Shown: one piece after another, positions 1 to 64,000 of the stretch | How the letters are laid out: each line of letters starts with the position of its first letter | How positions within the stretch are numbered: position 1 is the stretch's first letter | IMG/VR virus record: IMGVR_UViG_3300044679_000029 | Span: 53,102 to 117,101 of that record | DNA length: 64,000 nt | Source of the DNA: a virus | Reading direction: 5' to 3' (one strand) | Translations under genes and position numbers: made by a program | Notes under the pieces: generated by a model | Told to the model about the DNA's origin: nothing | What the model saw: the letters and a program-made list of their open reading frames with translations, nothing else | Database searches by the model: none

Positions 1-994
1 TGCCTGCGACAATACCTTGGTACTTCTTTTTTTCGATCATCTGAAAGCCGGCATTAATATCTAGCGTTGGGTCACAAAGTGCCTTAAGATCTTCCAAACC
101 AACTAGACGTGTGCCTAATGAATCTGATACACCGAGCACTTCGTTCAAGAAAGAACTGGGAGAATACAGTTCCATTTTCTCCAAGATACGTGCCCAGCGC
201 GACGGACTTTCGCTATTAAGCGGAAGAATTAATTGGCTAATGTGATAACCTTTTATTCGAGCGGTCGGTTTAAGATCGACCCACTTACCACTTCGTGCGT
301 GAAGCGTATGACCGCAACTAGCGCAGATAATCCCCTTAAGACCAATCGAACGCACTGAATCAATAAAATTTGATTTATTACAACCGTCGCACTTCATCAC
401 CCACTCGGATGAAGTTGACTGATCAAACAACCATTGTATACCGTTATCGTTAGTTTTAGGTGTACCAGTATATAATATATAACCGTAAGGGCTGTTAGCT
501 GAACACTCCTTAATAATCGGGAGTAGAGAGATAACATCTAGATCCTGGACCTCGTCCAAGAAGATTCGATCAGCTGAAATACCTCGGATACGATCTGCGT
601 CTTCCTGCGCGTATGACAAAGCAATTTCCGACCCGTTGGACATAATCTTTAAGAACACGTTTGCAGTAGATCCATAACCACAAAAATTACGACGCACCAG
701 CGGGGAGTAATTCAATGTCTTAGACAGACGCGTAGTACTAAATTTTGAAGTCTGGTTCTCCGACGGCGACACGTATAACGTCTTCCAGTGTGCTCTAGCT
801 ATACTCTCTGAGATAATGAAGTTTGAGGCCATCGTAGACTTGGAGCACTGACGACCAGATTTAACAATAATTTCTGGCGCGTTACGATCATATATGTCGT
901 AGGCCCACGGGTAGTCGCGTAAAGATACTGGTTTCCCGTCTAAGTATAATAGACTTTCAACCAGCCTAGATTTGGTTACATTGTACCGGCTCAT
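1..994 (-). CDS. terL: Terminase large subunit (partial, C-terminus off window)
   Basis: Motor ATPase and nuclease that packages phage DNA into the prohead. It starts at ATG 994 and runs open to the window edge, so about 331 N-terminal residues are visible. Seen: Walker A-like SGRQCSKST (about residues 46-54), Walker B IFLDEVQD (about 144-151) and a coupling motif TGTP (about 176). A zinc ribbon CDGC...CASC (about 202-227) lies between the ATPase and the missing nuclease part. Terminases of the GpA-like type carry such zinc ribbons. The RNase H-like nuclease domain must lie left of the window. The gene diverges from the plus-strand genes at 1.08 kb. Confidence 0.93.
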   Translation of the reverse strand, partial: MSRYNVTKSRLVESLLYLDGKPVSLRDYPWAYDIYDRNAPEIIVKSGRQCSKSTMASNFIISESIARAHWKTLYVSPSENQTSKFSTTRLSKTLNYSPLVRRNFCGYGSTANVFLKIMSNGSEIALSYAQEDADRIRGISADRIFLDEVQDLDVISLLPIIKECSANSPYGYILYTGTPKTNDNGIQWLFDQSTSSEWVMKCDGCNKSNFIDSVRSIGLKGIICASCGHTLHARSGKWVDLKPTARIKGYHISQLILPLNSESPSRWARILEKMELYSPSSFLNEVLGVSDSLGTRLVGLEDLKALCDPTLDINAGFQMIEKKKYQGIVAG

Positions 995-1033
995 AGTATA
1001 ATAATAGACTGATTTATATTTTAGCTAAAAATC

Positions 1034-1042
1034 TGGTATAAG
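1034..1042 (+). promoter_or_regulatory. Extended -10 promoter (phage motif copy 1)
   Basis: TGG followed by TATAAG inside the longer string AATCTGGTATAAGA. The same string, with C or G at the fourth base, recurs near 36.63, 53.27 and 61.77 kb, each time ahead of a plus-strand gene set. No good -35 is visible, which fits an extended -10 (TGnTATAAT-type) promoter. It would drive the genes from 1084. Confidence 0.65.
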
Positions 1043-1052
1043 AACTTGCTTC

Positions 1053-1078
1053 TAAAGCATTCATGCTTAGATGGGAGA
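1053..1078 (+). repeat. Leader repeat A with small hairpin
   Basis: This segment, containing AAGCATTCATGCTT and a GGGAGA ribosome-binding region, is nearly repeated at 1339-1366 ahead of the next gene. AAGCAT-TC-ATGCTT can form a 6-bp hairpin directly before the ribosome-binding site, so it may modulate translation of the two adjacent small genes. Confidence 0.55.
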
Positions 1079-1083
1079 ACAAA

Positions 1084-1341
1084 ATGGCAAAGCTAATAAA
1101 CGAGAATATGTTTGAGTTGGATGACGGTCGTGTCGCTTGTTTTGTCTTTGGGCAGAAGTACGCCCTCAAAGACGGCCGAGTTGGTGAGTACACTGGGTGT
1201 TGTGGCTCCGATATCGAACTGTCTATTGGCGCTGGATCCGCTGGCGGGGTCTACATCATCACGGTTACCGCTGAGGACGTTGAGGACACAGATATCGTTA
1301 CCTTTAAATCCGAGCACCGGAAGTTCAGTTATGAGAACTAA
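1084..1341 (+). CDS. Hypothetical protein, 85 aa
   Basis: Unrecognised small protein. The start at ATG 1084 is preferred over an in-frame ATG at 1063 because GGGAG lies six bases ahead of it and the upstream ATG sits inside the repeated leader. It begins MAKLINENMFELDDGRVACF and is rich in beta-type residues and glycine, with no membrane segment or cofactor motif seen. It is the first gene after the extended -10 promoter at 1034 and is followed by a second copy of the leader repeat, so it is probably co-transcribed with the next gene. Confidence 0.7.
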   Translation: MAKLINENMFELDDGRVACFVFGQKYALKDGRVGEYTGCCGSDIELSIGAGSAGGVYIITVTAEDVEDTDIVTFKSEHRKFSYEN

Positions 1342-1366
1342 AGCACTCATGCTTAGAATGAGGAGA
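1339..1366 (+). repeat. Leader repeat B
   Basis: Second copy of the leader at 1053-1078. It shares TAAAGCA, TCATGCTTAGA and a GAGGAGA ribosome-binding sequence. One stem base pair is lost (AAGCAC against ATGCTT). It begins within the stop region of the gene ending at 1341 and leads into the ATG at 1373. Confidence 0.55.
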
Positions 1367-1372
1367 TAAATA

Positions 1373-1759
1373 ATGAACTTCAACGCCGGCCGTATTTTGC
1401 TAGGAACATTTAAGCAACATATTACGCGGCTTAATAGTACTACCAAAAAGTACAATGTCACTGGAAGTCGAGATGCTAACTCAATATGTATTACACCAGT
1501 TGACAACCAAGAGTATGAAGTAAAGATATCTATTTATGGTCACGTAGACACTGGTGTAATGTTTCTACGTTTGGGCTTTATACGTACGCCTAAAATTGCC
1601 TGCGCAGATACATTTTCGTTCAAAACTGATTTTAAGCAAGACGAGCTAGCTGAACTTTTAGACACCGTCGACAGAATATTCGCCGGTGAGCTTACAGGAA
1701 CTAATTCACTCGACAAACTTTTAAATGAATGCTATAGTAAAAATATTACTGTAGCTTAG
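1373..1759 (+). CDS. Hypothetical protein, 128 aa
   Basis: Unrecognised protein with a well-placed GAGGAGA ribosome-binding site seven bases before ATG 1373. It has alternating beta-type segments in the N-terminal two thirds and a helical acidic stretch near residues 85-110 (KQDELAELLDTVDRIF). No signal peptide, membrane segment or metal motif is seen. It sits in a short plus-strand run between the terL promoter gap and the frameshifted gene at 1768, only eight bases from it. Confidence 0.75.
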   Translation: MNFNAGRILLGTFKQHITRLNSTTKKYNVTGSRDANSICITPVDNQEYEVKISIYGHVDTGVMFLRLGFIRTPKIACADTFSFKTDFKQDELAELLDTVDRIFAGELTGTNSLDKLLNECYSKNITVA

Positions 1760-1767
1760 GATATAAC

Positions 1768-2174
1768 ATGACAAAACCAAATTCAGATTTTTATTTTGGT
1801 ATCTACAAGAAGGTACTGGACCGTGTGTACTTAGTGTCATAGATAAGTCTTTCTGGGATACGAACCACACGCTTAAAAGCACCGGTATTGTCGACGATGA
1901 CACCAAGGATAAAATTGATAATGATTTTCTAAAGCAGAATTGTAGCAACTCGACCTGCAGTAGTAGTACGTGGTTTCCTGGAAAACGGGTTGATACTACT
2001 TATGCTAAGTCATGTAGGGACTACCACAATAGTGAATTTAAGACTGAAGAAACCGCGTCTTCGCCGTCAGAAGTACGCAAGATTGTGGAACAGCACGGGT
2101 TTAAGTATAATCAAGATATATCAGATCTTGTGCGAGCCGCAACTGATAAAGCCATGGAGTTGCTAAATGGATAA
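1768..2174 (+). pseudogene. Frameshifted hypothetical gene (about 135 aa if repaired)
   Basis: ATG 1768 opens a frame that stops at 1840-1842 after 24 codons. The -1 frame is open from just after the start codon to TAA 2172-2174 but has no start codon of its own near the 5' end. Restoring one T in the TTTT run at 1795-1798 joins MTKPNSDFYF to WYLQEGTGPCVLSVIDK and gives one sensible protein ending in a helical region. Either a base was lost (true mutation or homopolymer error) or the ribosome slips back at T-TTT. The product family is not recognised; it contains several cysteines near the middle. Confidence 0.6.
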
Positions 2175-2232
2175 AATTTTTGGCTTGTTCGATGGCTGGA
2201 AAGTAACAGTAACGCCTAGCAAGACCCCGTAG
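2167..2232 (+). CDS. Possible 21-aa miniprotein
   Basis: ATG 2167 overlaps the end of the preceding reading frame (ATGGATAA) and opens a 21-codon frame, MDKIFGLFDGWKVTVTPSKT and one more residue, to TAG 2230. The stop/start overlap resembles the translational coupling common elsewhere in the window. There is no independent ribosome-binding site and the length is too short to be convincing. Confidence 0.28.
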   Translation: MDKIFGLFDGWKVTVTPSKTP

Positions 2233-2279
2233 CGAATAGCAGTACAGAGTGCATCATTCTATAACAAGGATTCAAATAT

Positions 2280-3524
2280 ATGTCAAAGACTACAGCAGAG
2301 AGCCCAGATACTAATAAGCAGGCGGATGTTGAGCAGTTCAAGTTGATGAAGATGCAGTGGGGCGATCCGGCGTTCGTGAAGGCACACATTAAGGCGTGCA
2401 TGGATACGAATGAGGTCGCCGGAGTCATTGGTAAGGCCGGTATCGGTAAGACCGATATCGTTCAGCAGCTCGTGAAGGAATTGTCCGAGAGTACGGGCAA
2501 GACGTGGGGATGTCGTGTTATCCAACTCCAGCATTTGGAGAAGGAGGACATCGCGGGATTTCCGTTCCCAGATCCTGATAACAGTCACAGCGTGGTGATG
2601 CGTCTTCTGAAGCGGTTGCCTCGCGAAGGTGATTGTGAGGAGTGTGGCATTATCTTCTTCGATGAGTTCAATCGAGCAGATAAGTCAGTCACGAATGCTG
2701 TCTTCCCCGTCATGGAGGAGCGTCGTATCGGTGACTGGTACGTTCCAAAGGGTTGGCACGTTGTTCTCGCTGGTAACGTCTCTGATGACGCCTACGCGGT
2801 GAATGAGGCGGAGAAGGATCCCGCTATTCGTCGCCGTGTGTGCTGGGTCGGTGCTGTGTGCAATAGCCGTCAGTGGTTGGAGTATGCGCGGTCTGTCGGT
2901 ATGCACCAGTCTGTGATCGAGTTCATCGCTGCAAATCCCCCGGCTCTGTACGATGACACCGCGCATCGCAATGGTGCGATTGGTGCTTCTCCTGCGTCTT
3001 GGGAGAAGGTTTCCAAGTCGATGCACGCTGCCGGAAAGAATGGAAAGGCTGTCCTCAGCAAGATCGCCGGAAACATTGGTCTTCCGCGGGCGCTCGATTT
3101 CGTTAAGTTCGCCGAAGAGATCAGCAATAAGCCACCTCCACCGCTTGAAATTCTCTTGAATTTCACTACGGATGAGAATCTACAGCGTCGAGTCAAGATG
3201 CTGGAGCCGGGTGAGACTGCAAACCTCAGTTCGTCCGTCTTGCACGCTCTCAACGAGTTGAGTGCAGACGCCGATCAGAAGGTCGTTGAGACCAATCTGG
3301 CCGAGTATCTGAATACTCTCACGAGCGACGGGTTCGCCAACTTCATCGAGTTGGTGGTTCAGTCGGTGGCAACTAACATGTCACCGATTGCGGCGAGCGT
3401 GTTGGAGAGCATGTCGCAGGACAAGAAGTATAAGGCTCGCGCCAAGAAGGTCCAGAAGTCGATTGCCTCGTTGAACGGCAAGTCGGTGGTATTGACTGAT
3501 GGCGATAAGACGGTGACAGTCTAG
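2280..3524 (+). CDS. MoxR-like AAA+ ATPase
   Basis: AAA+ ATPase of the MoxR type, expected to remodel or activate protein partners through its VWA-domain companion. Seen: Walker A GKAGIGKT (residues 51-58), Walker B IIFFDEFNRA (about 124-133) and a sensor-1-like LAGN after a VLAGN strand. The arginine-rich stretch IRRRV follows in the place expected for MoxR sensor or finger regions. The family norm is about 300-400 residues, and this protein has 414. The metallopeptidase/VWA gene at 5466 is its likely partner even though two minus-strand genes separate them. Codon use is clearly more G/C-ending than in the flanking genes, as in the VWA gene. Co-acquisition of the pair is an inference. Confidence 0.85.
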   Translation: MSKTTAESPDTNKQADVEQFKLMKMQWGDPAFVKAHIKACMDTNEVAGVIGKAGIGKTDIVQQLVKELSESTGKTWGCRVIQLQHLEKEDIAGFPFPDPDNSHSVVMRLLKRLPREGDCEECGIIFFDEFNRADKSVTNAVFPVMEERRIGDWYVPKGWHVVLAGNVSDDAYAVNEAEKDPAIRRRVCWVGAVCNSRQWLEYARSVGMHQSVIEFIAANPPALYDDTAHRNGAIGASPASWEKVSKSMHAAGKNGKAVLSKIAGNIGLPRALDFVKFAEEISNKPPPPLEILLNFTTDENLQRRVKMLEPGETANLSSSVLHALNELSADADQKVVETNLAEYLNTLTSDGFANFIELVVQSVATNMSPIAASVLESMSQDKKYKARAKKVQKSIASLNGKSVVLTDGDKTVTV

Positions 3525-3537
3525 ATTAGACTGTTAC
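3513..3537. terminator. Convergent stem-loop between gene ends
   Basis: An 11-bp stem with GAT loop spans the overlapping stop codons of the MoxR gene (3524) and the minus-strand gene (3521). The core arms are ACAGTCTA and TAGACTGT. There is no T-tract on either side, so it may act as a weak bidirectional terminator or mRNA 3'-end protector. Confidence 0.5.
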
Positions 3538-4375
3538 AAGCAGTTGTGTAGGACGTAAGACAGTCCAGCAAGTGGTTCTCCACAGAGGCTAATTTGCCTA
3601 GTTGGATGTCTAACGGGGTCTCAGAGAAGGTGGTAGTAGTGAGGTCGTTCTTGTTCGTCTCCGACCAAGCTGCTACCACCTCTTCTGTTGACAGCCCTGT
3701 TCCATTGCGATTCAAATATTTAAGTTCTTCGGCAGCAAAAGTTAATACATCTGGACATACAAGCATACCATATTCATGTAGACATCCAGCCGTGTATACG
3801 CGCGGTTCTCTGTCTAACGTGGTACCAAAAGCGCCGGTATTTTCTAAGACAAAATCGGCCTCGATACACGCCCAGGCTAAATATGCTGGAGTTACCGGGC
3901 GTAAGATTTCTGTGTCAGGAATTTCTCCGGCAAATGCGGCAACCGTTGTAGCGAAGACATTAGCGTCCATTAAGAATACTGGCATATCAATGAGAAGCAT
4001 CGCGGATAGGAGTTTATTCCTATTTTCATGGGATAAGTCTATATCATGCTCATCAGCTAGTGTATGCCAGATAGTATCTGGGTCAAAAGTAGTTATTAAT
4101 GGGCCTAAAACATTCGTGGCTGCAAGCAAGACTAAACTGGCATTAGTGTCGGGGTTAGCCAATAAAACCTTACTACGGGTCTGCCAGGCCCCCGTACCAG
4201 TCTTATAGTTAATAGTCCTATCCTCATAATGACCCGCGATCTCAGATTGATTACGTTTGCAGGCCGATGCTGCAGCATCAAATGCTGCCTTGGCTTTTAT
4301 AATTGCTTTATTTAGGGCTGGGCTATTCTTAGTGCGCCCAATAGGATCTAAGGCATACGGTTCTTCGATTGTCAT
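3521..4375 (-). CDS. Hypothetical protein, 284 aa
   Basis: Not recognised. It is mostly alpha-helical by composition, with alanine-rich stretches (KAKAAFDAAASACKRNQSEI near residues 29-48) and no transmembrane segment. It lies four bases downstream of the minus-strand gene at 4380-5366, so both are probably one transcript from the divergent region at 5.4 kb. The 3' ends of this gene and of the MoxR gene overlap by four bases. The position between MoxR and VWA genes could mean a functional link, but nothing in the sequence proves that. Confidence 0.8.
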   Translation of the reverse strand: MTIEEPYALDPIGRTKNSPALNKAIIKAKAAFDAAASACKRNQSEIAGHYEDRTINYKTGTGAWQTRSKVLLANPDTNASLVLLAATNVLGPLITTFDPDTIWHTLADEHDIDLSHENRNKLLSAMLLIDMPVFLMDANVFATTVAAFAGEIPDTEILRPVTPAYLAWACIEADFVLENTGAFGTTLDREPRVYTAGCLHEYGMLVCPDVLTFAAEELKYLNRNGTGLSTEEVVAAWSETNKNDLTTTTFSETPLDIQLGKLASVENHLLDCLTSYTTACNSLI

Positions 4376-4379
4376 ATCT

Positions 4380-5366
4380 TTATCGTCTATACCCGAGATT
4401 ATCGACTAAGATATTTTGAAGATCACGAGGCATGCCAGGTAACTCTCGGCCTAACGCGTCCGGGTCCAAATCGCCGTCTGGTGCCACGGAATTCTGAAAA
4501 TCTTCTCCGAAAATATCGCCGTACAGTTCAGGTGGTGAACCAAGTAATCTAGACATACCCACGTCTCGACCACCCACATTAACTTGCTCTTCCGCCAATT
4601 TTGAAGTATTAAAAATAGTTAATACCGCATCCGGAATTGAGTGGCCATAAAACCTTTCAACTTCTGACTTTTCGTCTAGTTCTGAGATACTCTGAGCCAG
4701 CTTAACAAGGGACTTGCGATCGTGACTTTCAGTAATTTTAACGCTAGCTAGTTTATCTGCCATATCGCGATAGGCTATTGAATTAGCCTCGTTGTTGGCA
4801 ATCATAGACCTTACCTCAAGCCAGTCTCTCACGGCTGTGAGATCTGAACGGACGCATCCTGACAACTTCTCCACAGCAACATTTACTGGCACATTCAACT
4901 GTGCAGCCTTCGTCATTAGTCGAACGGCCGCCTGAACTCGTTGCGCGACTGGCATCGTAGTGGCTTCCGCGATAGCCTCAGAAGCTAGCTTAACGGTTTC
5001 AGCGTCCTTAACAGCCCAACGCTTTTCATCTGGCAGCAAATAAAATTTATCATCTATAGCAGCAGCAGTTTTAATAGTTGGGATTGCAATACCGTAAATA
5101 TCGCAGGCTTCCTTTACGGCAAGCTTAATAGAATCCGGAACAGACGGGTCAGTCGCATACAAATATGACAGGGCGGCGTGCGCTGATTCATGAATAGGAA
5201 ACTTACGACCATTCTGGTCGGCGAATGCGGAATCAGGTAAATTATCATATTCATCTGGTCCGACAGAAGCTGTCTTAATAAGTTCGCTAGCATCGGGATA
5301 AGACTTAAGTAAAGATGCTAACCGACGAAAACTGGGGTCTGAAAACTGATCTGTTAGATTAGGCAT
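4380..5366 (-). CDS. Hypothetical protein, 328 aa, with FPI-x4-H motif
   Basis: Unrecognised as a whole. The segment GRKFPIHESAHAALSYLYA (about residues 53-71) matches a short motif common in phage virion-related proteins (R-[KR]-[YF]-P-I-x4-H-x2-A-A-L), so a capsid- or protease-associated role is possible. The rest is helical and acidic, with a C-terminal stretch rich in D, P and G. A good AAGGAG site precedes ATG 5366. It starts a two-gene minus-strand unit with 3521-4375 and diverges from the VWA gene. Confidence 0.8.
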   Translation of the reverse strand: MPNLTDQFSDPSFRRLASLLKSYPDASELIKTASVGPDEYDNLPDSAFADQNGRKFPIHESAHAALSYLYATDPSVPDSIKLAVKEACDIYGIAIPTIKTAAAIDDKFYLLPDEKRWAVKDAETVKLASEAIAEATTMPVAQRVQAAVRLMTKAAQLNVPVNVAVEKLSGCVRSDLTAVRDWLEVRSMIANNEANSIAYRDMADKLASVKITESHDRKSLVKLAQSISELDEKSEVERFYGHSIPDAVLTIFNTSKLAEEQVNVGGRDVGMSRLLGSPPELYGDIFGEDFQNSVAPDGDLDPDALGRELPGMPRDLQNILVDNLGYRR

Positions 5367-5465
5367 TTAAGGCTCCTTACAACGATATACAATAATAGGA
5401 TGTAGGTATCACAGGTATTATGGCCCCGTTTCGAACAGAAGTCAACTAATAACAAAGGTATTTTA
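5367..5465. promoter_or_regulatory. Divergent intergenic region, probable promoters both ways
   Basis: Ninety-nine bases between the divergent starts at 5366 (-) and 5466 (+). On the minus strand TATTAT-like sequence and an AAGGAG ribosome-binding site are visible. On the plus strand there is an A/T-rich stretch and AAAGGT before ATG 5466. No strong -35/-10 pair could be assigned by eye. Confidence 0.4.
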
Positions 5466-6947
5466 ATGGCAGACGAAAAGACAGATATTGTTGTAGCACC
5501 GCCACAAGAAGAGACTAAGATCGACCATGGGGATATGCCAACCATCCATGATATTCTTGGATATCTCATTATGACCCGCGGAAACGAGTCTTTCTACGCA
5601 AATATGCTCAGCCGATTGAAGATTCGCGAAGAGCGACAAATCCCTTCGATCATGGGTGTTTCGTGGGAGGGTAATGGATACTGCCTTCTGTATAATCCAG
5701 ACTATCAGGCTACCGAAGTTATGACTATGCAGCCGGGTGAGCGCCTGACTTATCTGAAGAGTGTAGTCGCGCACGAAGCCATGCATATTCTGCTGAACCA
5801 CATTCCTCGTATGGCTCGGATGGCATCGATTTTGCCGACAGCCAAGTCACGTACATTGTTTGCGCCAACCGTTCCTGATCGTAGTGGAAAACCGACGTAT
5901 ACGATTCAGAACATTGCAACGGACGCAGCGGTCAATGAAAATCTTGCTCCGTCTTTCCCGAACATTGGAAATAGTAAACAGGGCTGGGTTCTTCCTGGAA
6001 CTATTGGTGCGCCTGAGAAGTGCACCGCTGAACAATATGCCGAACTTCTTTTGTCTAAGACTCCGTCGATGACTACGCAGCAGCTTGCGCAGATGATTCA
6101 GGACGCTCTGGAACGAAAGAAAAATAAGGCCAACGGGCAGGGTAAGGGGCAGCAGGGTAAGGGTGATAAGCAAGGGCCGCCACAGAACGGTAAGGGCCAG
6201 CAGGGTGGAAATGGTCAGGGCGGCTTCGACGTATCTCACGAAGGAGCGCACGACGATTGGGCGTCAAAGCTCGATGAAATGACTCCTGAAGAGCTAGAGA
6301 ATATGGCCCAGACTCTCGAACAAGAGTCGCAGCGTCTTGTTAACGAGGTTGCTCGTACGTGCGGCAATATTCCTGGGGAGATTCAGGAAATCTTGTCGCG
6401 GCTCGAAAAGGCCGGAGAAGTTCCGTGGCACCGGCTGCTCAAAAATCAGATCGTCAATAAGATCCAGTCCAAGAAGAAGCGCAGTCTACAACGTAGTAAC
6501 CGCCGCAGTGGCAGTGGCGGAGGTTGTCTATACCCCGGGCGAGTTCCTGAGTTTAACTTCAGGATCAAGTGGGGCGTAGATGAATCTGGCTCAATGTCCG
6601 ATACTGCTTTGGCAGCCGGTCTTGTCGAAATGCAGAATTTGATTCGACAATTTCCTGGTGTTGAAGTCGAGGTCGTTGAGTTTGACTGTAAGATTGATCG
6701 TATTTATACGGTCAATAAGAAGTCTGAAATTAAGTATGACGCGATGGGTAGAGGTGGAACTAGCTTCGACCCGTTCTTTGAGTATGTTGCCGAAAAAGGC
6801 GGTGCCGATTTCGTTGTCATATTCACTGATGGTTTTGCACCTGCGCCACAAACTCGCCCAAAAGTCCCGCTGATTTGGTGTCTCACAGCCAATGGGGAAT
6901 GTCCCTGCCCAGAGTACGGGAAGCAAATTCGTATCAGCGAGGGTTAA
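5466..6947 (+). CDS. Metallopeptidase-like/VWA protein (DUF2201 type), MoxR partner
   Basis: Two-part protein of 493 residues. The N-terminal half has a zinc-peptidase HExxH motif in VVAHEAMHILLNH (H103, E104, H107). A low-complexity Gly/Gln/Lys linker (about residues 218-255) follows. The C-terminal half is a von Willebrand factor A fold with the metal-ion site DESGSMS starting at D372 and a later TDG. This order matches the DUF2201 family, whose members are usually encoded beside MoxR ATPases. It is probably the effector of the ATPase at 2280. The peptidase activity is inferred from the motif only. G/C-ending codons match the MoxR gene rather than the neighbours. A hairpin terminator follows at 6960. 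Confidence 0.85.
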   Translation: MADEKTDIVVAPPQEETKIDHGDMPTIHDILGYLIMTRGNESFYANMLSRLKIREERQIPSIMGVSWEGNGYCLLYNPDYQATEVMTMQPGERLTYLKSVVAHEAMHILLNHIPRMARMASILPTAKSRTLFAPTVPDRSGKPTYTIQNIATDAAVNENLAPSFPNIGNSKQGWVLPGTIGAPEKCTAEQYAELLLSKTPSMTTQQLAQMIQDALERKKNKANGQGKGQQGKGDKQGPPQNGKGQQGGNGQGGFDVSHEGAHDDWASKLDEMTPEELENMAQTLEQESQRLVNEVARTCGNIPGEIQEILSRLEKAGEVPWHRLLKNQIVNKIQSKKKRSLQRSNRRSGSGGGCLYPGRVPEFNFRIKWGVDESGSMSDTALAAGLVEMQNLIRQFPGVEVEVVEFDCKIDRIYTVNKKSEIKYDAMGRGGTSFDPFFEYVAEKGGADFVVIFTDGFAPAPQTRPKVPLIWCLTANGECPCPEYGKQIRISEG

Positions 6948-6959
6948 TAAAACCAGATG

Positions 6960-6996
6960 AAAGCTGGCGGTGGTAATAATACTGCCGCCAGCTTTT
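6960..6996 (+). terminator. Intrinsic terminator after VWA gene
   Basis: An 11-bp perfect stem (AAAGCTGGCGG with CCGCCAGCTTT) with a 14-base loop, ending in TTTT, begins 12 bases after the VWA stop codon. It overlaps the nominal start of a longer frame at 6957, which argues for the later GTG start of the next gene. Confidence 0.75.
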
Positions 6997-7025
6997 CGTC
7001 TACAACTAGCGAGGTACATTTCATC

Positions 7026-7295
7026 GTGAGTGGAGAAATCCACAATCATAGTAGCATTACTGTAACAACGAATATCCCTAAGCCGATGTATAATCGATTT
7101 CGCGTCTTAGTATTCAAGGCAAAAGTAGAAGGCTGGAAGTCTGTTTATGGGCTACCAGCAGAAGCAGTTTCTGATACTCAAAAGTATGAGTATGTTCATA
7201 AGAAGCTCTGCTTTTATCAAAAGCTCAACCCAGAATCTAGAAAGATTGCCAGGATGCTGGCTAAGGTTGAAGCGACTAAGCCCAACGAGGGCTAA
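7026..7295 (+). CDS. Hypothetical protein, 89 aa
   Basis: Unrecognised. The frame is open from ATG 6957, but that ATG lies on the edge of a terminator hairpin. GTG 7026, with GAGG about 11 bases upstream, is the likelier start. It would give a protein beginning MSGEIHNHSSITVTTNIPKP. The basic, helical C-terminus (KKLCFYQKLNPESRKIARML) could bind nucleic acid, which is an inference from charge only. A strong hairpin follows the stop. Confidence 0.6.
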   Translation: MSGEIHNHSSITVTTNIPKPMYNRFRVLVFKAKVEGWKSVYGLPAEAVSDTQKYEYVHKKLCFYQKLNPESRKIARMLAKVEATKPNEG

Positions 7296-7336
7296 AAAGC
7301 TAAAAAGCCCGGAGACCTTAAATGGTCTCTGGGCTT
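7296..7336 (-). terminator. Intrinsic terminator of the structural genes (minus strand)
   Basis: A 13-bp stem (AAGCCCGGAGACC against GGTCTCTGGGCTT, one G-T pair) with a six-base loop. Read on the minus strand the stem is followed by TTTTTAGCTTTTT, an ideal U-tract, so it ends the minus-strand transcript of 7365-8324. On the plus strand there is no T-tract, though the hairpin also sits after the gene ending at 7295. Confidence 0.85.
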
Positions 7337-7364
7337 GGAAGCTTTCAGGATTAATTTTTTTAGA

Positions 7365-8324
7365 TTAACTTAGGGTAGTACCAACATTGGTTACTAGACC
7401 CCAAACCAGTCCGCTGGACTTACTAATTGCCTCTAGAACAACAAACTGTCCGACAGCAGTGAAATCGATATGAGTATGTGCGTTATCGAACTCTGCGGCG
7501 ACAGTAACAGTCCGAGTTCCAGAGCCAACTGTATTTGCGCTAATAATCATCTTCTGACCGATAAACGTGGGAATCGCCAGAGTATTAGTTTCTGGTCCTG
7601 CGGAACCGATTGTGAGAGCAACGTTAGCAGAACGAGTTACACCGATTGCTGCGCCAGTCCCTGGGTCTGCGAGTGTTAGCGGGATATAGTGCTTAAGAGC
7701 GTCAATGCCAGCCTGAACTGTGGACGGGCTGCCGACCGAGGCAACGAAGGTGGTGTCGTTATATGTGGTGCCTGCAGCAGAAGCAGAGGTAGCGGTCTGA
7801 GTAAAAGTTAGATTGGTAGTACCAACCACAATCGGATTCTTTGTGGTTAGAAGCCACTGAGTTCCAGCATACGTAGTGCCTTCCATAACAGTTACAGTCT
7901 CACCTGCAGATACTGAACTCTCACCGTTAGGACCGACAAGTCGTGTCCAGGTTCCGGTCGAGGCGACGTAAAGACCATTGGCTGGAGCGGAAGCCTGATC
8001 TGTTAGAAGAACGATATCACCAGCCGCGATAGCACCAGTATCGACGGCGGAAAGCCCGTTGGTAGCAAGATTGATTGCGGCGGCGGCTACATACCTGGCT
8101 ACGTAAGCGGTACCTGAGCTGGTAAAGTAGTCGATCGTGCCGGCAGCGGCTAGAGCATCTAGACCGCCCTGCATATTAGCGAAAGTCGCCTCTGTGAGTG
8201 GTGTAGAAACAGTAGTACTAGCGGGAACAGTAATTACTGTCGCTGTCTGGTCATACCCGGTCGGGTCCGATACGACAACTTCCGATGTCGCTAGGTTCTT
8301 AATAAATAAGGTAGTAGTGGACAT
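7365..8324 (-). CDS. Tail fibre/minor structural protein, 319 aa
   Basis: Ala/Thr/Ser/Gly-rich beta protein. The central part, GLSAVDTGAIAAGDIVLLTD followed by QASAPANGLYVASTGTWTR, matches a module typical of phage tail-fibre and virion proteins (AAGDRVLLKDQ...NGIYV...W.R). The C-terminus (HIDFTAVGQFVVLEAISKS) resembles fibre ends. GGAGGAG lies ahead of ATG 8324. It is the last gene of the 11.0-7.4 kb minus-strand structural cluster and is followed by a strong terminator. The exact role in the virion is not known. Confidence 0.7.
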   Translation of the reverse strand: MSTTTLFIKNLATSEVVVSDPTGYDQTATVITVPASTTVSTPLTEATFANMQGGLDALAAAGTIDYFTSSGTAYVARYVAAAAINLATNGLSAVDTGAIAAGDIVLLTDQASAPANGLYVASTGTWTRLVGPNGESSVSAGETVTVMEGTTYAGTQWLLTTKNPIVVGTTNLTFTQTATSASAAGTTYNDTTFVASVGSPSTVQAGIDALKHYIPLTLADPGTGAAIGVTRSANVALTIGSAGPETNTLAIPTFIGQKMIISANTVGSGTRTVTVAAEFDNAHTHIDFTAVGQFVVLEAISKSSGLVWGLVTNVGTTLS

Positions 8325-8393
8325 AAGGCGTGCTCCTCCAAAAGACTTTGTACATTAAATTTAGGATAGGCTGGTTTCTTAGCCAACTACCTT

Positions 8394-9518
8394 TTAACTA
8401 AGGCTAGCTGCTGGATTACCAGGATCAAAATCTGGGCAAACTGCTACTACAGCCGCTAACGCCGAGTTAGCCATATTTTGAGCTGCTATAAGATTCTGGG
8501 CTGTTATAGCGGCATTAGCAGCGGCCGAGTTAAAACTATTGGTCGTAGACTGTACAGCAGACTGGGCTGCCTGGATAGCCGTTGTTACGGCCGTGGTAGC
8601 TGGAATGAACGGCGTAGCCGGAAAAGCAGCGTCTAATACTTTATAGAGATTTACAATCGTTGTCGACCCGCCTGCGGGCTGAAAAATCTGCAATGCATTA
8701 GAAAGATCAGTCTGTGCCGGAGACGTAGGAAAATTCGGTAAATCCTGTATGACACTATACATAAACGTTGCTAATTGACTAAATAAATCAGTACCTACGC
8801 GCGTAGATACCGTAACAGGAAATCCGGCCGGTGGCGTGCCCAGGTCGGCTAACGCAGCTGTTATCTGTGTCTCTAGTTCTTCCTGGTTATCTAGGAGTGC
8901 GGTCGCTGCTGCGGACAATGGTGCAACGACATTCGTATTTATATTCGTTACTACACTAAGTAAATTCTGTGCATTAGTTAAATTAGATTGACTTTGTGCC
9001 AAGGTAGCCGCCGCAGTCGTAGCAGACGTCTGTGCTGTAACTACACTATTCTGAGCAGTTTGCCAAGTAGTAATAAGACCAGATAAGATCGACGGGTCAG
9101 ATGTTGGATAGTAAACTGTAGAGGGTGTAAGAGTCTGAAACGAAGTAGAGAATGCCTCATAAGCGTTGACTAACGCATCAATATTATTGTTTAAGCTAGT
9201 CTGTCCAGCCGTAGCAGTATTTACGTCGTTAAACGTAATAGTCATCTGTGGCGTACGATAATACGTTTGTCCTGCCGCTATAGCGTTCCAGCGGCTTAGA
9301 CCGTATCCGCCACTAGTAATGGCACCGTAATCTGATAGCGTTGCGACTCGTGTAAACGTATCTGTTGTTGGGTCAGCATTAGCACCGATCTGATACAGAA
9401 AAAATCCGTTATCCGGAAGTGTTCCGGCGTTAGTAACGACCGCCACTATTTGAAGCAGTGTTCCATTTACGCCGGCTATAGCCGTTCTAGTTTGTGATAC
9501 TGTAGCAGAGCTTGACAT
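8394..9518 (-). CDS. Structural protein with long helical Ala/Gln-rich region, 374 aa
   Basis: Low-complexity virion-type protein. Residues 1-110 form a beta-rich head (FTRVATLSDYGAI...AGQTYYRTPQMTITFNDV). The remainder is mostly Ala/Thr/Gln/Asn with heptad-like patterns (AQTSATTAAATLAQSQSNLT), suggesting coiled coils or a fibrous shaft. The head resembles most of the 117-residue protein encoded just upstream, so the two are probably paralogues with different extensions. Composition and neighbours suggest a fibre or tail accessory protein, and no family could be named. Confidence 0.65.
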   Translation of the reverse strand: MSSSATVSQTRTAIAGVNGTLLQIVAVVTNAGTLPDNGFFLYQIGANADPTTDTFTRVATLSDYGAITSGGYGLSRWNAIAAGQTYYRTPQMTITFNDVNTATAGQTSLNNNIDALVNAYEAFSTSFQTLTPSTVYYPTSDPSILSGLITTWQTAQNSVVTAQTSATTAAATLAQSQSNLTNAQNLLSVVTNINTNVVAPLSAAATALLDNQEELETQITAALADLGTPPAGFPVTVSTRVGTDLFSQLATFMYSVIQDLPNFPTSPAQTDLSNALQIFQPAGGSTTIVNLYKVLDAAFPATPFIPATTAVTTAIQAAQSAVQSTTNSFNSAAANAAITAQNLIAAQNMANSALAAVVAVCPDFDPGNPAASLS

Positions 9519-9520
9519 GA

Positions 9521-9874
9521 TTAACCTGAATACGTGTTTGTTAGGGTGCCGGGGAATGTACCGGCAGCTTCGGTATATAAGTCTACAAGGCTTGCTACCC
9601 GCTGCTGCATGGCTGTGATATTATTTTCTGCGTCTTGAAGATTAGAGAATACTTGGGTTACTGTGGATAGGCGATAATAACCTTGCCCTGGTGTTGGGGA
9701 TGTTGGAAAATTATTTACATCGAATAAAGTTGAAACATGCCAGAACTTATTCGTGGTGTAATCAAACGTAAAGATCTGGGGCGGCATAGAACTATCTGGT
9801 GACGTAGCTGTACTAACTGTTTGATAGCCGCCAGCAATTATCGTATTTACTTGGACTAAAGTAATTTCAGCCAT
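9521..9874 (-). CDS. Short paralogue of the structural protein at 8394
   Basis: A 117-residue protein. The pattern FWHVSTLFDVNNF...GQGYYRLSTVTQVFSNLQDA parallels FTRVATLSDY...GQTYYRTPQMTITFNDVNTA in the 374-residue protein downstream, followed in both by a helical segment. It has GGAAG ahead of ATG 9874 and two-base spacing to the next gene, so it is part of the same transcript. It looks like the head domain alone, without the fibrous extension. Confidence 0.65.
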   Translation of the reverse strand: MAEITLVQVNTIIAGGYQTVSTATSPDSSMPPQIFTFDYTTNKFWHVSTLFDVNNFPTSPTPGQGYYRLSTVTQVFSNLQDAENNITAMQQRVASLVDLYTEAAGTFPGTLTNTYSG

Positions 9875-9876
9875 GA

Positions 9877-10998
9877 TTAACTTCCAGAGAGATTATAGCC
9901 AGTGACGCCTAGAAGACTGCCGCCGCCCACGAGCAAAGATTGTGATTCCTGATTGAGTAGCGAACTAACTAGAGACTGGACAGATATAGAGTGTGCTAAA
10001 GCCGAATTAGCGGAACTGTAGTAGCTACAGAAATTCGAGTCTAAGAATATAGTACTGTTGCCATAGTCGCTGCGGGTGATAACAGCGTCAGTAATCGTAT
10101 TAACGCCACCATTCCAGGTTAACTTTGAACCAGTAGCATCCGGGCTTGACCAAACACTAATATCGGTTGGAAATGGGGAAGACGAAGTTATGAACGGAAT
10201 TGAGCTAGATAGGGTTGTTGAGGCTGAAGCGGTGCCTTGAGCAGATAAGTTCATTCCTGATACTGAAGTTGGGGGTGGAATATTTAGAATACAAGATGGA
10301 AAAAAGCTCGCCCCAACACGGCCGCCAACAGGCCCAAATTGCGGTATGATTTGGGTAGCCGGGCTATAGGATAATACATTGAATGTATCCTGATACGAAA
10401 TTATACCGGTCGTCCGTGGCGCTAGTGTTCCCTGATACGCGTAGGGCAGATCTGATGGAGTCCCGATCGAATACGTTACTGTTTGTCCGGTTTCAGTTGG
10501 ACCGAGAGGAAAGTAGTTTGGGGGTGCTAGATTAATAGCATTGGCAAGCGATAGCGAATTTGTCGCGATAGGAATTAGTAGTGGACTACCAGAATTGTAT
10601 GTTCCGTAGCCACCAGTAATTTTAATAAACGCGTTAGTGGGTATAACGAGACTATTTAATGCACCAGCCTGATCAGTAAATTTTGTGGCGTTTAATATTG
10701 AATTCCATGTCGCTGGGTATGTATTAAACTTTATGGATGCTGGTGTTAAACTTGCGGCATACAAATATTGCCACGCTGAAGACGCCATTGCGTTTAGAGG
10801 ATTAGGATTTAGAACATTTAAGTCGTTAGGAGAAGCTATTCGGAGTAGAACTTCTATTGGTCCGTCTACACTTCCAGTCCTTAGAATAACGAAGCTATTG
10901 GCTAAAATAGACGGCGAAGCTATAGGAAGCCAGTCGACAGCAAGTGTCGCTGAATTACTAGTATTCTCTCTGTCCTGAATTAAGGTGGCCGTTGCCAT
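9877..10998 (-). CDS. Probable structural protein, 373 aa
   Basis: Ser/Thr/Asn/Pro-rich beta protein beginning MATATLIQDRENTSNSATLA, with no transmembrane segments or catalytic motif. AAGGA precedes ATG 10998. It is first in a run of four minus-strand genes ending at 7365, all with the low-charge, Ser/Thr-rich composition of the window's tail proteins. A virion role is inferred from composition and company only. The start is close to the divergent RuvC-like gene, leaving only a few tens of bases for both promoters. Confidence 0.6.
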   Translation of the reverse strand: MATATLIQDRENTSNSATLAVDWLPIASPSILANSFVILRTGSVDGPIEVLLRIASPNDLNVLNPNPLNAMASSAWQYLYAASLTPASIKFNTYPATWNSILNATKFTDQAGALNSLVIPTNAFIKITGGYGTYNSGSPLLIPIATNSLSLANAINLAPPNYFPLGPTETGQTVTYSIGTPSDLPYAYQGTLAPRTTGIISYQDTFNVLSYSPATQIIPQFGPVGGRVGASFFPSCILNIPPPTSVSGMNLSAQGTASASTTLSSSIPFITSSSPFPTDISVWSSPDATGSKLTWNGGVNTITDAVITRSDYGNSTIFLDSNFCSYYSSANSALAHSISVQSLVSSLLNQESQSLLVGGGSLLGVTGYNLSGS

Positions 10999-11024
10999 TC
11001 GTTTTCCTTATACTAATAATAGCT

Positions 11025-11573
11025 GTGTGCCCTATCCCTCAAAAATCAGTTTATCTTGGTGTAGACCAGAGTCTTAGGTCTACTGGTGTATTCTGGCTAG
11101 GAGAAGGTATAACTGGTTGGTCTAAGATTGAGACAAAGAAGTTGCGTGGTATAGAACGGTTAAAATACATCAAAGATGTACTACTTAAAATTATAACAAA
11201 TGACTTGGATGGCTATATAGTTCAACGAGTTTGTATCGAAGGTTACGCCTATGGCATCCGAGGTGGCCGGGTTTTTGAGTTAGGAGAATTGGGGGGCGTA
11301 CTGAAAATCGCCTTGACAGAGGTATGTTGTAACTCTATAACAGCGGTACCACCTACTTCGCTAAAGAAGTTTACTGGTTTTGGTGGCGCTGAAAAGGAAG
11401 ATGTCGTAAAATTTATCAATAAGGAATTAGGTTTGAGCTTTACTATAAAAGATAACGATATTTGCGATGCTGCTGTTTTATCAATGATTGCAAGAGAATT
11501 AGACGAGACGACTACGAAGTTACGCCATCAGTTAGAAGTCCTTAAGACTATCAAAGATTCAGCCGAGGGATAA
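11025..11573 (+). CDS. RuvC-like Holliday junction resolvase
   Basis: RNase H-fold endonuclease expected to cut four-way DNA junctions in recombination or before packaging. Seen with the GTG 11025 start (182 aa): LGVDQSLRSTG with the first acidic residue D14, CIEGYAYG with E72, and DNDICDAAVLS with D145 and D148. This is the RuvC D-E-D/D order and spacing. The frame is open further upstream to TTG 10992, but that overlaps the start of the divergent gene. Neither start has a clear ribosome-binding site. It heads the plus-strand nucleotide-metabolism and recombination block. Confidence 0.82.
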   Translation: MCPIPQKSVYLGVDQSLRSTGVFWLGEGITGWSKIETKKLRGIERLKYIKDVLLKIITNDLDGYIVQRVCIEGYAYGIRGGRVFELGELGGVLKIALTEVCCNSITAVPPTSLKKFTGFGGAEKEDVVKFINKELGLSFTIKDNDICDAAVLSMIARELDETTTKLRHQLEVLKTIKDSAEG

Positions 11574-11580
11574 CCGTTAC

Positions 11581-11679
11581 ATGACTAAGTTTAGATTTTG
11601 CTCCGTTCACGGATGCAGAGTGATACATTACGCCAAAGACTTGTGTTATAAAGCAAAATATCTAAGGACCGGTCTATAA
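11581..11679 (+). CDS. Zinc-finger miniprotein, 32 aa
   Basis: Tiny gene between the resolvase and the ribonucleotide reductase, ending one base before the latter's ATG. It encodes FCSVHGCRVIHYAKDLCYKA, a compact C-x4-C...LC layout like the short zinc-binding modules (C-x4-C, LC-x2-H) seen in phage HNH and DNA-binding proteins. The usual final histidine is replaced, so metal binding is uncertain. Tight packing and the motif support it as a gene. Confidence 0.5.
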   Translation: MTKFRFCSVHGCRVIHYAKDLCYKAKYLRTGL

Positions 11680-14613
11680 ATGCAAAACATAATGAGCGCG
11701 GCTCAGGAATTTGTATTCACTAGAACATACGCCAGGTGGATTGAAGATAAGAAGCGCCGAGAAACATGGTCTGAAGCGGTAGACAGATATTTCAGTTTTA
11801 TGCAGAAGCACTTTTATGATAAGGTGCCAACAAAAGTTTGGACTAAAACAAAAGAATTAGTCCTGTCGATGGACGTCATGCCCAGCATGCGCGCTTTAGC
11901 CGCTGCTGGACCAGCCCTAGAAAAAAATAATCTTGTTGGCTACAACTGCACAGCCATGGCCTTTAAAGATTTACAGTCTCCGGTCGAGCTTTTTTTTATA
12001 TTAATGTGTGGCTGCGGTGCGGGATTTAGTGTTGAGGAAGAATTTATTTCACAGATGCCGTCTGTAGCAAAATTCACTGGTTATCATCGGGGGACGCACG
12101 TCGTAGGCGATAGTCGTGAAGACTGGTGTTTAGCGCTTAAGGCCGGTTTAGAAGTATGGTTTGCCGGTGAGGATATTGATTTCGATGTCTCACAAGTAAG
12201 GCCTAAAGGCTCTCGATTGATTACCATGGGTGGGAGGGCTAGCGGTCCTGAACCACTACAAAAACTACTGTCATTTGTACGAGATATTGTATTAAAGGCG
12301 CAGGGGCGAAAATTAACAAGCATTGAATGGCTAGACGTAGGAAACATGATTGGGCAGGCTGTTGTGGTCGGTGGAGTAAGACGTTCTAGTGAGATCTCCT
12401 TCTCTGACTTAAATGACGAAGCTATGCGTCATGCTAAAGATTTCCCTATTCCTCCACACCGCTATATGAGCAATAACAGCGCCGTGTATAAAACAAAACC
12501 GGATATGATTACTTTTATTCGTGAGTGGGGAGCACTAGCTTCTAGTGGAAGTGGCGAACGTGGAATATGTAATATAGAGGCCGCTAAAAAAGCTAGCCCG
12601 CGCCGCAATCCGTCAGATGCGCTAAGATTTAACCCTTGTCAGCCCGCCGGCGCCTCGTTGCTAACTCCAGCCGGGATACGAACTATGGGGGAAATGCAAA
12701 TTGGCGATACGGTGTGGTCCGGTAAACGATGGACGAAAATAACTAATAAGGTTGCTACCGGTGTCAAACCCGTTTTTTCCTATCGCACGAAAGCTGGCGT
12801 TTTTGTGGGTACAGAAAACCACAGAGTGGTATCTGCTGGCATTAAAATAATGGCACAAGACGCAGAATCGATTGATATTGCTTGTGGCGAGCTATATAAA
12901 AAAATACTGCCGATCTGCCCAGCAGATGTGATGGACGGATTAGTTGTGGGCGACGGAACAGTACACAGAGCCTCAAACAATCTAGTGCTTCTACTAGTAG
13001 GTGCTAAAGACTTGTCGTGGCTTACAAGTGAGGTAAAAGATTTATTTAAAACTGCCAGGCCCGGCGTGGGGGCGTATGAATACGAAATTAACACGACAAT
13101 TACCGACACAGAACTGCCTAGAACTTATGACCAGCGTGTGCCTCCGCGATTTATTTATGGCAACTTAAATAAAGTATGTGGCTTTCTACGCGGGTTATAC
13201 TCTGCTAACGGATCTATATGCGGCGGCAGAGTTACTCTGAAAGCGTCAAGTCTACAAATAATAACTGACGTGCAATGTATGTTATCTGCGCTTGGCATTA
13301 CTTCGTACTATACAACTAACAAACCGCATAACGTAGAATTCGACAATGGCGTATATACGTGTAAACAAAGCTATGATCTAAATATCACAACTGACCGACG
13401 AAAATTTAATGATCTTATAGGATTTATACAACCAGATAAACAAACTCGGCTAGACGACTGTTGTGAAATAATTCCGTCTGGCAAACGGAAAGAAACATAC
13501 GACATCGTTGATATCGTTGCTCTAGGAGAGGAACCGGTATTTGATATTACTGTTGATGACGACGAACATACATATTGGACTGGAGGTCTACTAGTTTCAA
13601 ACTGCTCGGAGATTATTCTGCGAGCGGATAAAACGCAGGCGTGTAATCTATCCGAAGTAGTTGTTCGTGCTAGCGATAAAATGGATGATCTTACCGAAAA
13701 AGTTAAAGCCGCAACTTGGTTAGGTGCCATGCAGTCGTGTCTAACAAACTTCCCTTTCATGCGCCCAAGTTTTAAAGAGATGTGTGAAGAAGAAAGATTA
13801 TTGGGTGTTAGTCTAACTGGGCAAATGGATAACCCAAAAATGATGACAGCTGAGCGACTAGAAGATTTACGTAATCTAGCTATAAAAACGTGTAGAAAAG
13901 CTAGTAAGGCACTTGATATAAACATGTCCGTCGCTATAACCACAACTAAACCAAGCGGGACCGTATCACAACTAGTAAATTCTGCGTCCGGTGCTCATCC
14001 ACGTTACGCGAAGTATTACATTAGACGCTATCGTATCAGTGGTACGGATCCATTGTTTAAAATGATGCAGGCTCAAGGTATTAAGTTTTCCCCCGAGAAC
14101 GGCGAGCGGCCGGAAGATCTTGAGCAGCGACGTAAAGATCTCATTTCTAAGGGACGAACTGTTGAAGAAGTGCGTGCATTAATCCCGGAATGGAATGCTG
14201 AATCTGTAATGACCTGGGTGGTCTCGTTTCCAGAAGCGGCGCCTAAAAACGCTATAACTAGAGAGCAAGTTACAGCAATAGACCAACTTGAGTGGTATCT
14301 TAAATTAAAGCAAAATTGGGTAGAACATAATTCTAGTATTACTGTTTATGTTCGTGATAATGAGTGGCTAAAAGTTGGCGCTTGGGTATATGACCATTTT
14401 GATGATATCGTAGGTGTTTCATTTCTTCCGTACGATGGTGGAAACTATTCACAAACGCCGTATGAGGAAATAGCCAAGGAACAATACGATAAAATGATCT
14501 CAGAGATGCCGAAGATAGATTACGCCAAATTGGCCGATTTTGAGGTAGAAGATAGTACTACGGGAATCGGCGCCATCGCTTCCTGTACTGGTACATCATG
14601 TGAGCTGAAATAA
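11680..14613 (+). CDS. nrdJ: Class II ribonucleotide reductase with intein
   Basis: Makes deoxyribonucleotides from ribonucleotides for phage DNA synthesis. The precursor has 977 residues, and removing the intein (residues 320-641) leaves about 655. Seen: GYNCTAMAF (first redox cysteine), the thiyl-radical site NP-CSEI formed only after splicing, QACNLSEVVV with the partner cysteine, and a C-terminal C-x4-C (SCTGTSC) that recharges the site. Size, the single subunit and the lack of a neighbouring R2 gene suit the monomeric adenosylcobalamin-dependent class II enzyme. Class I is less likely. ThyX and a dNMP kinase follow. Confidence 0.9.
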   Translation: MQNIMSAAQEFVFTRTYARWIEDKKRRETWSEAVDRYFSFMQKHFYDKVPTKVWTKTKELVLSMDVMPSMRALAAAGPALEKNNLVGYNCTAMAFKDLQSPVELFFILMCGCGAGFSVEEEFISQMPSVAKFTGYHRGTHVVGDSREDWCLALKAGLEVWFAGEDIDFDVSQVRPKGSRLITMGGRASGPEPLQKLLSFVRDIVLKAQGRKLTSIEWLDVGNMIGQAVVVGGVRRSSEISFSDLNDEAMRHAKDFPIPPHRYMSNNSAVYKTKPDMITFIREWGALASSGSGERGICNIEAAKKASPRRNPSDALRFNPCQPAGASLLTPAGIRTMGEMQIGDTVWSGKRWTKITNKVATGVKPVFSYRTKAGVFVGTENHRVVSAGIKIMAQDAESIDIACGELYKKILPICPADVMDGLVVGDGTVHRASNNLVLLLVGAKDLSWLTSEVKDLFKTARPGVGAYEYEINTTITDTELPRTYDQRVPPRFIYGNLNKVCGFLRGLYSANGSICGGRVTLKASSLQIITDVQCMLSALGITSYYTTNKPHNVEFDNGVYTCKQSYDLNITTDRRKFNDLIGFIQPDKQTRLDDCCEIIPSGKRKETYDIVDIVALGEEPVFDITVDDDEHTYWTGGLLVSNCSEIILRADKTQACNLSEVVVRASDKMDDLTEKVKAATWLGAMQSCLTNFPFMRPSFKEMCEEERLLGVSLTGQMDNPKMMTAERLEDLRNLAIKTCRKASKALDINMSVAITTTKPSGTVSQLVNSASGAHPRYAKYYIRRYRISGTDPLFKMMQAQGIKFSPENGERPEDLEQRRKDLISKGRTVEEVRALIPEWNAESVMTWVVSFPEAAPKNAITREQVTAIDQLEWYLKLKQNWVEHNSSITVYVRDNEWLKVGAWVYDHFDDIVGVSFLPYDGGNYSQTPYEEIAKEQYDKMISEMPKIDYAKLADFEVEDSTTGIGAIASCTGTSCELK
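12637..13602 (+). mobile_element. RNR intein with LAGLIDADG endonuclease domain
   Basis: In-frame protein intron of 322 residues. It starts at Cys codon 12637 (CQPAGASLLTPAGIRTMGEM, block A) and contains TENH (block B). It ends GGLLVSN, with the last Asn at 13600-13602 followed by extein Cys. The penultimate residue is Ser, not the usual His. Between the splicing blocks are two LAGLIDADG-like motifs, MDGLVVGDGTV and FLRGLYSANGSI. The second has Asn where the catalytic Asp usually lies, so DNA cutting may be lost or altered. Insertion directly before the catalytic cysteine makes the reductase depend on splicing. Confidence 0.9.
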
Positions 14614-15078
14614 ATGCTCCTCCAACCAGTCCTAGCCCAGGACTTAGTCACATATTTTCAGACTCAGGAACAAACTGCTTTACAAGCAGCGCAAGCCTTC
14701 GCGAATGCGTATGTTAATAACTACGCAAACGCGATGACCTATATCGTTCCTGGGACACTAAATAGTCTAACTAGTATCATCACACAAATCATAGCAGCCG
14801 TACCACCATCACCGATACCCGGAACTTGGGCGTTAGCCGTTGACGCCGCGCTAGTAGCATTTTGGCCGGCAGTATCAGGTATAACTGTTCCGTCAGGAGT
14901 AATAACTCCTACAGCACCTGGAACAGGTGCGACACTGATACTCGGATCATTAACACCTGGGGCATTAGCGGGACTCCCGCCCACAGGACTAGCCCAACTT
15001 TTAGCAACTGCGTTAGACACATATACAAGAACATTCGTAATTTCATTTGACATTGGTGGTACTTCTCCATTAACATAG
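14614..15078 (+). CDS. Hypothetical, possibly virion-associated, 154 aa
   Basis: Starts at the codon following the reductase stop. It has an Ala/Gln-rich helical N-terminus (ALQAAQAFANAYVNNYANAM) followed by a Pro/Gly/Ala/Leu-rich half (PPSPIPGTWALAVDAALVAF). The layout resembles small phage structural proteins with a helical A-x3-Y repeat near the start. No enzyme motif is seen. Its low-charge composition is like the window's tail proteins and unlike its enzyme neighbours. Confidence 0.6.
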   Translation: MLLQPVLAQDLVTYFQTQEQTALQAAQAFANAYVNNYANAMTYIVPGTLNSLTSIITQIIAAVPPSPIPGTWALAVDAALVAFWPAVSGITVPSGVITPTAPGTGATLILGSLTPGALAGLPPTGLAQLLATALDTYTRTFVISFDIGGTSPLT

Positions 15079-15085
15079 GTAGACA

Positions 15086-16159
15086 ATGCGATTTAAGCCT
15101 ACGTATCTGAACAAAACATATCTTGAAACAGCGCCACTATACCAATTCGTTGAAGAGTGCCAGGCAGTCGGTAAGACAGCTTACATAGTTAGAAAGTTTA
15201 ACTGTATCGATAATAGCCAGTTGGGTAAATTCTCTACAGAACTAAAAGAGAAGTTTGGTGGCAAGACCATCATCGTTGAGTACACTGATGATGATCATGC
15301 TGGCGAGCATATTGAGATCGAAGACGGTTATGTCCATCTTGAGCCAAATTCACGCGAGACTGGTGACCCGAGCTGGATGGCTAGCACCGATAAAATTAAA
15401 GTAGAATGGTTCAGGAACCGGCTAAATGAGATTTCAGCCGAACCCGTAGAGGATAAGTCAAAGTTGTTTTGCCTCGTGAGCAATGGTCAAGGCTTGTATC
15501 TACAGGACTTTAAACTGGACTCTCAGGCGCTAGTTCTGGACAACTATCATGAAAGTGTTTCTCCACAAGTTGATCATCTTTGTTCAGAAATAATTTCTAA
15601 GACTCCGTGCGGGAAGTTGACGATTATCAGCGGAGAACCAGGAACCGGGAAGACATTTCTTATTAAGGGAATTATTTCAAAGATCCCTGAGTGCGTCTTC
15701 GTATTTCTACCGGCTAGTAGCATCGAGAGCATCGCGTCACCACAAATAATTCCGGTGTTCTTCAACTCTGTCCTAAAGGACAAGACTACTGTTCTGATTC
15801 TTGAGGACGCGGATTCATGTTTAGAGAGACGAGACGGAAGTAACACATCACTGGTTAGTACTCTTCTTAACGCTACTGATGGTTTGCTTGGTGATATTCT
15901 TAATCTACGTATCATCGCGACAACGAACGTTCACAAGGCAGATATTGACCCGGCGGTTACTCGTGCTGGCCGTCTATGCCAGTTCATGAATGTCGGTAAG
16001 TTGTCGCCGGAACGCTGTGTTAAAGTGTTCAAGCGGCTGCAACCAGGTAAGCCGGTGCCTGCGTTTAACTCCCCGAAGGTGTTAGCGGAAATATATCGTG
16101 AAATTAAAGGCGCTCCGTCACTGGATCTGCCAGAAGAGGAAACACTAGGATTCAAATGA
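15086..16159 (+). CDS. AAA+ ATPase, 357 aa
   Basis: Single-domain AAA ATPase in the C-terminal half: Walker A SGEPGTGKT (about residues 182-190), Walker B TVLILEDAD (about 235-243), sensor 1 IIATTN and the arginine-finger region RAGR. This order is typical of classical AAA proteins (Bcs1, spastin or proteasomal type) that unfold or disassemble proteins. The first 160 residues are unrecognised and may bind the substrate. The gene overlaps thyX by ATGA and is translationally coupled to it. Its target is unknown. Confidence 0.85.
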   Translation: MRFKPTYLNKTYLETAPLYQFVEECQAVGKTAYIVRKFNCIDNSQLGKFSTELKEKFGGKTIIVEYTDDDHAGEHIEIEDGYVHLEPNSRETGDPSWMASTDKIKVEWFRNRLNEISAEPVEDKSKLFCLVSNGQGLYLQDFKLDSQALVLDNYHESVSPQVDHLCSEIISKTPCGKLTIISGEPGTGKTFLIKGIISKIPECVFVFLPASSIESIASPQIIPVFFNSVLKDKTTVLILEDADSCLERRDGSNTSLVSTLLNATDGLLGDILNLRIIATTNVHKADIDPAVTRAGRLCQFMNVGKLSPERCVKVFKRLQPGKPVPAFNSPKVLAEIYREIKGAPSLDLPEEETLGFK

Positions 16160-17055
16160 GCTACGAAAAGGAAATTAAGTTGTTAGACCATGGGTACGTA
16201 AAGTACGTATGCCATATGGGGTCAGATACAGCTATCGTGGAGGCAGCCCGTATGTCGACGGGCTCCTCCTCGAAGGGCGATGAGGCAGATAGGAAATTAC
16301 TAGATTTTCTGTTTCGGCATGAGCACACATCCCCCTTTGAAATGGCGGAACTTGTGTTGGAAGTTCAAATGCCAATTTTTGTGTTCCGTGAATGGGATCG
16401 ACATAGAACACAGGAACTTATAGAAACTGAAATACTGGCTATCTCGACTACGGATAACGCATCTCGCATGTTCGTTAGTAAAAACGAATTCTCTGGCCGC
16501 TACTCAGAAATGCCTGCCATCAGCTATCTACCAACAGCAGATCGACTTGGTAAACAAGGCAAGATTAACAAGCAAGGCACAGAGGGTGACTTGGACGACG
16601 TAGTTAAGAAGTCCATACTCGATGATCTTAGATTAGATCAGGAAGATGTTAGATCACATTACGAAATGCATCTAGAATACGGTTTGAGCCGAGAAGTCGC
16701 GAGAATTAATCTTGGATTATCGCAATACACCAAGATGCGAATCAAGGCTAACGTTCTCAACTGGTGTCGCTTTCTAGATAAACGACTACGCAACAACGCT
16801 CAATATGAAATTCGAGTTTACGCGCAGGCTGTTGCACAGATTGTTCAAGAACTATTTCCGTGGACTTGGGCTTCATTTGAAGAACACGCGTACAACGCTG
16901 TAAAGTTTAGTGCGTCTGAAATGAAACTTCTTAAGACGTTGTTAAATAGCGTGAATGAAGAAAAGATCGCGCCAGCAATAAATCATCTAAACTGGCCTAA
17001 GTCACGGGTCGAAGAATTTCTACAGAAGTTGGCACTAAATTCAGAGGATCTATAA
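16156..17055 (+). CDS. thyX: Flavin-dependent thymidylate synthase with interrupted signature
   Basis: Makes dTMP from dUMP using FAD and methylene-tetrahydrofolate. Seen: HEHTSPFEMAE (about residues 55-65), FREWDRHRT (77-85) and NEFSGRYSEMP (110-120). Normally the signature is continuous (RHRTxSxNExSxRYS). Here about 21 extra residues (86-106) lie between RHRT and SKNEFSGRYS. The frame is intact and all signature residues flank the insertion, so the enzyme may still fold with an enlarged loop. Start ATGA overlaps the AAA gene. The dNMP kinase follows at once, forming a dTTP-supply unit with the reductase. Confidence 0.88.
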   Translation: MSYEKEIKLLDHGYVKYVCHMGSDTAIVEAARMSTGSSSKGDEADRKLLDFLFRHEHTSPFEMAELVLEVQMPIFVFREWDRHRTQELIETEILAISTTDNASRMFVSKNEFSGRYSEMPAISYLPTADRLGKQGKINKQGTEGDLDDVVKKSILDDLRLDQEDVRSHYEMHLEYGLSREVARINLGLSQYTKMRIKANVLNWCRFLDKRLRNNAQYEIRVYAQAVAQIVQELFPWTWASFEEHAYNAVKFSASEMKLLKTLLNSVNEEKIAPAINHLNWPKSRVEEFLQKLALNSEDL

Positions 17056-17056
17056 A

Positions 17057-17581
17057 ATGTTAATAGGGGTTGGATATAAAGCGCGCGTGGGTAAGGATGT
17101 AACCGGAGATTATCTTGTCCGGCAATACGGTTATCAGAAAATTGCCTTTGCAGACCCGCTGAAATCAGCGGCTCACTGCATATTTGGTTTCTCAGACGCG
17201 CAATTAAATGGCGCGTATAAAGAAGTAGTTGACCCATTCTGGGGTATCTCGCCACGCGAAGTGCTTCAGAAGTTGGGGACCGACGGGTGTCGTTCTCTTT
17301 TTGGAGATGATATTTGGGTCAAGGCACTTGTACGCCGCCTTGACCCAAACGTTAATACAGTTGTGGTTGACATACGTTTCCCCAACGAAGGAAAAGCCAT
17401 CAAGCAAAATGGTGGGATCTTAATCAATGTCGTTAGAGATAATGGTATACCAGGAACCACCCATTCCCACATTAGCGAATCTGCTATGGATAGTTTTACG
17501 GATTGGGATGGCGTATTGCGGAACAATGGCAGCTTCGCCGATCTGTATAAACAGATTGACGACCTGGTAATGACGTTTTAG
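17057..17581 (+). CDS. Deoxynucleoside monophosphate kinase
   Basis: Phosphorylates dNMPs to diphosphates and is related to T4 gp1-type phage kinases. The N-terminal GYKARVGKDVTGDYL is a P-loop (G-x4-GKD), followed by IAFADPLKSAA and a central VREVLQKLGTDG-like helix region (SPREVLQKLGTDGCR). VVDIRFPNEG is the conserved strand-loop of this family. At 174 residues it is near the short end for the family. It sits one base after thyX and ends the plus-strand block, its stop overlapping the end of the minus-strand tail fibre gene by four bases. Confidence 0.85.
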   Translation: MLIGVGYKARVGKDVTGDYLVRQYGYQKIAFADPLKSAAHCIFGFSDAQLNGAYKEVVDPFWGISPREVLQKLGTDGCRSLFGDDIWVKALVRRLDPNVNTVVVDIRFPNEGKAIKQNGGILINVVRDNGIPGTTHSHISESAMDSFTDWDGVLRNNGSFADLYKQIDDLVMTF

Positions 17582-20500
17582 ATAATCGTATTTGGTGCTA
17601 GGTACAGGGGGCCACCGGTAGCTAAGTTTGAGGGGGGCAATATAGGCCAAACATAATTAGTCAAATAAGTTATATTATTATCGTCGTAAAAACCTGGAGA
17701 GGCAGTCATGTTACCGGTGATACTAATATTTTCGTCTCCTGATAACGCTAAGGAACTATCGCTACTAAATAGTATTGATACAACAGGCGTACCGGTCGCA
17801 TACGGGGTGGTTATCGCCCCGGTAGAGGCATCAATTATTGCCTGACTATAGTGTGTTGTACCACTCCCAGAATATATGGTTATTGCCGGGCCTGCATTAA
17901 TTACGTTATTAGCCACTAATATATTCTCGCGACTATTAAAGAAACTAACTAAGCCGGTGCAAGTTGCGTCTATATAATTACCACTAAAATTACAAGAACT
18001 CGTTCCTGTAAATGCAGCCACTGTTAGTAATTTATCAGCGGGAATATAGATATAAGAATATCCGACGCTATTCATAAATGAATTATTAACAACAGACACA
18101 CCAGATATATAACACGCTGCCGATGACACAGTCCCGATAAATAATGGCGCGCTTGGTGGTGACGGATAGGTTAGAACCACAGCTTCCGATCCTGTATTAA
18201 AAAAAGAATTTCCGGATATCATTATATTACAAATATTGTTAACTTCATTTGACCACATCCCTAGGATTCCGCCGTTCTGAAAAAGAGAGAACTGATTTCC
18301 TGAAATAGTCGCGGTAATATTATTTGCTCCTGTAACTAAATTACCGCCGAGATACACGCCGGTATGATCAACGCATGGGTAAGTAGTAATAGTATAACCG
18401 CCCAAAGTACCAATAAAATTATTACTAGAAATTGTGATTGTGCCGTCCGAGGCTGATGGTGTGTCGACGAAAACGCCGGCCATTACACCGTAACCAGAAC
18501 CTTGGCTACCGCCTACTAACGACCACACTGGCGCTTCTACTTGAAATACGTTACCGGTGATGGATACATCACCAAGACCATGCCAGTAAACACCACAGGA
18601 CATAATGGCGTACGGATTAGACCCAAGGGTCCATGAACCAGATAAGTTTATTTTTTGACTATTGTATACTGTATTACCAGTGAATGTCGTAAGTCCGCTG
18701 CTATTTAGGTAGCAAAGAGGTGAAGGAGCTGTACCTATAGAGCCGGTAGGGCTGCCATTAGTTTGAGTAGCAACACTAGAAATAGTATTACCTGTAAAAG
18801 TTCCGCCGCCAAGTACTTCGAGTAGATAGCAGTTGGCTTCAATCCAAGTTACACCGCTAGGCGCGCCCCATGAAATATTACTATTAGACACATTGGCTGG
18901 ACACTCTAAAACCACCAGTGAGGGATTTCTAGCACCAGTCGCGCCGTTGGCCGTGTTACTAAGTGTACAGTTTGTAATAGCTATAGATTCACAGGTCGCG
19001 ACTACTGCTGCAGCCTGACGATTTAACTGAATATTGCAATTAGATATAGTTGCAACCGAGTTATCTGAGAGTAACTGAAATATCGGAGTAATAAATGTTT
19101 CAGGTTGCGCGTCGACAAGTTGTACGTTATTTATAAATACTATGGGGGATGTTGCTGAGGTTGAGATAACTGCCCCGCCTACACCATCCTCTAAATAGCA
19201 GTTAGTAAAATAGAGCGAGTTAGAACCGGCTGCGGTATACGCGCTAAGGCAATAGGCTCCGATGTTCGCAAAATGACACTTATCTACAATAGCAGACGCC
19301 ACCAGGGCTGTACCGACTAATATTGCGCCATTGGCAGTGGATGAAGGTGAACTACACACATTCTCAAATGAACAACCGTCGAACACAGTTGCAAAATCAC
19401 ACGCGTCAGAAGAATGGTCCAAACTGGTACCCATCGTAGCTTTGATTGCTACTGCGGCGTCTGTGCTATTCATAAACGTACAATGTACGAACTCTGTTCG
19501 GCAATTACTTTCGTATTCTGAAACCGCTACAGGCGTTGTAAATGTTCCACCGGCAGCGTAGCCATCGAAAGTACAGTATACGAGCCTGCTACTTTGAACT
19601 TGTAGCCAGTGAGTATCTGTGGCTGGCGAAGCGGCTACGAATTGAGATGCTGACGACCCAACGCTATCAACACAGAAAGATACGTTTTCAACAATACAAT
19701 TTCCCAGCGATAGTGTTATATAGTTCGCATTACTGATCGCAATCTCAACCAGATTTTCTGTCGTAGAACTCTGTTTTCCTACGATATGTATATTACTAAG
19801 TACTTTACTAGTAGCTCCACTAGTTGAACCGAATGCTGCGGCACCATTATATACCCATAACTCTTGAACCTGATTAGGGGACAGTGCTGCTATACCGGCC
19901 TTATTTATAGATTCCAAGAACGCAAAAGCATCATCCAGCTTTGAAAAATTCATCTCGGTGCCAGTACCGTCGCCGACCTTAATCGGTTGTCCGGTACCCA
20001 TGGACCAGCCATTAGCACAAACAGACCCAGATGTTCCTGTTTGGCCTGGGCCATAATAATTTGTGCCGTTCCAATATCCAATATACACATCTTGATTTGG
20101 ATTAAACGACGCAGCCTCTCGAAGAAACATTGTGCCGTCATGAAACACAATCGTTCCTGCTGGTGTAGAACTTGGTGTGAGTGTCAACGGTGATGGTGTG
20201 ACTACGCTATAATATGTTCCCTGAATAAATGCGCTAAGTGGTGTAGTGCAGGTCAACGTTGGACTTGTATACTGCACTGCGCCCTGTGTAAAGTAGTTAC
20301 CTATATTCTGAACTGCCTCGAACGTTGTCAGCGCGTTTTCGCAAACACCATTATAGACATCAGTTAAAGTTGCCTGAAGAGCGCCGGGAGGGATGTTTCC
20401 GAGTACGGGTGGTGATGTCGGATCAGTAAGTTGCGCGACACCAATCGTAGCTGCAATTAATCCATTAATATCTGCAGCAAGATCCTGTATCTGTTCGTAG

Positions 20501-21804
20501 GTAGTTCCTGCTGGAACTGTTAGCGTCTGTCCGGTTAGATACGCGTTATTCGTAGCTGTGGTAAACAAGGCGTCATACCCACCAATCGGGCTGGTTGCTG
20601 ACCCTGAAACCGGATTAGGTAGAACTTCACCACTTGCTAAAATAAGTTCGCCGTTTAAAGCAACTTTAGCAATCGGTATTGCGTACTCAATAAGATTTGT
20701 AAACTGCGAAGTATTAACGATGCTAGCGGCAGTAACAGTCGTTCCGCTTGTAGGCAAAGACGTCTGAAAAGGATATACGCTGACGCTATAAACATTCGAA
20801 CCAAGTATCGAAGCGTTAGCAATAAACGAGACGGCTTGGGGCACAACTTGGGTGCGACGGTAATCCCAATTACCGAACATGATAGCCAAACCATCACCGA
20901 CTTTTAAGGGATTAGTCGAACCGTTAAAAGGAGAACTGCCGATGATAGAAAGACTACTAGCAAGAATATCGTGTCTTTCGGCGTCGAAACCGCCAGATAG
21001 TGTAAACGTTAGAGACGTGGTGACCGACGGATTTGGAAATACGAGATCAGTACCGGTGAACGACCCAGATGGATCTGGGTCGTTTCCAGATGTAACAGTA
21101 ACAAGACCAGTTGACTGGCCGACGAGTGGCGCTGCTGACAGTGCAGCTGCTACGGTATCCCACGTAGTAGCTGGTCCGGCTGTAACATTAATTATATTTT
21201 GAAGAAGTGACGAGCCGCCGATATCTACTGGTACGCCAACAATATACCCACCGCTTAAAGATGGTGCCGATGCACTAGAACCGGCGACAGAAGAATAAGT
21301 TAAGACTAGTTGTATTGTATTACTGCCATGCATTTCTAGCCAGTTAGCCGCTAATGCAATGCCATTAGATTGTGAATACCCGGCGTTATAACACACTACG
21401 CCGGCTAACGTATTTACGGCCGGAGAGTTTATGGGCTCTATATGTAGGGTTGAAGTCGGATTACCGTCCTGGCCTTGGTCGATCCAAACGGCACCTGAAC
21501 CATTAATACCGGTATTTGGGGAACCGCTAACATAAGGACCATCCCAATAAATAGAAGCTGCTACACCAGATGCACCGTCTAAGCAATAAGACAATCCGAG
21601 GTTATCAGTTATAATTGCCTCATGGTCATTTAAGAATTTACGAATTACTTCTGTGCGGTTACGAAGATTTTCTGTATCCCGATTAAGAGCTGCCGCATTG
21701 ATCGGGTCCACGCCGTCTTGCATCGGTTGAATAGACGCCGGAAGATCCTGGCCGGTGTCTGTCACACCGACTATTACAGGGATTATTTCATAATTTACTG
21801 GCAT
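17578..21804 (-). CDS. Tail fibre/tailspike with beta-helix, 1408 aa
   Basis: Very long Ser/Thr/Asn/Gly-rich protein. From about residue 640 onward it repeats short units such as ISNCNIQ, ITNCTLSN, ITISSNNF and ISGNSFFNTG, the signature of a right-handed parallel beta-helix used by tailspikes that bind or degrade surface glycans. The N-terminus (MPVNYEIIPVIVGVTDTGQD) includes a helical region with LRNRTEVIRKF that may attach to the baseplate. The start is ATG 21804, with GAGG six bases upstream, not the TTG before it. A sigma-70-type promoter lies at 21823-21851. No catalytic residues could be assigned. Confidence 0.75.
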   Translation of the reverse strand: MPVNYEIIPVIVGVTDTGQDLPASIQPMQDGVDPINAAALNRDTENLRNRTEVIRKFLNDHEAIITDNLGLSYCLDGASGVAASIYWDGPYVSGSPNTGINGSGAVWIDQGQDGNPTSTLHIEPINSPAVNTLAGVVCYNAGYSQSNGIALAANWLEMHGSNTIQLVLTYSSVAGSSASAPSLSGGYIVGVPVDIGGSSLLQNIINVTAGPATTWDTVAAALSAAPLVGQSTGLVTVTSGNDPDPSGSFTGTDLVFPNPSVTTSLTFTLSGGFDAERHDILASSLSIIGSSPFNGSTNPLKVGDGLAIMFGNWDYRRTQVVPQAVSFIANASILGSNVYSVSVYPFQTSLPTSGTTVTAASIVNTSQFTNLIEYAIPIAKVALNGELILASGEVLPNPVSGSATSPIGGYDALFTTATNNAYLTGQTLTVPAGTTYEQIQDLAADINGLIAATIGVAQLTDPTSPPVLGNIPPGALQATLTDVYNGVCENALTTFEAVQNIGNYFTQGAVQYTSPTLTCTTPLSAFIQGTYYSVVTPSPLTLTPSSTPAGTIVFHDGTMFLREAASFNPNQDVYIGYWNGTNYYGPGQTGTSGSVCANGWSMGTGQPIKVGDGTGTEMNFSKLDDAFAFLESINKAGIAALSPNQVQELWVYNGAAAFGSTSGATSKVLSNIHIVGKQSSTTENLVEIAISNANYITLSLGNCIVENVSFCVDSVGSSASQFVAASPATDTHWLQVQSSRLVYCTFDGYAAGGTFTTPVAVSEYESNCRTEFVHCTFMNSTDAAVAIKATMGTSLDHSSDACDFATVFDGCSFENVCSSPSSTANGAILVGTALVASAIVDKCHFANIGAYCLSAYTAAGSNSLYFTNCYLEDGVGGAVISTSATSPIVFINNVQLVDAQPETFITPIFQLLSDNSVATISNCNIQLNRQAAAVVATCESIAITNCTLSNTANGATGARNPSLVVLECPANVSNSNISWGAPSGVTWIEANCYLLEVLGGGTFTGNTISSVATQTNGSPTGSIGTAPSPLCYLNSSGLTTFTGNTVYNSQKINLSGSWTLGSNPYAIMSCGVYWHGLGDVSITGNVFQVEAPVWSLVGGSQGSGYGVMAGVFVDTPSASDGTITISSNNFIGTLGGYTITTYPCVDHTGVYLGGNLVTGANNITATISGNQFSLFQNGGILGMWSNEVNNICNIMISGNSFFNTGSEAVVLTYPSPPSAPLFIGTVSSAACYISGVSVVNNSFMNSVGYSYIYIPADKLLTVAAFTGTSSCNFSGNYIDATCTGLVSFFNSRENILVANNVINAGPAITIYSGSGTTHYSQAIIDASTGAITTPYATGTPVVSILFSSDSSLALSGDENISITGNMTASPGFYDDNNITYLTNYVWPILPPSNLATGGPLYLAPNTII

Positions 21805-21822
21805 CAAAACCTCGTTACAGTA

Positions 21823-21851
21823 AGTATAGCAGCCGCTTTATTTTTAGCCAA
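21823..21851 (-). promoter_or_regulatory. Sigma-70-type promoter for the tail fibre gene
   Basis: On the minus strand TTGGCT, a 17-base spacer, then TATACT, with transcription expected to start about 12 bases before ATG 21804. This allows the fibre to be expressed apart from the upstream baseplate genes. Confidence 0.7.
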
Positions 21852-21853
21852 AA

Positions 21854-23599
21854 TTAAGTCGGGAATAGGTCACTGAAGCAAAATGTATAACTCGGTTTTC
21901 CGGCCAGGATGACATCTTGGAACTGTGCATTAGTGAATGCTAGCCCAGCTGTAACTGTTGCGGAATCTACAACGATTTCAAATGAGTTCCATTTGATATA
22001 TCGATTAAATACCTGATAGGCGTAGTTATGATGTAACGGTGGCCTATTGGCCAGATTTGGTATAAAGCCGTCCTCATCAGCCCCGCAGATTAACCCTGGG
22101 TCGCCGCACACTGGAACGTCATAGACGTCAGGTAGTACGTAACCACTGTATAGTTCGTTGAAATAGTTAACATCTCCCGTGCCTGTTGAGTCTACTGGTA
22201 GTCCACAGATTAACGGGTAAAGATTTGGTGTAACCTGTGAACGGCCGGCCCAGAATGCCGCGAAGTTCGCGACGTCTGTTGGGCTATTAACCACGTTACC
22301 GGGTAATGGTGGAGGCGGTGCCAGTGTCAATAAATTAGGTGGAATATTTTGATCATACCACCACGTTGGGTCATTAACATAATCGTTGACGGTGAACGCC
22401 GAACTGAATGGTTCAAATGCTTGTAAAGGGAATGGTGAAGGTGGAATAGCCGTAATAGCAGACTGTATATCAGCGCGCAGCGGCATAGCTGAGTTAAACG
22501 GCCCATATACGTCTAAGTTAGTCGTGAGTATCCCTGTAACAGAGTCGTATGACAGTGCTACCTCGCTATCTGAGGTCGCTACAGGAAAACCATTCATAAC
22601 ATTAAGCGCAGCTTCCATACGCGTTACAGCTGGGCCTAACATGAAGTATTGAAACACGCCCTGGATTAAAAGCTTATAGGTTTCAGACGAGGGTTGAAAA
22701 ATTCCAATCAGAGAGCCAAAATTATTAGCTAACCAAAACTCATCGATTTGGGCGTCTGGTGCCCACATACTTATTTGGGCGACTGTGGGCGCGCTTTGAA
22801 GAGACCACTGAACACCAACTGTCGGTTGTAGAAGTACGTTCTGTCCGGATACGAACGATAAAGTACAGTCGTTCTCGTCTGTGACTGTCGCTATAGCATA
22901 CGTGCCGGATACGTTATTGACTGTAGAAGTCAACTGAAGCTGATGTGTCGTGTCATATGGCGTCAATTCAATGCTGTCTGAATGAAAGACATTTGACGCG
23001 GTAGAGGGCAAATTACCAACGATACCATCGCCACCAGTTTGATATACAACTGGAACTATGTTTACTTCGTTATATGGAACGCCAGCGACTACTGAACCAT
23101 TGTTAGCAGTAAACGGGTCGGAAAAGAATTGTATGTATGTAGTCTGCTCGGTTCCAGAGGGATCTACTTCCTGTAGTAATACATAATCTAATCCGTATTC
23201 CCAGATGACGTTTGGACCAAATATTTGATTATATAGGTATTTAATGTCTACGATATTATCAGGAAGTGCGATGTTATATGTCGCTGCGCCGGGACCAGTG
23301 CCCCACGGTGAACTTCCGCCCCACGGATAACCACCACCCCATACTGGGGTTCCTGTGTACGTAACTTCAACTTGCGCCTGGTTAAACACTAAGTTTTGCC
23401 AGAGTTCCGTATGAAAAACAGGGCAATTATTTATAGATGAGGTAAGAACAGTTTCAAGCATATTAAGATATACTTGTCCTAATAGCTGCTCAGTTCCCTG
23501 AAAATAGCCATTTAACGTCGCCTGATCGGCGAATAATCTCTGCCAAAAAGTCGAGAGACCGGTCAATAGGTTTTGGGAGTTGTTACTTACAATAGCCAT
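21854..23599 (-). CDS. Baseplate/tail structural protein, 581 aa
   Basis: Follows the baseplate J-like gene with overlapping stop and start. It begins MAIVSNNSQNLLTGLSTFWQ. The first 80 residues are helical (LADQ-type FADQATLNGYFQGTEQLLGQ). The rest is beta-rich with many Pro, Gly and aromatic residues. In phages with gp25/J modules this position often holds the tail protein I-like or wedge component that links the baseplate to fibres, and that is my best inference. No diagnostic motif was recognised. Confidence 0.6.
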   Translation of the reverse strand: MAIVSNNSQNLLTGLSTFWQRLFADQATLNGYFQGTEQLLGQVYLNMLETVLTSSINNCPVFHTELWQNLVFNQAQVEVTYTGTPVWGGGYPWGGSSPWGTGPGAATYNIALPDNIVDIKYLYNQIFGPNVIWEYGLDYVLLQEVDPSGTEQTTYIQFFSDPFTANNGSVVAGVPYNEVNIVPVVYQTGGDGIVGNLPSTASNVFHSDSIELTPYDTTHQLQLTSTVNNVSGTYAIATVTDENDCTLSFVSGQNVLLQPTVGVQWSLQSAPTVAQISMWAPDAQIDEFWLANNFGSLIGIFQPSSETYKLLIQGVFQYFMLGPAVTRMEAALNVMNGFPVATSDSEVALSYDSVTGILTTNLDVYGPFNSAMPLRADIQSAITAIPPSPFPLQAFEPFSSAFTVNDYVNDPTWWYDQNIPPNLLTLAPPPPLPGNVVNSPTDVANFAAFWAGRSQVTPNLYPLICGLPVDSTGTGDVNYFNELYSGYVLPDVYDVPVCGDPGLICGADEDGFIPNLANRPPLHHNYAYQVFNRYIKWNSFEIVVDSATVTAGLAFTNAQFQDVILAGKPSYTFCFSDLFPT

Positions 23600-25632
23600 T
23601 AGACCGCCTGAAACTGAATATCGTCAACGTTAAGGAGCGGCTGAACTGTGCGGCCAGAAATACCGAGTAGTGATGGATTAGAAATATAGAACGGGCTTGT
23701 AGAAGCCAGTTGAATATGATTCGTATCTATTAGCACGTAATCTGTTGTTTGATACGGTATTACGTTTCCGTTTGGGGCCCATAGGTCATAATTTACAGTG
23801 TAAAGTAAATTTGGAGTACCAGGGACATACGGGTAACACGATAGTAACATAGGGAAATTTGCTAGCACGAATGAAATTATATTCGACACGTGGAGAGTTT
23901 CACTTGCAGGAAACGTATTAACATAATTAACTATTGCCGTCGCGCACGCCTGCTCACTAAAGGCGCCCGCGTTAGCCGGGGGACTTGGATTCAAGGTGTA
24001 GCCCAATGTGAAATTTAGGTAGGCTGCGAATAGTCCCTTGGCTAAGATAGACGCTGCGGGATTCCTATTAAATTGATTCGTACAATACTCGTCTATGTCG
24101 CCGAAGTCAGCTATGGTGTCATACACAACCGTGATAGGATTTCCGTCTTGCGAATCATCGTTAGCTACATAAAGCAACACTAGTTGTTCGGCTGATGACG
24201 CCCACGCGGGAGTGCCGCAATATAAAGCATAATCATTTAGTCCAAGACTAAATGTGGGGGGGGCACCGTTTTGCTGGGTGTACGAAACAAGACCGTTAGT
24301 ATTAGCGAATGAACTAGTTGGGTCATAAACGTTTACAGACGAAACCTGATAAATTGGGGTCTGCGGCATTCCTACTGCGCCGGAGATAAACATTATATCC
24401 GTGCACTCGCCGTTTTCGTTAGACGAAAGGTTATTAATCTTGTCATAATAGTTTGGTGCTACTGCTCCAATGCTATACGGCAACCCAGATGTGATTTGCG
24501 GGAATGGTGAGAGCGGTGATATTTGAAGATAGGGGCCGTTTACGGACTGAACCAGATAAGAATACGTGGTGCTCTCGAATACGATGTTTAGGACGTCACC
24601 AAATACAATATTGCCGCCAATGGACGTTGAATTGAAAGTATTTCCGTTTGGTGTACCGTCTGAATTAAAGAAAGTACTATCGGTAAATATCGTAATATCG
24701 GGAGACGGATTGGTGAAGAAACCGCCGACTGTTCCAGTAAACGTTTGGTTGGGGGCTATAGTTCCGCCGACATATACGTCAACATTATCGCCGGCGTGTA
24801 TCAAGCCGATGGAGGACGCATCAGGTACTACGTCCCGTTGCATTTCTGGGTCGCCGTACGCTACCACGACCACTTCGCTAATCTGCGGGAAGTTGGTAGT
24901 TAGAGTTGTACTAATCGCACGATTTGAAGTCAGATCGCGGAGAGTTATAGCCGTTGGCGCTGCGGCTAGTAACTGTGAAGACGTTTCCGTGTCTAAGCCG
25001 CCCGTGAAGGTAGTAGTACTGACGATTTGTGTAATATACGGATTAAATGGAGTATAACTAAGAAATGTCGTTGGTTGAATATTGTACTGTACACCAACGC
25101 CAGTACTGATTACGGGGATGCTGCATTGATACTGTTGAATTACGCCCAGTGGGTTTACAATAGGAGTAAGTTGCGTAGACGGAATAAGAAGATTAGTGGT
25201 TGAGTTAAGTGTGAAAGATGTAGTAGCATTAGCATTAAACAACGCCGTAGGCGGAACTAACACGTCAGTGAGCTGACTCAGATAACAAACTACGAAACCG
25301 GTTGAGTTCTGTCCTGCCGTAGGTTGAACGAACAAGTTAGACATTAGAGCATTGACCGCGTTATCCTGGTCAGCTCCTGCCGGCATCGCTGCTACATTGG
25401 CGACACTTAATCCTTGCTGAATTGTCGTGATCTGATAATTAAAGTACGCTACGACGTATGAAATGGCGTTCACAGTTAGATCGTACAGTGCACTGCCCAC
25501 GGAGAAGTCGCCTTGTGGCAACGCGCTAGAGAGATACTGCTGCAAGAATGTATTAGCTGCGGAAAGATCGTCTGCGCTAATTGTGATAGTCTCCGCCGGA
25601 GTTGTTATGGTTTCTGGGTTTGTAGTAGCCAT
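23599..25632 (-). CDS. Baseplate J-like protein, 677 aa
   Basis: Probable baseplate wedge protein of the J/gp47 type. The N-terminal layout fits: a helix, then GDFSVGSALYDLTVNAISYV, then QQGLSVANVAAMPAGADQDN, followed by the paired beta segments of J proteins, with an internal ASILAKGLFAAYLNFTLGY. Length is greater than P2 J (about 300) but normal for large-phage versions. It lies two bases downstream of the gp25/W-like gene, the usual W-J gene order. Many Pro, Asn and Thr residues match other tail proteins here. Confidence 0.72.
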   Translation of the reverse strand: MATTNPETITTPAETITISADDLSAANTFLQQYLSSALPQGDFSVGSALYDLTVNAISYVVAYFNYQITTIQQGLSVANVAAMPAGADQDNAVNALMSNLFVQPTAGQNSTGFVVCYLSQLTDVLVPPTALFNANATTSFTLNSTTNLLIPSTQLTPIVNPLGVIQQYQCSIPVISTGVGVQYNIQPTTFLSYTPFNPYITQIVSTTTFTGGLDTETSSQLLAAAPTAITLRDLTSNRAISTTLTTNFPQISEVVVVAYGDPEMQRDVVPDASSIGLIHAGDNVDVYVGGTIAPNQTFTGTVGGFFTNPSPDITIFTDSTFFNSDGTPNGNTFNSTSIGGNIVFGDVLNIVFESTTYSYLVQSVNGPYLQISPLSPFPQITSGLPYSIGAVAPNYYDKINNLSSNENGECTDIMFISGAVGMPQTPIYQVSSVNVYDPTSSFANTNGLVSYTQQNGAPPTFSLGLNDYALYCGTPAWASSAEQLVLLYVANDDSQDGNPITVVYDTIADFGDIDEYCTNQFNRNPAASILAKGLFAAYLNFTLGYTLNPSPPANAGAFSEQACATAIVNYVNTFPASETLHVSNIISFVLANFPMLLSCYPYVPGTPNLLYTVNYDLWAPNGNVIPYQTTDYVLIDTNHIQLASTSPFYISNPSLLGISGRTVQPLLNVDDIQFQAV

Positions 25633-25633
25633 A

Positions 25634-26152
25634 TTATGTTATCTCGATCCCGGGCGGTAGAGCATTCAATGTTGTTGGCGGTAGGAAGTCAAGCGGCAAA
25701 CCTAAGACCATTATTTGACCAGAGACAGACACAAGTTTGATATAAACGTCAAATCCACTGTTGTCAGTATTAAGTATTAAACTCGTGATATTCGCTCCGC
25801 CTAGCGCTTCATTAGGATCTGTCACCACGCCAGTTTGATAACCAATTATAGTGGCTGTAGTCTGGCTGACGCATGTTGTTAAGAAGTCTGCTAAGTCTGT
25901 GGAATTCGTGATGTTTGAAGAGAATAGCGCAGGAAACTGACTACCGTAGTTTTGGTCATTTAAATCAGTACCAGTCTGGGTCAATAAGCACTTAGTCCAT
26001 TTTAGCAGAGTTTTATAGAATCCTGTTGTTAGAGCAGACTTCTGTGTTGTGGTTCCCTGAACATTGCCGAATGTAAAATTAAATGTACCGGCGGGTGGAT
26101 TAGAACCTGGGACGGGAGTTACCTCAAGCAATAGATCATAAGTAGTAGCCAT
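25634..26152 (-). CDS. Baseplate wedge protein, GpW/gp25-like
   Basis: A 172-residue protein with the segment LLKWTKCLLTQTGTDLNDQN followed by YGSQFPALF (about residues 47-75). This matches the hallmark of the gp25/W family (helix, LLT.GT/D....YG..L). The C-terminal half has a beta hairpin pattern (LILNTDNSGFDVYIKLVSVS). gp25 homologues nucleate sheath assembly at the baseplate. Gene order (hydrolase, W, J) supports the call. The mid-length and the divergent N-terminus keep confidence moderate. Confidence 0.65.
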   Translation of the reverse strand: MATTYDLLLEVTPVPGSNPPAGTFNFTFGNVQGTTTQKSALTTGFYKTLLKWTKCLLTQTGTDLNDQNYGSQFPALFSSNITNSTDLADFLTTCVSQTTATIIGYQTGVVTDPNEALGGANITSLILNTDNSGFDVYIKLVSVSGQIMVLGLPLDFLPPTTLNALPPGIEIT

Positions 26153-26154
26153 GG

Positions 26155-27912
26155 TTATAATGCCTTGCCGTCGTTCCAGATACCCTTTATGAAGTCGAAT
26201 AATAATCCGACGACATTCGTCTGTGCTGGTATTTGGCTATCCGCTGTGGCCGTAGAATTTGTAATAGTATTAGAGCCATCTGCGTTATTCGTAGCGGTTG
26301 CATTCTGCGTCTGTGTTACTGCTGCTGAACTAAAATCACCGCGGTCGGCCGTACAAAGAAAGTTAGATCGGCTTTGAGCTTTTGCCAAATCATAGGCATG
26401 TAAAACTACAGCCTTATAGCCCTTGGTGCTGGCGTTAGCGACAGCACCAAGAATATTATTGACGGCCTGGTTAGTGGGTTGTGCCAATACATCTTGCGGT
26501 GGTAGGAAAACAGAATTAAAAGCTGCCGGGCTATTAGCGGGGTTCTGGATTTGTGAGAATAAATCTGCAAATGGGAATCCGCCAAGTGTAGGGTCCGCCG
26601 GAACTTTCGGATGGTCCCAGGTTGTCCACGGTAAAACTCTCGTGGGCGTCTGGGGAATATTCAATCCGCCTTCTGCGCTGCCGCACTGGTTTATGACTTG
26701 CGCTAAAGCCGCGTTCATAGCAGCAGTGACTGGATCGCCATATCGACCCTCTAATACGATATGAACACAACTGGCGTCTAGCACACTCACGTTACTCTGT
26801 GATGGGGGGAACGTCTCGTATAGAGGACCGTCGCTTAATGCCGTAGTAGTTAAAAGTTTATGCCGACGGTTATTACTACCAGACAGAGTGTCGGCGAGAT
26901 TGGCAAACTGTGTCAAGAAACTAATTTGATAGTTAGAAGACCCTACTGCAATATTTTGTGACGCGATGTAGGCTCGTGTCTGATGTAAAAATTTGCTTAG
27001 TTTTTTTGGTCCGCCCTGCACGTTGGTGTCGTACAACATGGCAAATGCCCGTTGCGACGTAAGACTACAGGTTTTTGCAAACGGTACGGCGGTATCAAAA
27101 TAGAGCTGTCTTGCTAGTGTTCGCTGCACTTTTTGAAACGGGGCATACTGACCCGCTGCCGAAAACTGCAACCGATAACCAGATAGATTAGTGGCTCGAC
27201 TAGTTATCACGGACTTATTTAATAGCGTTGGAGCGAGAGAACCAAAAATAGAATTAAATTCTACACTGCTGGATTGATTCATTGCAACGCAAAGATTATA
27301 CAAAGAACCTTTAATCTGGTTAAATTGAATAATACCGAATGCGATTCCATTATTATTATCGTTCGGATTAAACGCTGAGTACAGATTATCCCCGCCCTCG
27401 AACGATACTGTTAGTTCTATGATACCGTCGATCAAACCATCTGGTGTTAAGTCCATTGGGTTTGGTGGTGACTGCGGACCGAGTTGTAGGTAGTGAGCAG
27501 TATTAGCCAGGTCAACCATCTGAATGATGCTACCGTTATAGCCGATAGCGATGTGTGGAATAATTGGGTTTTGTGGTGTGTCTAAAAACGATTGAATGAC
27601 CGGTAGCAATGCCGCTTGCGAGATTGATGCGTTTGCTGTGCCAGCCCTGTTTAAAATAAAGTAAGTAGGCTGATACGACCCGCGTCCAGCGTCGTATTTA
27701 GCGCCTGGTGCGGCAGGGAAAAACTGTGCCGAAGTTAATACCTCACCAACAGTAATTTGAGACCCGACTGCCGGGGAAAGATTCTGGTAAGCTGATATAT
27801 TGCTGGCAGATAGTTGGCCCTGCTGAGCGATAAAGTTTTGAAAGCTCTGCGCAAAGCTGGCGCTAGCAGTCAAAGACTGGGACACTATAGCTGGAGGAGT
27901 TGCCGGTATCAC
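26155..27912 (-). CDS. Tail-associated cell-wall hydrolase, two-domain, 585 aa
   Basis: Probably cuts peptidoglycan during injection. Residues about 85-150 resemble an amidase-type fold (YFILNRAGTA...PHIAIGYNGSIIQMVDLANT). Residues about 160-215 (GIIELTVSFEGGDNLYSAFN...GIAFGIIQFNQIKGSL) look like a lysozyme or chitosanase-type domain, with Glu in ELTVSFEGG as candidate catalytic acid and Gln in the IQFNQ strand. The amidase part lacks an obvious zinc triad and may only bind. The start is GTG 27912, overlapping the stop of the sigma-like gene (GTGA). Confidence 0.65.
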   Translation of the reverse strand: MIPATPPAIVSQSLTASASFAQSFQNFIAQQGQLSASNISAYQNLSPAVGSQITVGEVLTSAQFFPAAPGAKYDAGRGSYQPTYFILNRAGTANASISQAALLPVIQSFLDTPQNPIIPHIAIGYNGSIIQMVDLANTAHYLQLGPQSPPNPMDLTPDGLIDGIIELTVSFEGGDNLYSAFNPNDNNNGIAFGIIQFNQIKGSLYNLCVAMNQSSSVEFNSIFGSLAPTLLNKSVITSRATNLSGYRLQFSAAGQYAPFQKVQRTLARQLYFDTAVPFAKTCSLTSQRAFAMLYDTNVQGGPKKLSKFLHQTRAYIASQNIAVGSSNYQISFLTQFANLADTLSGSNNRRHKLLTTTALSDGPLYETFPPSQSNVSVLDASCVHIVLEGRYGDPVTAAMNAALAQVINQCGSAEGGLNIPQTPTRVLPWTTWDHPKVPADPTLGGFPFADLFSQIQNPANSPAAFNSVFLPPQDVLAQPTNQAVNNILGAVANASTKGYKAVVLHAYDLAKAQSRSNFLCTADRGDFSSAAVTQTQNATATNNADGSNTITNSTATADSQIPAQTNVVGLLFDFIKGIWNDGKAL

Positions 27913-28613
27913 TTCTTATCGCCCGCCTTTTGCATCTCTTGAATTCTAGTGACTAACTTCTTCTTGGCGTAATTTAACTGTCCTACATTCATCTCTAATT
28001 TTTTAGCTAATTGCTTGGCGTTTAACTTCTCTGCGCCACCGTATCCGGTTAGGTGCTCAAATAGTTTCTGGTCTGCAGGAGCTAAGCCGTGATAGATATA
28101 GACGATGTTTGAGTCGTCTTCAGCGTTACCCGAAACCGGCAAGGTAGTCAAGCTCTCGATATTCTCAGCGTGGCGAAAAGGTTGAAGCTTCTTGATTGAG
28201 GCTTGAGACCATGATAGATGATCAGCTAACTCGTCTATAGTTGGCTCCCGTCCGTGGTGGGCTTCGAGTTCTTTGGTCGCGCTGTTTAATGTATTGATTC
28301 GTAAAAGTGCGAGTTCCGGTATTCGCGCGAGGTTCTGACTTTCATAGACGATACGTGAAAGTTTTTGAAGACGGTTAGTAACGTGTGTACCTAAGGATGC
28401 GCCGAACTTAGGGTCATAAGAATGGAGTGCCTCGACAGCTAGGCGCCGAGCTTCTATAGTAAGCGGCACTGACGAAATGGCTCCGCTCCATCTACCGACT
28501 TCTTTTCCTATCAGAGGCGTTAAATTATCCAGCAGCGGAGACAAGTTTTTGGACGTAGGAGTCTTCTTCCACGTTTTCCACAATTCTACGTCTTTATCTC
28601 TATTTATTGGCAT
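27909..28613 (-). CDS. Sigma-70-family-like protein in the tail operon
   Basis: A 234-residue protein with sigma-factor organisation. There is an N-terminal WKTWKKTPTSKNL segment, a region-2-like helix set (ALHSYDPKFGASLGTHVTNR) with RIPEL..LRIN, and a region-3-like GREPTIDELADHLSWSQASI. A C-terminal helix-turn-helix follows (LNAKQLAKKLEMNVGQLNYA, then KKKLVTRIQEM). It is unusual that it sits between hub and hydrolase genes and overlaps the latter by four bases. It may direct host RNA polymerase to late promoters or may act in the virion. It differs from the second sigma factor at 42723. Confidence 0.75.
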   Translation of the reverse strand: MPINRDKDVELWKTWKKTPTSKNLSPLLDNLTPLIGKEVGRWSGAISSVPLTIEARRLAVEALHSYDPKFGASLGTHVTNRLQKLSRIVYESQNLARIPELALLRINTLNSATKELEAHHGREPTIDELADHLSWSQASIKKLQPFRHAENIESLTTLPVSGNAEDDSNIVYIYHGLAPADQKLFEHLTGYGGAEKLNAKQLAKKLEMNVGQLNYAKKKLVTRIQEMQKAGDKK

Positions 28614-28622
28614 ATAGTAATT

Positions 28623-31388
28623 TTAACCACCCACAGGAACTTTACCAAGAACCTTATTTCTATAGTTCATGATAGCTGTGCCCCAGTCCTGGCTTAAATC
28701 CGCGTCCACCGGTTGCGAAATATTACCAGACGTTGCAGGATACTCGACAGGTGGCGTAGCCGAAGCAACCGAATAATTCAGAATTTGGTTATAGTATACT
28801 GCGCCTAAACCGCTTGAGCTGGTAGCTGCGACAGGGTCTATACGCACACCCTTAGGACCAATAAAGTCAATGTACTGATCTAGTGTGCATATGGGACGAG
28901 AACCAGCTATAAGAGCAGACGTAGAGTGCGCTGCTAGTTGCGCGTACAAAGGTTTTAATTGAAAATCTGGCTGGCCGTCTTGAGACGTTGCATTAGATTC
29001 TACTGCAGCCGCCTGTGTCTGACCTGGCAGCGGGGCTGTGACATCAAAATAAATATCATCCGGCGTTTGAGGACTATCAGGGTTGTACACACCTAACGCA
29101 TCACGCCAACTAAATACAGAAACCCGGTTAGCAGGAAGTTGCGCCTGAAAGAATAACTCACTGTAATACTGTGAGGCATTTCCTATGTTTTGGAATGTCT
29201 CGCGTATAATCGGGATTGGGGACGCAGGGCTAGCGTCGAGTGTGCCAGCTTGAAAACCCTGTAAAGTATTAACTTGTGTCTGAAGAGGCGTGACAACCGA
29301 TTGGGCGTTATTGGCGGCGGTTTGTGCGGCATTTAGGTCGGCGCTATCTGTAGCTAATTGTTCTTGCGCCGCGGATACTGCTTGCTGGTCTGCGGTTATA
29401 ACGTCCTCTGATGCGTTAGCCGCCTGGTCTGCGCGTAACTGAGCTTGTGCTGCAGCAACCGCCGCTTGATCGGCTGTTATAGTGGCAGATGATGACTGCT
29501 GAACGCCGGTGAGCGTAGCATTTGCTTCGTCTAAAGCCTGTTGTGCGACCGTTAGATTCGCCTGAGTTAATTGGTAATTAGCGGTATTAATCGCTACGTT
29601 GTCTGCGGCTATAACTGACTCGGCGGCATTTACTTTAGTGTCTGCTGCTAACTTTTCTTGCGCGTCTGTTAACTTTTGCTCCGCGGTTTCAACGTCTACC
29701 TGCTGTGCATTAAAGTTATACCCGGCCGAAAAATTCGTAAACAAACCAATGTCGTTAGCATAGGCATCAAAGAAATCACTAAACGTTTGCGCGTATGTAT
29801 ACCCGATTTGAGTTGAAAATTCGCTGGGCGATAAAGTATGTGTTACAGTAGTGAAATAGGCAAAGACGTGGTTACCAACTTCTAGATTATCAAAGACCAC
29901 ACCGGGATGACCGGCGCATACGTACGGGTCAAATATGGTTACGACCGCACCAGACTTGGCTTGAGCTTGCATTCGTAGAAGTTCAGAGTCAGCATAAAGC
30001 TGATATATGATATTGTTATTAGCTGGAGTATTAGACTGGGATGTTGCCTGTGCTAAATACATAAACCAAGAAGGCGTAGCTTCTCTAGCTACCACTGGAC
30101 CTAAGAAATACTCCGTTGGCCATATTAGAAAGTTCTTACCAGAACGAATCATGTTTGGCTGATTTATTAAAGCCGCAATTTCTTGTTGTGCGCGCGCAGG
30201 AGCGGCGACTGTTGTCGCGTTTAATGCACTGAATCCTGCAGAACCAGACGCATCTGAAAGAATTAACGAAGATATCATTTCATCATTTATGTACGCACGC
30301 GTAGGCTGTTGTTGATAATTTTCACCGTAAGCGAACGACTTAATCATAGACGGGTACAAAACGTTACAGGATGGCGGTACACAAAACTGTAACGCCGGCT
30401 TAGTAACATAATTCATTAGTCGCACTGGATTGGTGGGTGAAGCGGGACCAGAGCCCGGTGTACCGGCTGTGGTGCTACCGCCGTTTGCAAACTGTGGCGG
30501 TCCTTGTACGACGCCGGATAAACTAGTTGTAACAATAGCTGGAGCAGGATTTAGACCAATCTCGTAATAAACCTTTTGGAATATGTTATGAAGAAGTTCC
30601 CACATATTACTCGAATTCGCTATGCGATCCCCTTGTTGTGCTAGAGCGGGCATAAATTGCTTTAAAGCTTCATCTGACTGTACAACTTGCATCAACGGAA
30701 ATAAACTTCCGGGGTATTGACTAAGTTCGGCCTCTAATACGGGCGAGGGCGCGATTCTATTTAAAAAATTATTCTTACGAATCCATCGACTAAAAAAATT
30801 TACCGTTACAGATGATTTGTATTGTTCGTAGCAAGACACCCCACAAAGGGCATTCAATAAATTCGATATAAAGTCAAAAGGTCTGGTTATGAATTTTCCG
30901 CTTGAATTATCTAGGCCCTGATAAAATAATGCCGCCGGAAAAGTAAACTCCGAGATAGGCATCGGGACTAGCGATGCTGGCGGCTCTATTGATCCTTGAA
31001 GAAGATCTCCGTAGTTTGTCATTAGATACGGAAATAACTGAGTAAATATGGAAAAATAATCCACAGCCTGAAACACCATGCTTCGGCCGTTAGACGTATT
31101 CTGATACTGCCAGCCGACTATCTCGCCTTCAGCGAGCAACCTGAAATCAGGCGGTTTTCCTGTGGCCTGCGTATAAGCGTTATCTAAGTAAAAAACTTGT
31201 ACTGGAACCCGGTCCGCCTTTCCTAAACGTATAAGCTCTCTATCAGGAGCGACTTCAATATTTATAGTTGGAAATTGCCATACACCCGAACTAACTGTCA
31301 CGCTAAGCGTCGGGCAGAATTGGCCAGCCACATAGACGATATAGCTGCCTCTTTGTGGTTGATTTGAGGAAAACTGTAGAGTTGCCAT
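28623..31388 (-). CDS. Baseplate hub-like protein with long coiled-coil insertion, 921 aa
   Basis: Large tail protein. The first 300 residues are beta-rich (VSSGVWQFPTINIEVAPDRE...LLAEGEIVGWQYQNTSNGRS), like hub proteins of the gp27/gpD type. A later part, CAGHPGVVFDNLEVGNHVFA followed by VTHTLS, recalls the hub segment before the spike. Residues about 560-725 are an Ala/Gln/Asp-rich coiled coil built of imperfect repeats such as ITADQAAVAAAQAQLRAD and ITADQQAVSAAQEQLATD. This is a long insertion for a hub. Its position, downstream of the tape measure and upstream of hydrolase, W and J, supports the call. Confidence 0.6.
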   Translation of the reverse strand: MATLQFSSNQPQRGSYIVYVAGQFCPTLSVTVSSGVWQFPTINIEVAPDRELIRLGKADRVPVQVFYLDNAYTQATGKPPDFRLLAEGEIVGWQYQNTSNGRSMVFQAVDYFSIFTQLFPYLMTNYGDLLQGSIEPPASLVPMPISEFTFPAALFYQGLDNSSGKFITRPFDFISNLLNALCGVSCYEQYKSSVTVNFFSRWIRKNNFLNRIAPSPVLEAELSQYPGSLFPLMQVVQSDEALKQFMPALAQQGDRIANSSNMWELLHNIFQKVYYEIGLNPAPAIVTTSLSGVVQGPPQFANGGSTTAGTPGSGPASPTNPVRLMNYVTKPALQFCVPPSCNVLYPSMIKSFAYGENYQQQPTRAYINDEMISSLILSDASGSAGFSALNATTVAAPARAQQEIAALINQPNMIRSGKNFLIWPTEYFLGPVVAREATPSWFMYLAQATSQSNTPANNNIIYQLYADSELLRMQAQAKSGAVVTIFDPYVCAGHPGVVFDNLEVGNHVFAYFTTVTHTLSPSEFSTQIGYTYAQTFSDFFDAYANDIGLFTNFSAGYNFNAQQVDVETAEQKLTDAQEKLAADTKVNAAESVIAADNVAINTANYQLTQANLTVAQQALDEANATLTGVQQSSSATITADQAAVAAAQAQLRADQAANASEDVITADQQAVSAAQEQLATDSADLNAAQTAANNAQSVVTPLQTQVNTLQGFQAGTLDASPASPIPIIRETFQNIGNASQYYSELFFQAQLPANRVSVFSWRDALGVYNPDSPQTPDDIYFDVTAPLPGQTQAAAVESNATSQDGQPDFQLKPLYAQLAAHSTSALIAGSRPICTLDQYIDFIGPKGVRIDPVAATSSSGLGAVYYNQILNYSVASATPPVEYPATSGNISQPVDADLSQDWGTAIMNYRNKVLGKVPVGG

Positions 31389-31402
31389 ATATGTATGTTA
31401 AT

Positions 31403-31957
31403 TTAACTACCGCGTAAAGTCAAGACTGAAGATAAACAAATCGCCGTAGCTATACTACAAACTCTATATACTGGCGACTCCTGTTGAGAAACGTTAGAAC
31501 TTAGAAGATTAAGATGCGGGGTTGGAATACCTCTAGACGCCAGTTCAGCTGACATTCTTGGATACATGGGGTACAACCCGCTTAACGCGGCGTCTACCAC
31601 AGTAGTACGTTTGCGCTGACATAATATTCCGGTGTCAGGGAATAACCCAGGATATAAATCGTTTAGGATTCCGGATAAACCCGTAGTCGCCATATAGAAC
31701 AAAACTGTTCTAGCTATACTAACATTCCAGTTTGAATTAGTACAGTTATTAACGAATGTATTTCGAAATATTTCAGTGTAAGGGTAGTCAGGTTCTGGCG
31801 TAAGAATCTGTGTCTCTATAGCCGACAGAGTAGGTGGGGACATCGATGTTTGTAATGACTCAAAACATACAAGTGTTTCAGGTGTGGGAGGCGGAATCTC
31901 AAAGCCTAGCGGGTAGGCTAGGGGCGCGTTAAGTGAATTCCATCCGTATATTGGCAT
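31403..31957 (-). CDS. Tail-module hypothetical protein, 184 aa
   Basis: Unrecognised. Pro/Leu/Thr-rich, beginning MPIYGWNSLNAPLAYPLGFE, with helical segments later and no membrane span clearly long enough. It lies two bases from the upstream gene at 31960 and 14 bases from the hub gene, so it belongs to the tail transcript. It may be a small tail completion or connector protein, by position only. Confidence 0.65.
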   Translation of the reverse strand: MPIYGWNSLNAPLAYPLGFEIPPPTPETLVCFESLQTSMSPPTLSAIETQILTPEPDYPYTEIFRNTFVNNCTNSNWNVSIARTVLFYMATTGLSGILNDLYPGLFPDTGILCQRKRTTVVDAALSGLYPMYPRMSAELASRGIPTPHLNLLSSNVSQQESPVYRVCSIATAICLSSVLTLRGS

Positions 31958-31959
31958 AG

Positions 31960-32910
31960 TTAATTACCTGAAGTGTAGTCTTGCGCGGATGGGTCAGATT
32001 CTGGTACTGGTGTATAAGTCCAGTCGTCCATTTGTTGCCCAGTGGTTTCGTCCGCGGGTGGTTCGTTATTATCCTGAGCCGCGTTAGGAGCAAGTCTGGG
32101 GGGAACACCCATAGCAGCAGATAGGGTCATAGGAACAAGTTGCGGTGGCTGTATAACTGACACACCAGTAAGCCCTGCCGTAAAACCAGTATTAAGCTGC
32201 GTAGGTTGCCAGGTTGGTTGAAGTGTTACATCAACCTGAGTTACAATCATCTGGAAGCTAAAATTGTAAGCCATCTGCATCTCTGCGCGCATTGACTTGC
32301 CAACGTTAATCATTGTGCCGGTGACAACCTTGTTATCGTATCGGAGTCTAAGAGTCTGTTGGATATCGGCCATCTTAGACGCACGCAAAACATTATCATA
32401 TAGAATATCAAACGCGGCAGCCCAGTCATCCTGTTTCGTATTAAATAGCCAACCAGAAAAACTCCAGATTGGAGCGTGTTGCCCGAAAACGTAGGTAACG
32501 AAGTCGTCTGATAATACTTCAGATATTTGGTATCGTTCGTCGCGGCGCTCCTCTACTTCTGACAATAGAAAATCTACATAACCAGTTCCGCCGGTTGCTG
32601 ACCCCAATCCATTATCAGTGCCCATCAAAGCCAGTAACATGGGCTGGGCGTCCGGACTCTTAATAGCCCCAAATAACTGTGGATATAGTTGTGACGGATC
32701 TCCCTGAACGTTTATAAACAACCGTGCCTGTGAAGCAATACTGGCGTCACCATTGGAATTATTATACTTTAACTGTGATGCTGGGAACTCAGCATACACA
32801 CCCTGTTCATTAGATGTGACAGTAAGAACTTGTGTTAGAGGCGTAGCTGAAGCTGTGAGACCGGTGGCTCCGCCTAAAATAGTATTCTGTGGGTTTACTG
32901 AATCAGCCAT
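31960..32910 (-). CDS. Tail/baseplate structural protein, 316 aa
   Basis: Central region of about 200 residues with mixed alpha/beta character (VDFLLSEVEERRDERYQISE, then FGQHAPIWSFSGWLFNTKQD) and beta-rich C-terminal part (TLRLRYDNKVVTGTMINVGK, then FQMIVTQVDVTL). The last 60 residues are Pro/Asp/Glu-rich and probably disordered. This arrangement resembles tail proteins located between tape measure and hub in myoviruses, but no named family was recognised. Its start overlaps the end of the 63-residue gene upstream. Confidence 0.6.
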   Translation of the reverse strand: MADSVNPQNTILGGATGLTASATPLTQVLTVTSNEQGVYAEFPASQLKYNNSNGDASIASQARLFINVQGDPSQLYPQLFGAIKSPDAQPMLLALMGTDNGLGSATGGTGYVDFLLSEVEERRDERYQISEVLSDDFVTYVFGQHAPIWSFSGWLFNTKQDDWAAAFDILYDNVLRASKMADIQQTLRLRYDNKVVTGTMINVGKSMRAEMQMAYNFSFQMIVTQVDVTLQPTWQPTQLNTGFTAGLTGVSVIQPPQLVPMTLSAAMGVPPRLAPNAAQDNNEPPADETTGQQMDDWTYTPVPESDPSAQDYTSGN

Positions 32911-33094
32911 TGGTGGTCGGCGTGTCCTGTGTAATTAGAGGGATAATTCCTTCATTATTAACTACTACTTCAGCGATAGCTTGAATAGGTAAAACACTAA
33001 CGGCCGGCGTTAATCCACGGCGTGCATTTGCGATTAGAAGTTGAGATATAAAATTTAGAACGTCGACTGGCGAAGGTTTTATAATTATATTCAT
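32903..33094 (-). CDS. Small tail-module protein, 63 aa
   Basis: Sits between the tape measure and the 316-residue tail protein and overlaps the latter's start by eight bases. It is hydrophobic (VDVLNFISQLLIANARRG, then VSVLPIQAIAEVVVNNEGII) without a clear membrane helix. The tight packing and overlap support it as a real gene. Function unknown. Confidence 0.55.
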   Translation of the reverse strand: MNIIIKPSPVDVLNFISQLLIANARRGLTPAVSVLPIQAIAEVVVNNEGIIPLITQDTPTTNG

Positions 33095-33095
33095 A

Positions 33096-36000
33096 TTACC
33101 ATCCGTTATCTGGGTTACTTACGGAATCAAGTGCCGGGCCTAGACCTAAATCGCCTAAAGCCTTAGAAATCAAAATAGCACTATGACCAAACGAGGATAC
33201 ACTATCAGAAAATTCCGCCGAGGATTTCGCGAAAGCTTCCATGTTCGCAGCGGTGCTGGCGCTTCCTTCTGCTCCGGTTCTCGCGACAGCTGCGTTTAGA
33301 TCTATAACCTTAGTGGGGTCTAATCCCTTTTGGGCTGCTGCCATTGAATAAACTTTTTGGTCAGATTTTCCGACGGCAGCGTGACCCAAACTCTGTCGTA
33401 GACCAGCTACGCTGGTCACACCAAACGCGTTCTGTATGCCCTTTTCCTGTGCTGTCTGATTAATGCTTTCGCCGGCTAATGTCGCCGCTATTACATTAGA
33501 TCGCTTGTCAGCAGAGGTTGCTCCTCTAAAATGTTCTCTAAGACTACGCATTTCCCCATTACTACTACTTCTAACATCGGTCATTAACGCTTCAAACGCG
33601 GATCGCTGTTTATTCGTCTTTAAGGTTTTACTGAACTTTCGGAGACTTTGTGCGTCACCAAACATAGCTTCTGCAACCCACTTCTCGGCCTCGTTCTTAC
33701 CAGTCGCCCCGCCCTCGAATGCTCTATTCGCGAGACCCTGTAGTTGTACAGATTCGGTTGTAGCCGCTTTATTACTCCAAATACCAGACGAATACTTATT
33801 CATCTCATTGTAGTTTGCTGACCGCGCTGCGTCGTGCACGGCGTCTATAGATGTAGCGTTTTCTATAGCCGTAAGTTCGCCGGCTGCGCCTCTTTCTCGT
33901 GCAACATGCCGCGCTATAAGTTCTGGACTTGTATTATCCTTTGCTGCCTGAAATCCGGCAGAGTGAAGCATTTTAATAGTATTTGGATCAGAAATAAGCG
34001 CTGCACGGTATTGCACGGGAATTTTTTGTAAAGCTTCCTGCATAGCAACATCTGTTGATTTATCCTTACTACCAAAAAGGCCGCCTAATACAGTGTCGCC
34101 GCTAGTGGCTGATGTCGCCAAAGAAGTACCATAGGCATCAATAAATGCCTGAGTTATCGCCTCTGGAACGTTCTTTTTCTTGAGAGCCGCTATAGCTTTA
34201 TCGTTTTGTTGATAATTCTGTGTAGCTGTGTTCTTTGACATCGTATCCAAGCGTCGAGCGTTTCTCTTTAATCTAGTCTCTCCTGCTTGTAAACCCGCTA
34301 TATGTCTTGGTGTGGCAGACATAAGACCCATACCGAGGATACCTTGGATGGGACCCATACCGGGGATACTACTTTGGATGGGACCCATACCTTGGATGGG
34401 ACCCATACCGAGGATACCTTGGATGGTACCCATATCGATGATACTTTGGATGGGACCGGAGCGTGCTAATAATCCAGGTAGACCGCCTTGCGCCTCTGTA
34501 ATACTTAATTGCGCCGCGCCTACGCCGTTTCGTGTTAACATTCTATTATACGCACCACCCACTGTAGGGTCGTGAGACAGATTGTTATAACCAGCGTAAT
34601 CAGCGAAACCGAATGAACGTTTTCCAGCATTTATTCCTATATCGCCAAAATCTTCTACATGTAAGCCCAGAGCAGCGTTACGCTCATTTTGTTCTTTTCC
34701 GGCAAGCCAGTCTCCAACTCTAGCGAAACCGGTATTCCACGCTTCTCCGACGGCACTTATACCGGTGGCTCTTGCTATACCGTGTCCTAATCTAGAGAAC
34801 GCTCCTGGAGCCCGCCGCATCTTCTCAGCATTTTCAACTCTAACTCGTGCGTCTTCATTTTGTGTCTGCTGCATCAAATTCTTATAGGTTTCTGGGTTAG
34901 AATATTGATTTACGAATGCCGTAGCTTCCGTACCGGACATGCCGAACGTATGACGCATAGCGGTAGTCAAAGAGATATTATTACCCATCTCTCTTTGAAC
35001 CATTTTAGCTATCTGTAATTGCATCAACGGCATCATTTCAGGACCGACTGCTTGCGCAAATTGGCTACGAAGTTCTGGCATCTGATTTGCTAGAGCCTGG
35101 ATATCTGCTGGTCCGTGGATGTTGCCTGTACCGCGGGCGATGACAGAAGATAGAGTTCCGCCGGATGACATTAACTCCTTGATACGGCCGGGGTCCAAGG
35201 ACAAATTACCGTTAGCTCCGTGCTGTACTAAGAACGGCATTAATTGCGCTAGACCTTGGCCACCTAAAAATCCTGCGGCGGCGTTAGTACGCGACTGGGC
35301 GACACCAGATACGCCGCCCAGTAGACCCAGTTGAAGATTTGAAATAGACCCTGTATTAACTGCTTGCTGTGCTTGCGCCAAGGATTGTGCCCCAAAACGC
35401 ATTCCTTGGAAACCGCTTAGACCGGCGTTTTGAAACGCTAGTGCTCCAGGCATAGCGCCACGTTCCATAACACCTTGGAAATTTGTACCGGCCATTCTAG
35501 CAGCGGCGTCCATTCCTCGAACAGCTTCTAGCATCTCCGGTCTACTACCGCCCAGTCGGCGCATTTCTCCCATAAGAGAAATAGAGTGACGAATGTCGGG
35601 ATCGCCGATTATTCTAGCAAAAGTTCCAACGATCTTGCTAATATCACGAACTGATGAAATAATCTGATCAGCGTTATGCGCCGCATCTAATAGGCCAACA
35701 TCGCCGGCGTACTGAGTTATATTTACAATATCTCGACGATTAAACATACCATGAGATTGATCGGCTATTTGTCCGGCTGATCTGGCTACGCGCATGGCTC
35801 CTGGAAGAGCTAAACCCTGACCGGTGACGTCCATACCCTGGCCACCAACCATATATCTCTGTGAGGCTTGAGAAAGACGTATACCATATCCGTAGTCTCT
35901 CAACGCAGGTTGAAACATAGCAGACACAGTACCGTGCAAACCTGGGATAGCGTTCGCAGCAATTCCGCCGATAGCTGCGCCGGTCTGTGCCCCGCTAACA

Positions 36001-36590
36001 CCACCGAAATATCCGCCGATACCTGCGCCGATAACCGTCCCTGCGATGTCTGTGAGAGTTGTAGCACCGGCGTTCATAGCCGCGATCTCTTGTGCGGCTG
36101 TATACCTGGCCTGCTGATTGCCGTAATTATAACCCATCATTTCAGGACGGCTGAACATAGACATTTCGGGCATCGCTGGAAATGGTGTATACGGCGTCAT
36201 GGGGCGTTGACGATAATTACCATAACTTAGCGGTGACGGTGTTATATTACGGAACCCGCCAAGCTGGGGCGGGGTAAGATATTGAAACTGCGGCAAATTC
36301 ATAGACGTTTGCCCGTTTATACCACCGGCTATGGCTGCGGTTGCGTACGGCATCTGATATGAAGCTGCCAACGCCGGGTTACTAAATGTGATAGCTGGAG
36401 GCGTAATTGGAGCTGAAGGCGTAATTGGAGCTGGAGGCGTAATTAAGGTATGGTTATAGCTGGTGTAACTACCATATATATTTGGGGCCATTGCTGGCGT
36501 CTGAGAATAGCCAACACCGCCAGACCTGGTTGTGGTGTAGGCGTCAGCACCAATTATATCATTTAAGTCGCGGTCGCTACGGTCTGCCAT
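33096..36590 (-). CDS. Probable tape-measure protein, 1164 aa
   Basis: Longest gene of the central tail module and first in its transcript. Residues 1-170 are Pro/Tyr/Met-rich and probably disordered, with a short ITPP/ITPS repeat. Glycine-rich membrane-active stretches follow (IAGTVIGAGIGGYFGGVSGA, then IGGIAANAIPG), then long helical regions of Ala, Gln and Met. Residues about 713-755 contain a MGPIQ-type tandem repeat. Size, Gly-rich hydrophobic patch, helical content and position before hub genes fit a tape measure that sets tail length and enters the host envelope. No ribosome-binding site is obvious. Confidence 0.65.
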   Translation of the reverse strand: MADRSDRDLNDIIGADAYTTTRSGGVGYSQTPAMAPNIYGSYTSYNHTLITPPAPITPSAPITPPAITFSNPALAASYQMPYATAAIAGGINGQTSMNLPQFQYLTPPQLGGFRNITPSPLSYGNYRQRPMTPYTPFPAMPEMSMFSRPEMMGYNYGNQQARYTAAQEIAAMNAGATTLTDIAGTVIGAGIGGYFGGVSGAQTGAAIGGIAANAIPGLHGTVSAMFQPALRDYGYGIRLSQASQRYMVGGQGMDVTGQGLALPGAMRVARSAGQIADQSHGMFNRRDIVNITQYAGDVGLLDAAHNADQIISSVRDISKIVGTFARIIGDPDIRHSISLMGEMRRLGGSRPEMLEAVRGMDAAARMAGTNFQGVMERGAMPGALAFQNAGLSGFQGMRFGAQSLAQAQQAVNTGSISNLQLGLLGGVSGVAQSRTNAAAGFLGGQGLAQLMPFLVQHGANGNLSLDPGRIKELMSSGGTLSSVIARGTGNIHGPADIQALANQMPELRSQFAQAVGPEMMPLMQLQIAKMVQREMGNNISLTTAMRHTFGMSGTEATAFVNQYSNPETYKNLMQQTQNEDARVRVENAEKMRRAPGAFSRLGHGIARATGISAVGEAWNTGFARVGDWLAGKEQNERNAALGLHVEDFGDIGINAGKRSFGFADYAGYNNLSHDPTVGGAYNRMLTRNGVGAAQLSITEAQGGLPGLLARSGPIQSIIDMGTIQGILGMGPIQGMGPIQSSIPGMGPIQGILGMGLMSATPRHIAGLQAGETRLKRNARRLDTMSKNTATQNYQQNDKAIAALKKKNVPEAITQAFIDAYGTSLATSATSGDTVLGGLFGSKDKSTDVAMQEALQKIPVQYRAALISDPNTIKMLHSAGFQAAKDNTSPELIARHVARERGAAGELTAIENATSIDAVHDAARSANYNEMNKYSSGIWSNKAATTESVQLQGLANRAFEGGATGKNEAEKWVAEAMFGDAQSLRKFSKTLKTNKQRSAFEALMTDVRSSSNGEMRSLREHFRGATSADKRSNVIAATLAGESINQTAQEKGIQNAFGVTSVAGLRQSLGHAAVGKSDQKVYSMAAAQKGLDPTKVIDLNAAVARTGAEGSASTAANMEAFAKSSAEFSDSVSSFGHSAILISKALGDLGLGPALDSVSNPDNGW
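34320..34455 (-). repeat. MGPIQ tandem repeat inside the tape-measure gene
   Basis: Imperfect tandem units of 18, 27 and 30 bases encode repeats of the form MGPIQ-(G/SS)-(I)-(L/P)-G. At least five copies of the GPIQ core occur within about 135 bases. The DNA itself is repeated (ATGGGACCCATACC on the plus strand), which would let copy number change by slippage. Confidence 0.8.
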
Positions 36591-36633
36591 AGATATCTAA
36601 TTTTAGCGTTCTCATTAACTTGAGCAAAAATCT

Positions 36634-36641
36634 GGTATAAG
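36634..36641 (+). promoter_or_regulatory. Extended -10 promoter (phage motif copy 2)
   Basis: AATCTGGTATAAGA again, identical to copy 1 at 1034 over 14 bases. It points toward the zinc-ribbon gene at 36688 and diverges from the tape-measure gene. A perfect palindrome lies about 17 bases downstream. Confidence 0.65.
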
Positions 36642-36657
36642 ATAATGAAGTCCAAAC

Positions 36658-36672
36658 GTTCGCATTGCGAAC
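36658..36672. promoter_or_regulatory. Palindrome GTTCGC-ATT-GCGAAC, possible operator
   Basis: Perfect 6-3-6 inverted repeat located just downstream of the extended -10 at 36636 and before the ATG at 36688, where a repressor or attenuating hairpin would act. No protein partner is identified. Confidence 0.45.
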
Positions 36673-36687
36673 TAACCGCGAGTGAAT

Positions 36688-36888
36688 ATGAAGAGACGAA
36701 GTGTTGAGGCAGCTGTGTACACGGTTGACAGCAAGACAAACGAACCGATTTCTTTTCTCTGCACGGATAAGCGATGCTTGGAGAAGCTAGCCGGCGAAGA
36801 GGTTGTCATCGTGCGACTGAACAGCAAAATCATCAACAAGGAGCAGCCGTACTGCATGTCGTGCAGGACGCCGCTGTCCTACTGCTGA
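36688..36888 (+). CDS. Zinc-ribbon miniprotein, 66 aa
   Basis: Begins MKRRSVEAAVYTVDSKTNEP. Cysteine pattern: C-x4-C in FLCTDKRC and C-x2-C in YCMSC, plus a final Cys, consistent with one zinc site. ATG 36688 is chosen over GTG 36682. The ribosome-binding site is weak in both cases. It is the first gene after promoter copy 2, and its stop overlaps the next small gene (TGATG). Function unknown; such proteins in phages often bind nucleic acid or RNA polymerase. Confidence 0.6.
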   Translation: MKRRSVEAAVYTVDSKTNEPISFLCTDKRCLEKLAGEEVVIVRLNSKIINKEQPYCMSCRTPLSYC

Positions 36889-36980
36889 TGCCTACAGATT
36901 TTATGATCGCCACCTGGGTGGGTGCATGTGTGCTGGTCATTTTCGTGATCGACGTCGTCGAAACATACAAAGGGCGCTGA
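36888..36980 (+). CDS. Single-span membrane miniprotein, 30 aa
   Basis: Overlaps the preceding gene by one base (TGATG), so it is probably translationally coupled. The sequence is one hydrophobic helix (MIATWVGACVLVIFVIDVV) followed by a short basic tail (ETYKGR), a layout expected of an inner-membrane peptide. It is too short to assign. A holin-like or superinfection role would be a guess. Confidence 0.45.
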   Translation: MPTDFMIATWVGACVLVIFVIDVVETYKGR

Positions 36981-37052
36981 TGGTCGGCGCAAGTTGGGAC
37001 AAATACACAAATCCCATGCTCGTGCGCTATTAGAACGAGAGACCGGTTGTCC

Positions 37053-37080
37053 TTGACATCGGGCAAGTACCTCTTATATT
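37053..37080 (+). promoter_or_regulatory. Sigma-70-type promoter, probably leaderless transcript
   Basis: TTGACA, a 16-base spacer and TATATT. The expected start site is seven bases past the -10, which is exactly the A of ATG 37087. No ribosome-binding site precedes that ATG. The transcript would also contain the tRNA at 37278. Confidence 0.7.
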
Positions 37081-37086
37081 AATTGT

Positions 37087-37287
37087 ATGACAGAACAAGA
37101 ACGACTCGCGGCTATGCACTGTCCAGGACATAAGGACATGGCAATGGTCTGTGAGATTTGCGCAGCCAACGAAATGAAAATAGTAGCCGGAGAAGAGCGG
37201 GCTAAAATCATAGCCGAATTAAAGGTCGGTGGATTTGAGGACGCGGTTAAGAGTTTAGAAGCAGCGATAACTGTTTCTGGCCGCTAG
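37087..37287 (+). CDS. Small Cys/His protein, 66 aa, probably leaderless
   Basis: Begins MTEQERLAAMHCPGHKDMAM, with a Cys/His set C-x2-H...C-x2-C (HCPGH, CEIC) in the first 25 residues that could hold a zinc ion. A helical C-terminal half follows. It lacks a ribosome-binding site, and the promoter places the transcript start at the ATG. The last ten bases overlap the tRNA gene, the stop codon TAG lying inside the tRNA 5' part. The function is unknown. Confidence 0.55.
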   Translation: MTEQERLAAMHCPGHKDMAMVCEICAANEMKIVAGEERAKIIAELKVGGFEDAVKSLEAAITVSGR

Positions 37288-37350
37288 CTCAATTGGTAGA
37301 GCAGACAATCTATAATTGTCTGGTTCCTGGTTCGATCCCAGGGCGGCCAA
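37278..37350 (+). tRNA. tRNA, anticodon UAU (predicted Ile), with C33
   Basis: Full 73-base cloverleaf: 7-bp acceptor stem (TGGCCGC with GCGGCCA, U1-A72), D-stem GCTC/GAGC, anticodon stem GACAA/TTGTC, five-base variable loop, T-stem CCTGG/CCAGG with TTCGATC loop, discriminator A. The anticodon loop TCTATAA places TAT at 34-36, reading AUA. Position 33 is C, not the near-universal U. CCA is not encoded. Many AT-rich genes here use ATA codons, so a supplementary isoleucine tRNA would make sense. Confidence 0.85.
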
Positions 37351-37358
37351 TTAAAACC

Positions 37359-37387
37359 TTGACTTCGTAGCACGCAGGTGTTATACT
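37359..37387 (+). promoter_or_regulatory. Strong sigma-70-type promoter
   Basis: TTGACT, a 17-base spacer and TATACT, directly after the tRNA. It drives the zinc-ribbon gene at 37444 and possibly Hsp20 and the tail-chaperone genes beyond. Confidence 0.8.
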
Positions 37388-37443
37388 AGAGATGTAGCTA
37401 GTGTTGCAAAAAGAAGTAAAACCGTAGCAAAAGGAGTAACACA

Positions 37444-37677
37444 GTGGCACGTGGCCAACCATCCCATATTAAGTGTCGTAGTTGTAAAGGCACGACCGGC
37501 CTTTTTCTTACCGGTCGCAGCAAAACCGTAGCAAAGTACGGTAACCGGACCAACGTCGCGTTGCTTGAAGTTAAGCACGTTGGTTGTGGGCGGGCGTTCT
37601 GGACCAACCACGAGGAAGCAAAGCTTCTCTCGCAGGTTCAACCGGAACTACCGTCGTTAAATGTAGCCAATGGTTAA
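37444..37677 (+). CDS. Zinc-ribbon protein, 77 aa
   Basis: GTG start with AAAGGAG nine bases upstream. It begins MARGQPSHIKCRSCKGTTGL, with C-x2-C early and another Cys in HVGCGRAFW. The third ligand set may be C plus His (KHVGC). It is basic overall, so RNA or DNA binding is plausible. Inside the gene an inverted repeat with CGACCGG arms mirrors the palindrome just after it. Confidence 0.65.
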   Translation: MARGQPSHIKCRSCKGTTGLFLTGRSKTVAKYGNRTNVALLEVKHVGCGRAFWTNHEEAKLLSQVQPELPSLNVANG

Positions 37678-37683
37678 GCAGCT

Positions 37684-37707
37684 CGACCGGAAGATATCTT
37701 CCGGTCG
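37684..37707. repeat. 24-bp perfect palindrome
   Basis: Perfect self-complementary sequence centred on ATAT with outer arms CGACCGG/CCGGTCG, lying seven bases after the stop of the zinc-ribbon gene. The same arms flank an 11-base loop inside that gene at 37488-37512. There is no T-tract, so a protein-binding site or processing hairpin is as likely as a terminator. Confidence 0.6.
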
Positions 37708-37772
37708 CTGCGTAGAAGCTTGGAATGACGTAATCTACACACTATTCTTTTTTTAGCTTTAGGAGATAACAA

Positions 37773-38300
37773 ATGGCAGAAACGATTGCAGTGAATTATA
37801 CAAACGGTAATACCCCTCTCGATTCAGAACTTACGACCGCTACATTAAATAGCGGGGCGATGACTACTACAGGCATAATAGGTAATATGATTTCAACTTC
37901 GAACATTGGCTCAAGCCTCAATTATAACGGCTGGTACGACAGCCATTGGGCTTCGTACCCCTGGTGGGTGACCAGTACGGCTTACTACACCTATGGCATG
38001 CTACGTGCGAATGTCATTGATGAAAAGGATAGTTACGTCATTGAGTTAGATGTTCCCGGTGTAAAGGGTAAACACGTCAACGCGTCTGTAACTGCGAGAA
38101 CTCTTACCGTTACAGTTAATTTCGGCGACAGGGCTGGAAGTGGCGATAGGCTATCTGGTGATCAAACTCGTTTTTTTTATCTGCCAGAAAATGTTAAGCC
38201 GACATCGTGCTCAGCAACATTAGACGCCGGTGTGCTGTCATTATCATTCTCACGGAATGCTGGACCGAAAACCCATAAGATTGAAATCGAGACCAAGTAA
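37773..38300 (+). CDS. Hsp20/alpha-crystallin small heat-shock protein
   Basis: ATP-independent chaperone that holds unfolding proteins. The alpha-crystallin domain spans about residues 75-170: ANVIDEKDSYVIELDVPGVK, then a loop, FYLPENV and CSATLDAGVLSLSF, ending in a short HKIEIE tail instead of the usual IXI motif. The N-terminal 70 residues are Thr/Asn/Ser-rich and unrelated to bacterial Hsp20 arms. TTAGGAGA precedes the ATG. It lies one base before the tail-chaperone gene, an arrangement that suggests a role in virion protein folding. Hsp20 genes are known in several large phages. Confidence 0.85.
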   Translation: MAETIAVNYTNGNTPLDSELTTATLNSGAMTTTGIIGNMISTSNIGSSLNYNGWYDSHWASYPWWVTSTAYYTYGMLRANVIDEKDSYVIELDVPGVKGKHVNASVTARTLTVTVNFGDRAGSGDRLSGDQTRFFYLPENVKPTSCSATLDAGVLSLSFSRNAGPKTHKIEIETK

Positions 38301-38948
38301 ATGTCTAATCCAACACCTCCGCAGAAGTCGCGCGTCCCCACTATAACCCCCGGTGTTAACGCCGATATAGACCGCTTCATGGGTATGATCCCGCCGGATA
38401 ATCTTGCAGCACCACTGCCTCCTGTGCTAAAGCAACCGACAGTGCCACTTCCTGATGAGCCTGTGGCAGCACAAGAGTCGACTGTAAAGCCAGAAGAGAT
38501 TGTGGTTAAGACACCGCATGAAGAATACCTTGAAGCACTAAAGGCCATTAATGTTACGCCAGATCAAGCGGCTAATATCGTCGATAGCCTTATTATACAA
38601 GGTTTCTACGAGGAGACGTTTCTTCTGAATAAGAAATTTCCTGTTAAGTTTCGGTCGCGCGACCAAGGCTCTAATCAGCGCATAGATCGCGCGCTAGCGG
38701 ATCATAAGCCAGAGTATAACTCGTCGTATATGACGCTGGTCGTAACTCATAACATCGCGGCTTCATTAGTTCAATATGGTAAGTTTATATGTCAGCCGTA
38801 CGTCTCAGACGAAGAGTTTGATAAAACTCTAAAGATGGTTCAGAAAATTCCTCAGCCGATTTTTCAACTTCTAGTAGAGCAGTTATCGAAGTTCGACCAG
38901 AAACTATTAACAGTATCTAACTCGGCAGCGGTGATTTCAAATTTTTAG
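38301..38948 (+). CDS. Tail assembly chaperone, short form (G-like), 215 aa
   Basis: Starts immediately after Hsp20. The Pro-rich N-terminus is followed by a helical domain (EEYLEALKAINVTPDQAANI, then LNKKFPVKFRSRDQGSNQRI). It ends in SNF-stop, where the last sense codons form the slippery string AAATTTT, followed directly by TAG. The -1 frame continues open for 128 more codons without its own early start, the arrangement of lambda G/GT tail chaperones. Such proteins coat the tape measure during tail assembly. Assignment is by architecture, since sequence similarity was not tested. Confidence 0.75.
   Translation: MSNPTPPQKSRVPTITPGVNADIDRFMGMIPPDNLAAPLPPVLKQPTVPLPDEPVAAQESTVKPEEIVVKTPHEEYLEALKAINVTPDQAANIVDSLIIQGFYEETFLLNKKFPVKFRSRDQGSNQRIDRALADHKPEYNSSYMTLVVTHNIAASLVQYGKFICQPYVSDEEFDKTLKMVQKIPQPIFQLLVEQLSKFDQKLLTVSNSAAVISNF
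38939..38945 (+). other. Programmed -1 ribosomal frameshift site AAATTTT
   Basis: Canonical heptamer X-XXY-YYZ in the zero frame (A AAT TTT), directly before the TAG stop codon. After slippage the ribosome reads AAA TTT TTA GCT into the long downstream frame. No stimulatory structure was worked out. Confidence 0.85.
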
Positions 38949-39331
38949 CTCGACCTCTGAATCAAGCTAGGGCGTTTAAGTGGTACAGTGGTCTAACAGA
39001 ATTTCCTAGCATATATGACGTCTCGTTGGTGGGGATGTTACGCAATGAACTTATTGTAAGATTGTGTTACCATGACAGAGAGCGCCAGGTTACTGAGTTA
39101 GACTACTTAGTTAATAGCATCGTGATGACCATAGGCATACCGAAAGAAGACATTCAAAAAAAACTTGCAGCAATGGGTAATTATAAACAACGATATGTCG
39201 AAAATTTGTACATGGATAAGTACAATCCAAATTATGAAAAAGCTAAAGAAAAGATCCAAACGAGTGAATCCGACATCGTCAAAAAGGTCGCTGGACTTGG
39301 TAGATCGGTCACAAAGCCTGGCACTAAATAA
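38945..39331 (+). CDS. Tail chaperone frameshift extension (GT-like)
   Basis: The -1 frame is open from 38921 to TAA 39331. It has no ATG, GTG or TTG before 39026, so it is best read as the 3' part of a 343-residue fusion with the protein starting at 38301. The sequence is helical and charged (ELIVRLCYHDRERQVTELDY, later YNPNYEKAKEKIQ), ending in a basic tail. In lambda-type systems the fusion binds both tape measure and tail tube protein. An independent TTG start at 39026 is possible but has no ribosome-binding site. Confidence 0.75.
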   Translation, partial: LARPLNQARAFKWYSGLTEFPSIYDVSLVGMLRNELIVRLCYHDRERQVTELDYLVNSIVMTIGIPKEDIQKKLAAMGNYKQRYVENLYMDKYNPNYEKAKEKIQTSESDIVKKVAGLGRSVTKPGTK

Positions 39332-39692
39332 GGTCTTAGACAAAGTAGTCCTGTTAGAGCCGTATGACCTGGTAACTCAGATGTATAAGAGTGTTGGTAT
39401 TAAAGCCGCGATCAAGACGCTTTTAGAAACACCTGAGGTCTCTGCGCTGCTAGAACTTGCTGTTGATAAATCAGTGCAACAGAAACTTGGAGCACGACTT
39501 ATATATGAGTCTAAAATTTGTGCTAAGAGTCCTGTATGGACAGTGCCGTCACCATTTGAATACAGTATTAGTTCTTATATCGCCGTGTTACTTACTGTCG
39601 CGCCAGAATATAATGACATTGTAGCTCTGTGTATGCTTATATGTAAGGGGCTAGTTATGCCGCATAAAATTTATGCGGAATTAAGTAAATAA
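39297..39692 (+). CDS. Hypothetical protein, about 131 aa
   Basis: Overlaps the end of the GT frame. The frame is open from 39165, but the earlier ATGs would read the GT coding region in a second frame. TTG 39297, with AAAAGG nine bases ahead, gives a protein without that overlap. It is helical (KVLDKVVLLEPYDLVTQMYK, then KTLLETPEVSALLELAVDKS). Its place suggests a third tail-assembly factor or a regulator. The start is uncertain. Confidence 0.55.
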   Translation: MVDRSQSLALNKVLDKVVLLEPYDLVTQMYKSVGIKAAIKTLLETPEVSALLELAVDKSVQQKLGARLIYESKICAKSPVWTVPSPFEYSISSYIAVLLTVAPEYNDIVALCMLICKGLVMPHKIYAELSK

Positions 39693-39694
39693 GT

Positions 39695-39723
39695 TTGACT
39701 TTGGTTCGTATACGTATTAGTAT
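39695..39723 (+). promoter_or_regulatory. Sigma-70-type promoter
   Basis: TTGACT, a 17-base spacer and TAGTAT, beginning right after the stop of the preceding gene. An AGGAGA ribosome-binding site and ATG 39744 follow. Confidence 0.7.
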
Positions 39724-39743
39724 AAAGTCATAGGAGATAGCAA

Positions 39744-40013
39744 ATGGCAAAGCCAAGTAATTCAGTTCAAACAGAAGTAGTTTATAAGTGTGATAAGTCT
39801 GGTCCCGGGTTTTTAACCCAGATTGTAGGCGGACCCGGAAAGCGTCTTAGTTTTAAGTGTGACCATTGTGGACTTACTATGTTTCCGGTCTTCCCTACCA
39901 TGAGCGTATCCGCCCACGGTAAGACTAAGGTGACCATTGGTCATACTCTTTTATCCGCTAGGCAATTAGGCGTGTCAGAAAGTGTAAAGCCACAGCCAAC
40001 CAAGGCTAAGTAG
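39744..40013 (+). CDS. Zinc-binding small protein, 89 aa
   Basis: Begins MAKPSNSVQTEVVYKCDKSG, with Cys in YKCDKSG and C-x2-C in FKCDHCG. This leaves three Cys plus His candidates, so a ribbon-like zinc site is likely. The rest is beta-type and basic near the end. It has its own promoter at 39695 and opens the accessory gene region that runs to 61.7 kb. Confidence 0.65.
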   Translation: MAKPSNSVQTEVVYKCDKSGPGFLTQIVGGPGKRLSFKCDHCGLTMFPVFPTMSVSAHGKTKVTIGHTLLSARQLGVSESVKPQPTKAK

Positions 40014-40014
40014 A

Positions 40015-40596
40015 GTGATCGCCAGCGAAGAGGCCGATAGCGGCTTTATTTTATACACGCATTCAAATGACGTAACTACAGCCCTATTCAAACTGGGTTT
40101 TAAACCTGATAACCAGTATACTCACGAGAATATAACTCTATTCCGATATACTCTGCCGAATAAAGATATTCTCAAAAATCCTGTTCTCGCCAAGTCTGTT
40201 ATGGAATCAGCGATGGATCTTAAGCATATTATTAGGCGACTTGCCTTTCCTCTATACACTGTAGGCGATGACACCGGAGTTTTTCAGTGTACAGACGCTA
40301 CTAGCGATTCATATTTGGGCCTCTCGCGCGATCCGGTGCTGCTCGATGAAATATTACAAAAATCGAGTAATTCTGGTATAAGTATTAGTACAATAACTAT
40401 CGCTAATTATCAAGACTTATATGATACTCTAAAAGGTTTTCAAGAAAGCGGAATCAAGCACGTTGTACGATTTTTAGACGCAACCATAGTAGAGAAGTAC
40501 AAGTTAGAAACCGTATTAATTGCAGTAAGTTTTATGCTTGAAGACACGCCACACGACCCGTTAAGTGTAGTTACTGCAACTCCTACAAAAGATTAA
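40015..40596 (+). CDS. Hypothetical protein, 193 aa
   Basis: GTG 40015 start one base after the preceding stop. Mixed alpha/beta, acidic, with no recognised motif. The start segment FILYTHSNDVTTALFKLGFK and the end SFMLEDTPHDPLS are unremarkable. It is probably cytoplasmic. Co-transcribed with the zinc protein upstream and the small genes downstream. Confidence 0.7.
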   Translation: MIASEEADSGFILYTHSNDVTTALFKLGFKPDNQYTHENITLFRYTLPNKDILKNPVLAKSVMESAMDLKHIIRRLAFPLYTVGDDTGVFQCTDATSDSYLGLSRDPVLLDEILQKSSNSGISISTITIANYQDLYDTLKGFQESGIKHVVRFLDATIVEKYKLETVLIAVSFMLEDTPHDPLSVVTATPTKD

Positions 40597-40605
40597 GGAC
40601 CTCCA

Positions 40606-40917
40606 TTGAGGTTTAAATTTTCGATGAGTCTTCCCTTCTGGGAAAAGACTATTGCGTACGTATCACAAAACCCAATTCCAACGTACAACTTTGAAGTTAC
40701 AGGTGATACTGATTACCAGACTATCACCTGTTCAAGTATTATTAGTGGACTGCTATACACATTAAAATCTAATGAGGTGGCGCCGTCTACTTCTGGGTAT
40801 ACAACTACCCCTGTTGTGATGGGTATGGCTTCACTTTTAGGTGAGTGGACCGATAAAGAATTTACAGACAAGTTGGGGGAGTTATTTAACGCTATTGACT
40901 CGGTTATTAGACTATGA
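40606..40917 (+). CDS. Hypothetical protein, 103 aa
   Basis: TTG 40606 is chosen because AAGGA lies eight bases before it; ATG 40624 is the alternative. It has a helical C-terminus (TDKEFTDKLGELFNAIDSVI). The pattern there faintly resembles the Y-x6-MF family tail but lacks its tyrosines, so it is not counted as a member. Its stop overlaps the next gene's ATG (ATGATGA region). Confidence 0.6.
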   Translation: MRFKFSMSLPFWEKTIAYVSQNPIPTYNFEVTGDTDYQTITCSSIISGLLYTLKSNEVAPSTSGYTTTPVVMGMASLLGEWTDKEFTDKLGELFNAIDSVIRL

Positions 40918-41141
40918 TGATTGTTTTGTTAGAGGAGTCAGCTTACTCAGCATATGATTTTTGGATCTCGCAAGCTATAGCTCTCAGAGATGACGCTGAT
41001 CTTGGGTTGTACTCAGTGCATTTCAAGGATGAGACAGACGCACATAAGTATTCAGTACTTATTAGAAAAACTCTAAATATACTATACAGTAACACCGGAG
41101 AACTAGATTCCGCAATTCTTGGTGCATGGTTTAATCTATGA
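40914..41141 (+). CDS. Y-x6-MF small family protein, divergent member 1 (75 aa)
   Basis: Shares the C-terminal family layout: Y, six residues, then TLNILY in place of MFxxIY (KYSVLIRKTLNILY), ending AWFNL. The Met and Phe of the motif are changed, so it is a divergent copy. It overlaps both neighbours by four bases and is probably translated by coupling. Function unknown. Confidence 0.65.
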   Translation: MMIVLLEESAYSAYDFWISQAIALRDDADLGLYSVHFKDETDAHKYSVLIRKTLNILYSNTGELDSAILGAWFNL

Positions 41142-41473
41142 CTAGATTAAGGTCAGCCATATTTACAAAGATTCAAAAGTATTTAAGTAAACCAAGTAAA
41201 AATGAAACGTTCGAAATAAAAGACGGTATTCTGATGCTTAAAAATACTGACTTACCGATACAACATTTGCTCACAGAAATGGGTATTGGTTATACCATCT
41301 ATGATATAGCCGACAGTGAAGGTGTCTTACCAGAAACTATTCAACAAGCTCTAAAAGATCTAGCCACCATATTTGGTGACGATACTACAAAAAATCCAGC
41401 GGAAATAGGTTCTTTTAAGGAACTATTTAAACTATTATATGAAGCTGGATTAGACAGATTAGGACCACGATGA
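41138..41473 (+). CDS. Hypothetical protein, 111 aa
   Basis: ATGA overlaps on both sides (41138 and 41470). Helical, with IQHLLTEMGIGYTIYDIADS in the middle and KELFKLLYEAGLDRL at the end. No metal site, membrane span or family motif is seen. The position in a coupled gene string supports it as real. Confidence 0.65.
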   Translation: MTRLRSAIFTKIQKYLSKPSKNETFEIKDGILMLKNTDLPIQHLLTEMGIGYTIYDIADSEGVLPETIQQALKDLATIFGDDTTKNPAEIGSFKELFKLLYEAGLDRLGPR

Positions 41474-41952
41474 AAATAAAAGAAACCTGTAAGCGCTGTG
41501 ACAAAGCCGGACATAATACGAAAGTTAAAATCTCAGTTACTATTAATCCGGCGGATCGTGATACATACTTTAAGTTTTCAAGTCAGTACAAGCTTGATCT
41601 TATAAGTAAGAGAGATGACAGAGCATCGCAGTTATTTATGCCGCCGTCGAAGTATCCGAAGTCGGCACAAGCTCCACTAGTAATTCCTAATAGTTATGAG
41701 AGCCCCTGTGCTCACTGTAAATACGGTGAAGAAACTGTCGGACCTCGTGGGTGCGGTCGGGGTGATAATTGTCTTGCTCTAGCCTGCCATAATTTCCTGA
41801 CGAGTGGCAATATTAAGAACAACTCAGTTGTTACATCGTTTCTAAAAGGAACTCCGAATTGGGATTTGCCAACAAAGAAATACACAAAGAAAGCTATTGG
41901 TACTCCCACTACAGTAGCCGAGTTTGAGAATGCGAAAATCAAAAAAAAGTGA
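41470..41952 (+). CDS. Cys-rich zinc-binding protein, 160 aa
   Basis: Begins MKIKETCKRCDKAGHNTKVK, with C-x2-C. In the middle C-x2-C (PCAHC) and two further Cys (RGCGRGDNC, LAC.NF) follow, so at least two zinc sites are possible. It is basic at the C-terminus. It may be a nucleic-acid-binding or RNA-polymerase-interacting protein. It overlaps the family gene at 41930. Confidence 0.65.
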   Translation: MKIKETCKRCDKAGHNTKVKISVTINPADRDTYFKFSSQYKLDLISKRDDRASQLFMPPSKYPKSAQAPLVIPNSYESPCAHCKYGEETVGPRGCGRGDNCLALACHNFLTSGNIKNNSVVTSFLKGTPNWDLPTKKYTKKAIGTPTTVAEFENAKIKKK

Positions 41953-42187
41953 ACTGGTAACGTGCGCGGTATACTGCGATCGCGGTAATGGTGATTTTGC
42001 TTTATATTCTAACTACGATGTTGAGGTTTCCTGTTATAGCACCATAGTTGCTACTAAAGTAAAATTTAAAGAATTTATTGACAGCGCTAAATACCATGAA
42101 CTACTGTGTGCTAGTTTTAGTCTGATATACAAATATCAGCGCGGTGAGGATGACGGCGCGGTGAATTGCTTTAATCTAGGACGATGA
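41930..42187 (+). CDS. Y-x6-MF small family protein, divergent member 2 (85 aa)
   Basis: ATG 41930 is preferred over TTG 41924. The tail KYHELLCASFSLIYKYQRG keeps Y-x6-x-F-x2-IY and ends CFNLGR. The N-terminus is basic and longer than in most members. It overlaps the preceding zinc protein by 23 bases and the next gene by four. Confidence 0.65.
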   Translation: MRKSKKSELVTCAVYCDRGNGDFALYSNYDVEVSCYSTIVATKVKFKEFIDSAKYHELLCASFSLIYKYQRGEDDGAVNCFNLGR

Positions 42188-42723
42188 TGAACTGTAACTG
42201 TGGTGGGGTTTATAAAATAGGACCCGCTAAACGTTGTACTAAGTGCGGTAAAACAAATAAGCCGGGTGCTATCGCCAAAGAAACAGCATCACTAGAATGT
42301 CAGTCTATGATCAAACAATATGGCATTAAGGGTGACCTGTTTCCAAATATAAAATCACGTATAGAAGCTATAGGCGATGCGTCGACTACAGAAGAAGCTG
42401 AGCGCTTAGGATCACGCGTTGTTAATGCTATGTTTGCGCAATGCCTAGCCGCGTGGGCTGAGGGCAGGGCTGCTGGGCCAGAGACTCCTGAATCGCTTGA
42501 AGTTAAGGCCAAGAAGGCTGAGAGCCTGGCGAAGATGTTACTAAATAAAGATGACGATGCTGGTGCCGAGCGGCAAAAGAAACGCGCTCAAGAATTACGT
42601 GAAAAAGCTAAACAAGGACGGCCTGAAGTAATCATAACTGAATCGCCTAAAGGTCGGCGCTGCGGCAAATGTGGTGGTAACGGCCACAACAGCAGAACAT
42701 GCACAACTCAAACAGGAGATTAA
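42184..42723 (+). CDS. Protein with N- and C-terminal zinc motifs, 179 aa
   Basis: The N-terminal ribbon (CNCGG...CTKCGK) and a C-terminal knuckle-like CGKCGGNGHNSRTC (C-x2-C-x4-H-x4-C) frame a helical, Lys/Glu/Ala-rich middle (about residues 95-145). CCHC knuckles typically bind single-stranded RNA or DNA. It ends TAATG against the sigma factor gene, suggesting coupled translation with a transcription protein. Confidence 0.72.
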   Translation: MMNCNCGGVYKIGPAKRCTKCGKTNKPGAIAKETASLECQSMIKQYGIKGDLFPNIKSRIEAIGDASTTEEAERLGSRVVNAMFAQCLAAWAEGRAAGPETPESLEVKAKKAESLAKMLLNKDDDAGAERQKKRAQELREKAKQGRPEVIITESPKGRRCGKCGGNGHNSRTCTTQTGD

Positions 42724-43370
42724 TGTCAACTAAGAAGTTCCGTACAACTATTGTACGAACCGAAGCGGAGAACCTTGAACGAGAAGAACTAATACGTAAG
42801 GCTGCCGATGGCGATGAGATTGCCTTTGAAACTTACTATAAGCAAAATATTAATCTCCTGCGTTCGATCGTAAATCGATGCCATAGACAGTGGCCGAGAG
42901 CTGATGTAGAAAATATCTACCAGGAAGGTCTTATGGGCCTTCTACACGGTATGAAGAAGTACAAATCCGAGAAGCGTAAAACCGGTAGACCCGAATCCTA
43001 CCTATTTAGTTGGGTGCGTGCCTACGCGCGACGGTATTGCGTACAAAACTACCAAGAAGAATCTAATAAAGTTCCGTACGACGAGATTGCTACGAGTGGT
43101 TTCACTACTGCAGAGGACCGAATGGAATACACCGAGCGCTATGGTGATTTTGAAATTCAGGACGCACTTGAGAAATTCTTCAACACACTAAACCCACGTG
43201 ACCAAGTTATCGCTCGCGGGCGATTATGCTATGATACCAAGCGAACACTTAATTCGATTGGTCGAGAATTAGGTGTTTCTCGTGAGCGAATAAGACAGAT
43301 TACTATAGGACTAGTATCTAGGTTCAAGATTTTCGCTGAAAGACATGATGTTGATGTTCATTGGACATAA
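42723..43370 (+). CDS. Sigma-70 family RNA polymerase sigma factor, 215 aa
   Basis: Probably redirects host RNA polymerase to phage promoters. Region 2 lies in about residues 25-110 (NLLRSIVNRCHRQWPRADVE, then YQEGLMGLLHGMKKY). Region 4 is near the end, with the helix-turn-helix TLNSIGRELGVSRERIRQIT. There is no region 1.1 or full region 3, as in alternative sigma factors. AGGAG precedes ATG 42723. The four extended -10 motifs in the window are candidate targets for this or the other sigma protein, which is inference. Confidence 0.88.
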   Translation: MSTKKFRTTIVRTEAENLEREELIRKAADGDEIAFETYYKQNINLLRSIVNRCHRQWPRADVENIYQEGLMGLLHGMKKYKSEKRKTGRPESYLFSWVRAYARRYCVQNYQEESNKVPYDEIATSGFTTAEDRMEYTERYGDFEIQDALEKFFNTLNPRDQVIARGRLCYDTKRTLNSIGRELGVSRERIRQITIGLVSRFKIFAERHDVDVHWT

Positions 43371-43372
43371 AT

Positions 43373-43555
43373 ATGTATAATTTTCGTATAACACCATACT
43401 ATACTTTCGATAGATTTTTAATAAGCCCGAACTCTGGTAGAAAAAATCTTACCGAAGGTATGTGGTATAGAGCCATAATCGATATGTTTGATTTAATATA
43501 TCCAGTGGAGTATAGAGAGATTGATGGTCTATTCAATTCTTGGTGGCTAAAGTGA
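43373..43555 (+). CDS. Y-x6-MF small family protein, member 3 (60 aa)
   Basis: ATG 43373 two bases after the sigma factor stop. It begins MYNFRITPYYTFDRFLISPN. The tail WYRAIIDMFDLIYPVEYREI carries the full motif and the end SWWLK is the typical aromatic terminus. It is a short member with little N-terminal domain. Confidence 0.75.
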   Translation: MYNFRITPYYTFDRFLISPNSGRKNLTEGMWYRAIIDMFDLIYPVEYREIDGLFNSWWLK

Positions 43556-43562
43556 GGTCAAA

Positions 43563-44666
43563 ATGTTACTCGTACAGCAAGCTTTACAGAATGGAACGCA
43601 TACACTCGATTCGCTAAGCCGTGACTTGGGTATTAGTGCAACACGGCATAGTCAACGTAATAATCTTGTGCTACTGAAGTACGACATGACTGAGTCGCCG
43701 ATGGACAACCCACTCGTCCAGGAATGTCGTGGATTGATCTTGGACGAAGATAATAACTGGGCCGTGGTCGCGCATCCGTTCAACAAGTTCTTTAACGTTG
43801 GTGAGCCCAACGCAGCAAAGATTGATTGGAACACAGCTAGGGTTCAAGAGAAGGTTGACGGCTCATTGATCTTTATGTATTGCTATAACTTCAAGTGGGA
43901 GATCTCCTCTTCTGGGATGCCAGATGCTGGCGGAAACATCAACGACTCAGCTACTTCGTTTCGCGAGTTGTTTACTCGAACTTTTCATGAACTGGATATG
44001 AAACTCCCGGATCTCGGTCTTGGGTATTATACCTATATGTTCGAGATGATGTCTCCGTTTAATCGTGTGGTTGTTCAGCAGCCAAAAGCTGATATTGTAT
44101 TTCTTGGTGCGCGAAACAATATCACTGGTCAAGAAATATCTCCAGATGAGTGTGGCTGTAGTGAACGAAACTGGAAGCCGGTTCGTCAGTTTGATCTCAA
44201 GACTGAAGCCGATGTTATAGCTACTCTTGAACCTATGAAGGGCCTTGATCAAGAGGGTTATGTTGTTGTGGACGCGAACTTCAATCGAATCAAAGTGAAG
44301 TGTCCAGACTACCGCCGTCTTCATAGGCTCCGGGGTAACGGTAATTTATCGCCGAAGGGTATTTTGGATCTTGTTCGTCTCGGTAATACGGATGAGATTC
44401 TTGCGTCGTTTCCGGAATTTAGTAAGCCATTTGAACGCGTACAGTCGCGGTATGATGCTCTTGTAGATGAGCTAAATGCTGTTTATGCTGGTATAAGAGA
44501 CTTGAAGATTCAGAAAGACTTTGCCCTTGAAGCGGTAAAGCACCGGTGCAGTGGCGCACTATTTCAGTTGCGTGCCGGGCGCGTCACAAACGTAAAGCAG
44601 TTTTTGTCAACGATGGTGTTGGATAACCTAGCAGACACTCTTGAGTTAAAGAGTTTGGAGTTCTAG
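43563..44666 (+). CDS. T4 Rnl1-type RNA ligase
   Basis: Joins RNA ends using ATP, typically repairing tRNAs cut by host defence nucleases. The nucleotidyl-transfer motif EKVDGSL has the adenylated lysine at K97, close to K99 of T4 Rnl1. The upstream NPLVQECRGLIL and downstream FEMMSPFNRVV and EGYVVV strands fit motifs Ia, III-IIIa and IV, and VKCPDYRRLH fits motif V. Length 367 is near T4 Rnl1 (374). It is followed by one-base-overlapping swivel and phosphatase genes. No Pnkp-type kinase is visible in this window. Confidence 0.88.
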   Translation: MLLVQQALQNGTHTLDSLSRDLGISATRHSQRNNLVLLKYDMTESPMDNPLVQECRGLILDEDNNWAVVAHPFNKFFNVGEPNAAKIDWNTARVQEKVDGSLIFMYCYNFKWEISSSGMPDAGGNINDSATSFRELFTRTFHELDMKLPDLGLGYYTYMFEMMSPFNRVVVQQPKADIVFLGARNNITGQEISPDECGCSERNWKPVRQFDLKTEADVIATLEPMKGLDQEGYVVVDANFNRIKVKCPDYRRLHRLRGNGNLSPKGILDLVRLGNTDEILASFPEFSKPFERVQSRYDALVDELNAVYAGIRDLKIQKDFALEAVKHRCSGALFQLRAGRVTNVKQFLSTMVLDNLADTLELKSLEF

Positions 44667-46123
44667 TGGCTCAGGTAGCAAAAACACAAAAAGTCAAAGG
44701 CCTACTTGCATTAAAGAATTCGACCGTGTGGAGTGACGAAGTTCCGCATTTTCGTGTTATCACAAACGACCTGGAACTAACGAACTTCCTTAAGTGCGGG
44801 AAGGGCTTGCGCGATGTAGATTACCCCATATTCGCGCGACCCTGTCCTATCACTCCGCGGCATGGATTTGTTGATTCAACAGTTGTAAACAGTAATAAGG
44901 AACTTAAGGCACTTTGGGTAGCTGCACGTAAAGTTGACCCGCAGGCTGAAATGATTCTTATGAAGCCGGTTGATTGCGTTGCATCGGCTATTCTTACTGA
45001 AAATAAAATCAGTGTTGGTCCAAGTAACGACGGTGCGACGTCAGGTAAGAATACGGTTAATTTGCCGCTATCTAGTCTTACTGTGGTTAGCGAGTATATC
45101 TCAGATTTAGCTGGGGTCAAAGACACAGCATATATCGAAGCGCTATTTCCCAGCGACCATGATGGTCAATTCGCCGTACAGTTGCGGGATGGACCTGCGT
45201 GTAAGACAAATGGTAACCAAATACCCAAGACGACTAAGGTGAAGAAGATCGTAACTACCAGTAGCTGTCATGATCTTCTTGCTTGGGAATCACTGATGGC
45301 GAAGGCTAAAGCCGGTACTGTTGTATACCACAAAGGCGGAAGTCCCCTATCACACTATTCCGTTCATGCCATCTTGAATGATATACCGGTGATTTTCGAC
45401 AAGCCGCCAAAGATTGGTAGCGTATTGAAGGCGAGCAAGAATGCCAATAAGCAATCATTTCCGGTAGAAACTTGTAAAGGCATACATGACGGATTCTCAA
45501 CACAGCTGTGTGTTAAGGATTGTGGTAAAGTCCTTACATTTGCTGTGATGAGTGCACATCATGCTCTTGCTATGATGAACGACCAGGAAGGTAGTTATCT
45601 TGTTGGCGTTGGCGCAGCGCTAATGGTTAGATTAGCTTATACCGCGTGCCTCGGCGAGAATCGGTATTTTACGCATAGGGGTAGTAGAGATGGAATTTAC
45701 AAGAAGGTCTTAACCAAGTACGCCGACAACCGAAAGAGGATGGTACAAGCATATAAGAACTTTAATCTTGATGATGATGATGACTATTTCGATGTTGGTG
45801 GTGCCCCTTGGCGATTATGCGCAAAGACGGCAATACAGTTAGAAAATAGTCTAATAGCATACAGCAAAAAGCCGAATAGAAAAACACTTGAAAAGACTGT
45901 GGCAATCATGCATAATCTTATCAATTGTACCCATAATAATGGATATCTATTCGATAAGTTTGACGGGTACGGTTATCGTTGTGCGAATACGTTTGATCAA
46001 CATGCAGACGGTGATCCTAACGCCGTATTAGATAGTGCTAAGAATTACTATGAGTGGAAACAGTCGTTTCATGTTAGCAAGCATGTTAACCCCAGGAAGA
46101 TGAAACCGGTGATGGCAATATGA
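44666..46123 (+). CDS. PEP-utiliser-type phosphohistidine swivel protein, 485 aa
   Basis: GTG 44666 overlaps the RNA ligase stop. The segment KAGTVVYHKGGSPLSHYSVH followed by ILNDIPVIFDKPPKIGSVL (about residues 213-250) matches the mobile domain of PEP synthase/PPDK-type enzymes, with the conserved SH (H230) that carries phosphate. The N-terminal 200 residues include VDCVASAILTENKISVGPSN, possibly a divergent ATP-grasp-like part. The C-terminal half is helical and unrecognised. Substrate unknown. Lying between an RNA ligase and a phosphatase, it may be part of a nucleotide or RNA-end processing set. Confidence 0.65.
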   Translation: MAQVAKTQKVKGLLALKNSTVWSDEVPHFRVITNDLELTNFLKCGKGLRDVDYPIFARPCPITPRHGFVDSTVVNSNKELKALWVAARKVDPQAEMILMKPVDCVASAILTENKISVGPSNDGATSGKNTVNLPLSSLTVVSEYISDLAGVKDTAYIEALFPSDHDGQFAVQLRDGPACKTNGNQIPKTTKVKKIVTTSSCHDLLAWESLMAKAKAGTVVYHKGGSPLSHYSVHAILNDIPVIFDKPPKIGSVLKASKNANKQSFPVETCKGIHDGFSTQLCVKDCGKVLTFAVMSAHHALAMMNDQEGSYLVGVGAALMVRLAYTACLGENRYFTHRGSRDGIYKKVLTKYADNRKRMVQAYKNFNLDDDDDYFDVGGAPWRLCAKTAIQLENSLIAYSKKPNRKTLEKTVAIMHNLINCTHNNGYLFDKFDGYGYRCANTFDQHADGDPNAVLDSAKNYYEWKQSFHVSKHVNPRKMKPVMAI

Positions 46124-46887
46124 TTAATAAGTTTGAAAATACTGTAAAGAAGATAGAGGAGAGATTATCGACACCGACGTCTACCACAACTAAGCCCGCT
46201 ATAACCTGGAGTCAGATGGACCACGAAGGTGGTGTCACCGAAACTTCGACTGGTGATCGTATCGTATCGGAGAAGTTCGATAAGTCTAGTAAGGTTGAAG
46301 TGATTGAGGAGGATTGGCCTACCGAGGTAAAGAGTTCGACACCTGCGCGCGATAACGGCGGCTGGAATAGTAGTAAAGTCTACAGCGGTTTTAGTTTTGC
46401 AAAAGACTGCCATAAGGTATATAGCCCGGATAAGCACTCTCCACTATTTACTATAAGTAAATCCAAGATATATCCTGGTAGGTTGTCTGAGCTATCGGAC
46501 AGCGGTTCGTGGAATCTCGTGATTGATTGTGCTAATGGCCAATATCGTAGTGGTGGGTATTACGCCCCCATGGAGTATCAGGATCTGGAAAAGTATGTTA
46601 TTCCTGTCATTACGCTTCCGTGGGAAGACATGTCACCTCCGCCTGTGCAGCCAGAATTCTGGATCAATCTCGTTAAGAGACTGCCGCCAGGTAACATTGG
46701 CGTTGGTTGCGTTGGTGGTCATGGTCGTACTGGTACCGCTATTGCGGCTATGTTAATATGTAGTACAAGTAAAAATGCTACTCAGGCTATCCGTTGGGTG
46801 CGTAGGGAATACTGCGAAAGCGCCATCGAAAATGATGCGCAGGAGAAGTATCTATTTGTACTTGAAAAGAAGCTAGGACGTAAGTAA
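46120..46887 (+). CDS. Protein tyrosine/dual-specificity phosphatase-like
   Basis: The signature C-x5-R is seen in VGCVGGHGRTGTA, with nucleophile C197 and phosphate-binding R203. A candidate general acid Asp lies upstream in PWEDMSPPP. The first 90 residues are polar and probably disordered. It overlaps the swivel gene by four bases (ATGA). It could act on phosphoprotein, phospho-RNA ends (as in the RNA 5'-triphosphatase branch of this family) or the swivel product. The RNA ligase neighbour makes an RNA substrate worth testing. Confidence 0.8.
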   Translation: MINKFENTVKKIEERLSTPTSTTTKPAITWSQMDHEGGVTETSTGDRIVSEKFDKSSKVEVIEEDWPTEVKSSTPARDNGGWNSSKVYSGFSFAKDCHKVYSPDKHSPLFTISKSKIYPGRLSELSDSGSWNLVIDCANGQYRSGGYYAPMEYQDLEKYVIPVITLPWEDMSPPPVQPEFWINLVKRLPPGNIGVGCVGGHGRTGTAIAAMLICSTSKNATQAIRWVRREYCESAIENDAQEKYLFVLEKKLGRK

Positions 46888-46934
46888 TAAACCTGTACAA
46901 GGATGTTATCATCCGACGTACAATTTTGAGACAA

Positions 46935-47171
46935 ATGCTTACTGGCTATAAAGATACGTTCTGTGTTACTGTCGATGACAGGGCACCTAGTTGTGCTATT
47001 ACTACTAGGATTAACAAACAAGAAATAACGCATAAAAGCGTGGTGGGATTCAACACAAAGGAATCCAGTTTTAAATATATAGATCTTTGCATCGAAATGT
47101 TTGAGACTATATATTATGGGCGATACAGTAAACTAGACTACGAACATCTAAACAGATTTGAGATAAAATGA
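46935..47171 (+). CDS. Y-x6-MF small family protein, member 4 (78 aa)
   Basis: ATG 46935 is chosen over TTG 46926. The motif KYIDLCIEMFETIYYG is intact and the end RFEIK is typical. It lies between the phosphatase and peptide deformylase genes and overlaps the latter's ATG by four bases. A short hairpin (GGATG-TTAT-CATCC) lies ahead at 46902-46915. Confidence 0.72.
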   Translation: MLTGYKDTFCVTVDDRAPSCAITTRINKQEITHKSVVGFNTKESSFKYIDLCIEMFETIYYGRYSKLDYEHLNRFEIK

Positions 47172-47656
47172 TACGACAAATTATTATCTGGCCTGATAAG
47201 CGTTTAACGCAACTCGCTGAGCCAGTTACAGAATTTAATGATGAACTAAAGCAACTTGCTGATGACCTGGTTGAGACCATGGTGGCCTATGATGGTAAGG
47301 GTTTGGCGGCGACTCAGGTCGGCGTCATGAAGAGCGTGATTGTGGTTAGTATGGACAACAAGCCCACAGTTTTTGTTAATCCCGCGTATTCTTCCGAAAA
47401 GGGTGAAAAACAAACACTACAAGAGGGTTGCCTTTCAGTTCCTAATGTTTTTGAACGCATTGAACGGCTGTCTGACGTCCGCGTTATCGCGCAAGATGTA
47501 CTAGGTAACGACATGCCGCCGATGTATCTAAAGGGATACGACGCTGTCGCCGTGCAGCACGAGTGTGATCATCTTGAGGGCAAGATGTTTACCGATTATA
47601 TTAGCTCGCTGAAGAGAAGTCTTATTAAATCAAAGATGAAGAAATACAAGAGGTAA
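47168..47656 (+). CDS. def: Peptide deformylase
   Basis: Removes the formyl group from N-terminal Met of new proteins. All three motifs are present: GKGLAATQVG (motif 1, residues 43-52), EGCLSVP (motif 2, Cys ligand C88) and QHECDHLEG (motif 3, H131, E132, H135). The length of 162 residues is normal for bacterial enzymes and includes the C-terminal helix that many phage versions lack. Start ATGA overlaps the family gene. Phage deformylases are thought to speed maturation of phage or photosystem proteins; the aim here is not known. Confidence 0.93.
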   Translation: MIRQIIIWPDKRLTQLAEPVTEFNDELKQLADDLVETMVAYDGKGLAATQVGVMKSVIVVSMDNKPTVFVNPAYSSEKGEKQTLQEGCLSVPNVFERIERLSDVRVIAQDVLGNDMPPMYLKGYDAVAVQHECDHLEGKMFTDYISSLKRSLIKSKMKKYKR

Positions 47657-47657
47657 T

Positions 47658-47840
47658 ATGAAGTACGTAATTGCGGCAGTAGCTATTCTGTGGGCCGGGT
47701 GTATTACTGTCAAATTTTCACCTCTACCGGTTGTATTAAGCTGGGGTGGTATAACACCAGATGCTAATCTTGTTAAAGTTAAGAACCCGGGCACGGACGG
47801 TGGAGTCGCTGAGATACATAAATGTCTGAAACAAAACTAA
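47658..47840 (+). CDS. Small exported or membrane protein, 60 aa
   Basis: Begins MKYVIAAVAILWAGCITVKF. A hydrophobic N-terminal helix looks like a signal peptide or anchor, and WAGC is close to, but not a proper, lipobox. The remainder is polar (ITPDANLVKVKNPGTDGGVA). It has an AGAGG-like site and overlaps the next membrane gene by 19 bases. Envelope location likely, role unknown. Confidence 0.6.
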   Translation: MKYVIAAVAILWAGCITVKFSPLPVVLSWGGITPDANLVKVKNPGTDGGVAEIHKCLKQN

Positions 47841-48040
47841 AGTTGATGTTCGCCGCTATATTTGGCATAATAATTATTATCGCGGTTGTGATGACCCTCG
47901 TTGCTATATCCAGTGAGGAAGTTCCAATTACTGATAGGCGCGGTAAAGTTGTGCATATATACGTCTGCGATAAATATAACGGCTCATGCGACGATGACGC
48001 AGCACAAGTATTTATTGTACACGAACCGGATGGAGGATAA
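47822..48040 (+). CDS. Single-span membrane protein, 72 aa
   Basis: A strong hydrophobic helix (FAAIFGIIIIIAVVMTLVAI, residues about 10-29) follows a short charged start. The outer or inner tail holds a C-x6-C (VCDKYNGSC) and an acidic run. It overlaps the previous small membrane gene and is followed by another small gene after one base. It may belong to an envelope-modifying set with 47658. Confidence 0.65.
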   Translation: MSETKLKLMFAAIFGIIIIIAVVMTLVAISSEEVPITDRRGKVVHIYVCDKYNGSCDDDAAQVFIVHEPDGG

Positions 48041-48041
48041 A

Positions 48042-48239
48042 ATGTCACCAGTAGTTTGGATCACTGCACTAATCATGCATGCATACCCGATTTTTACACA
48101 GCAACAAGCTATTCATTTGGCCGAAAACGCTGTGGTAGTTTGCGAAGCAACGGTTGGTGAAGTCGAGACCAGACCTTTCATGAAATGTATCTTAGATACT
48201 ATTCCTGGCGTTGTTGATTCGGCAACGAGAAATGAATGA
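48042..48239 (+). CDS. Hypothetical small protein, 65 aa, possibly exported
   Basis: GGATGGAGG lies just before ATG 48042. It begins MSPVVWITALIMHAYPIFTQ, a moderately hydrophobic leader, and two Cys (VVCEATVG, KCILD) could form a disulfide if exported. It overlaps the family gene at 48236 by ATGA. Confidence 0.55.
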   Translation: MSPVVWITALIMHAYPIFTQQQAIHLAENAVVVCEATVGEVETRPFMKCILDTIPGVVDSATRNE

Positions 48240-48457
48240 AAGTAGCCAGGTTTTGGGTATTCTGGCAGCAAACTTCTATGCAACCTCACGGCTATAAAAT
48301 ATGGTACTATAACCATGACAATACTCAGGTTAGTCATTATTATAGCAACAACGAGGGCATAACATTAGCCTATGTTTTTGCGGTTAACAAGATGTTCGAT
48401 AGTTTATACTACAGAAAAACAACCGAGACGTACACGACCGCAGATTGGGTTCTATGA
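48236..48457 (+). CDS. Y-x6-MF small family protein, member 5 (73 aa)
   Basis: Motif AYVFAVNKMFDSLYYR and the end ADWVL are present. It begins MKVARFWVFWQQTSMQPHGY, rich in aromatics. First of three tandem members joined by ATGA overlaps (48236, 48454, 48678) just ahead of the DNA ligase. Confidence 0.78.
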   Translation: MKVARFWVFWQQTSMQPHGYKIWYYNHDNTQVSHYYSNNEGITLAYVFAVNKMFDSLYYRKTTETYTTADWVL

Positions 48458-48681
48458 ACGGTTTTGCGTTATTATGGAATAAGGAGAAGGGAAACTACAG
48501 TGTGCGCTTTAGTAATAATGTTAATACTAAGACTAACCCAGCGAATTGGGCTATTCTATTTAGTCGACACGATAATCCAATCAGACGGTACATGTATATG
48601 AGCGCTCTCACCGACATGTTCGATATAGTTTATGCCCGCATCAATAATGACTATGATCGTCGGATATGGATACTAAGATGA
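48454..48681 (+). CDS. Y-x6-MF small family protein, member 6 (75 aa)
   Basis: Motif MYMSALTDMFDIVYARINND, end IWILR. The start MNGFALLWNKEKG is similar to that of member 7 (MKGFALCLTQEYF), suggesting recent duplication between these neighbours. ATGA overlaps with both neighbours mark coupled translation. Confidence 0.8.
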   Translation: MNGFALLWNKEKGNYSVRFSNNVNTKTNPANWAILFSRHDNPIRRYMYMSALTDMFDIVYARINNDYDRRIWILR

Positions 48682-48908
48682 AAGGTTTCGCTCTGTGTCT
48701 AACACAAGAGTACTTTGAACACAGATATTACGGGCTTCGCGTACTGACTCGTGACACAAAAATGAATATAGATAAAGCCCCTATTTCATCAGTACCACAT
48801 AATCTCGGCCCTCCGAATATTAAAGAGTACATTGAAGCGTGTAATATAGTGTTTGATAGAATTTACGCACGTGTAGAATTACCACCCGTTAGACGGTGGT
48901 TAGTTTAA
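48678..48908 (+). CDS. Y-x6-MF small family protein, member 7 (76 aa)
   Basis: Motif EYIEACNIVFDRIYARVELP with Val in place of Met, end RRWLV. Closest visible relative is member 6 just upstream. It ends nine bases before the DNA ligase ATG. Confidence 0.78.
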   Translation: MKGFALCLTQEYFEHRYYGLRVLTRDTKMNIDKAPISSVPHNLGPPNIKEYIEACNIVFDRIYARVELPPVRRWLV

Positions 48909-48916
48909 GGAATAAG

Positions 48917-50020
48917 ATGGAATTTCAGACACTATATAAGAAAACTTCAACTAATGCGACACAAAGCTGGACTGTATCCACAGCAGATAATATTATTACT
49001 ACTCGTTGGGGACAAGTAGACGGTAAAATCCAGGAGACCTCGGAAACAATCAAAGAGGGCAAGAATCTTGGAAAGAAAAACGCAACAACTGCGATTCAGC
49101 AGGCCGAGTTTCAAGCCAAGTCGCTTTGGGAAAAGAAGCTTAAGTCTGGATACGTAAAGAGTATCGAAGATGCTAAAGCTGGTAAGGTCGACAAAATTAT
49201 TAAGGGCGGCGTATCACCGATGCTTGCGCAGAAGTTTTCTGAGCGTGGCCAAAAGATTATCTACCCTGCGGCAGCGCAACCTAAACTCGACGGACACCGC
49301 TGTATTGCTATCCTTAAGAACGGTAAATGCACTCTTTGGAGTCGTAAACGTCAAGCGATTACGGGTTTACCACATATAAATAAGGAGATCGAGGATAATT
49401 TTACCGGCGGTGTAATACTCGACGGTGAATGTTATAACCACGCTTACAAACATAACTTCGAAGTTCTTAGTAGTTTTATTCGATCAAAGACACCGAAGCC
49501 TGGCTGTGAGGTTGTGCAATATCATGTGTACGATACTATAAATAATCTACCGTACAACGAACGACTGCAACTAATAAAGACTTTTCCGTTTGTTAATAAG
49601 TACCTCAAGCGTGTTAAGACTCGTTTAGTTAACGATGAAGACGAACTCATGCTCGCGTTTGAAGAGTTTCTTTTGGATGGGTATGAAGGTGCTATGGCCA
49701 GAAACTTGGCTAGCGTATATGAAGTTGGTAAGCGCTCTAATGATCTCCAGAAGATAAAAAAGTTCGATGATACAGAAGTCCTGATCACTGGTGTGAAAGA
49801 AGGTCACGGAAAACTTGCCGGTCATGCTATATTTCTTTGTGAAACATACAAAAAGGTTCCGTTCGAAGCAAAGATGCGCGGTGAGATTAGTAAATTGAAA
49901 GAGTATTTTGACCACCCAGAAACTGTAATTGGTGAGAAACTTACTATTAAGCATCAGGGCTGGACGAAGGATAATAAACCCAGATTCGTCGTAGCTTGGC
50001 GACTACGTGAGGATATATGA
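48917..50020 (+). CDS. ATP-dependent DNA ligase with N-terminal WGR domain
   Basis: Seals DNA nicks. Residues about 5-80 form a WGR domain (ITTRWGQVDGK, then LGKKNATTAIQQAEFQAKSL), a DNA/nick-sensing module best known from PARPs. The catalytic domain follows: motif I QPKLDGHR with K123, DGECYNH (motif III-like), YEGAMARN (motif IV), LQKIKKF (motif V), and an OB-fold part ending WRLREDI. ATG 48917 is preferred, with AAGGA six bases before it. Such WGR-ligase fusions occur in a few phage groups. Lagging-strand joining or repair is the expected job. Confidence 0.88.
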   Translation: MEFQTLYKKTSTNATQSWTVSTADNIITTRWGQVDGKIQETSETIKEGKNLGKKNATTAIQQAEFQAKSLWEKKLKSGYVKSIEDAKAGKVDKIIKGGVSPMLAQKFSERGQKIIYPAAAQPKLDGHRCIAILKNGKCTLWSRKRQAITGLPHINKEIEDNFTGGVILDGECYNHAYKHNFEVLSSFIRSKTPKPGCEVVQYHVYDTINNLPYNERLQLIKTFPFVNKYLKRVKTRLVNDEDELMLAFEEFLLDGYEGAMARNLASVYEVGKRSNDLQKIKKFDDTEVLITGVKEGHGKLAGHAIFLCETYKKVPFEAKMRGEISKLKEYFDHPETVIGEKLTIKHQGWTKDNKPRFVVAWRLREDI

Positions 50021-50118
50021 TATTTGGACCAGAAGATAATGACGACATGGAAGATTACGATGATGAAAATGAAGAAGACCCGGATGACATCTGGACCGAT
50101 GATCTTGTGGAAGACTAA
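50017..50118 (+). CDS. Highly acidic miniprotein, 33 aa
   Basis: ATGA overlap with the ligase stop and TAATG overlap with the next gene fix the frame. About 18 of 33 residues are Asp or Glu (DDMEDYDDENEEDPDDIW). Such charge could mimic DNA or bind a basic partner. Phage acidic mimics such as Ocr are larger, so function is open. Confidence 0.6.
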   Translation: MIFGPEDNDDMEDYDDENEEDPDDIWTDDLVED

Positions 50119-50348
50119 TGACGTTCGGGGATATTAATTTCTCGTTCGTGACCACTAGATTTCCTTATTTCTGGATAGAACATCTGCCAGAATATTTTTC
50201 GACGTCTAGTTATGTCGACAACTTTATCGAGGAACATCCTTCAGGTTACGCAGCGGCGGTTATTGATATGTTTGATCGTGTTTACACTCGCCATGAACTC
50301 CGGCTGTCTGAGAGTATCTCTGTTCCGGTTTGCTGGTGTTTTAAATAG
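50118..50348 (+). CDS. Y-x6-MF small family protein, member 8 (76 aa)
   Basis: Motif GYAAAVIDMFDRVYTRHELR, end CWCFK. The first half is aromatic-rich (INFSFVTTRFPYFWIEHLPE). It follows the acidic miniprotein with a one-base overlap. Confidence 0.78.
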   Translation: MTFGDINFSFVTTRFPYFWIEHLPEYFSTSSYVDNFIEEHPSGYAAAVIDMFDRVYTRHELRLSESISVPVCWCFK

Positions 50349-50357
50349 GAGGTTACA

Positions 50358-50699
50358 GTGTCAAGAACGTTAAAAAAGAACATTAATAAGCTGAAGCCGC
50401 GTAATCATATCACCAAAGAAATGATTACCAATAAGCGTAAAACTGGGCCACATACTGACCGTAAGAAGCAGGCGTCGAAGGATGCTTGTGACGAGTTCGA
50501 GATCGACGAGCCTGTGTGTGCAGACTGTGGAGGGCCATACATCCAAGGAAGTAGCGAGAGTTGTGATAATGCGTTCCACCGTTGTCGTGATTGCATCTAC
50601 GACGACTGGGGCGATTTGGTCGACAAGTGTGTTGCTTGTGGGCTTGCGTCTGATTTCTTGGAAGACGATATGCCCGCTGTTGACGGAGAAGATTTCTAA
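50358..50699 (+). CDS. Zinc-binding protein, 113 aa
   Basis: GTG 50358 with AGGAGG upstream. The N-terminal third is very basic (LKKNINKLKPRNHITKEMIT). The C-terminal half has VCADCGG, HRCRDC and KCVACG, i.e. three C-x2-C pairs, enough for a treble or double zinc site. A basic arm plus zinc ribbon suggests nucleic-acid binding. It ends with an acidic tail. Confidence 0.7.
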   Translation: MSRTLKKNINKLKPRNHITKEMITNKRKTGPHTDRKKQASKDACDEFEIDEPVCADCGGPYIQGSSESCDNAFHRCRDCIYDDWGDLVDKCVACGLASDFLEDDMPAVDGEDF

Positions 50700-50700
50700 T

Positions 50701-51099
50701 ATGAAAAAAGAACTCGATGAAGAGTTGTGTAAGAAGTATCCAAATCTGTACCGCGACAGAAACGAGCCGCCAAGTAAGAGCTGTCTTCATTGGGGATTTC
50801 CCCGTGATGGCTGGTTCGAGTTAATCGATAAGGCATCAGCAGTCCTTGAGGCCGAGATTCTCAAACTTCCAGAGGAGCAAAGAATCGATTACCGCGCCTC
50901 TCAAGTTAAAGAGAAGTTTGGAACATTGCGGTTCTACCTACACAACGAAACAGACGCGATGCGTGCTGCAATAAGGGTAGCTGAAAGCGAATCAGCGAAG
51001 ACTTGTGAGCAGTGTGGTCATCCTGGTCAGTTGGACAAAACTCGTCCGTGGATGCTTACGCTTTGTTCACAGTGTAGTTCTGCAAGAAATTCTGGATAA
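50701..51099 (+). CDS. Conserved phage protein, C-terminal zinc ribbon, 132 aa
   Basis: ATG 50701 follows the upstream stop by one base. The layout W-GFPRDGWFELI...QVKEKFGTLRFYL...AESESAKTCEQCG...LCSQC is a familiar uncharacterised phage protein pattern. The first part is a helical KEKFG domain and the last part is a four-Cys ribbon. Function unknown. It recurs in many tailed phages near small accessory genes. Confidence 0.75.
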   Translation: MKKELDEELCKKYPNLYRDRNEPPSKSCLHWGFPRDGWFELIDKASAVLEAEILKLPEEQRIDYRASQVKEKFGTLRFYLHNETDAMRAAIRVAESESAKTCEQCGHPGQLDKTRPWMLTLCSQCSSARNSG

Positions 51100-51101
51100 A
51101 T

Positions 51102-51506
51102 ATGACAATATTTCTTATAGCGATGGTACTACTTCTTAGTGGTGTACTGCTGGCCGCTGTTCTTGGTGTTCCAGGTGAGCGTAAACGAAAATCCAAGGCC
51201 GCTCAACTCATAGAAGCTATAATGATAAACTACGAATATCTTAACGCTATTCACGTTGCCACTATGACCGATATGTGTAGGTGGGAGACACTTAAGAGAC
51301 AAGCAGAACAAATGCTACTGTACAATGAAATCGCTAAAACTATACCGGGATTTCCCACTTTGTCCGTCGGGTATGAAAGAGGAACTAGGAACATTATTTC
51401 GCTCCTCGAACAGCATGAAGCAAAGCCTACTGAAACACCGGTAAAGAAACAAAAGAAGCCGATGCCGTCGTATTTGCAGTTAGTTAAAAATGATCAGCTG
51501 AACTGA
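51102..51506 (+). CDS. Membrane-anchored protein, 134 aa
   Basis: One N-terminal hydrophobic helix (FLIAMVLLLSGVLLAAVLGV, residues 4-23) is followed by a basic stop-transfer stretch (RKRKSK) and a helical cytoplasmic part. The end is Lys/Pro-rich. It lies two bases after the ribbon protein and 19 bases before the TPM-domain membrane gene, so the two may share an envelope role. Confidence 0.65.
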   Translation: MTIFLIAMVLLLSGVLLAAVLGVPGERKRKSKAAQLIEAIMINYEYLNAIHVATMTDMCRWETLKRQAEQMLLYNEIAKTIPGFPTLSVGYERGTRNIISLLEQHEAKPTETPVKKQKKPMPSYLQLVKNDQLN

Positions 51507-51525
51507 TCTGGAGAAAATAATTTAT

Positions 51526-52482
51526 ATGTTTACAGCTATTTTGTTTGCAGCACTGGCGTCATCTCCCGTTGTTGTCGATCAAGCGCATCTACTAAACGAC
51601 GAGCAGACGCTGGCAGTTCAGAAGGAGTTTAGCGAAATTCAGAAGGACGACCATGTAACCATGGGTCTATTTACATTGCCCACGTCCACCGACATCAAGA
51701 GTCAGGCGTATCAGGCTATTAACCAGTTTGACCTCGGTCCTAATAGCGTTGTGATGCTTGTGTCTATGCAGCCTAGGAAGATTTATATTCAGCCTGGGAC
51801 GCAACTCGCTAGCAGGTTCTCTTCATCGACCGTTGACAGTCTCGTCAAGTCGTCGATGGTACCTGCTATGGGTAGCGGTCGGTATGGAGACGGTATCATT
51901 CGCGGTGTCAAGGCCGTGCGTAGTACACTAGAGGATTCCTGGCATCTCGGCTGGTGGCTATTCGGGCTACTGATTGTGGGTTTGCTTGGCTATCTGTTCT
52001 GGCGGCGCACTGAGGTTATCGTTGTGCGAACACGTTTTATCAACATGCACCAAACGGGGTCCTATTCGGCGTCTGGGGCTCGGCCTGTTAGCCGCTATAC
52101 TCGTCGCGAGTCTAGTGGTGGTACTACCGTTATCAACAATAATACCGGCGACGGCTTTATTGAAGGCATGCTTATCGGTGACATGCTCAACAATCGAGGC
52201 AGTCAGTCTGTTCCCGCGGTGCAACCGAGTGCTCCTTCACCTAGCTATCAGGATGGCGGTAGCCTAGGAGGCGGTGGCGCTAGTTTCGACGATGCTCCTG
52301 ATACTTCCGGTGGTGGTAGTGATTTTGGCGATACTTCCGGTGGCGGCTCTAGCTTCAGCGATGACTCGGGCAGCGGATCTGATGTCGGTGATTCCAGCAG
52401 CGGCGGCTCCGATTTCGGCGGTGGCTCTGACTCCGGTGGTAGTTTTGACGGCGGAAGTAGCGGCGGTGGTAGCGACTTCTAA
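51526..52482 (+). CDS. TPM-domain membrane protein with Ser/Gly tail, 318 aa
   Basis: A signal-peptide-like start (MFTAILFAALASSPVVVDQA) is followed by a TPM/Psb32-like domain: VDQAHLLNDEQTLAVQKEF, then VTMGLFTLPTSTDIKSQAYQ, then GPNSVVMLVSMQPRKIYIQP. The transmembrane helix WWLFGLLIVGLLGYLFW is at about residues 145-161. The cytoplasmic part is polar and ends in about 80 residues of Gly, Ser and Asp. Bacterial TPM proteins are poorly understood envelope or phosphatase-like factors. A strong terminator follows, so this gene ends the transcript. Confidence 0.8.
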   Translation: MFTAILFAALASSPVVVDQAHLLNDEQTLAVQKEFSEIQKDDHVTMGLFTLPTSTDIKSQAYQAINQFDLGPNSVVMLVSMQPRKIYIQPGTQLASRFSSSTVDSLVKSSMVPAMGSGRYGDGIIRGVKAVRSTLEDSWHLGWWLFGLLIVGLLGYLFWRRTEVIVVRTRFINMHQTGSYSASGARPVSRYTRRESSGGTTVINNNTGDGFIEGMLIGDMLNNRGSQSVPAVQPSAPSPSYQDGGSLGGGGASFDDAPDTSGGGSDFGDTSGGGSSFSDDSGSGSDVGDSSSGGSDFGGGSDSGGSFDGGSSGGGSDF

Positions 52483-52504
52483 ACTACTGCCTAGTTAATT
52501 AGAG

Positions 52505-52535
52505 GGCCCTCTAGCGAAAGTTAGAGGGCCTTTTT
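52505..52535 (+). terminator. Intrinsic terminator
   Basis: Nine-bp stem GGCCCTCTA/TAGAGGGCC, eight-base loop, then TTTTT. It lies 23 bases after the TPM gene stop and before the family gene at 52552. Confidence 0.9.
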
Positions 52536-52551
52536 AATTGGAGTTATAAGA

Positions 52552-52782
52552 ATGAAAGCCTTTTGGGTCGATGTGCGCCCGACGAATAGGGATATGCGTT
52601 ATTGGTTTACTGCTGACTTGAGTCTTGCTGCATCAGGAGTAGTATATATGACGGAAATAATCCCGCGTACTTTACAAGACAAATATTATAAACTATGTTG
52701 CGGGATGTTTAATAGAATATACGCACCGTTGTCTGATAAGTATCAGGTTAAAAATAGTTTGCGCGGATGGATACTACTATGA
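52552..52782 (+). CDS. Y-x6-MF small family protein, member 9 (76 aa)
   Basis: Motif KYYKLCCGMFNRIYAPLSDK, end RGWILL. It begins MKAFWVDVRPTNRDMRYWFT. Located right after a terminator, so it needs its own promoter or read-through; none is clear. ATGA overlap with the next gene. Confidence 0.75.
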   Translation: MKAFWVDVRPTNRDMRYWFTADLSLAASGVVYMTEIIPRTLQDKYYKLCCGMFNRIYAPLSDKYQVKNSLRGWILL

Positions 52783-52976
52783 AAACCACTAAAATAACGT
52801 ACATCATAGAATCAAGAAGTAATCTACCAAGTAATAAGTGGCATACTGTATTTCAAGGAACGAGTTCCGTTCGTGCGCACCAGGAGTATAAGCGAATATG
52901 TAGACGAGACCCGTTCATGAACCATAAGTTCAGCGTTACTACGACGACAACTGTTGAGCTAGCGAGGACCGAATGA
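52779..52976 (+). CDS. Hypothetical protein, 65 aa
   Basis: ATG 52779 (ATGA overlap) is preferred over ATG 52767. It begins MKTTKITYIIESRSNLPSNK. Basic beta-type protein with a Thr run (SVTTTTTVELA). The first residues resemble starts of some family members (MKTT-I), but the MFxxIY tail is absent, so it could be a chimera of the family N-terminus with another end. Confidence 0.6.
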   Translation: MKTTKITYIIESRSNLPSNKWHTVFQGTSSVRAHQEYKRICRRDPFMNHKFSVTTTTTVELARTE

Positions 52977-53203
52977 AGCTCCTAAACAGGGCTCTGTATA
53001 CCGGAACCGAGTGGTTATATAACAAGATCTACCCAGATAACAGAGATAAGCCCGAGCAAATCGAATTGTTTGATGGCGACTCCAAAGTACTACACGGCAC
53101 GAAGTTGACTCGGAGTGGTAATAGAATTCTAGTTACGAGTGAGGGTAAGGAATTCGTTATCTTCATAGGAAGCAAGGAAAAGATTGTTGGCTTTAGAAAA
53201 TAA
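52973..53203 (+). CDS. Hypothetical protein, 76 aa
   Basis: ATGA overlap with the preceding gene. It begins MKLLNRALYTGTEWLYNKIY. The rest is beta-type (LTRSGNRILVTSEGKEFVIF). No family or metal motif. Its stop is followed by a terminator hairpin, so it ends this short transcript. Confidence 0.65.
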   Translation: MKLLNRALYTGTEWLYNKIYPDNRDKPEQIELFDGDSKVLHGTKLTRSGNRILVTSEGKEFVIFIGSKEKIVGFRK

Positions 53204-53217
53204 TATAGACTAGAGAG

Positions 53218-53245
53218 AATGTCCTAGCCGGGACATTTTCTTTAG
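53218..53245 (+). terminator. Intrinsic terminator
   Basis: Seven-bp stem AATGTCC/GGACATT, six-base loop, then TTCTTTA. It separates the 52.5-53.2 kb genes from the promoter at 53267. Confidence 0.8.
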
Positions 53246-53253
53246 CTTACATA

Positions 53254-53275
53254 ATACCACAAAATGTGGTATAAG
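53254..53275 (+). promoter_or_regulatory. Extended -10 promoter (motif copy 3) with overlapping inverted repeat
   Basis: AATGTGGTATAAGA, with TATAAG at 53270-53275. A perfect 7-bp inverted repeat ATACCAC-AAAAT-GTGGTAT (53254-53272) covers the extended -10, an obvious place for an operator. It drives the zinc-ribbon block from 53324. Confidence 0.65.
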
Positions 53276-53323
53276 AATATGAGCTTCTAATGTAGTATTT
53301 TACCCACAACCAAGGAGTACTAA

Positions 53324-53524
53324 ATGCGCAACTTGACTGAGCTGCTGAACATGCCGTACTACCCGGGACACACCGAAGATTGCCCTGTGTTACAAGGCGT
53401 TCAGATTTGTGATTGCGGCGCGTCTTTGGCCACGGCGCTGATGATTGTTGCCGAGAGGGAAGCTGCACCACGGCAACAGGATCAATTGTTGCCGGCTCGA
53501 TCGGAACTCTGCACCGAGCGCTAA
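53324..53524 (+). CDS. Small Cys-containing protein, 66 aa
   Basis: AAGGAG is seven bases before the ATG. It begins MRNLTELLNMPYYPGHTEDC. HTEDCPVLQGVQICDCG offers H/C ligands for one zinc. The second half is helical with Gln/Arg. First gene after promoter copy 3, with G/C-ending codons unlike the AT-rich family genes. Confidence 0.6.
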   Translation: MRNLTELLNMPYYPGHTEDCPVLQGVQICDCGASLATALMIVAEREAAPRQQDQLLPARSELCTER

Positions 53525-53525
53525 C

Positions 53526-53741
53526 GTGACCCGTACAGAATACTGGGTCATGCGTGAGGAAGATATCCCTCGCGAGCGCGGTGGCCTAGTGGTTCATGTA
53601 CGAAACATTCCAGTCATTGCGATGGAGACGTCGTATGATGACGCACTAGGTTCACTGGCGGAGTTCACGCGGCTGAATCCCCAGTTTGCTGGGTCGTACA
53701 CGATTGTAACCCTAACTCTTGAGACATCGAGGAAACCATGA
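53526..53741 (+). CDS. Hypothetical protein, 71 aa
   Basis: GTG 53526 right after the previous stop gives MTRTEYWVMREEDIPRERGG. It is a beta/alpha small protein with no metal or membrane motif. ATGA overlap with the next gene. The longer frame upstream belongs to the neighbouring gene's sequence in another frame and is not used. Confidence 0.55.
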   Translation: MTRTEYWVMREEDIPRERGGLVVHVRNIPVIAMETSYDDALGSLAEFTRLNPQFAGSYTIVTLTLETSRKP

Positions 53742-54085
53742 AATTAGCGGAGGAGTTGGCAAAGGCTGTTCTTCAAGCGTTCTTCAAGAATGGTGATTTC
53801 AGAGATATGACAACCGGCGATAGGCCGCTGGCTGTCGCAGCGGCAGAGAAGGTGCTGGAACAGAAAGCCGAGGAAGAGATCGCAGACCTGAATAAACCGG
53901 TTGGTGAACAGGTCTTCGAGTTTCAGCCAGACTCGGACGTCCTGTTCGACTCTGAAATTGTTGCCAAGCGCTGTGAAAACTGTGGCGACCCTGCGACGTG
54001 CGGGGAGAGGTGTTCGGCCTGCTGTACTGGTTGTGCAAACGACGCGGTTGACGCCGACCGGTTATATAAAGGAGCCCGCAAATGA
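53738..54085 (+). CDS. Protein with C-terminal Cys cluster, 115 aa
   Basis: It has a helical start ([20 protein letters not shown]), an acidic middle and [20 protein letters not shown] (about residues 80-99) with seven Cys in 18 residues, followed by another Cys. Two zinc ions could bind in a treble-clef or ribbon arrangement. ATGA overlaps on both sides. Function unknown. Confidence 0.65.
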
Positions 54086-54270
54086 AAATCGGACGAAACG
54101 ACCCGTGTCACTGCGGAAGTGGCGTGAAGTACAAGAAGTGTCACTGGTGGAAGGAGAGCCAGAAGAATGTCCCGGATCGTGGGGCGGAGAAGCGTACCGC
54201 AAACAGGACCGGAAGTTCGATTCGCAACATGTTGGCTCTGATTCCGTTCATCGGAATTGGTAGTCGCTAA
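54082..54270 (+). CDS. SEC-C motif protein, 62 aa
   Basis: The first 25 residues, [20 protein letters not shown] followed by H, match the SEC-C zinc motif (C-x-C-x8-C-H) found at SecA ends and in many small proteins. It is followed by a basic linker and a short hydrophobic end ([11 protein letters not shown]). Here the motif is N-terminal, so the protein is essentially a free SEC-C finger. It may bind SecB-like or ribosomal partners, by family analogy. Confidence 0.75.
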
Positions 54271-54283
54271 TAATAACAACCTT

Positions 54284-54365
54284 GTCCGTCCGGCGCCGGT
54301 TTGGCGGTGGATTGATCTGACTGCGAAGGTCCTGGATTCAGATCCCAGGACTGGACCGGACGGAC
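54284..54365 (+). other. Structured 82-base element, long-range stem
   Basis: A perfect 10-bp stem (GTCCGTCCGG with CCGGACGGAC) closes about 60 bases that themselves can fold: CGCC-GGTTT-GGCG, and GTCCTGG-ATTCAGAT-CCAGGAC-type arm. It lies in the gap between the SEC-C gene and the next zinc gene and is followed by ATCTTTTC. It could be a structured terminator, a small RNA or a degraded tRNA-like element. Confidence 0.5.
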
Positions 54366-54386
54366 ATCTTTTCAAACGGAGGAAAC

Positions 54387-54563
54387 ATGTCGACGAAGGC
54401 AGAGCGAGTGAAGCTGGGAGAGTGTGTGAGTTGCCCGAAACAGGCGCACGTTGACGAAAAGACTGGCAAGCGGCGGCGCGCTTGTCCCGCGTGTCTCGCA
54501 AAAAACAAGGCACGACCCGATAAGAAGATTGACAAGTGGGCTGGAATGGACGATGCATGGTGA
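54387..54563 (+). CDS. Four-Cys zinc-ribbon miniprotein, 58 aa
   Basis: ACGGAGGA precedes ATG 54387. It begins MSTKAERVKLGECVSCPKQA. C-x2-C (CVSC), 18 residues, C-x2-C (CPAC) form a simple ribbon, with many Lys/Arg between. The tail ends WAGMDDAW. It overlaps the next zinc gene by seven bases. Probably nucleic-acid binding by charge. Confidence 0.65.
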   Translation: MSTKAERVKLGECVSCPKQAHVDEKTGKRRRACPACLAKNKARPDKKIDKWAGMDDAW

Positions 54564-54757
54564 AAACAAGCTTCTACTGTCTGCACTGCAAAAATACGTG
54601 GGAGTTGCCGGCGTGTCTGGTTCATCCCACAAATAAACCAGGCAAGGGCTGGATAAACTGCGATAAGTGTCACTGCGCCTGTCCAGAGTGTGGCGGACAG
54701 ACAATCTACCAGAGGAACGTAAATGTCGAGACAAATAATACCGCAAATCTGGTGTGA
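54557..54757 (+). CDS. Zinc protein with eight Cys, 66 aa
   Basis: Begins MVKTSFYCLHCKNTWELPAC. Cys pairs YCLHC, NCDKCHC and ACPEC give two potential zinc sites in the first 48 residues. The start ATG 54557 lies inside the end of the previous gene, suggesting coupling. The tail is polar. Confidence 0.62.
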   Translation: MVKTSFYCLHCKNTWELPACLVHPTNKPGKGWINCDKCHCACPECGGQTIYQRNVNVETNNTANLV

Positions 54758-55007
54758 GATTCCAGAGTGGGTGATTAAGAAAGCGTTGAGAGACCCGCTG
54801 GGCGAGGACGATAGTCTCACGTGTACAATTTTTGTTTTCTTAGACCCGCACAAGAAAGCTCTTGAAACCGCAAAGCAGTGGCGACGAAACTGGTGGTATT
54901 CTCCGTGGTCCGCAAATAGACCCGACGGCGATCCTGGTTGGACACCAGATATGCCAGAAGAAGCCGAACGGTGGTTAAAAAACCAAGGGACATGGAGGAC
55001 AAAATGA
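54723..55007 (+). CDS. Hypothetical protein, 94 aa
   Basis: AGAGGAA stands before ATG 54723, which overlaps the zinc gene by 35 bases. It begins MSRQIIPQIWCEIPEWVIKK. Trp-rich (RRNWWYSPWSANRPDGDPGW) and helical toward the end. No known motif. Compact globular protein of unknown role in the zinc-ribbon block. Confidence 0.6.
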   Translation: MSRQIIPQIWCEIPEWVIKKALRDPLGEDDSLTCTIFVFLDPHKKALETAKQWRRNWWYSPWSANRPDGDPGWTPDMPEEAERWLKNQGTWRTK

Positions 55008-55363
55008 ACAAGCCTACTTGTCAGCGCGCGGCGGAACATAACTGCACGAATCCTGTAGAAGTACGGTGCGTGGTTTGTGAAGCCTTTCTCTGCAAACGAT
55101 GTCATGACAGCACTGGGTGTAACGGTCATGAAGTAAGTCAGGACCGAGAGATTCTGAAAAGCGTGTTAAGCGAACATATTAACACGATGATCGTCACGAG
55201 TACTGACTTCATCGCGGCTAAGGCGGCGTGGAATAAGGCCGTTGTCGCGATAAACGCAGCTATCGTCAAACGCAACAAAATTGAAGAAGGCTGGCCAGAA
55301 GCTGCGGCAACTTTTGCTGAAGCAAAGAAAACACTTGCGATCCAGGTCGGTTGGACTTGGTAA
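55004..55363 (+). CDS. B-box-like zinc protein, 119 aa
   Basis: GGAGG precedes ATG 55004. The first 45 residues hold CTNPVEVRCVVCEAFLCKRC, then CH and GCNGH, a C/H pattern like a B-box or cross-brace zinc fold. The rest is a helical Ala-rich domain (AKAAWNKAVVAINAAIVKRN). The earlier in-frame ATG 54992 lies inside the preceding gene's coding end and is less likely. Confidence 0.65.
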   Translation: MNKPTCQRAAEHNCTNPVEVRCVVCEAFLCKRCHDSTGCNGHEVSQDREILKSVLSEHINTMIVTSTDFIAAKAAWNKAVVAINAAIVKRNKIEEGWPEAAATFAEAKKTLAIQVGWTW

Positions 55364-55371
55364 GGAGTAGT

Positions 55372-55554
55372 ATGCCGTATCCGGTGCTGTTTTATCTTGG
55401 TTGCATCATACTTGGGTTGGTCGCCACGTTCAGGCCGCTATGGTTGGCGTATCTGATGCTCTGCATGTTGTTGTCCTTACTGGCAGGGATGACTTGGTAT
55501 CTATTCTACCTCCTCATATACTGGTTGTGCGGCAAAGACCCTAGGTGGCCATGA
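55372..55554 (+). CDS. Two-span membrane protein, 60 aa
   Basis: GGAG before ATG 55372. It begins MPYPVLFYLGCIILGLVATF. Hydrophobic throughout, with likely helices at residues 4-20 and 25-50 (WLAYLMLCMLLSLLAGMTWY), and a short charged end (CGKDPRWP). The layout is that of small holin-like or inner-membrane proteins. No lysis gene lies next to it, so a holin assignment is not made. Confidence 0.65.
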   Translation: MPYPVLFYLGCIILGLVATFRPLWLAYLMLCMLLSLLAGMTWYLFYLLIYWLCGKDPRWP

Positions 55555-55775
55555 ACCTCGAAGATCTTCTAACGGAACGCGAAAAAAATAAGAAGTATCT
55601 TCCTGGGGAATATCATCGCGGCTTTGACGAAGCACTCGCGATGATGATTCGTAAATCACAGGAAGAGGGAAACGAGGTCTACACTCGTTGTAACAGATGT
55701 TTGGATTTTCTGATTGATGGTAGGTGTCCGAAGAAGTTTTTGCCGTGCTTCGGAAATACGTTTGACACTAAATAG
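55551..55775 (+). CDS. Small zinc protein, 74 aa
   Basis: ATG 55551 overlaps the membrane gene stop (ATGA). The helical first half (MNLEDLLTEREKNKKYLPGE) is followed by TRCNRCLDFLIDGRCPKKFL with C-x2-C and two further Cys. Fits the ribbon proteins around it. Confidence 0.6.
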   Translation: MNLEDLLTEREKNKKYLPGEYHRGFDEALAMMIRKSQEEGNEVYTRCNRCLDFLIDGRCPKKFLPCFGNTFDTK

Positions 55776-55782
55776 GAGTAAC

Positions 55783-56352
55783 ATGACAACCAAAAAGAAG
55801 ACAGCAAAGAAGTCACCGAAGAAGTTCAAGTCTGTGGAAGTTGCGATGACGCAGACTGAAACAAACCTCGTGAGGACGCTTAACGAGAGTTTTGACGCGC
55901 TCTACGTAGCCGTCACCGATGGCGTAAATCGATTAGAAGACCGGGTCGAGGAAGTCGAACTTGCTCTCGCCGATGTCATCACGAAGGACTGCTGCGCCAC
56001 GCATAGAGAAGAAAAGGCCGTTGAAACGCCGGAGCCTCAAGTGTGCATTCTTTGCGGTAAACCTGCTACTGTTGTAGAACAATACGAAAAGTGCGGCCAG
56101 GAGTACTTAGTCTGCTCTAAGCACAGGACAAGGTCGAGACCCATTCTGGCGGATACGGCCGCGGCGCAGGCCAAAATCGACCCGTTCGAAGCTGCGCCGA
56201 TCAGTGGCGTGGAAGAAGACGGAAGTTGGAAAGACAGGCTGGATAACGATCTTCGTGCCAGCAAAGCGCCCGTCTTCTGTCCGTATTGCAACAAGACGGT
56301 GTACGTCGGGAACGATAAGTGCAAGTTTCCGAGGAATCATCACAGTCGGTAG
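55783..56352 (+). CDS. Coiled-coil and zinc-ribbon protein, 189 aa
   Basis: GGAG precedes ATG 55783. A Lys-rich start (MTTKKKTAKKSPKKFKSVEV) is followed by a helical coiled-coil-like segment (LNESFDALYVAVTDGVNRLE), then CILCGKPA...CSKH and a C-terminal CPYCNKTVYVGNDKC. It has two separate zinc sites. It is the last gene before the terminator at 56372 and ends the GC-richer block. Confidence 0.68.
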   Translation: MTTKKKTAKKSPKKFKSVEVAMTQTETNLVRTLNESFDALYVAVTDGVNRLEDRVEEVELALADVITKDCCATHREEKAVETPEPQVCILCGKPATVVEQYEKCGQEYLVCSKHRTRSRPILADTAAAQAKIDPFEAAPISGVEEDGSWKDRLDNDLRASKAPVFCPYCNKTVYVGNDKCKFPRNHHSR

Positions 56353-56371
56353 GCCGCGTACTAAACCAAGA

Positions 56372-56400
56372 GCCCCAGATTCTTTGGGGCCTTGTTTTCT
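56372..56400 (+). terminator. Intrinsic terminator ending the zinc-ribbon block
   Basis: Six-bp stem GCCCCA/TGGGGC, seven-base loop, followed by CTTGTTTTCT. Directly afterwards base composition drops and the tandem small-protein array begins. Confidence 0.8.
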
Positions 56401-56412
56401 AGACTGGAATAA

Positions 56413-56652
56413 ATGAGATTTAAATTAATGTCTTTTACTGATAAAAGTTGTGGATGGTGCGTGTCTATTTTTATAGATAGCAATACTAATACTGACGAAT
56501 ACTACATAACGCCGTTCAGCCGGAGAAGTTTGTTACCAGAGAAATATTTTGAACTGTGCTCAAGTATGTTTAATACCGTGTACAAGATACATCTGATAAA
56601 TGAAGATGAGTTCGGCGACAAGTTACCGCCCAACAGCTGGGAACTATACTAA
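56413..56652 (+). CDS. Y-x6-MF small family protein, member 10 (79 aa)
   Basis: First gene of the dense array. Begins MRFKLMSFTDKSCGWCVSIF. Motif KYFELCSSMFNTVYKIHLIN, end NSWELY. Its stop abuts the ATG of member 11 with no gap. Confidence 0.8.
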   Translation: MRFKLMSFTDKSCGWCVSIFIDSNTNTDEYYITPFSRRSLLPEKYFELCSSMFNTVYKIHLINEDEFGDKLPPNSWELY

Positions 56653-56817
56653 ATGCGCAGACAATATTACTGGTGGGATCAAATGGGTCCGGACAGTAGG
56701 ATGCGGTTCTATCCATATGCTTCCCGTAACTTAATTTACCTGGAATTGATGACGTGTATGCTTGACCATATTTACCAACGCGACGTTGGCGGTAGTGGTG
56801 TTTTTATATTGGAGTAA
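56653..56817 (+). CDS. Y-x6-MF small family protein, member 11 (54 aa)
   Basis: Short copy: MRRQYYWWDQMGPDSRMRFY, motif IYLELMTCMLDHIYQRDVGG with Leu for Phe, end VFILE. It starts at the codon after the previous stop. Despite its length the motif and end are complete, so it is a real, compact member. Confidence 0.72.
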   Translation: MRRQYYWWDQMGPDSRMRFYPYASRNLIYLELMTCMLDHIYQRDVGGSGVFILE

Positions 56818-56818
56818 A

Positions 56819-56977
56819 ATGAAAACAAGTTTTGTTATTAAATCTAGACAGAGATTTTCAATCTCGTATGACGATACAGGCAGCTGTGCAGACTGGATGA
56901 AATATCATAATGAATTAGTATTTCCGATGCTCAGTTTAATTTACCGGTTTGATAGTTTACTATGGATATTACTATGA
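56819..56977 (+). CDS. Y-x6-MF small family protein, member 12 (52 aa)
   Basis: Begins MKTSFVIKSRQRFSISYDDT. The motif region KYHNELVFPMLSLIYRF has one extra residue between Tyr and Met. End LLWILL. Shortest member. ATGA overlap with the next gene. Confidence 0.7.
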   Translation: MKTSFVIKSRQRFSISYDDTGSCADWMKYHNELVFPMLSLIYRFDSLLWILL

Positions 56978-57198
56978 ACTTTACTATACGAAACTACAAA
57001 AAGTACATGGATAGGTGGTTTTGGGATTACTTGACGTTTGCTGAGCGAAGAGATCTTGATTTTAAACTTCCGTTTACGGATGCCGCCGAATGTAGTAGTT
57101 ACTTCAGTCTTTGTGTCGACATGTTTGACACCGTTTATAAGCGAGCGGGGACTGAATTTCTGACGATGGATGGCGTATCTTTATGGGAATTAAAATGA
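56974..57198 (+). CDS. Y-x6-MF small family protein, member 13 (74 aa)
   Basis: Motif SYFSLCVDMFDTVYKRAGTE, end SLWELK. Begins MNFTIRNYKKYMDRWFWDYL. LCVDMFD is shared exactly with member 14, two genes on. Overlaps the lipoprotein gene by ATGA. Confidence 0.8.
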   Translation: MNFTIRNYKKYMDRWFWDYLTFAERRDLDFKLPFTDAAECSSYFSLCVDMFDTVYKRAGTEFLTMDGVSLWELK

Positions 57199-57434
57199 AA
57201 GTTCTAATTTTGTTGCTCCTAACTTCTTGTGGCAGTGCTTTTGAGTATGGTCCGGACGACGGCGGAAATATTTGTAATGGATCAGTGATACCGGACGGCG
57301 CCGTGTGTTGTAGTCCTGGCGAGATGTTGTCGGGTGATTACTGCCCAGAGAATTATGTCTGCTGCTCGATTGGGTGTGTGCAGTCTACTGAAGTTGATGT
57401 TGTAAATAGCACAGGAATTGAGAGTTGTGACTAA
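57195..57434 (+). CDS. Cysteine-rich small lipoprotein, 79 aa
   Basis: ATG 57195 (ATGA overlap). The N-terminus MKVLILLLLTSCGSA has a proper signal with lipobox LTSC, so the mature protein would start at Cys12 and be lipid-anchored. The mature part has eight further Cys (CNGS, VCCS, YCPEN, VCCSIGC and one at the end) and is acidic, suggesting a disulfide-stabilised surface domain. It interrupts the family array. Superinfection exclusion is one known job of phage lipoproteins; here it is only a guess. Confidence 0.75.
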   Translation: MKVLILLLLTSCGSAFEYGPDDGGNICNGSVIPDGAVCCSPGEMLSGDYCPENYVCCSIGCVQSTEVDVVNSTGIESCD

Positions 57435-57646
57435 TGGCTAACTATATGTATATCACGAACCCGGAACGTTGTCGCTGGGCTCCTGTCGCGAAATTTATTG
57501 TGGGTACAGATCCTATTTACGGTGTCATATTTTATCCTAGGACACGCGTCGACGCAAGCGAGTACGCAAAACTGTGTGTAGACATGTTTGATTTGGTGTA
57601 CGCAAGAGTGCACAATAACCCGTCGTATAAATTCATGTTAATATGA
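57434..57646 (+). CDS. Y-x6-MF small family protein, member 14 (70 aa)
   Basis: Begins MANYMYITNPERCRWAPVAK. Motif EYAKLCVDMFDLVYARVHNN, end KFMLI. Start overlaps the lipoprotein stop by one base (TAATG), and the end overlaps member 15 by ATGA. Confidence 0.8.
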   Translation: MANYMYITNPERCRWAPVAKFIVGTDPIYGVIFYPRTRVDASEYAKLCVDMFDLVYARVHNNPSYKFMLI

Positions 57647-57852
57647 AAACAACCATACAAATAAATAAACTAGACGCGCATACGGTTATATTTTACGGCT
57701 ACGTCATTAATGACATCGGGCAGATTCTTTGTGAATACACTTTGAACCCGCATAGCCGCGAATATAAATACTATCATGCTTGCGCTGACATGTTCTCCTT
57801 ACTATACAATAGATACCTAAATCTTGATGATAGAAAGTTTGTGTTAAAATGA
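57643..57852 (+). CDS. Y-x6-MF small family protein, member 15 (69 aa)
   Basis: Begins MKTTIQINKLDAHTVIFYGY. Motif KYYHACADMFSLLYNRYLNL, end KFVLK. Its layout (MKTTI start, Y-T-L-[NK] before the motif) closely parallels member 20 at 58635. ATGA overlap downstream. Confidence 0.8.
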   Translation: MKTTIQINKLDAHTVIFYGYVINDIGQILCEYTLNPHSREYKYYHACADMFSLLYNRYLNLDDRKFVLK

Positions 57853-58036
57853 AAACTATATTAACATCCTGGAACACGGGTGGCTCTACAGTATTTTTCT
57901 ACATGTATCTTGATAACCACGCGTGGGGGCAGACTACGATGAATACGTCGACTACTTTAAAGCCTGTTTAAAAATGTTTAGACGCATTTATAGAAATTTA
58001 GATAATGACAAATCTGCGGCGTTCGTACTGGAATAA
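57849..58036 (+). pseudogene. Y-x6-MF family member 16, frameshifted
   Basis: ATG 57849 opens MKTILTSWNTGGSTVFFYMY and would stop at 57969-57971 after 40 codons. The -1 frame then encodes the missing family tail DYFKACLKMFRRIYRNLDND ending AFVLE at TAA 58034-58036. One lost G in the GGGGG run at 57926-57930 explains it. The tail is like member 17 (ACQRMFHRIYR...LFVLE). It may be a real mutation, a homopolymer error or slippage at G-GGG. Confidence 0.75.
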
Positions 58037-58037
58037 A

Positions 58038-58244
58038 ATGAAAACAACTCTAAAAATATATACGTGTACCGATTACGGGGTAGCGAAACGTGGGTTCTAT
58101 ATGTATCTAGACACCTTATCGAGGGATTTTTGGATGCCGTCGACACCGGAGTTTAAAGACTATCATGATGCTTGTCAGCGTATGTTTCATAGGATCTACA
58201 GAAGTGCCGAAGATAATTCTGATAGACTATTCGTACTGGAATAA
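58038..58244 (+). CDS. Y-x6-MF small family protein, member 17 (68 aa)
   Basis: Begins MKTTLKIYTCTDYGVAKRGF. Motif DYHDACQRMFHRIYRSAEDN, end LFVLE. FYMYLD in the middle also occurs in the frameshifted neighbour upstream, so the two are probably a recent duplication. Confidence 0.8.
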   Translation: MKTTLKIYTCTDYGVAKRGFYMYLDTLSRDFWMPSTPEFKDYHDACQRMFHRIYRSAEDNSDRLFVLE

Positions 58245-58246
58245 AA

Positions 58247-58438
58247 ATGAATAAACGTAAACTAATTCAGTTAGACACATGGCGCGGCAAAGACGGGCTC
58301 ATTCACTTCTACCCAGAGACGACCGGAAATGGCGATGTCGAGTTAGTAAGAAGCTATCAACTAGCGTGTATTTATACATTCGAGCATATCTATGCCTATT
58401 TCAGTAACCGAAATGATCTCGGATTTGTTCTGTACTAA
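58247..58438 (+). CDS. Y-x6-MF small family protein, member 18 (63 aa)
   Basis: Begins MNKRKLIQLDTWRGKDGLIH. The motif SYQLACIYTFEHIYAYFSNR has Thr for Met; end GFVLY. Two-base gaps on both sides, with no separate ribosome-binding site. Confidence 0.75.
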   Translation: MNKRKLIQLDTWRGKDGLIHFYPETTGNGDVELVRSYQLACIYTFEHIYAYFSNRNDLGFVLY

Positions 58439-58440
58439 TT

Positions 58441-58638
58441 ATGAAATTTGAACTTTATTGTGATTTCAAAAAAAAACCATTAGAATTTTTTCCGTCCATA
58501 ATTAAAAATAGAACTAATTGGGCATATATTAACACCCGTGATTATGAGCCTGAATACAAATACCTAAAGGCCGCTAATGAAATGTTTGACTTAATATATA
58601 CGCGCCGGACGACGAAGACAGTATGGTTTAATCTATGA
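58441..58638 (+). CDS. Y-x6-MF small family protein, member 19 (65 aa)
   Basis: Begins MKFELYCDFKKKPLEFFPSI. Motif KYLKAANEMFDLIYTRRTTK, end VWFNL, the same end as the divergent member 1. An A9 run in the coding sequence (58469-58477) is a candidate for slippage. ATGA overlap with member 20. Confidence 0.78.
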   Translation: MKFELYCDFKKKPLEFFPSIIKNRTNWAYINTRDYEPEYKYLKAANEMFDLIYTRRTTKTVWFNL

Positions 58639-58844
58639 CAACAACAATAAAAATATGGCCAGAAAAACCTTACAGTTCGTTTAGGCCATTCTATGTGGAC
58701 GATGCCGGTAACCTTATAGGCTACTACACTCTTAAGGCGTCACTGCCAAAAGAATATAAGTACATAGATGCCTGCCGGGTGATGTTTGAAAGAATATATG
58801 TGTATAAAGATAACAACTATAATGGCTTATTTGACTTGGTGTAA
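58635..58844 (+). CDS. Y-x6-MF small family protein, member 20 (69 aa)
   Basis: Begins MTTTIKIWPEKPYSSFRPFY. Motif KYIDACRVMFERIYVYKDNN, end LFDLV. It resembles member 15 along most of its length. Confidence 0.8.
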   Translation: MTTTIKIWPEKPYSSFRPFYVDDAGNLIGYYTLKASLPKEYKYIDACRVMFERIYVYKDNNYNGLFDLV

Positions 58845-58846
58845 TC

Positions 58847-59011
58847 ATGAAACGAGTTTGTGAAAATTGTGGTAAGGCCGCTGTGTTTACAGCCAAAGGC
58901 GGCAAGGCACATACAGACGACACACATACACTCTGCCAGAAATGTTGGCGCGACTTGCTAAATATTAACAGGAGTCTTGAAATGAAAAGCGGCGAGGTCA
59001 CAAGGCGATGA
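58847..59011 (+). CDS. Four-Cys zinc-ribbon protein, 54 aa
   Basis: Begins MKRVCENCGKAAVFTAKGGK. C-x2-C and, 21 residues on, LCQKC form a simple ribbon, with basic residues around. It ends SGEVTRR and overlaps member 21 by ATGA. It is one of a few non-family genes embedded in the array. Confidence 0.68.
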   Translation: MKRVCENCGKAAVFTAKGGKAHTDDTHTLCQKCWRDLLNINRSLEMKSGEVTRR

Positions 59012-59196
59012 AGATAAAGATTACCGAATTATACGTATGGCCATCCTCACAGATTACTGGTGGGGTGTATTTTACGTATACCGCTGTGTCTACGGCTAGT
59101 CGAACGTACGAAAAAGCCTGTATCGATATGTTTGATTTGGTGTACAACCGTACTGATGACGCGTTCGAGTTTGTTACATCTTGGAGTATACGATGA
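59008..59196 (+). CDS. Y-x6-MF small family protein, member 21 (62 aa)
   Basis: Begins MKIKITELYVWPSSQITGGV. Motif TYEKACIDMFDLVYNRTDDA, end SWSIR. ATGA overlaps at both ends. Confidence 0.8.
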   Translation: MKIKITELYVWPSSQITGGVYFTYTAVSTASRTYEKACIDMFDLVYNRTDDAFEFVTSWSIR

Positions 59197-59402
59197 CAGA
59201 AAACTATATAGCTATGAAATACTATAATGACGAGGTAAATTTCTACAGCGACGGAGGATTTTATTGGAATATAAGAATTCTATTTCAAACTGGATATAAT
59301 CACGGAGAAAAATATTTTAAAATCGCAGAAGAAATGTTCGACCGTGTTTATGCGAGAATACCATCTGAGCGAGAGCAGTATGCCTGTTGGAGTAAAGTGT
59401 GA
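59193..59402 (+). CDS. Y-x6-MF small family protein, member 22 (69 aa)
   Basis: Begins MTENYIAMKYYNDEVNFYSD. Motif KYFKIAEEMFDRVYARIPSE, end CWSKV. Start ATG 59193 is set by the ATGA overlap; the in-frame ATG 59181 lies inside the previous gene. Confidence 0.8.
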   Translation: MTENYIAMKYYNDEVNFYSDGGFYWNIRILFQTGYNHGEKYFKIAEEMFDRVYARIPSEREQYACWSKV

Positions 59403-59611
59403 ACAAATATTATAACTTCTTTCAGATTGCATGTTATGCTAATTATTCGGTGCACTGCTATAATAGTGGAAAAAATATGGGTAGCCTTGTAAATTTCAAA
59501 ATCAAACAGGAACGGACGATGTACTACCTTATGTGTGAAGCAATGTTTAATACCGTGTATGACGTGACAGAAACTTATAGTGGAAAATTTAGTCGATGGT
59601 GCCTGGAATGA
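59399..59611 (+). CDS. Y-x6-MF small family protein, member 23 (70 aa)
   Basis: GTG start in a GTGA overlap. Begins MNKYYNFFQIACYANYSVHC. Motif YLMCEAMFNTVYDVTETYSG, one residue shorter between Tyr and Met if the second Tyr is used; end RWCLE. Coupled to the next gene by ATGA. Confidence 0.77.
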   Translation: MNKYYNFFQIACYANYSVHCYNSGKNMGSLVNFKIKQERTMYYLMCEAMFNTVYDVTETYSGKFSRWCLE

Positions 59612-59895
59612 AAACCAAAATTCCTATAAAGAAATTCACAGAGGACGTCACGAAGTCGTGGGAAGAGAACTACAGGAGACTTGTAGAACACCGTGAAGAA
59701 GAGACGGCGTTCTTAATTAAGACAATTGAAGAACTCGAAACGCGTATGGAAAACTGTAGAAGCTGTTCCTCTCTTCTAGCAGCGGACGAGTGTGCACGAT
59801 CTGGGCATACTCCCTGTACTCATCCATTTGGGTGTGACTGCGGGTATATGCCAAAGGGTTCGGTTGTATGTTCTCGGTGCGATGAGGTTATATAA
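59608..59895 (+). CDS. Coiled-coil plus Cys-rich protein, 95 aa
   Basis: Start ATG 59608 (ATGA). Begins MKTKIPIKKFTEDVTKSWEE. Residues about 15-50 are a charged helix (HREEETAFLIKTIEELETRM) likely to form a coiled coil. Then NCRSC, ADEC, PCTHPFGCDCGY and VCSRC supply nine Cys for two or more zinc ions. It ends one base into the next gene (TAATG). Confidence 0.65.
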   Translation: MKTKIPIKKFTEDVTKSWEENYRRLVEHREEETAFLIKTIEELETRMENCRSCSSLLAADECARSGHTPCTHPFGCDCGYMPKGSVVCSRCDEVI

Positions 59896-60125
59896 TGAAC
59901 CAAAAACCTAATACGTGGTTTTCGTGTGGAACACGGGCGACACCACATATAGTTAAATTATGTAGCAACACGAGTACTAACACCCCACGCTGGAACACGT
60001 TTGTTACATTCGAGGAAGTAGGGGACGCAAAAAAATATCAGGATATAGTAATTGATATGTTTAGTCTAATATACATAAGAAATTTTGGTTATAGCCGAGA
60101 CGACTACGCAAACTGGGATAGATAA
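59895..60125 (+). CDS. Y-x6-MF small family protein, member 24 (76 aa)
   Basis: Begins MNQKPNTWFSCGTRATPHIV. Motif KYQDIVIDMFSLIYIRNFGY, end YANWDR. IDMF is shared with members 3, 8 and 21. Confidence 0.78.
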   Translation: MNQKPNTWFSCGTRATPHIVKLCSNTSTNTPRWNTFVTFEEVGDAKKYQDIVIDMFSLIYIRNFGYSRDDYANWDR

Positions 60126-60126
60126 T

Positions 60127-60456
60127 ATGAAGAAACCAATAAAAGGATATGTTCACGAACCGGTGTACTCATACACTGATGTTATACACTATCTTGAAAA
60201 GAAGTATAAGTTTAATAGTCGGGATTTTGCTAACAAGCACGGTGGTGACTCCGAGAGTGATCGGCCATATCAGGATTTTTGGCACTGGGTAGTTGGTAAT
60301 GACGACGAAATTCGTAATGGTAGTTATACAGGTATCTGCGTCGATTACTTCCTAGAAAATTCGGATACGCCTGATTGGGTCAAAACTATTCTTGGATATT
60401 TCAAAAAAGAGTTTCCGGAAGATAGCGAGTACATGGAGATGTGGGTCGAATGGTGA
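60127..60456 (+). CDS. Hypothetical phage protein, 109 aa
   Basis: ATG 60127 one base after the previous stop. Begins MKKPIKGYVHEPVYSYTDVI. Acidic, aromatic, with DRPYQDFWHWVV and a helical end (VKTILGYFKKEFPEDSEYME). Not a family member: it lacks the MFxxIY tail and is longer. The layout resembles uncharacterised phage proteins beginning with a Y-x2-D-x2-x-Y-L-E-x-K helix. Confidence 0.65.
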   Translation: MKKPIKGYVHEPVYSYTDVIHYLEKKYKFNSRDFANKHGGDSESDRPYQDFWHWVVGNDDEIRNGSYTGICVDYFLENSDTPDWVKTILGYFKKEFPEDSEYMEMWVEW

Positions 60457-60668
60457 CTATTGATAACAAGCCATGGTTTGCTTTAGATAATTACTTATGT
60501 GTGGTTGGGTACGCTACCCACATAGACAGTCATTGGCCAACTAATATAAATTTTAAACACAAAAAAAGCGCGTTTGTGTATTACACCGCCATTTGCGACA
60601 TGTTTAATAAGCTGTACTCATTTCGCGGCGCGCGCACTGGTAGCAACGTTATAAATTGGTATATATGA
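60453..60668 (+). CDS. Y-x6-MF small family protein, member 25 (71 aa)
   Basis: ATG 60453 by ATGA overlap. Begins MVTIDNKPWFALDNYLCVVG. Motif VYYTAICDMFNKLYSFRGAR, end INWYI. Confidence 0.78.
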   Translation: MTIDNKPWFALDNYLCVVGYATHIDSHWPTNINFKHKKSAFVYYTAICDMFNKLYSFRGARTGSNVINWYI

Positions 60669-60871
60669 TTAAACATGGGATGTTTGCTATAAATTACGAA
60701 GGGCGTGACGTCATGTACTACAACAGTATAGACGATGATCGGTCAGCCTACACAAATTTTAAAACCGACAAACAAAGTGAAAAATACTATAGACTTGTAG
60801 TAAATATGCTTGATCGCGTGTATATAAGATGTATTGTACTAGAGCATAGTACTTATTGGGAATTTAAATGA
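60665..60871 (+). CDS. Y-x6-MF small family protein, member 26 (68 aa)
   Basis: Begins MIKHGMFAINYEGRDVMYYN. Motif KYYRLVVNMLDRVYIRCIVL with Leu for Phe, end YWEFK. Overlaps the previous gene and the membrane gene by ATGA. Confidence 0.78.
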   Translation: MIKHGMFAINYEGRDVMYYNSIDDDRSAYTNFKTDKQSEKYYRLVVNMLDRVYIRCIVLEHSTYWEFK

Positions 60872-61056
60872 AAAATGTGTTTATTCGGTTTGTAATTACG
60901 TTATCCATATTGACGCTGATACCGGTTGGTGTGACAGCTATTCTGTTTGGTGTGTCATACTTAATATCTCTTATTGGTGTAGACGCGTCGATATGTCTGT
61001 TGGTTAGCGTCGGTGTGTCTCTATGGATGGCCATAGACAAGAAGTCTTTTAAATAA
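60868..61056 (+). CDS. Two-span membrane protein, 62 aa
   Basis: Begins MKNVFIRFVITLSILTLIPV. Hydrophobic helices at about residues 5-31 and 36-54 (ASICLLVSVGVSLWMAI), with a basic end (DKKSFK). ATGA overlap with member 26 and a pair with the next membrane gene. Inner-membrane location expected, job unknown. Confidence 0.68.
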   Translation: MKNVFIRFVITLSILTLIPVGVTAILFGVSYLISLIGVDASICLLVSVGVSLWMAIDKKSFK

Positions 61057-61064
61057 GGAGTAAC

Positions 61065-61289
61065 ATGCATCAGTTTTGGAAAAATTATTTGGATGCTCTA
61101 AGCGACTTTACCGTAAGAATTGCGGTCGTTGTCGTTTTTGTTTTAATGACAGCAGTCTGCGTTGTGCCGACTGTATATGCAATTTTCCTCTTTGCGCACG
61201 GGCATTCTGTTTATGGTGCCTTAAGCAGCGTAGGAGCATTTATGTGTTTTGCCGCTGTTGGTGCGGTATGGGAAACCTGGATTAAATAA
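61065..61289 (+). CDS. Two-span membrane protein, 74 aa
   Basis: AAGGAG before ATG 61065. Begins MHQFWKNYLDALSDFTVRIA. Helices at about residues 18-43 and 48-68 (GALSSVGAFMCFAAVGAVW). It is probably an inner-membrane partner of the gene at 60868. A holin role is possible, but no endolysin gene is adjacent. Confidence 0.68.
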   Translation: MHQFWKNYLDALSDFTVRIAVVVVFVLMTAVCVVPTVYAIFLFAHGHSVYGALSSVGAFMCFAAVGAVWETWIK

Positions 61290-61290
61290 C

Positions 61291-61506
61291 GTGATATGGG
61301 ATATATGGATAGAAGACTGGGGCGCAGGCCAGAAGAAATTAGGGTTTGGCACCTCAGATGCTCTGAACGATAAAAAATTAGTAATGAATGACTGCGACGT
61401 AAGAGATTATTGGCAAGCCGCTTGTGATATGTTTAGTTTAATCTACCGTATGTCCGTTATGTCAAAGGCGGGTTATGTCAAGTCTTTTCGGAGATTTGAG
61501 TCATGA
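61291..61506 (+). CDS. Y-x6-MF small family protein, member 27 (71 aa)
   Basis: GTG 61291 right after the membrane gene. Begins MIWDIWIEDWGAGQKKLGFG. Motif DYWQAACDMFSLIYRMSVMS, end RRFES. The start is similar to member 28 (MIMDIWIDSNSGKKQIF), so the two are sister copies. Confidence 0.78.
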   Translation: MIWDIWIEDWGAGQKKLGFGTSDALNDKKLVMNDCDVRDYWQAACDMFSLIYRMSVMSKAGYVKSFRRFES

Positions 61507-61721
61507 TAATGGATATTTGGATTGATTCTAACAGCGGTAAAAAACAAATATTTTGCGGTAGCGATTACATTCTGCGAAATAGTTTGTATAGCGTATCAGG
61601 CGAAATAGACATGCACCTCTATATAGTCGCATGTGCAAAAATGTTTAATCGAGTTTATCCCAAAATGGACACGACTAAATTTTACAATATTGTGCCGCTG
61701 CATCGATTTTTCATAGCATAA
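61503..61721 (+). CDS. Y-x6-MF small family protein, member 28 (72 aa)
   Basis: Last array member. Begins MIMDIWIDSNSGKKQIFCGS. Motif LYIVACAKMFNRVYPKMDTT, end HRFFIA. ATGA overlap with member 27; a UUCG terminator follows within ten bases. Confidence 0.78.
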   Translation: MIMDIWIDSNSGKKQIFCGSDYILRNSLYSVSGEIDMHLYIVACAKMFNRVYPKMDTTKFYNIVPLHRFFIA

Positions 61722-61728
61722 AAAGATT

Positions 61729-61752
61729 GGGTGCTTCGGCACCCTTCTTTTT
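61729..61752 (+). terminator. UUCG-loop intrinsic terminator ending the array
   Basis: GGGTGC-TTCG-GCACCC followed by TTCTTTTT. This textbook terminator closes the transcript of the tandem small-protein array. Confidence 0.95.
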
Positions 61753-61771
61753 AGCTTAACCCACTGTAATG

Positions 61772-61780
61772 TGGTATAAG
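61772..61780 (+). promoter_or_regulatory. Extended -10 promoter (motif copy 4)
   Basis: AATGTGGTATAAGA, the same 14 bases as copy 3. A short CCAC-TGTAAT-GTGG inverted repeat overlaps the TGG. It drives the gene at 61814. Confidence 0.65.
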
Positions 61781-61813
61781 ATAGTGGTAGTGTAGTATAG
61801 TTGACTTTAGGGG

Positions 61814-62056
61814 ATGGCTACTAGGAAGGTAGGGAGAGTGGATACCGTAATCCAACCCGATTTGGAAGATAGATTGACCACAGAAGTAACGGCGATGCTC
61901 AGAACCACCCGACATAAAACAAACTGCCCGAGTAAATATCCCGAGCAGGGACCTCCGTGTTTTTGTGAGGTCGATATGACAGTTGCCCACGCGATGGGGC
62001 TACTGAATACCTGTGACAAAGAGTTTCAGCGCTTCGACTTAGAAGGCGAAGAGTAA
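61814..62056 (+). CDS. Hypothetical protein, 80 aa
   Basis: AGGGG before ATG 61814. Begins MATRKVGRVDTVIQPDLEDR. CPSKYPEQGPPCFCEVD holds three Cys, with a further Cys in NTCDKEF and a His nearby, so a zinc site is possible. Single-gene transcript between promoter copy 4 and the terminator at 62064. Confidence 0.7.
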   Translation: MATRKVGRVDTVIQPDLEDRLTTEVTAMLRTTRHKTNCPSKYPEQGPPCFCEVDMTVAHAMGLLNTCDKEFQRFDLEGEE

Positions 62057-62063
62057 CAGGAAC

Positions 62064-62094
62064 AGGGCGCTGCATTAGCGCCCTTTTCTTTTTA
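62064..62094. terminator. Terminator between convergent genes
   Basis: Seven-bp stem AGGGCGC/GCGCCCT, seven-base loop and TTTTCTTTTT on the plus strand. It lies between the convergent ends at 62056 (+) and 62092 (-). The minus strand has no T-tract. Confidence 0.85.
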
Positions 62095-62331
62095 AACTTT
62101 CTCTGCTTCTTCTACTAAAGCACGAATTTCTTCAACCGTTTCGCGAGCTTGTAAAACGTAACCGCCGGGTAAGACGACCCTAGACTTTCCGTTGACACCG
62201 TAAGATTTCCAGTTAGTCTCTCGGTCGTCTGGGTCTCGGGTTTCTAGTCTACGTATCTTTTTTGGGTTTACTTGAAATGCCGTATTGTCGGGGTCAGGGG
62301 AGTGTAAAGTAATTAATACTGGCTTCTTCAT
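62092..62331 (-). CDS. FlbD-like small protein, 79 aa
   Basis: ATG 62331 overlaps the glycosyltransferase stop (ATGA), which is preferred to ATG 62349. The pattern PVLITLHSPDPDNTAFQVNP, then KKIRRLETRDPD, then a beta pair and VQA-RETVEEIRALVEEA, resembles the FlbD-type fold (beta strands followed by a V-x-E-[ST]-x-E-E-I helix). This fold is also common in phage proteins of unknown role, so no flagellar function is proposed. Confidence 0.6.
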   Translation of the reverse strand: MKKPVLITLHSPDPDNTAFQVNPKKIRRLETRDPDDRETNWKSYGVNGKSRVVLPGGYVLQARETVEEIRALVEEAEKV

Positions 62332-63326
62332 TTTACGTACTCCATCCAAACCTTCTCGGCCTGCTTGGCGTTATTTTTTAGGGCCTTAGCATTTTTGAAA
62401 GCTACATCACGGCCGTTCAACAACACGCGATGAAGACCTTCTACTATCGACTTGCTATCCACTGCTGATACACGCGAAATGGGAGAGCACCAGTTAACTT
62501 CGTCCGAAACAACGATAGGAAGCCCTACGCTAACCATGTCGGCGCTTACTATGTTATACGTTTCACTCAAACTCGCTTGCATGCCGATGTCCATAGTATC
62601 TAAGACCTTCAAGAAGTCTGTGTGGCTATACCAAACGTGTTCCACTAACTTATGTCGCGTGCCAGAAAACAGCGCTCGCAAATTTTTTAGCACACCTGCA
62701 CCACTGTTTTCTACACGGGTACCATTGATATTAAAATTCAAAACTAAATCTTTATCATCAGCAAACTTTATTGCGCAAATAGCCTGAAGAAGTTGATTCT
62801 TAAGCGGCCTGATTGCGCCAAAGCAGCTAACTTGCAACGACGCCGGTGTTGGGTTACAAACATGATTCTTAAAGTTTTCACCTGGGTGATAATAGTTAGG
62901 TAGATAGAGCGGCTCATTGCCTGTGGCGTAATGAATATCACGTCTGAGTCGCGTGCTATTGCACGCAACGGATGGTCCGTAATTATCATAGTAACCGTCG
63001 ATCCACTCTATGGCGATGCCTTCGTGTGCTAAGAAGGGAGTTTCAGAATGTAATCTTACAACAAACTCAACTTTGGGATGAAGCAGACCGAGTTCTATAA
63101 TTTTTTCTGGCGTACACCAGAGGGCTTCGATGATACAAACATCTGGCCTAAAAGCTGTAACTAGATAGTCTATAGTGTTACCGTCCACAGCAGTAACGAC
63201 TTCTGATCTAACGCCGTTATCAACAAGCATCTGACTTACAAGTCGTGCGGAATTCCACAAACCTGCAGGACCAAGATGAAAATTGCCGTAGTCTTGTCGC
63301 TTACATATAAACTGAACAGATTTCAC
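62328..63326 (-). CDS. GT-B glycosyltransferase (GT4-like), 332 aa
   Basis: Transfers a sugar from a nucleotide donor. The N-terminal half has the acceptor-domain feature GLWNSARLVSQMLVDNG. The C-terminal half contains CFGAIRPLKNQLLQA and SLSETYNIVSADMVSVGLPI followed by VVSDEV, the E-x7-E-like donor site of GT4-type enzymes. GTG 63326 start. It may modify phage DNA, host surface or a virion protein; no DNA-hypermodification partner is visible. Middle gene of a three-gene minus operon. Confidence 0.8.
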   Translation of the reverse strand: MKSVQFICKRQDYGNFHLGPAGLWNSARLVSQMLVDNGVRSEVVTAVDGNTIDYLVTAFRPDVCIIEALWCTPEKIIELGLLHPKVEFVVRLHSETPFLAHEGIAIEWIDGYYDNYGPSVACNSTRLRRDIHYATGNEPLYLPNYYHPGENFKNHVCNPTPASLQVSCFGAIRPLKNQLLQAICAIKFADDKDLVLNFNINGTRVENSGAGVLKNLRALFSGTRHKLVEHVWYSHTDFLKVLDTMDIGMQASLSETYNIVSADMVSVGLPIVVSDEVNWCSPISRVSAVDSKSIVEGLHRVLLNGRDVAFKNAKALKNNAKQAEKVWMEYVK

Positions 63327-63341
63327 TCTCTCACGTACTTT

Positions 63342-63731
63342 CTAGCTTCGCTCGACGATGTTCTGTTGCTGCTCTTCTTCGAGCTGTTTCATTTTAGAGA
63401 CTGCGTTAAGAAATATACGCTTATCCAAGGCCTGCGCCCACGAACTCGCGACAGCGGCAACTTGAAGTAGTTCGGTTCGAAGGCTGTCCAGGCACTCCTC
63501 AGCAAAGGCCTCCATTACTTCTTCGCGTAAAATATGTTTCCAAGTTCCGTAGCCGTCTCTAAACGCCTTATCACACTGTTCGCGAGCTATCTCTGATTGC
63601 AGTCTATCAGCTTGTGTTCCAGTTCCGTCTGGGTGACCTGATTGATCGCCCCATAGTTCTAGCTGGCGGTCCATCTCGTCCTCTACTTCCTTCAAAATAT
63701 CTTTCACTTTCTTACCACCGGTCGAATTCAT
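63342..63731 (-). CDS. MazG-like NTP pyrophosphohydrolase, 129 aa
   Basis: All-alpha phage protein. The pattern E-DEMDRQLELWGDQSGHPDGT...TWKHILREEVMEAFAE followed by LRTELLQVAAVASSWAQALD places the EExxE-type metal-binding helix at ILREEVMEAFAEE with a second acidic helix after it. MazG-type enzymes hydrolyse noncanonical NTPs, and in phages they may also alter (p)ppGpp or nucleotide pools. The start codon is nearly at the predicted transcript start. First gene of the minus operon. Confidence 0.75.
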   Translation of the reverse strand: MNSTGGKKVKDILKEVEDEMDRQLELWGDQSGHPDGTGTQADRLQSEIAREQCDKAFRDGYGTWKHILREEVMEAFAEECLDSLRTELLQVAAVASSWAQALDKRIFLNAVSKMKQLEEEQQQNIVERS

Positions 63732-63736
63732 GCTTA

Positions 63737-63765
63737 GTTATAATAAGCTTGCGTAACTAATGCAA
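63737..63765 (-). promoter_or_regulatory. Sigma-70-type promoter of the MazG-like operon
   Basis: Minus strand TTGCAT, 17-base spacer, TATAAC. The ATG at 63731 begins six bases past the -10, so the transcript would have essentially no leader, and no ribosome-binding site precedes the ATG. Confidence 0.65.
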
Positions 63766-63766
63766 G

Positions 63767-64000
63767 TTAAAACGACCAGCCGACGGTCATGGCTTCAACA
63801 TTCGTGTAAGCAGCGCAGCCGTCGTAAGCGCCTCCGGAGTTGTGATTCCAAATAGGATAAGTAGGTGCAAGCATCTGGAGACCAGCATCGGCCGCGTTCG
63901 TCATTACACAGGGGACGATTGTGCCTCCGTCCGGGTTCTCTGAAACCACTACAGCATAAACAGGACGGACGTAATTCGTGCCGACGCCGCAGGGCCATTG
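63767..64000 (-). CDS. Partial hypothetical protein (N-terminus off window)
   Basis: A frame open to the right edge encodes at least 77 residues, beginning in the window with QWPCGVGTNYVRPVYAVVVS and ending EAMTVGWSF at TAA 63767-63769. Gly, Asn, Tyr and Trp-rich beta-type composition with two or three Cys recalls secreted or virion surface domains. The frame continues beyond 64000, so neither length nor start can be given. It precedes the MazG-like operon on the same strand. Confidence 0.6.
   Translation of the reverse strand, partial: QWPCGVGTNYVRPVYAVVVSENPDGGTIVPCVMTNAADAGLQMLAPTYPIWNHNSGGAYDGCAAYTNVEAMTVGWSF

Follow-up and report, generated by a model that had tools for sequence, protein, structure and literature searches.

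The window analysed here is a 64,000-nucleotide stretch that corresponds to positions 53102-117101 of a linear 117,101-base IMG/VR virus record. Three overlapping genes lie in it exactly where the sequence-only reading had placed them, and both overlaps can be read in the sequence: the first gene (stop codon 44664-44666) and the second (GTG start at 44666) share one nucleotide in TAGTG, and the second and third overlap through ATGA at 46120-46123. The genes and their landmarks are given below, where HNNG is a name coined here for the phrog_20946 domain, whose gene contains LAHNNGxIFNKG.

43563..44666, plus strand: T4 Rnl1-type RNA ligase, 367 aa (Pfam, PHROG and motifs)
43851-43865, plus strand: KVDGS of the ligase, aa 97-101, the KxDG nucleotidyl motif (motif reading)
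44253-44267, plus strand: EGYVV motif of the ligase (motif reading)
44292-44312, plus strand: KVKCPDY motif of the ligase (motif reading)
44666..46123, plus strand: fused protein, 485 aa, with an N-terminal ATP-grasp/swivel-like region and a C-terminal HNNG domain (homology with podovirus ct9yY11)
44834..45196, plus strand: block ARPCP..PRHGFV / DPQAEMI / YIEALF / VQLRDGP, aa 57-177, conserved with the podovirus; putative ATP-grasp (PEP-synthase N-domain) landmarks
45335..45355, plus strand: GGSPLSH, aa 224-230, candidate phosphohistidine swivel whose S229-H230 the podovirus homologue shares
45653..45961, plus strand: HNNG domain core GENRY ... GGAPW ... THNNG..FDKF, aa 330-432 (hhalign and an independent profile)
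46120..46887, plus strand: DSP/PTP-type phosphatase, 255 aa (phage PTP profile, hhalign and motifs)
46621-46635, plus strand: WEDMS, candidate general-acid loop of the phosphatase, D170 (motif reading)
46708-46728, plus strand: CVGGHGR phosphatase signature, C197 and R203 (Cys-x5-Arg motif)

The first gene, the one copy of a T4 Rnl1-type ligase in the record, matched Pfam RNA_lig_T4_1 (PF09511) at E=5.4e-19 and 69.4 bits (cut-off 28.3) and phrog_562 at E=6.7e-52, and its match to TIGR02308 (1.6e-19) was under that model's equivalog cut-off. The above-cut-off Pfam match together with the KVDGS, EGYVV and KVK motifs bears out the Rnl1-type assignment made at first reading. The third gene had been read as a C-x5-R phosphatase, which was also upheld, as CVGGHGR is intact and a profile of 19 phage phosphatases found the window protein at 1.3e-19 among ~1,200 ORFs. 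Comparison with the phage PTP family by hhalign gave a probability of 99.4% (E=3e-21), and phrog_17568, a family carrying the misnomer 'thymidylate synthase', matched at 5e-17; all Pfam matches of the window phosphatase were below the cut-offs. Judged by its intact Cys-x5-Arg motif, the enzyme looks active. The phage phosphatases have this motif in common with the conflict-system DSP/PTP phosphatases Tc-R-P (PF22785) and PTP-SAK (PF22784), which gave their best, mostly sub-threshold, Pfam matches, but they form a family of their own (phrog_17568) that is tied to HNNG.

The 485-aa product of the second gene matched no family in Pfam, PHROG, NCBIfam or PADLOC. When it was compared with annotated phages by tblastn, a single lineage was recovered, composed of podovirus ct9yY11 (E=6e-18 across aa 4-187) and three near-identical records, and searches for related loci returned zero relatives, whether the query was the protein itself, the podovirus protein or the alignment of the pair. 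The podovirus homologue has 569 aa, is 34% identical to the window protein in a MAFFT alignment, and is followed by an overlapping gene for a DSP-type phosphatase in a complete 41-kb genome with no Rnl1. Because the podovirus has the fused protein and the phosphatase but no ligase, the conserved unit is genes 2 and 3 rather than the trio.

Within the N-terminal region, the order of the landmarks conserved with the podovirus fits PEP synthase, and a regular expression for them, composed with the target in view, matched 0/831 other ORFs and 3 of 20000 shuffles. Tailored ATP-grasp profiles, hmmsearch and hhalign were all non-significant for the 485-aa protein. As for the swivel domain proposed earlier, S229-H230 is present within GGSPLSH, and the podovirus homologue has the SH without the preceding GG, but PF00391 and a tailored swivel profile were non-significant, leaving the swivel, like the ATP-grasp, at the level of motifs. 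A single-sequence AlphaFold model of the protein reached a pLDDT of 34. The ordered motifs suggest that the N-terminus is likely a divergent dikinase.

The C-terminal region was compared with the HNNG family by two routes. Aligned as a pair, the window and podovirus proteins matched 61 HNNG proteins in hhalign with a probability of 94% (E=1.4e-7), and a profile made from 10 divergent HNNG proteins, neither of these two among them, found the window protein at 1.1e-3 and the podovirus protein at 4.8e-4 as its only above-threshold hits among ~1,200 ORFs. By these profile comparisons, the C-terminus of the 485-aa protein is an HNNG domain, directly upstream of the PTP. At E about 1e-3, the profile match of the window protein is a modest one.

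HNNG is carried by 40 phage records and is a separate gene (PHROG 20946) in Vibrio, Stenotrophomonas, Rhizobium and Rhodobacter phages, with the conserved residues RExRH, GGxxW, D, HNxGxxFNK (HNxGxxF(N/D)K) and LDxQ. The window domain has the landmarks ExRH, GGxxW and HNxGxxF(N/D)K in common with phrog_20946, whereas in the window and the podovirus the domain is fused to a putative dikinase and some conserved residues are missing; the fused form does not keep E201 and D205 (DLP5), two conserved positions of the main family. Equating the window FDQ with the LDxQ motif was dropped because this stretch falls inside a 36-nt repeat. A degenerate HNNG DNA pattern matched 29 fetched loci, and tblastn found no HNNG in plasmids. 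AlphaFold predicted an all-helical HNNG core from 61 sequences (pLDDT 93.6); the model had no fold match in the PDB (best E=0.48), and a handful of significant matches among viral models were taken as the family itself. An active or substrate-binding site within HNNG is plausible.

A search of phages with E. coli PEP synthase as the query turned up genes annotated 'pyruvate phosphate dikinase' in Vibrio, Stenotrophomonas and Rhodobacter phages; each adjoins a PTP gene and an HNNG gene, with a second PTP gene in several phages. The gene order is dikinase-PTP-HNNG-(PTP); dikinase-PTP-HNNG occurred in 13/13 phage regions read, and the module adjoined DNA polymerase in all of them, although the synteny of these regions alone is weak functional evidence, since most of the phages are related and it is partly inherited. 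A scan of IMG/VR by the phosphatase motif alone gave 119 loci, with PTP in 118, HNNG in 100 and dikinase in 63; where at least 4.5 kb of upstream sequence was available, a dikinase was present in 29 of 32 loci. Four other loci (L003, L004, L029 and L030) were set aside as chance hits. The swivel, HNNG, PTP and ATP-grasp (PPDK_N) are separate ORFs in a split form (L082 and L134), and because fused, ordinary and split forms all occur, the parts appear to work together. In several divergent records HNNG adjoins PTP but neither a PPDK_N nor a PEP-utilizers domain could be recognised, and the dikinase may therefore not be needed, or something else may stand in for it. A known defence family was rejected, as PADLOC gave no match, and a search by DNA-ligase neighbours did not bring up any close relative of this phage. 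The linkage of all three genes expected from the window was not borne out; genes 2 and 3 recur, and no Rnl1 passed its cut-off in the 64 module records compared. We conclude, with a probability of about 0.6, that the genes at 44666-46887 represent, in compact and fused form, a phage dikinase-HNNG-phosphatase phosphotransfer module with a non-pyruvate acceptor. This module is apparently new to description.

The dikinase of vibriophages has been published as a glycolytic PPDK auxiliary metabolic gene (PMC12038007, PMC9229204, PMC10141217, as far as the available parts of these papers go), a reading under which the phosphatase would be unrelated. The phage dikinases indeed have the PPDK_N and PEP-utilizers domains of PPDK and PEP synthase, matching PPDK strongly in its nucleotide and swivel domains, and the rifampin phosphotransferase Rph and PigC/RedH models match them in the swivel; split ATP-grasp and swivel ORFs are a further point of resemblance. 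In contrast to PPDK and PEP synthase, however, the phage enzymes are without the PEP/pyruvate barrel (PF02896, PEP-utilizers_C), which was found in 0/27 records including that of the window (controls 14/14), and they are paired with HNNG and PTP, while the window form is recognisable by motifs alone. The DLP5 dikinase aligns to the 865-position PPDK model only up to about position 528, the fused and split forms have no room for a barrel, and the linkage of the dikinase to HNNG and PTP is persistent. In its available part, one of the three papers describes a barrel in a predicted model, which the PF02896 search contradicts, and the available parts of all three hold no mention of HNNG/PTP linkage as a module. 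A glycolytic PPDK role was rejected on the PF02896 result, and we consider the published reading highly improbable; without a barrel in the phage dikinases, 'PPDK auxiliary metabolic gene' appears to be the wrong name for them. A different objection is that the operon arose by chance, with the window N-terminus an unrelated domain and only HNNG and the phosphatase of importance. No profile supports the window ATP-grasp and swivel, and the HNNG-PTP records without a recognisable dikinase are consistent with this, but the ordered landmarks R..GF[AV]..E..QxR..SH match the dikinase layout and occupy the usual position of the dikinase gene, which makes such an arrangement unlikely.

Alternative RNA end-healing, suggested from the window alone, would have the dikinase phosphorylate 5'-OH ends, the phosphatase clear 3' phosphates and Rnl1 seal, in place of Pnkp. 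In its favour, the operon overlaps with an intact Rnl1, and the remark that no Pnkp is visible could be extended from the window to the 117-kb record, which is linear and may be incomplete: the AAA_33 profile found no T4-type Pnkp (controls 14/14), and a SYP Pnkp query, run without a positive control, had no match. Phages SYP and phiPMW, whose Rnl1 proteins (about 34% identity) are the two nearest relatives among those examined, encode a polynucleotide kinase-phosphatase directly downstream of Rnl1 or one small ORF away, in the place occupied here by the swivel/phosphatase pair. The record also has a gene for PTH2, which in jumbo phages is linked to ribosome rescue (PMC7824862). The layout thus resembles T4 Rnl1-Pnkp tRNA repair, with an Rnl1-type ligase followed by a putative kinase and phosphatase, but these two are from unrelated families, and elsewhere the module is unlinked to ligases. 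Rnl1 was above cut-off in 0/50 IMG/VR module records, mostly fragments in which absence weighs less, and in 0/14 complete phage genomes (64 records; positive control worked), no RtcB was found in 26 module records, and Rnl1 is likewise missing from the podovirus, which has the fused form too. The module therefore generally does not work with an RNA ligase. What stands of the end-healing proposal is that the pair sits where relatives hold Pnkp; the neighbours in relatives are inconsistent, an outcome that the sequence-only reading had named as counting against it, and the pair with HNNG forms a separate module in many phages. We consider RNA end-healing quite unlikely as an explanation: the module probably serves mainly for something other than RNA repair, it may still contribute to RNA healing in this particular phage as a side role, and the ligase, an overlapping neighbour that is probably co-expressed, lies outside the module. 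Also doubtful, although less so, is a role in DNA hypermodification that blocks restriction, in which one step would be the phosphorylation by the module of a phage-DNA base or sugar or of a precursor. Thymidine hypermodification involves phosphorylated intermediates, and in DLP5-type group regions the module adjoins DNA polymerase. DLP5 and DLP3 both carry the module, and their DNA is heavily modified; DLP5 DNA was cut by 4/36 restriction enzymes (PMC5834331) and DLP3 DNA was resistant to all 15 tested (PMC7326821). This restriction resistance is the only phenotype found for module phages. Against a DNA substrate, no thymidylate-synthase-fold hydroxymethylase was found in 27 records, so that a hydroxymethyl-pyrimidine acceptor from such an enzyme is unsupported and hydroxymethylation of this kind was rejected as a shared substrate source; the DLP phages have other candidate modification genes, and no restriction data were found in the literature for the remaining module phages. 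We regard the link between the module and DNA modification as a lead, not a result.

As we infer catalysis and the direction of phosphotransfer in the module, the ATP-grasp domain would phosphorylate the swivel histidine (His230 in the window protein) from ATP, the swivel would hand this phosphate on to an HNNG-held acceptor, and the PTP-type enzyme would remove or trim the phosphate or act on the next intermediate. The acceptor is not pyruvate. A host or phage protein or a small molecule is our tentative choice, phage DNA is a weaker possibility, and RNA ends appear quite improbable, as does any other acceptor. We know of no phage pathway in which phosphate passes from a swivel to an HNNG-held acceptor. 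Glucan water dikinase and the SEX4/laforin-type dual-specificity phosphatases act on one phosphorylated substrate, and the pairing of a dikinase with a phosphatase in the module may be likened to theirs as no more than an analogy; the module proteins showed no recognisable glucan-binding domain.

Under the dikinase-HNNG-phosphatase reading, a single module open to test takes the place of two labels in use, 'PPDK auxiliary metabolic gene' in vibriophages and 'thymidylate synthase' for the phosphatase. The module is present in cultured phages including DLP5, SIO-2, LV6 and RcZahn, and the reading brings forward HNNG as a protein family with a predicted fold lacking a PDB match. We suggest, at somewhat less than even odds, that the module represents a widespread phage system in which a histidine swivel would relay phosphate from ATP to a new HNNG-held acceptor, with a dedicated phosphatase, to yield a phosphorylated product, either modified DNA or a host component that has been modified. 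The module may also be relevant to the still unexplained resistance of DLP5 and DLP3 DNA to restriction.

The PTPs (Cys-x5-Arg phosphatases) that accompany the dikinase and HNNG in the phage module are annotated in GenBank and PHROGs as "thymidylate synthase" (phrog_17568; DLP5_143, DLP3_141 and CAU_VPP01 WKC56083). By sequence and profiles, phrog_17568 and these three proteins are phosphatases. In the module regions of other phages (L024-L028, L033-L037), the gap between the dikinase and the first PTP usually encodes a small protein, which in RcZahn and LV6 is weakly CsrA-like.

The coding sequence of the HNNG domain carries one copy of a 36-nt direct repeat, the second lying in a TPM-domain gene in a different reading frame (34/36 nt identical):

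45971-46006, copy within the HNNG domain
52014-52049, copy within the TPM-domain gene

No third copy was found across the 117-kb record, and the stretch is missing from the podovirus homologue of the HNNG-bearing protein.

Immediately upstream of the RNA ligase gene lies one of about 20 small ORFs which have a motif in common and constitute a large paralogous family:

about 43361-43555 and 48236-61721, small ORFs of 65-90 aa, motif like YxxxxxMFDLIYxR

Further genes of the same record, within and outside the window:

window 16156-17055 and 17057-17581, ThyX and adjoining deoxynucleotide monophosphate kinase gene
record 27758-32125 (L006:7758-12125), minus strand, outside the window, single ORF of 1,455 aa with RNA polymerase domains
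record 25102-25584 (L006:5102-5584), PTH2-type peptidyl-tRNA hydrolase (7.5e-30)

The polymerase ORF combines both domain types, beta-like (Rpb2) and beta'-like (Rpb1), and two sigma-like genes lie elsewhere in the record. The PTH2 family has been connected to ribosome rescue in jumbo phages (PMC7824862).
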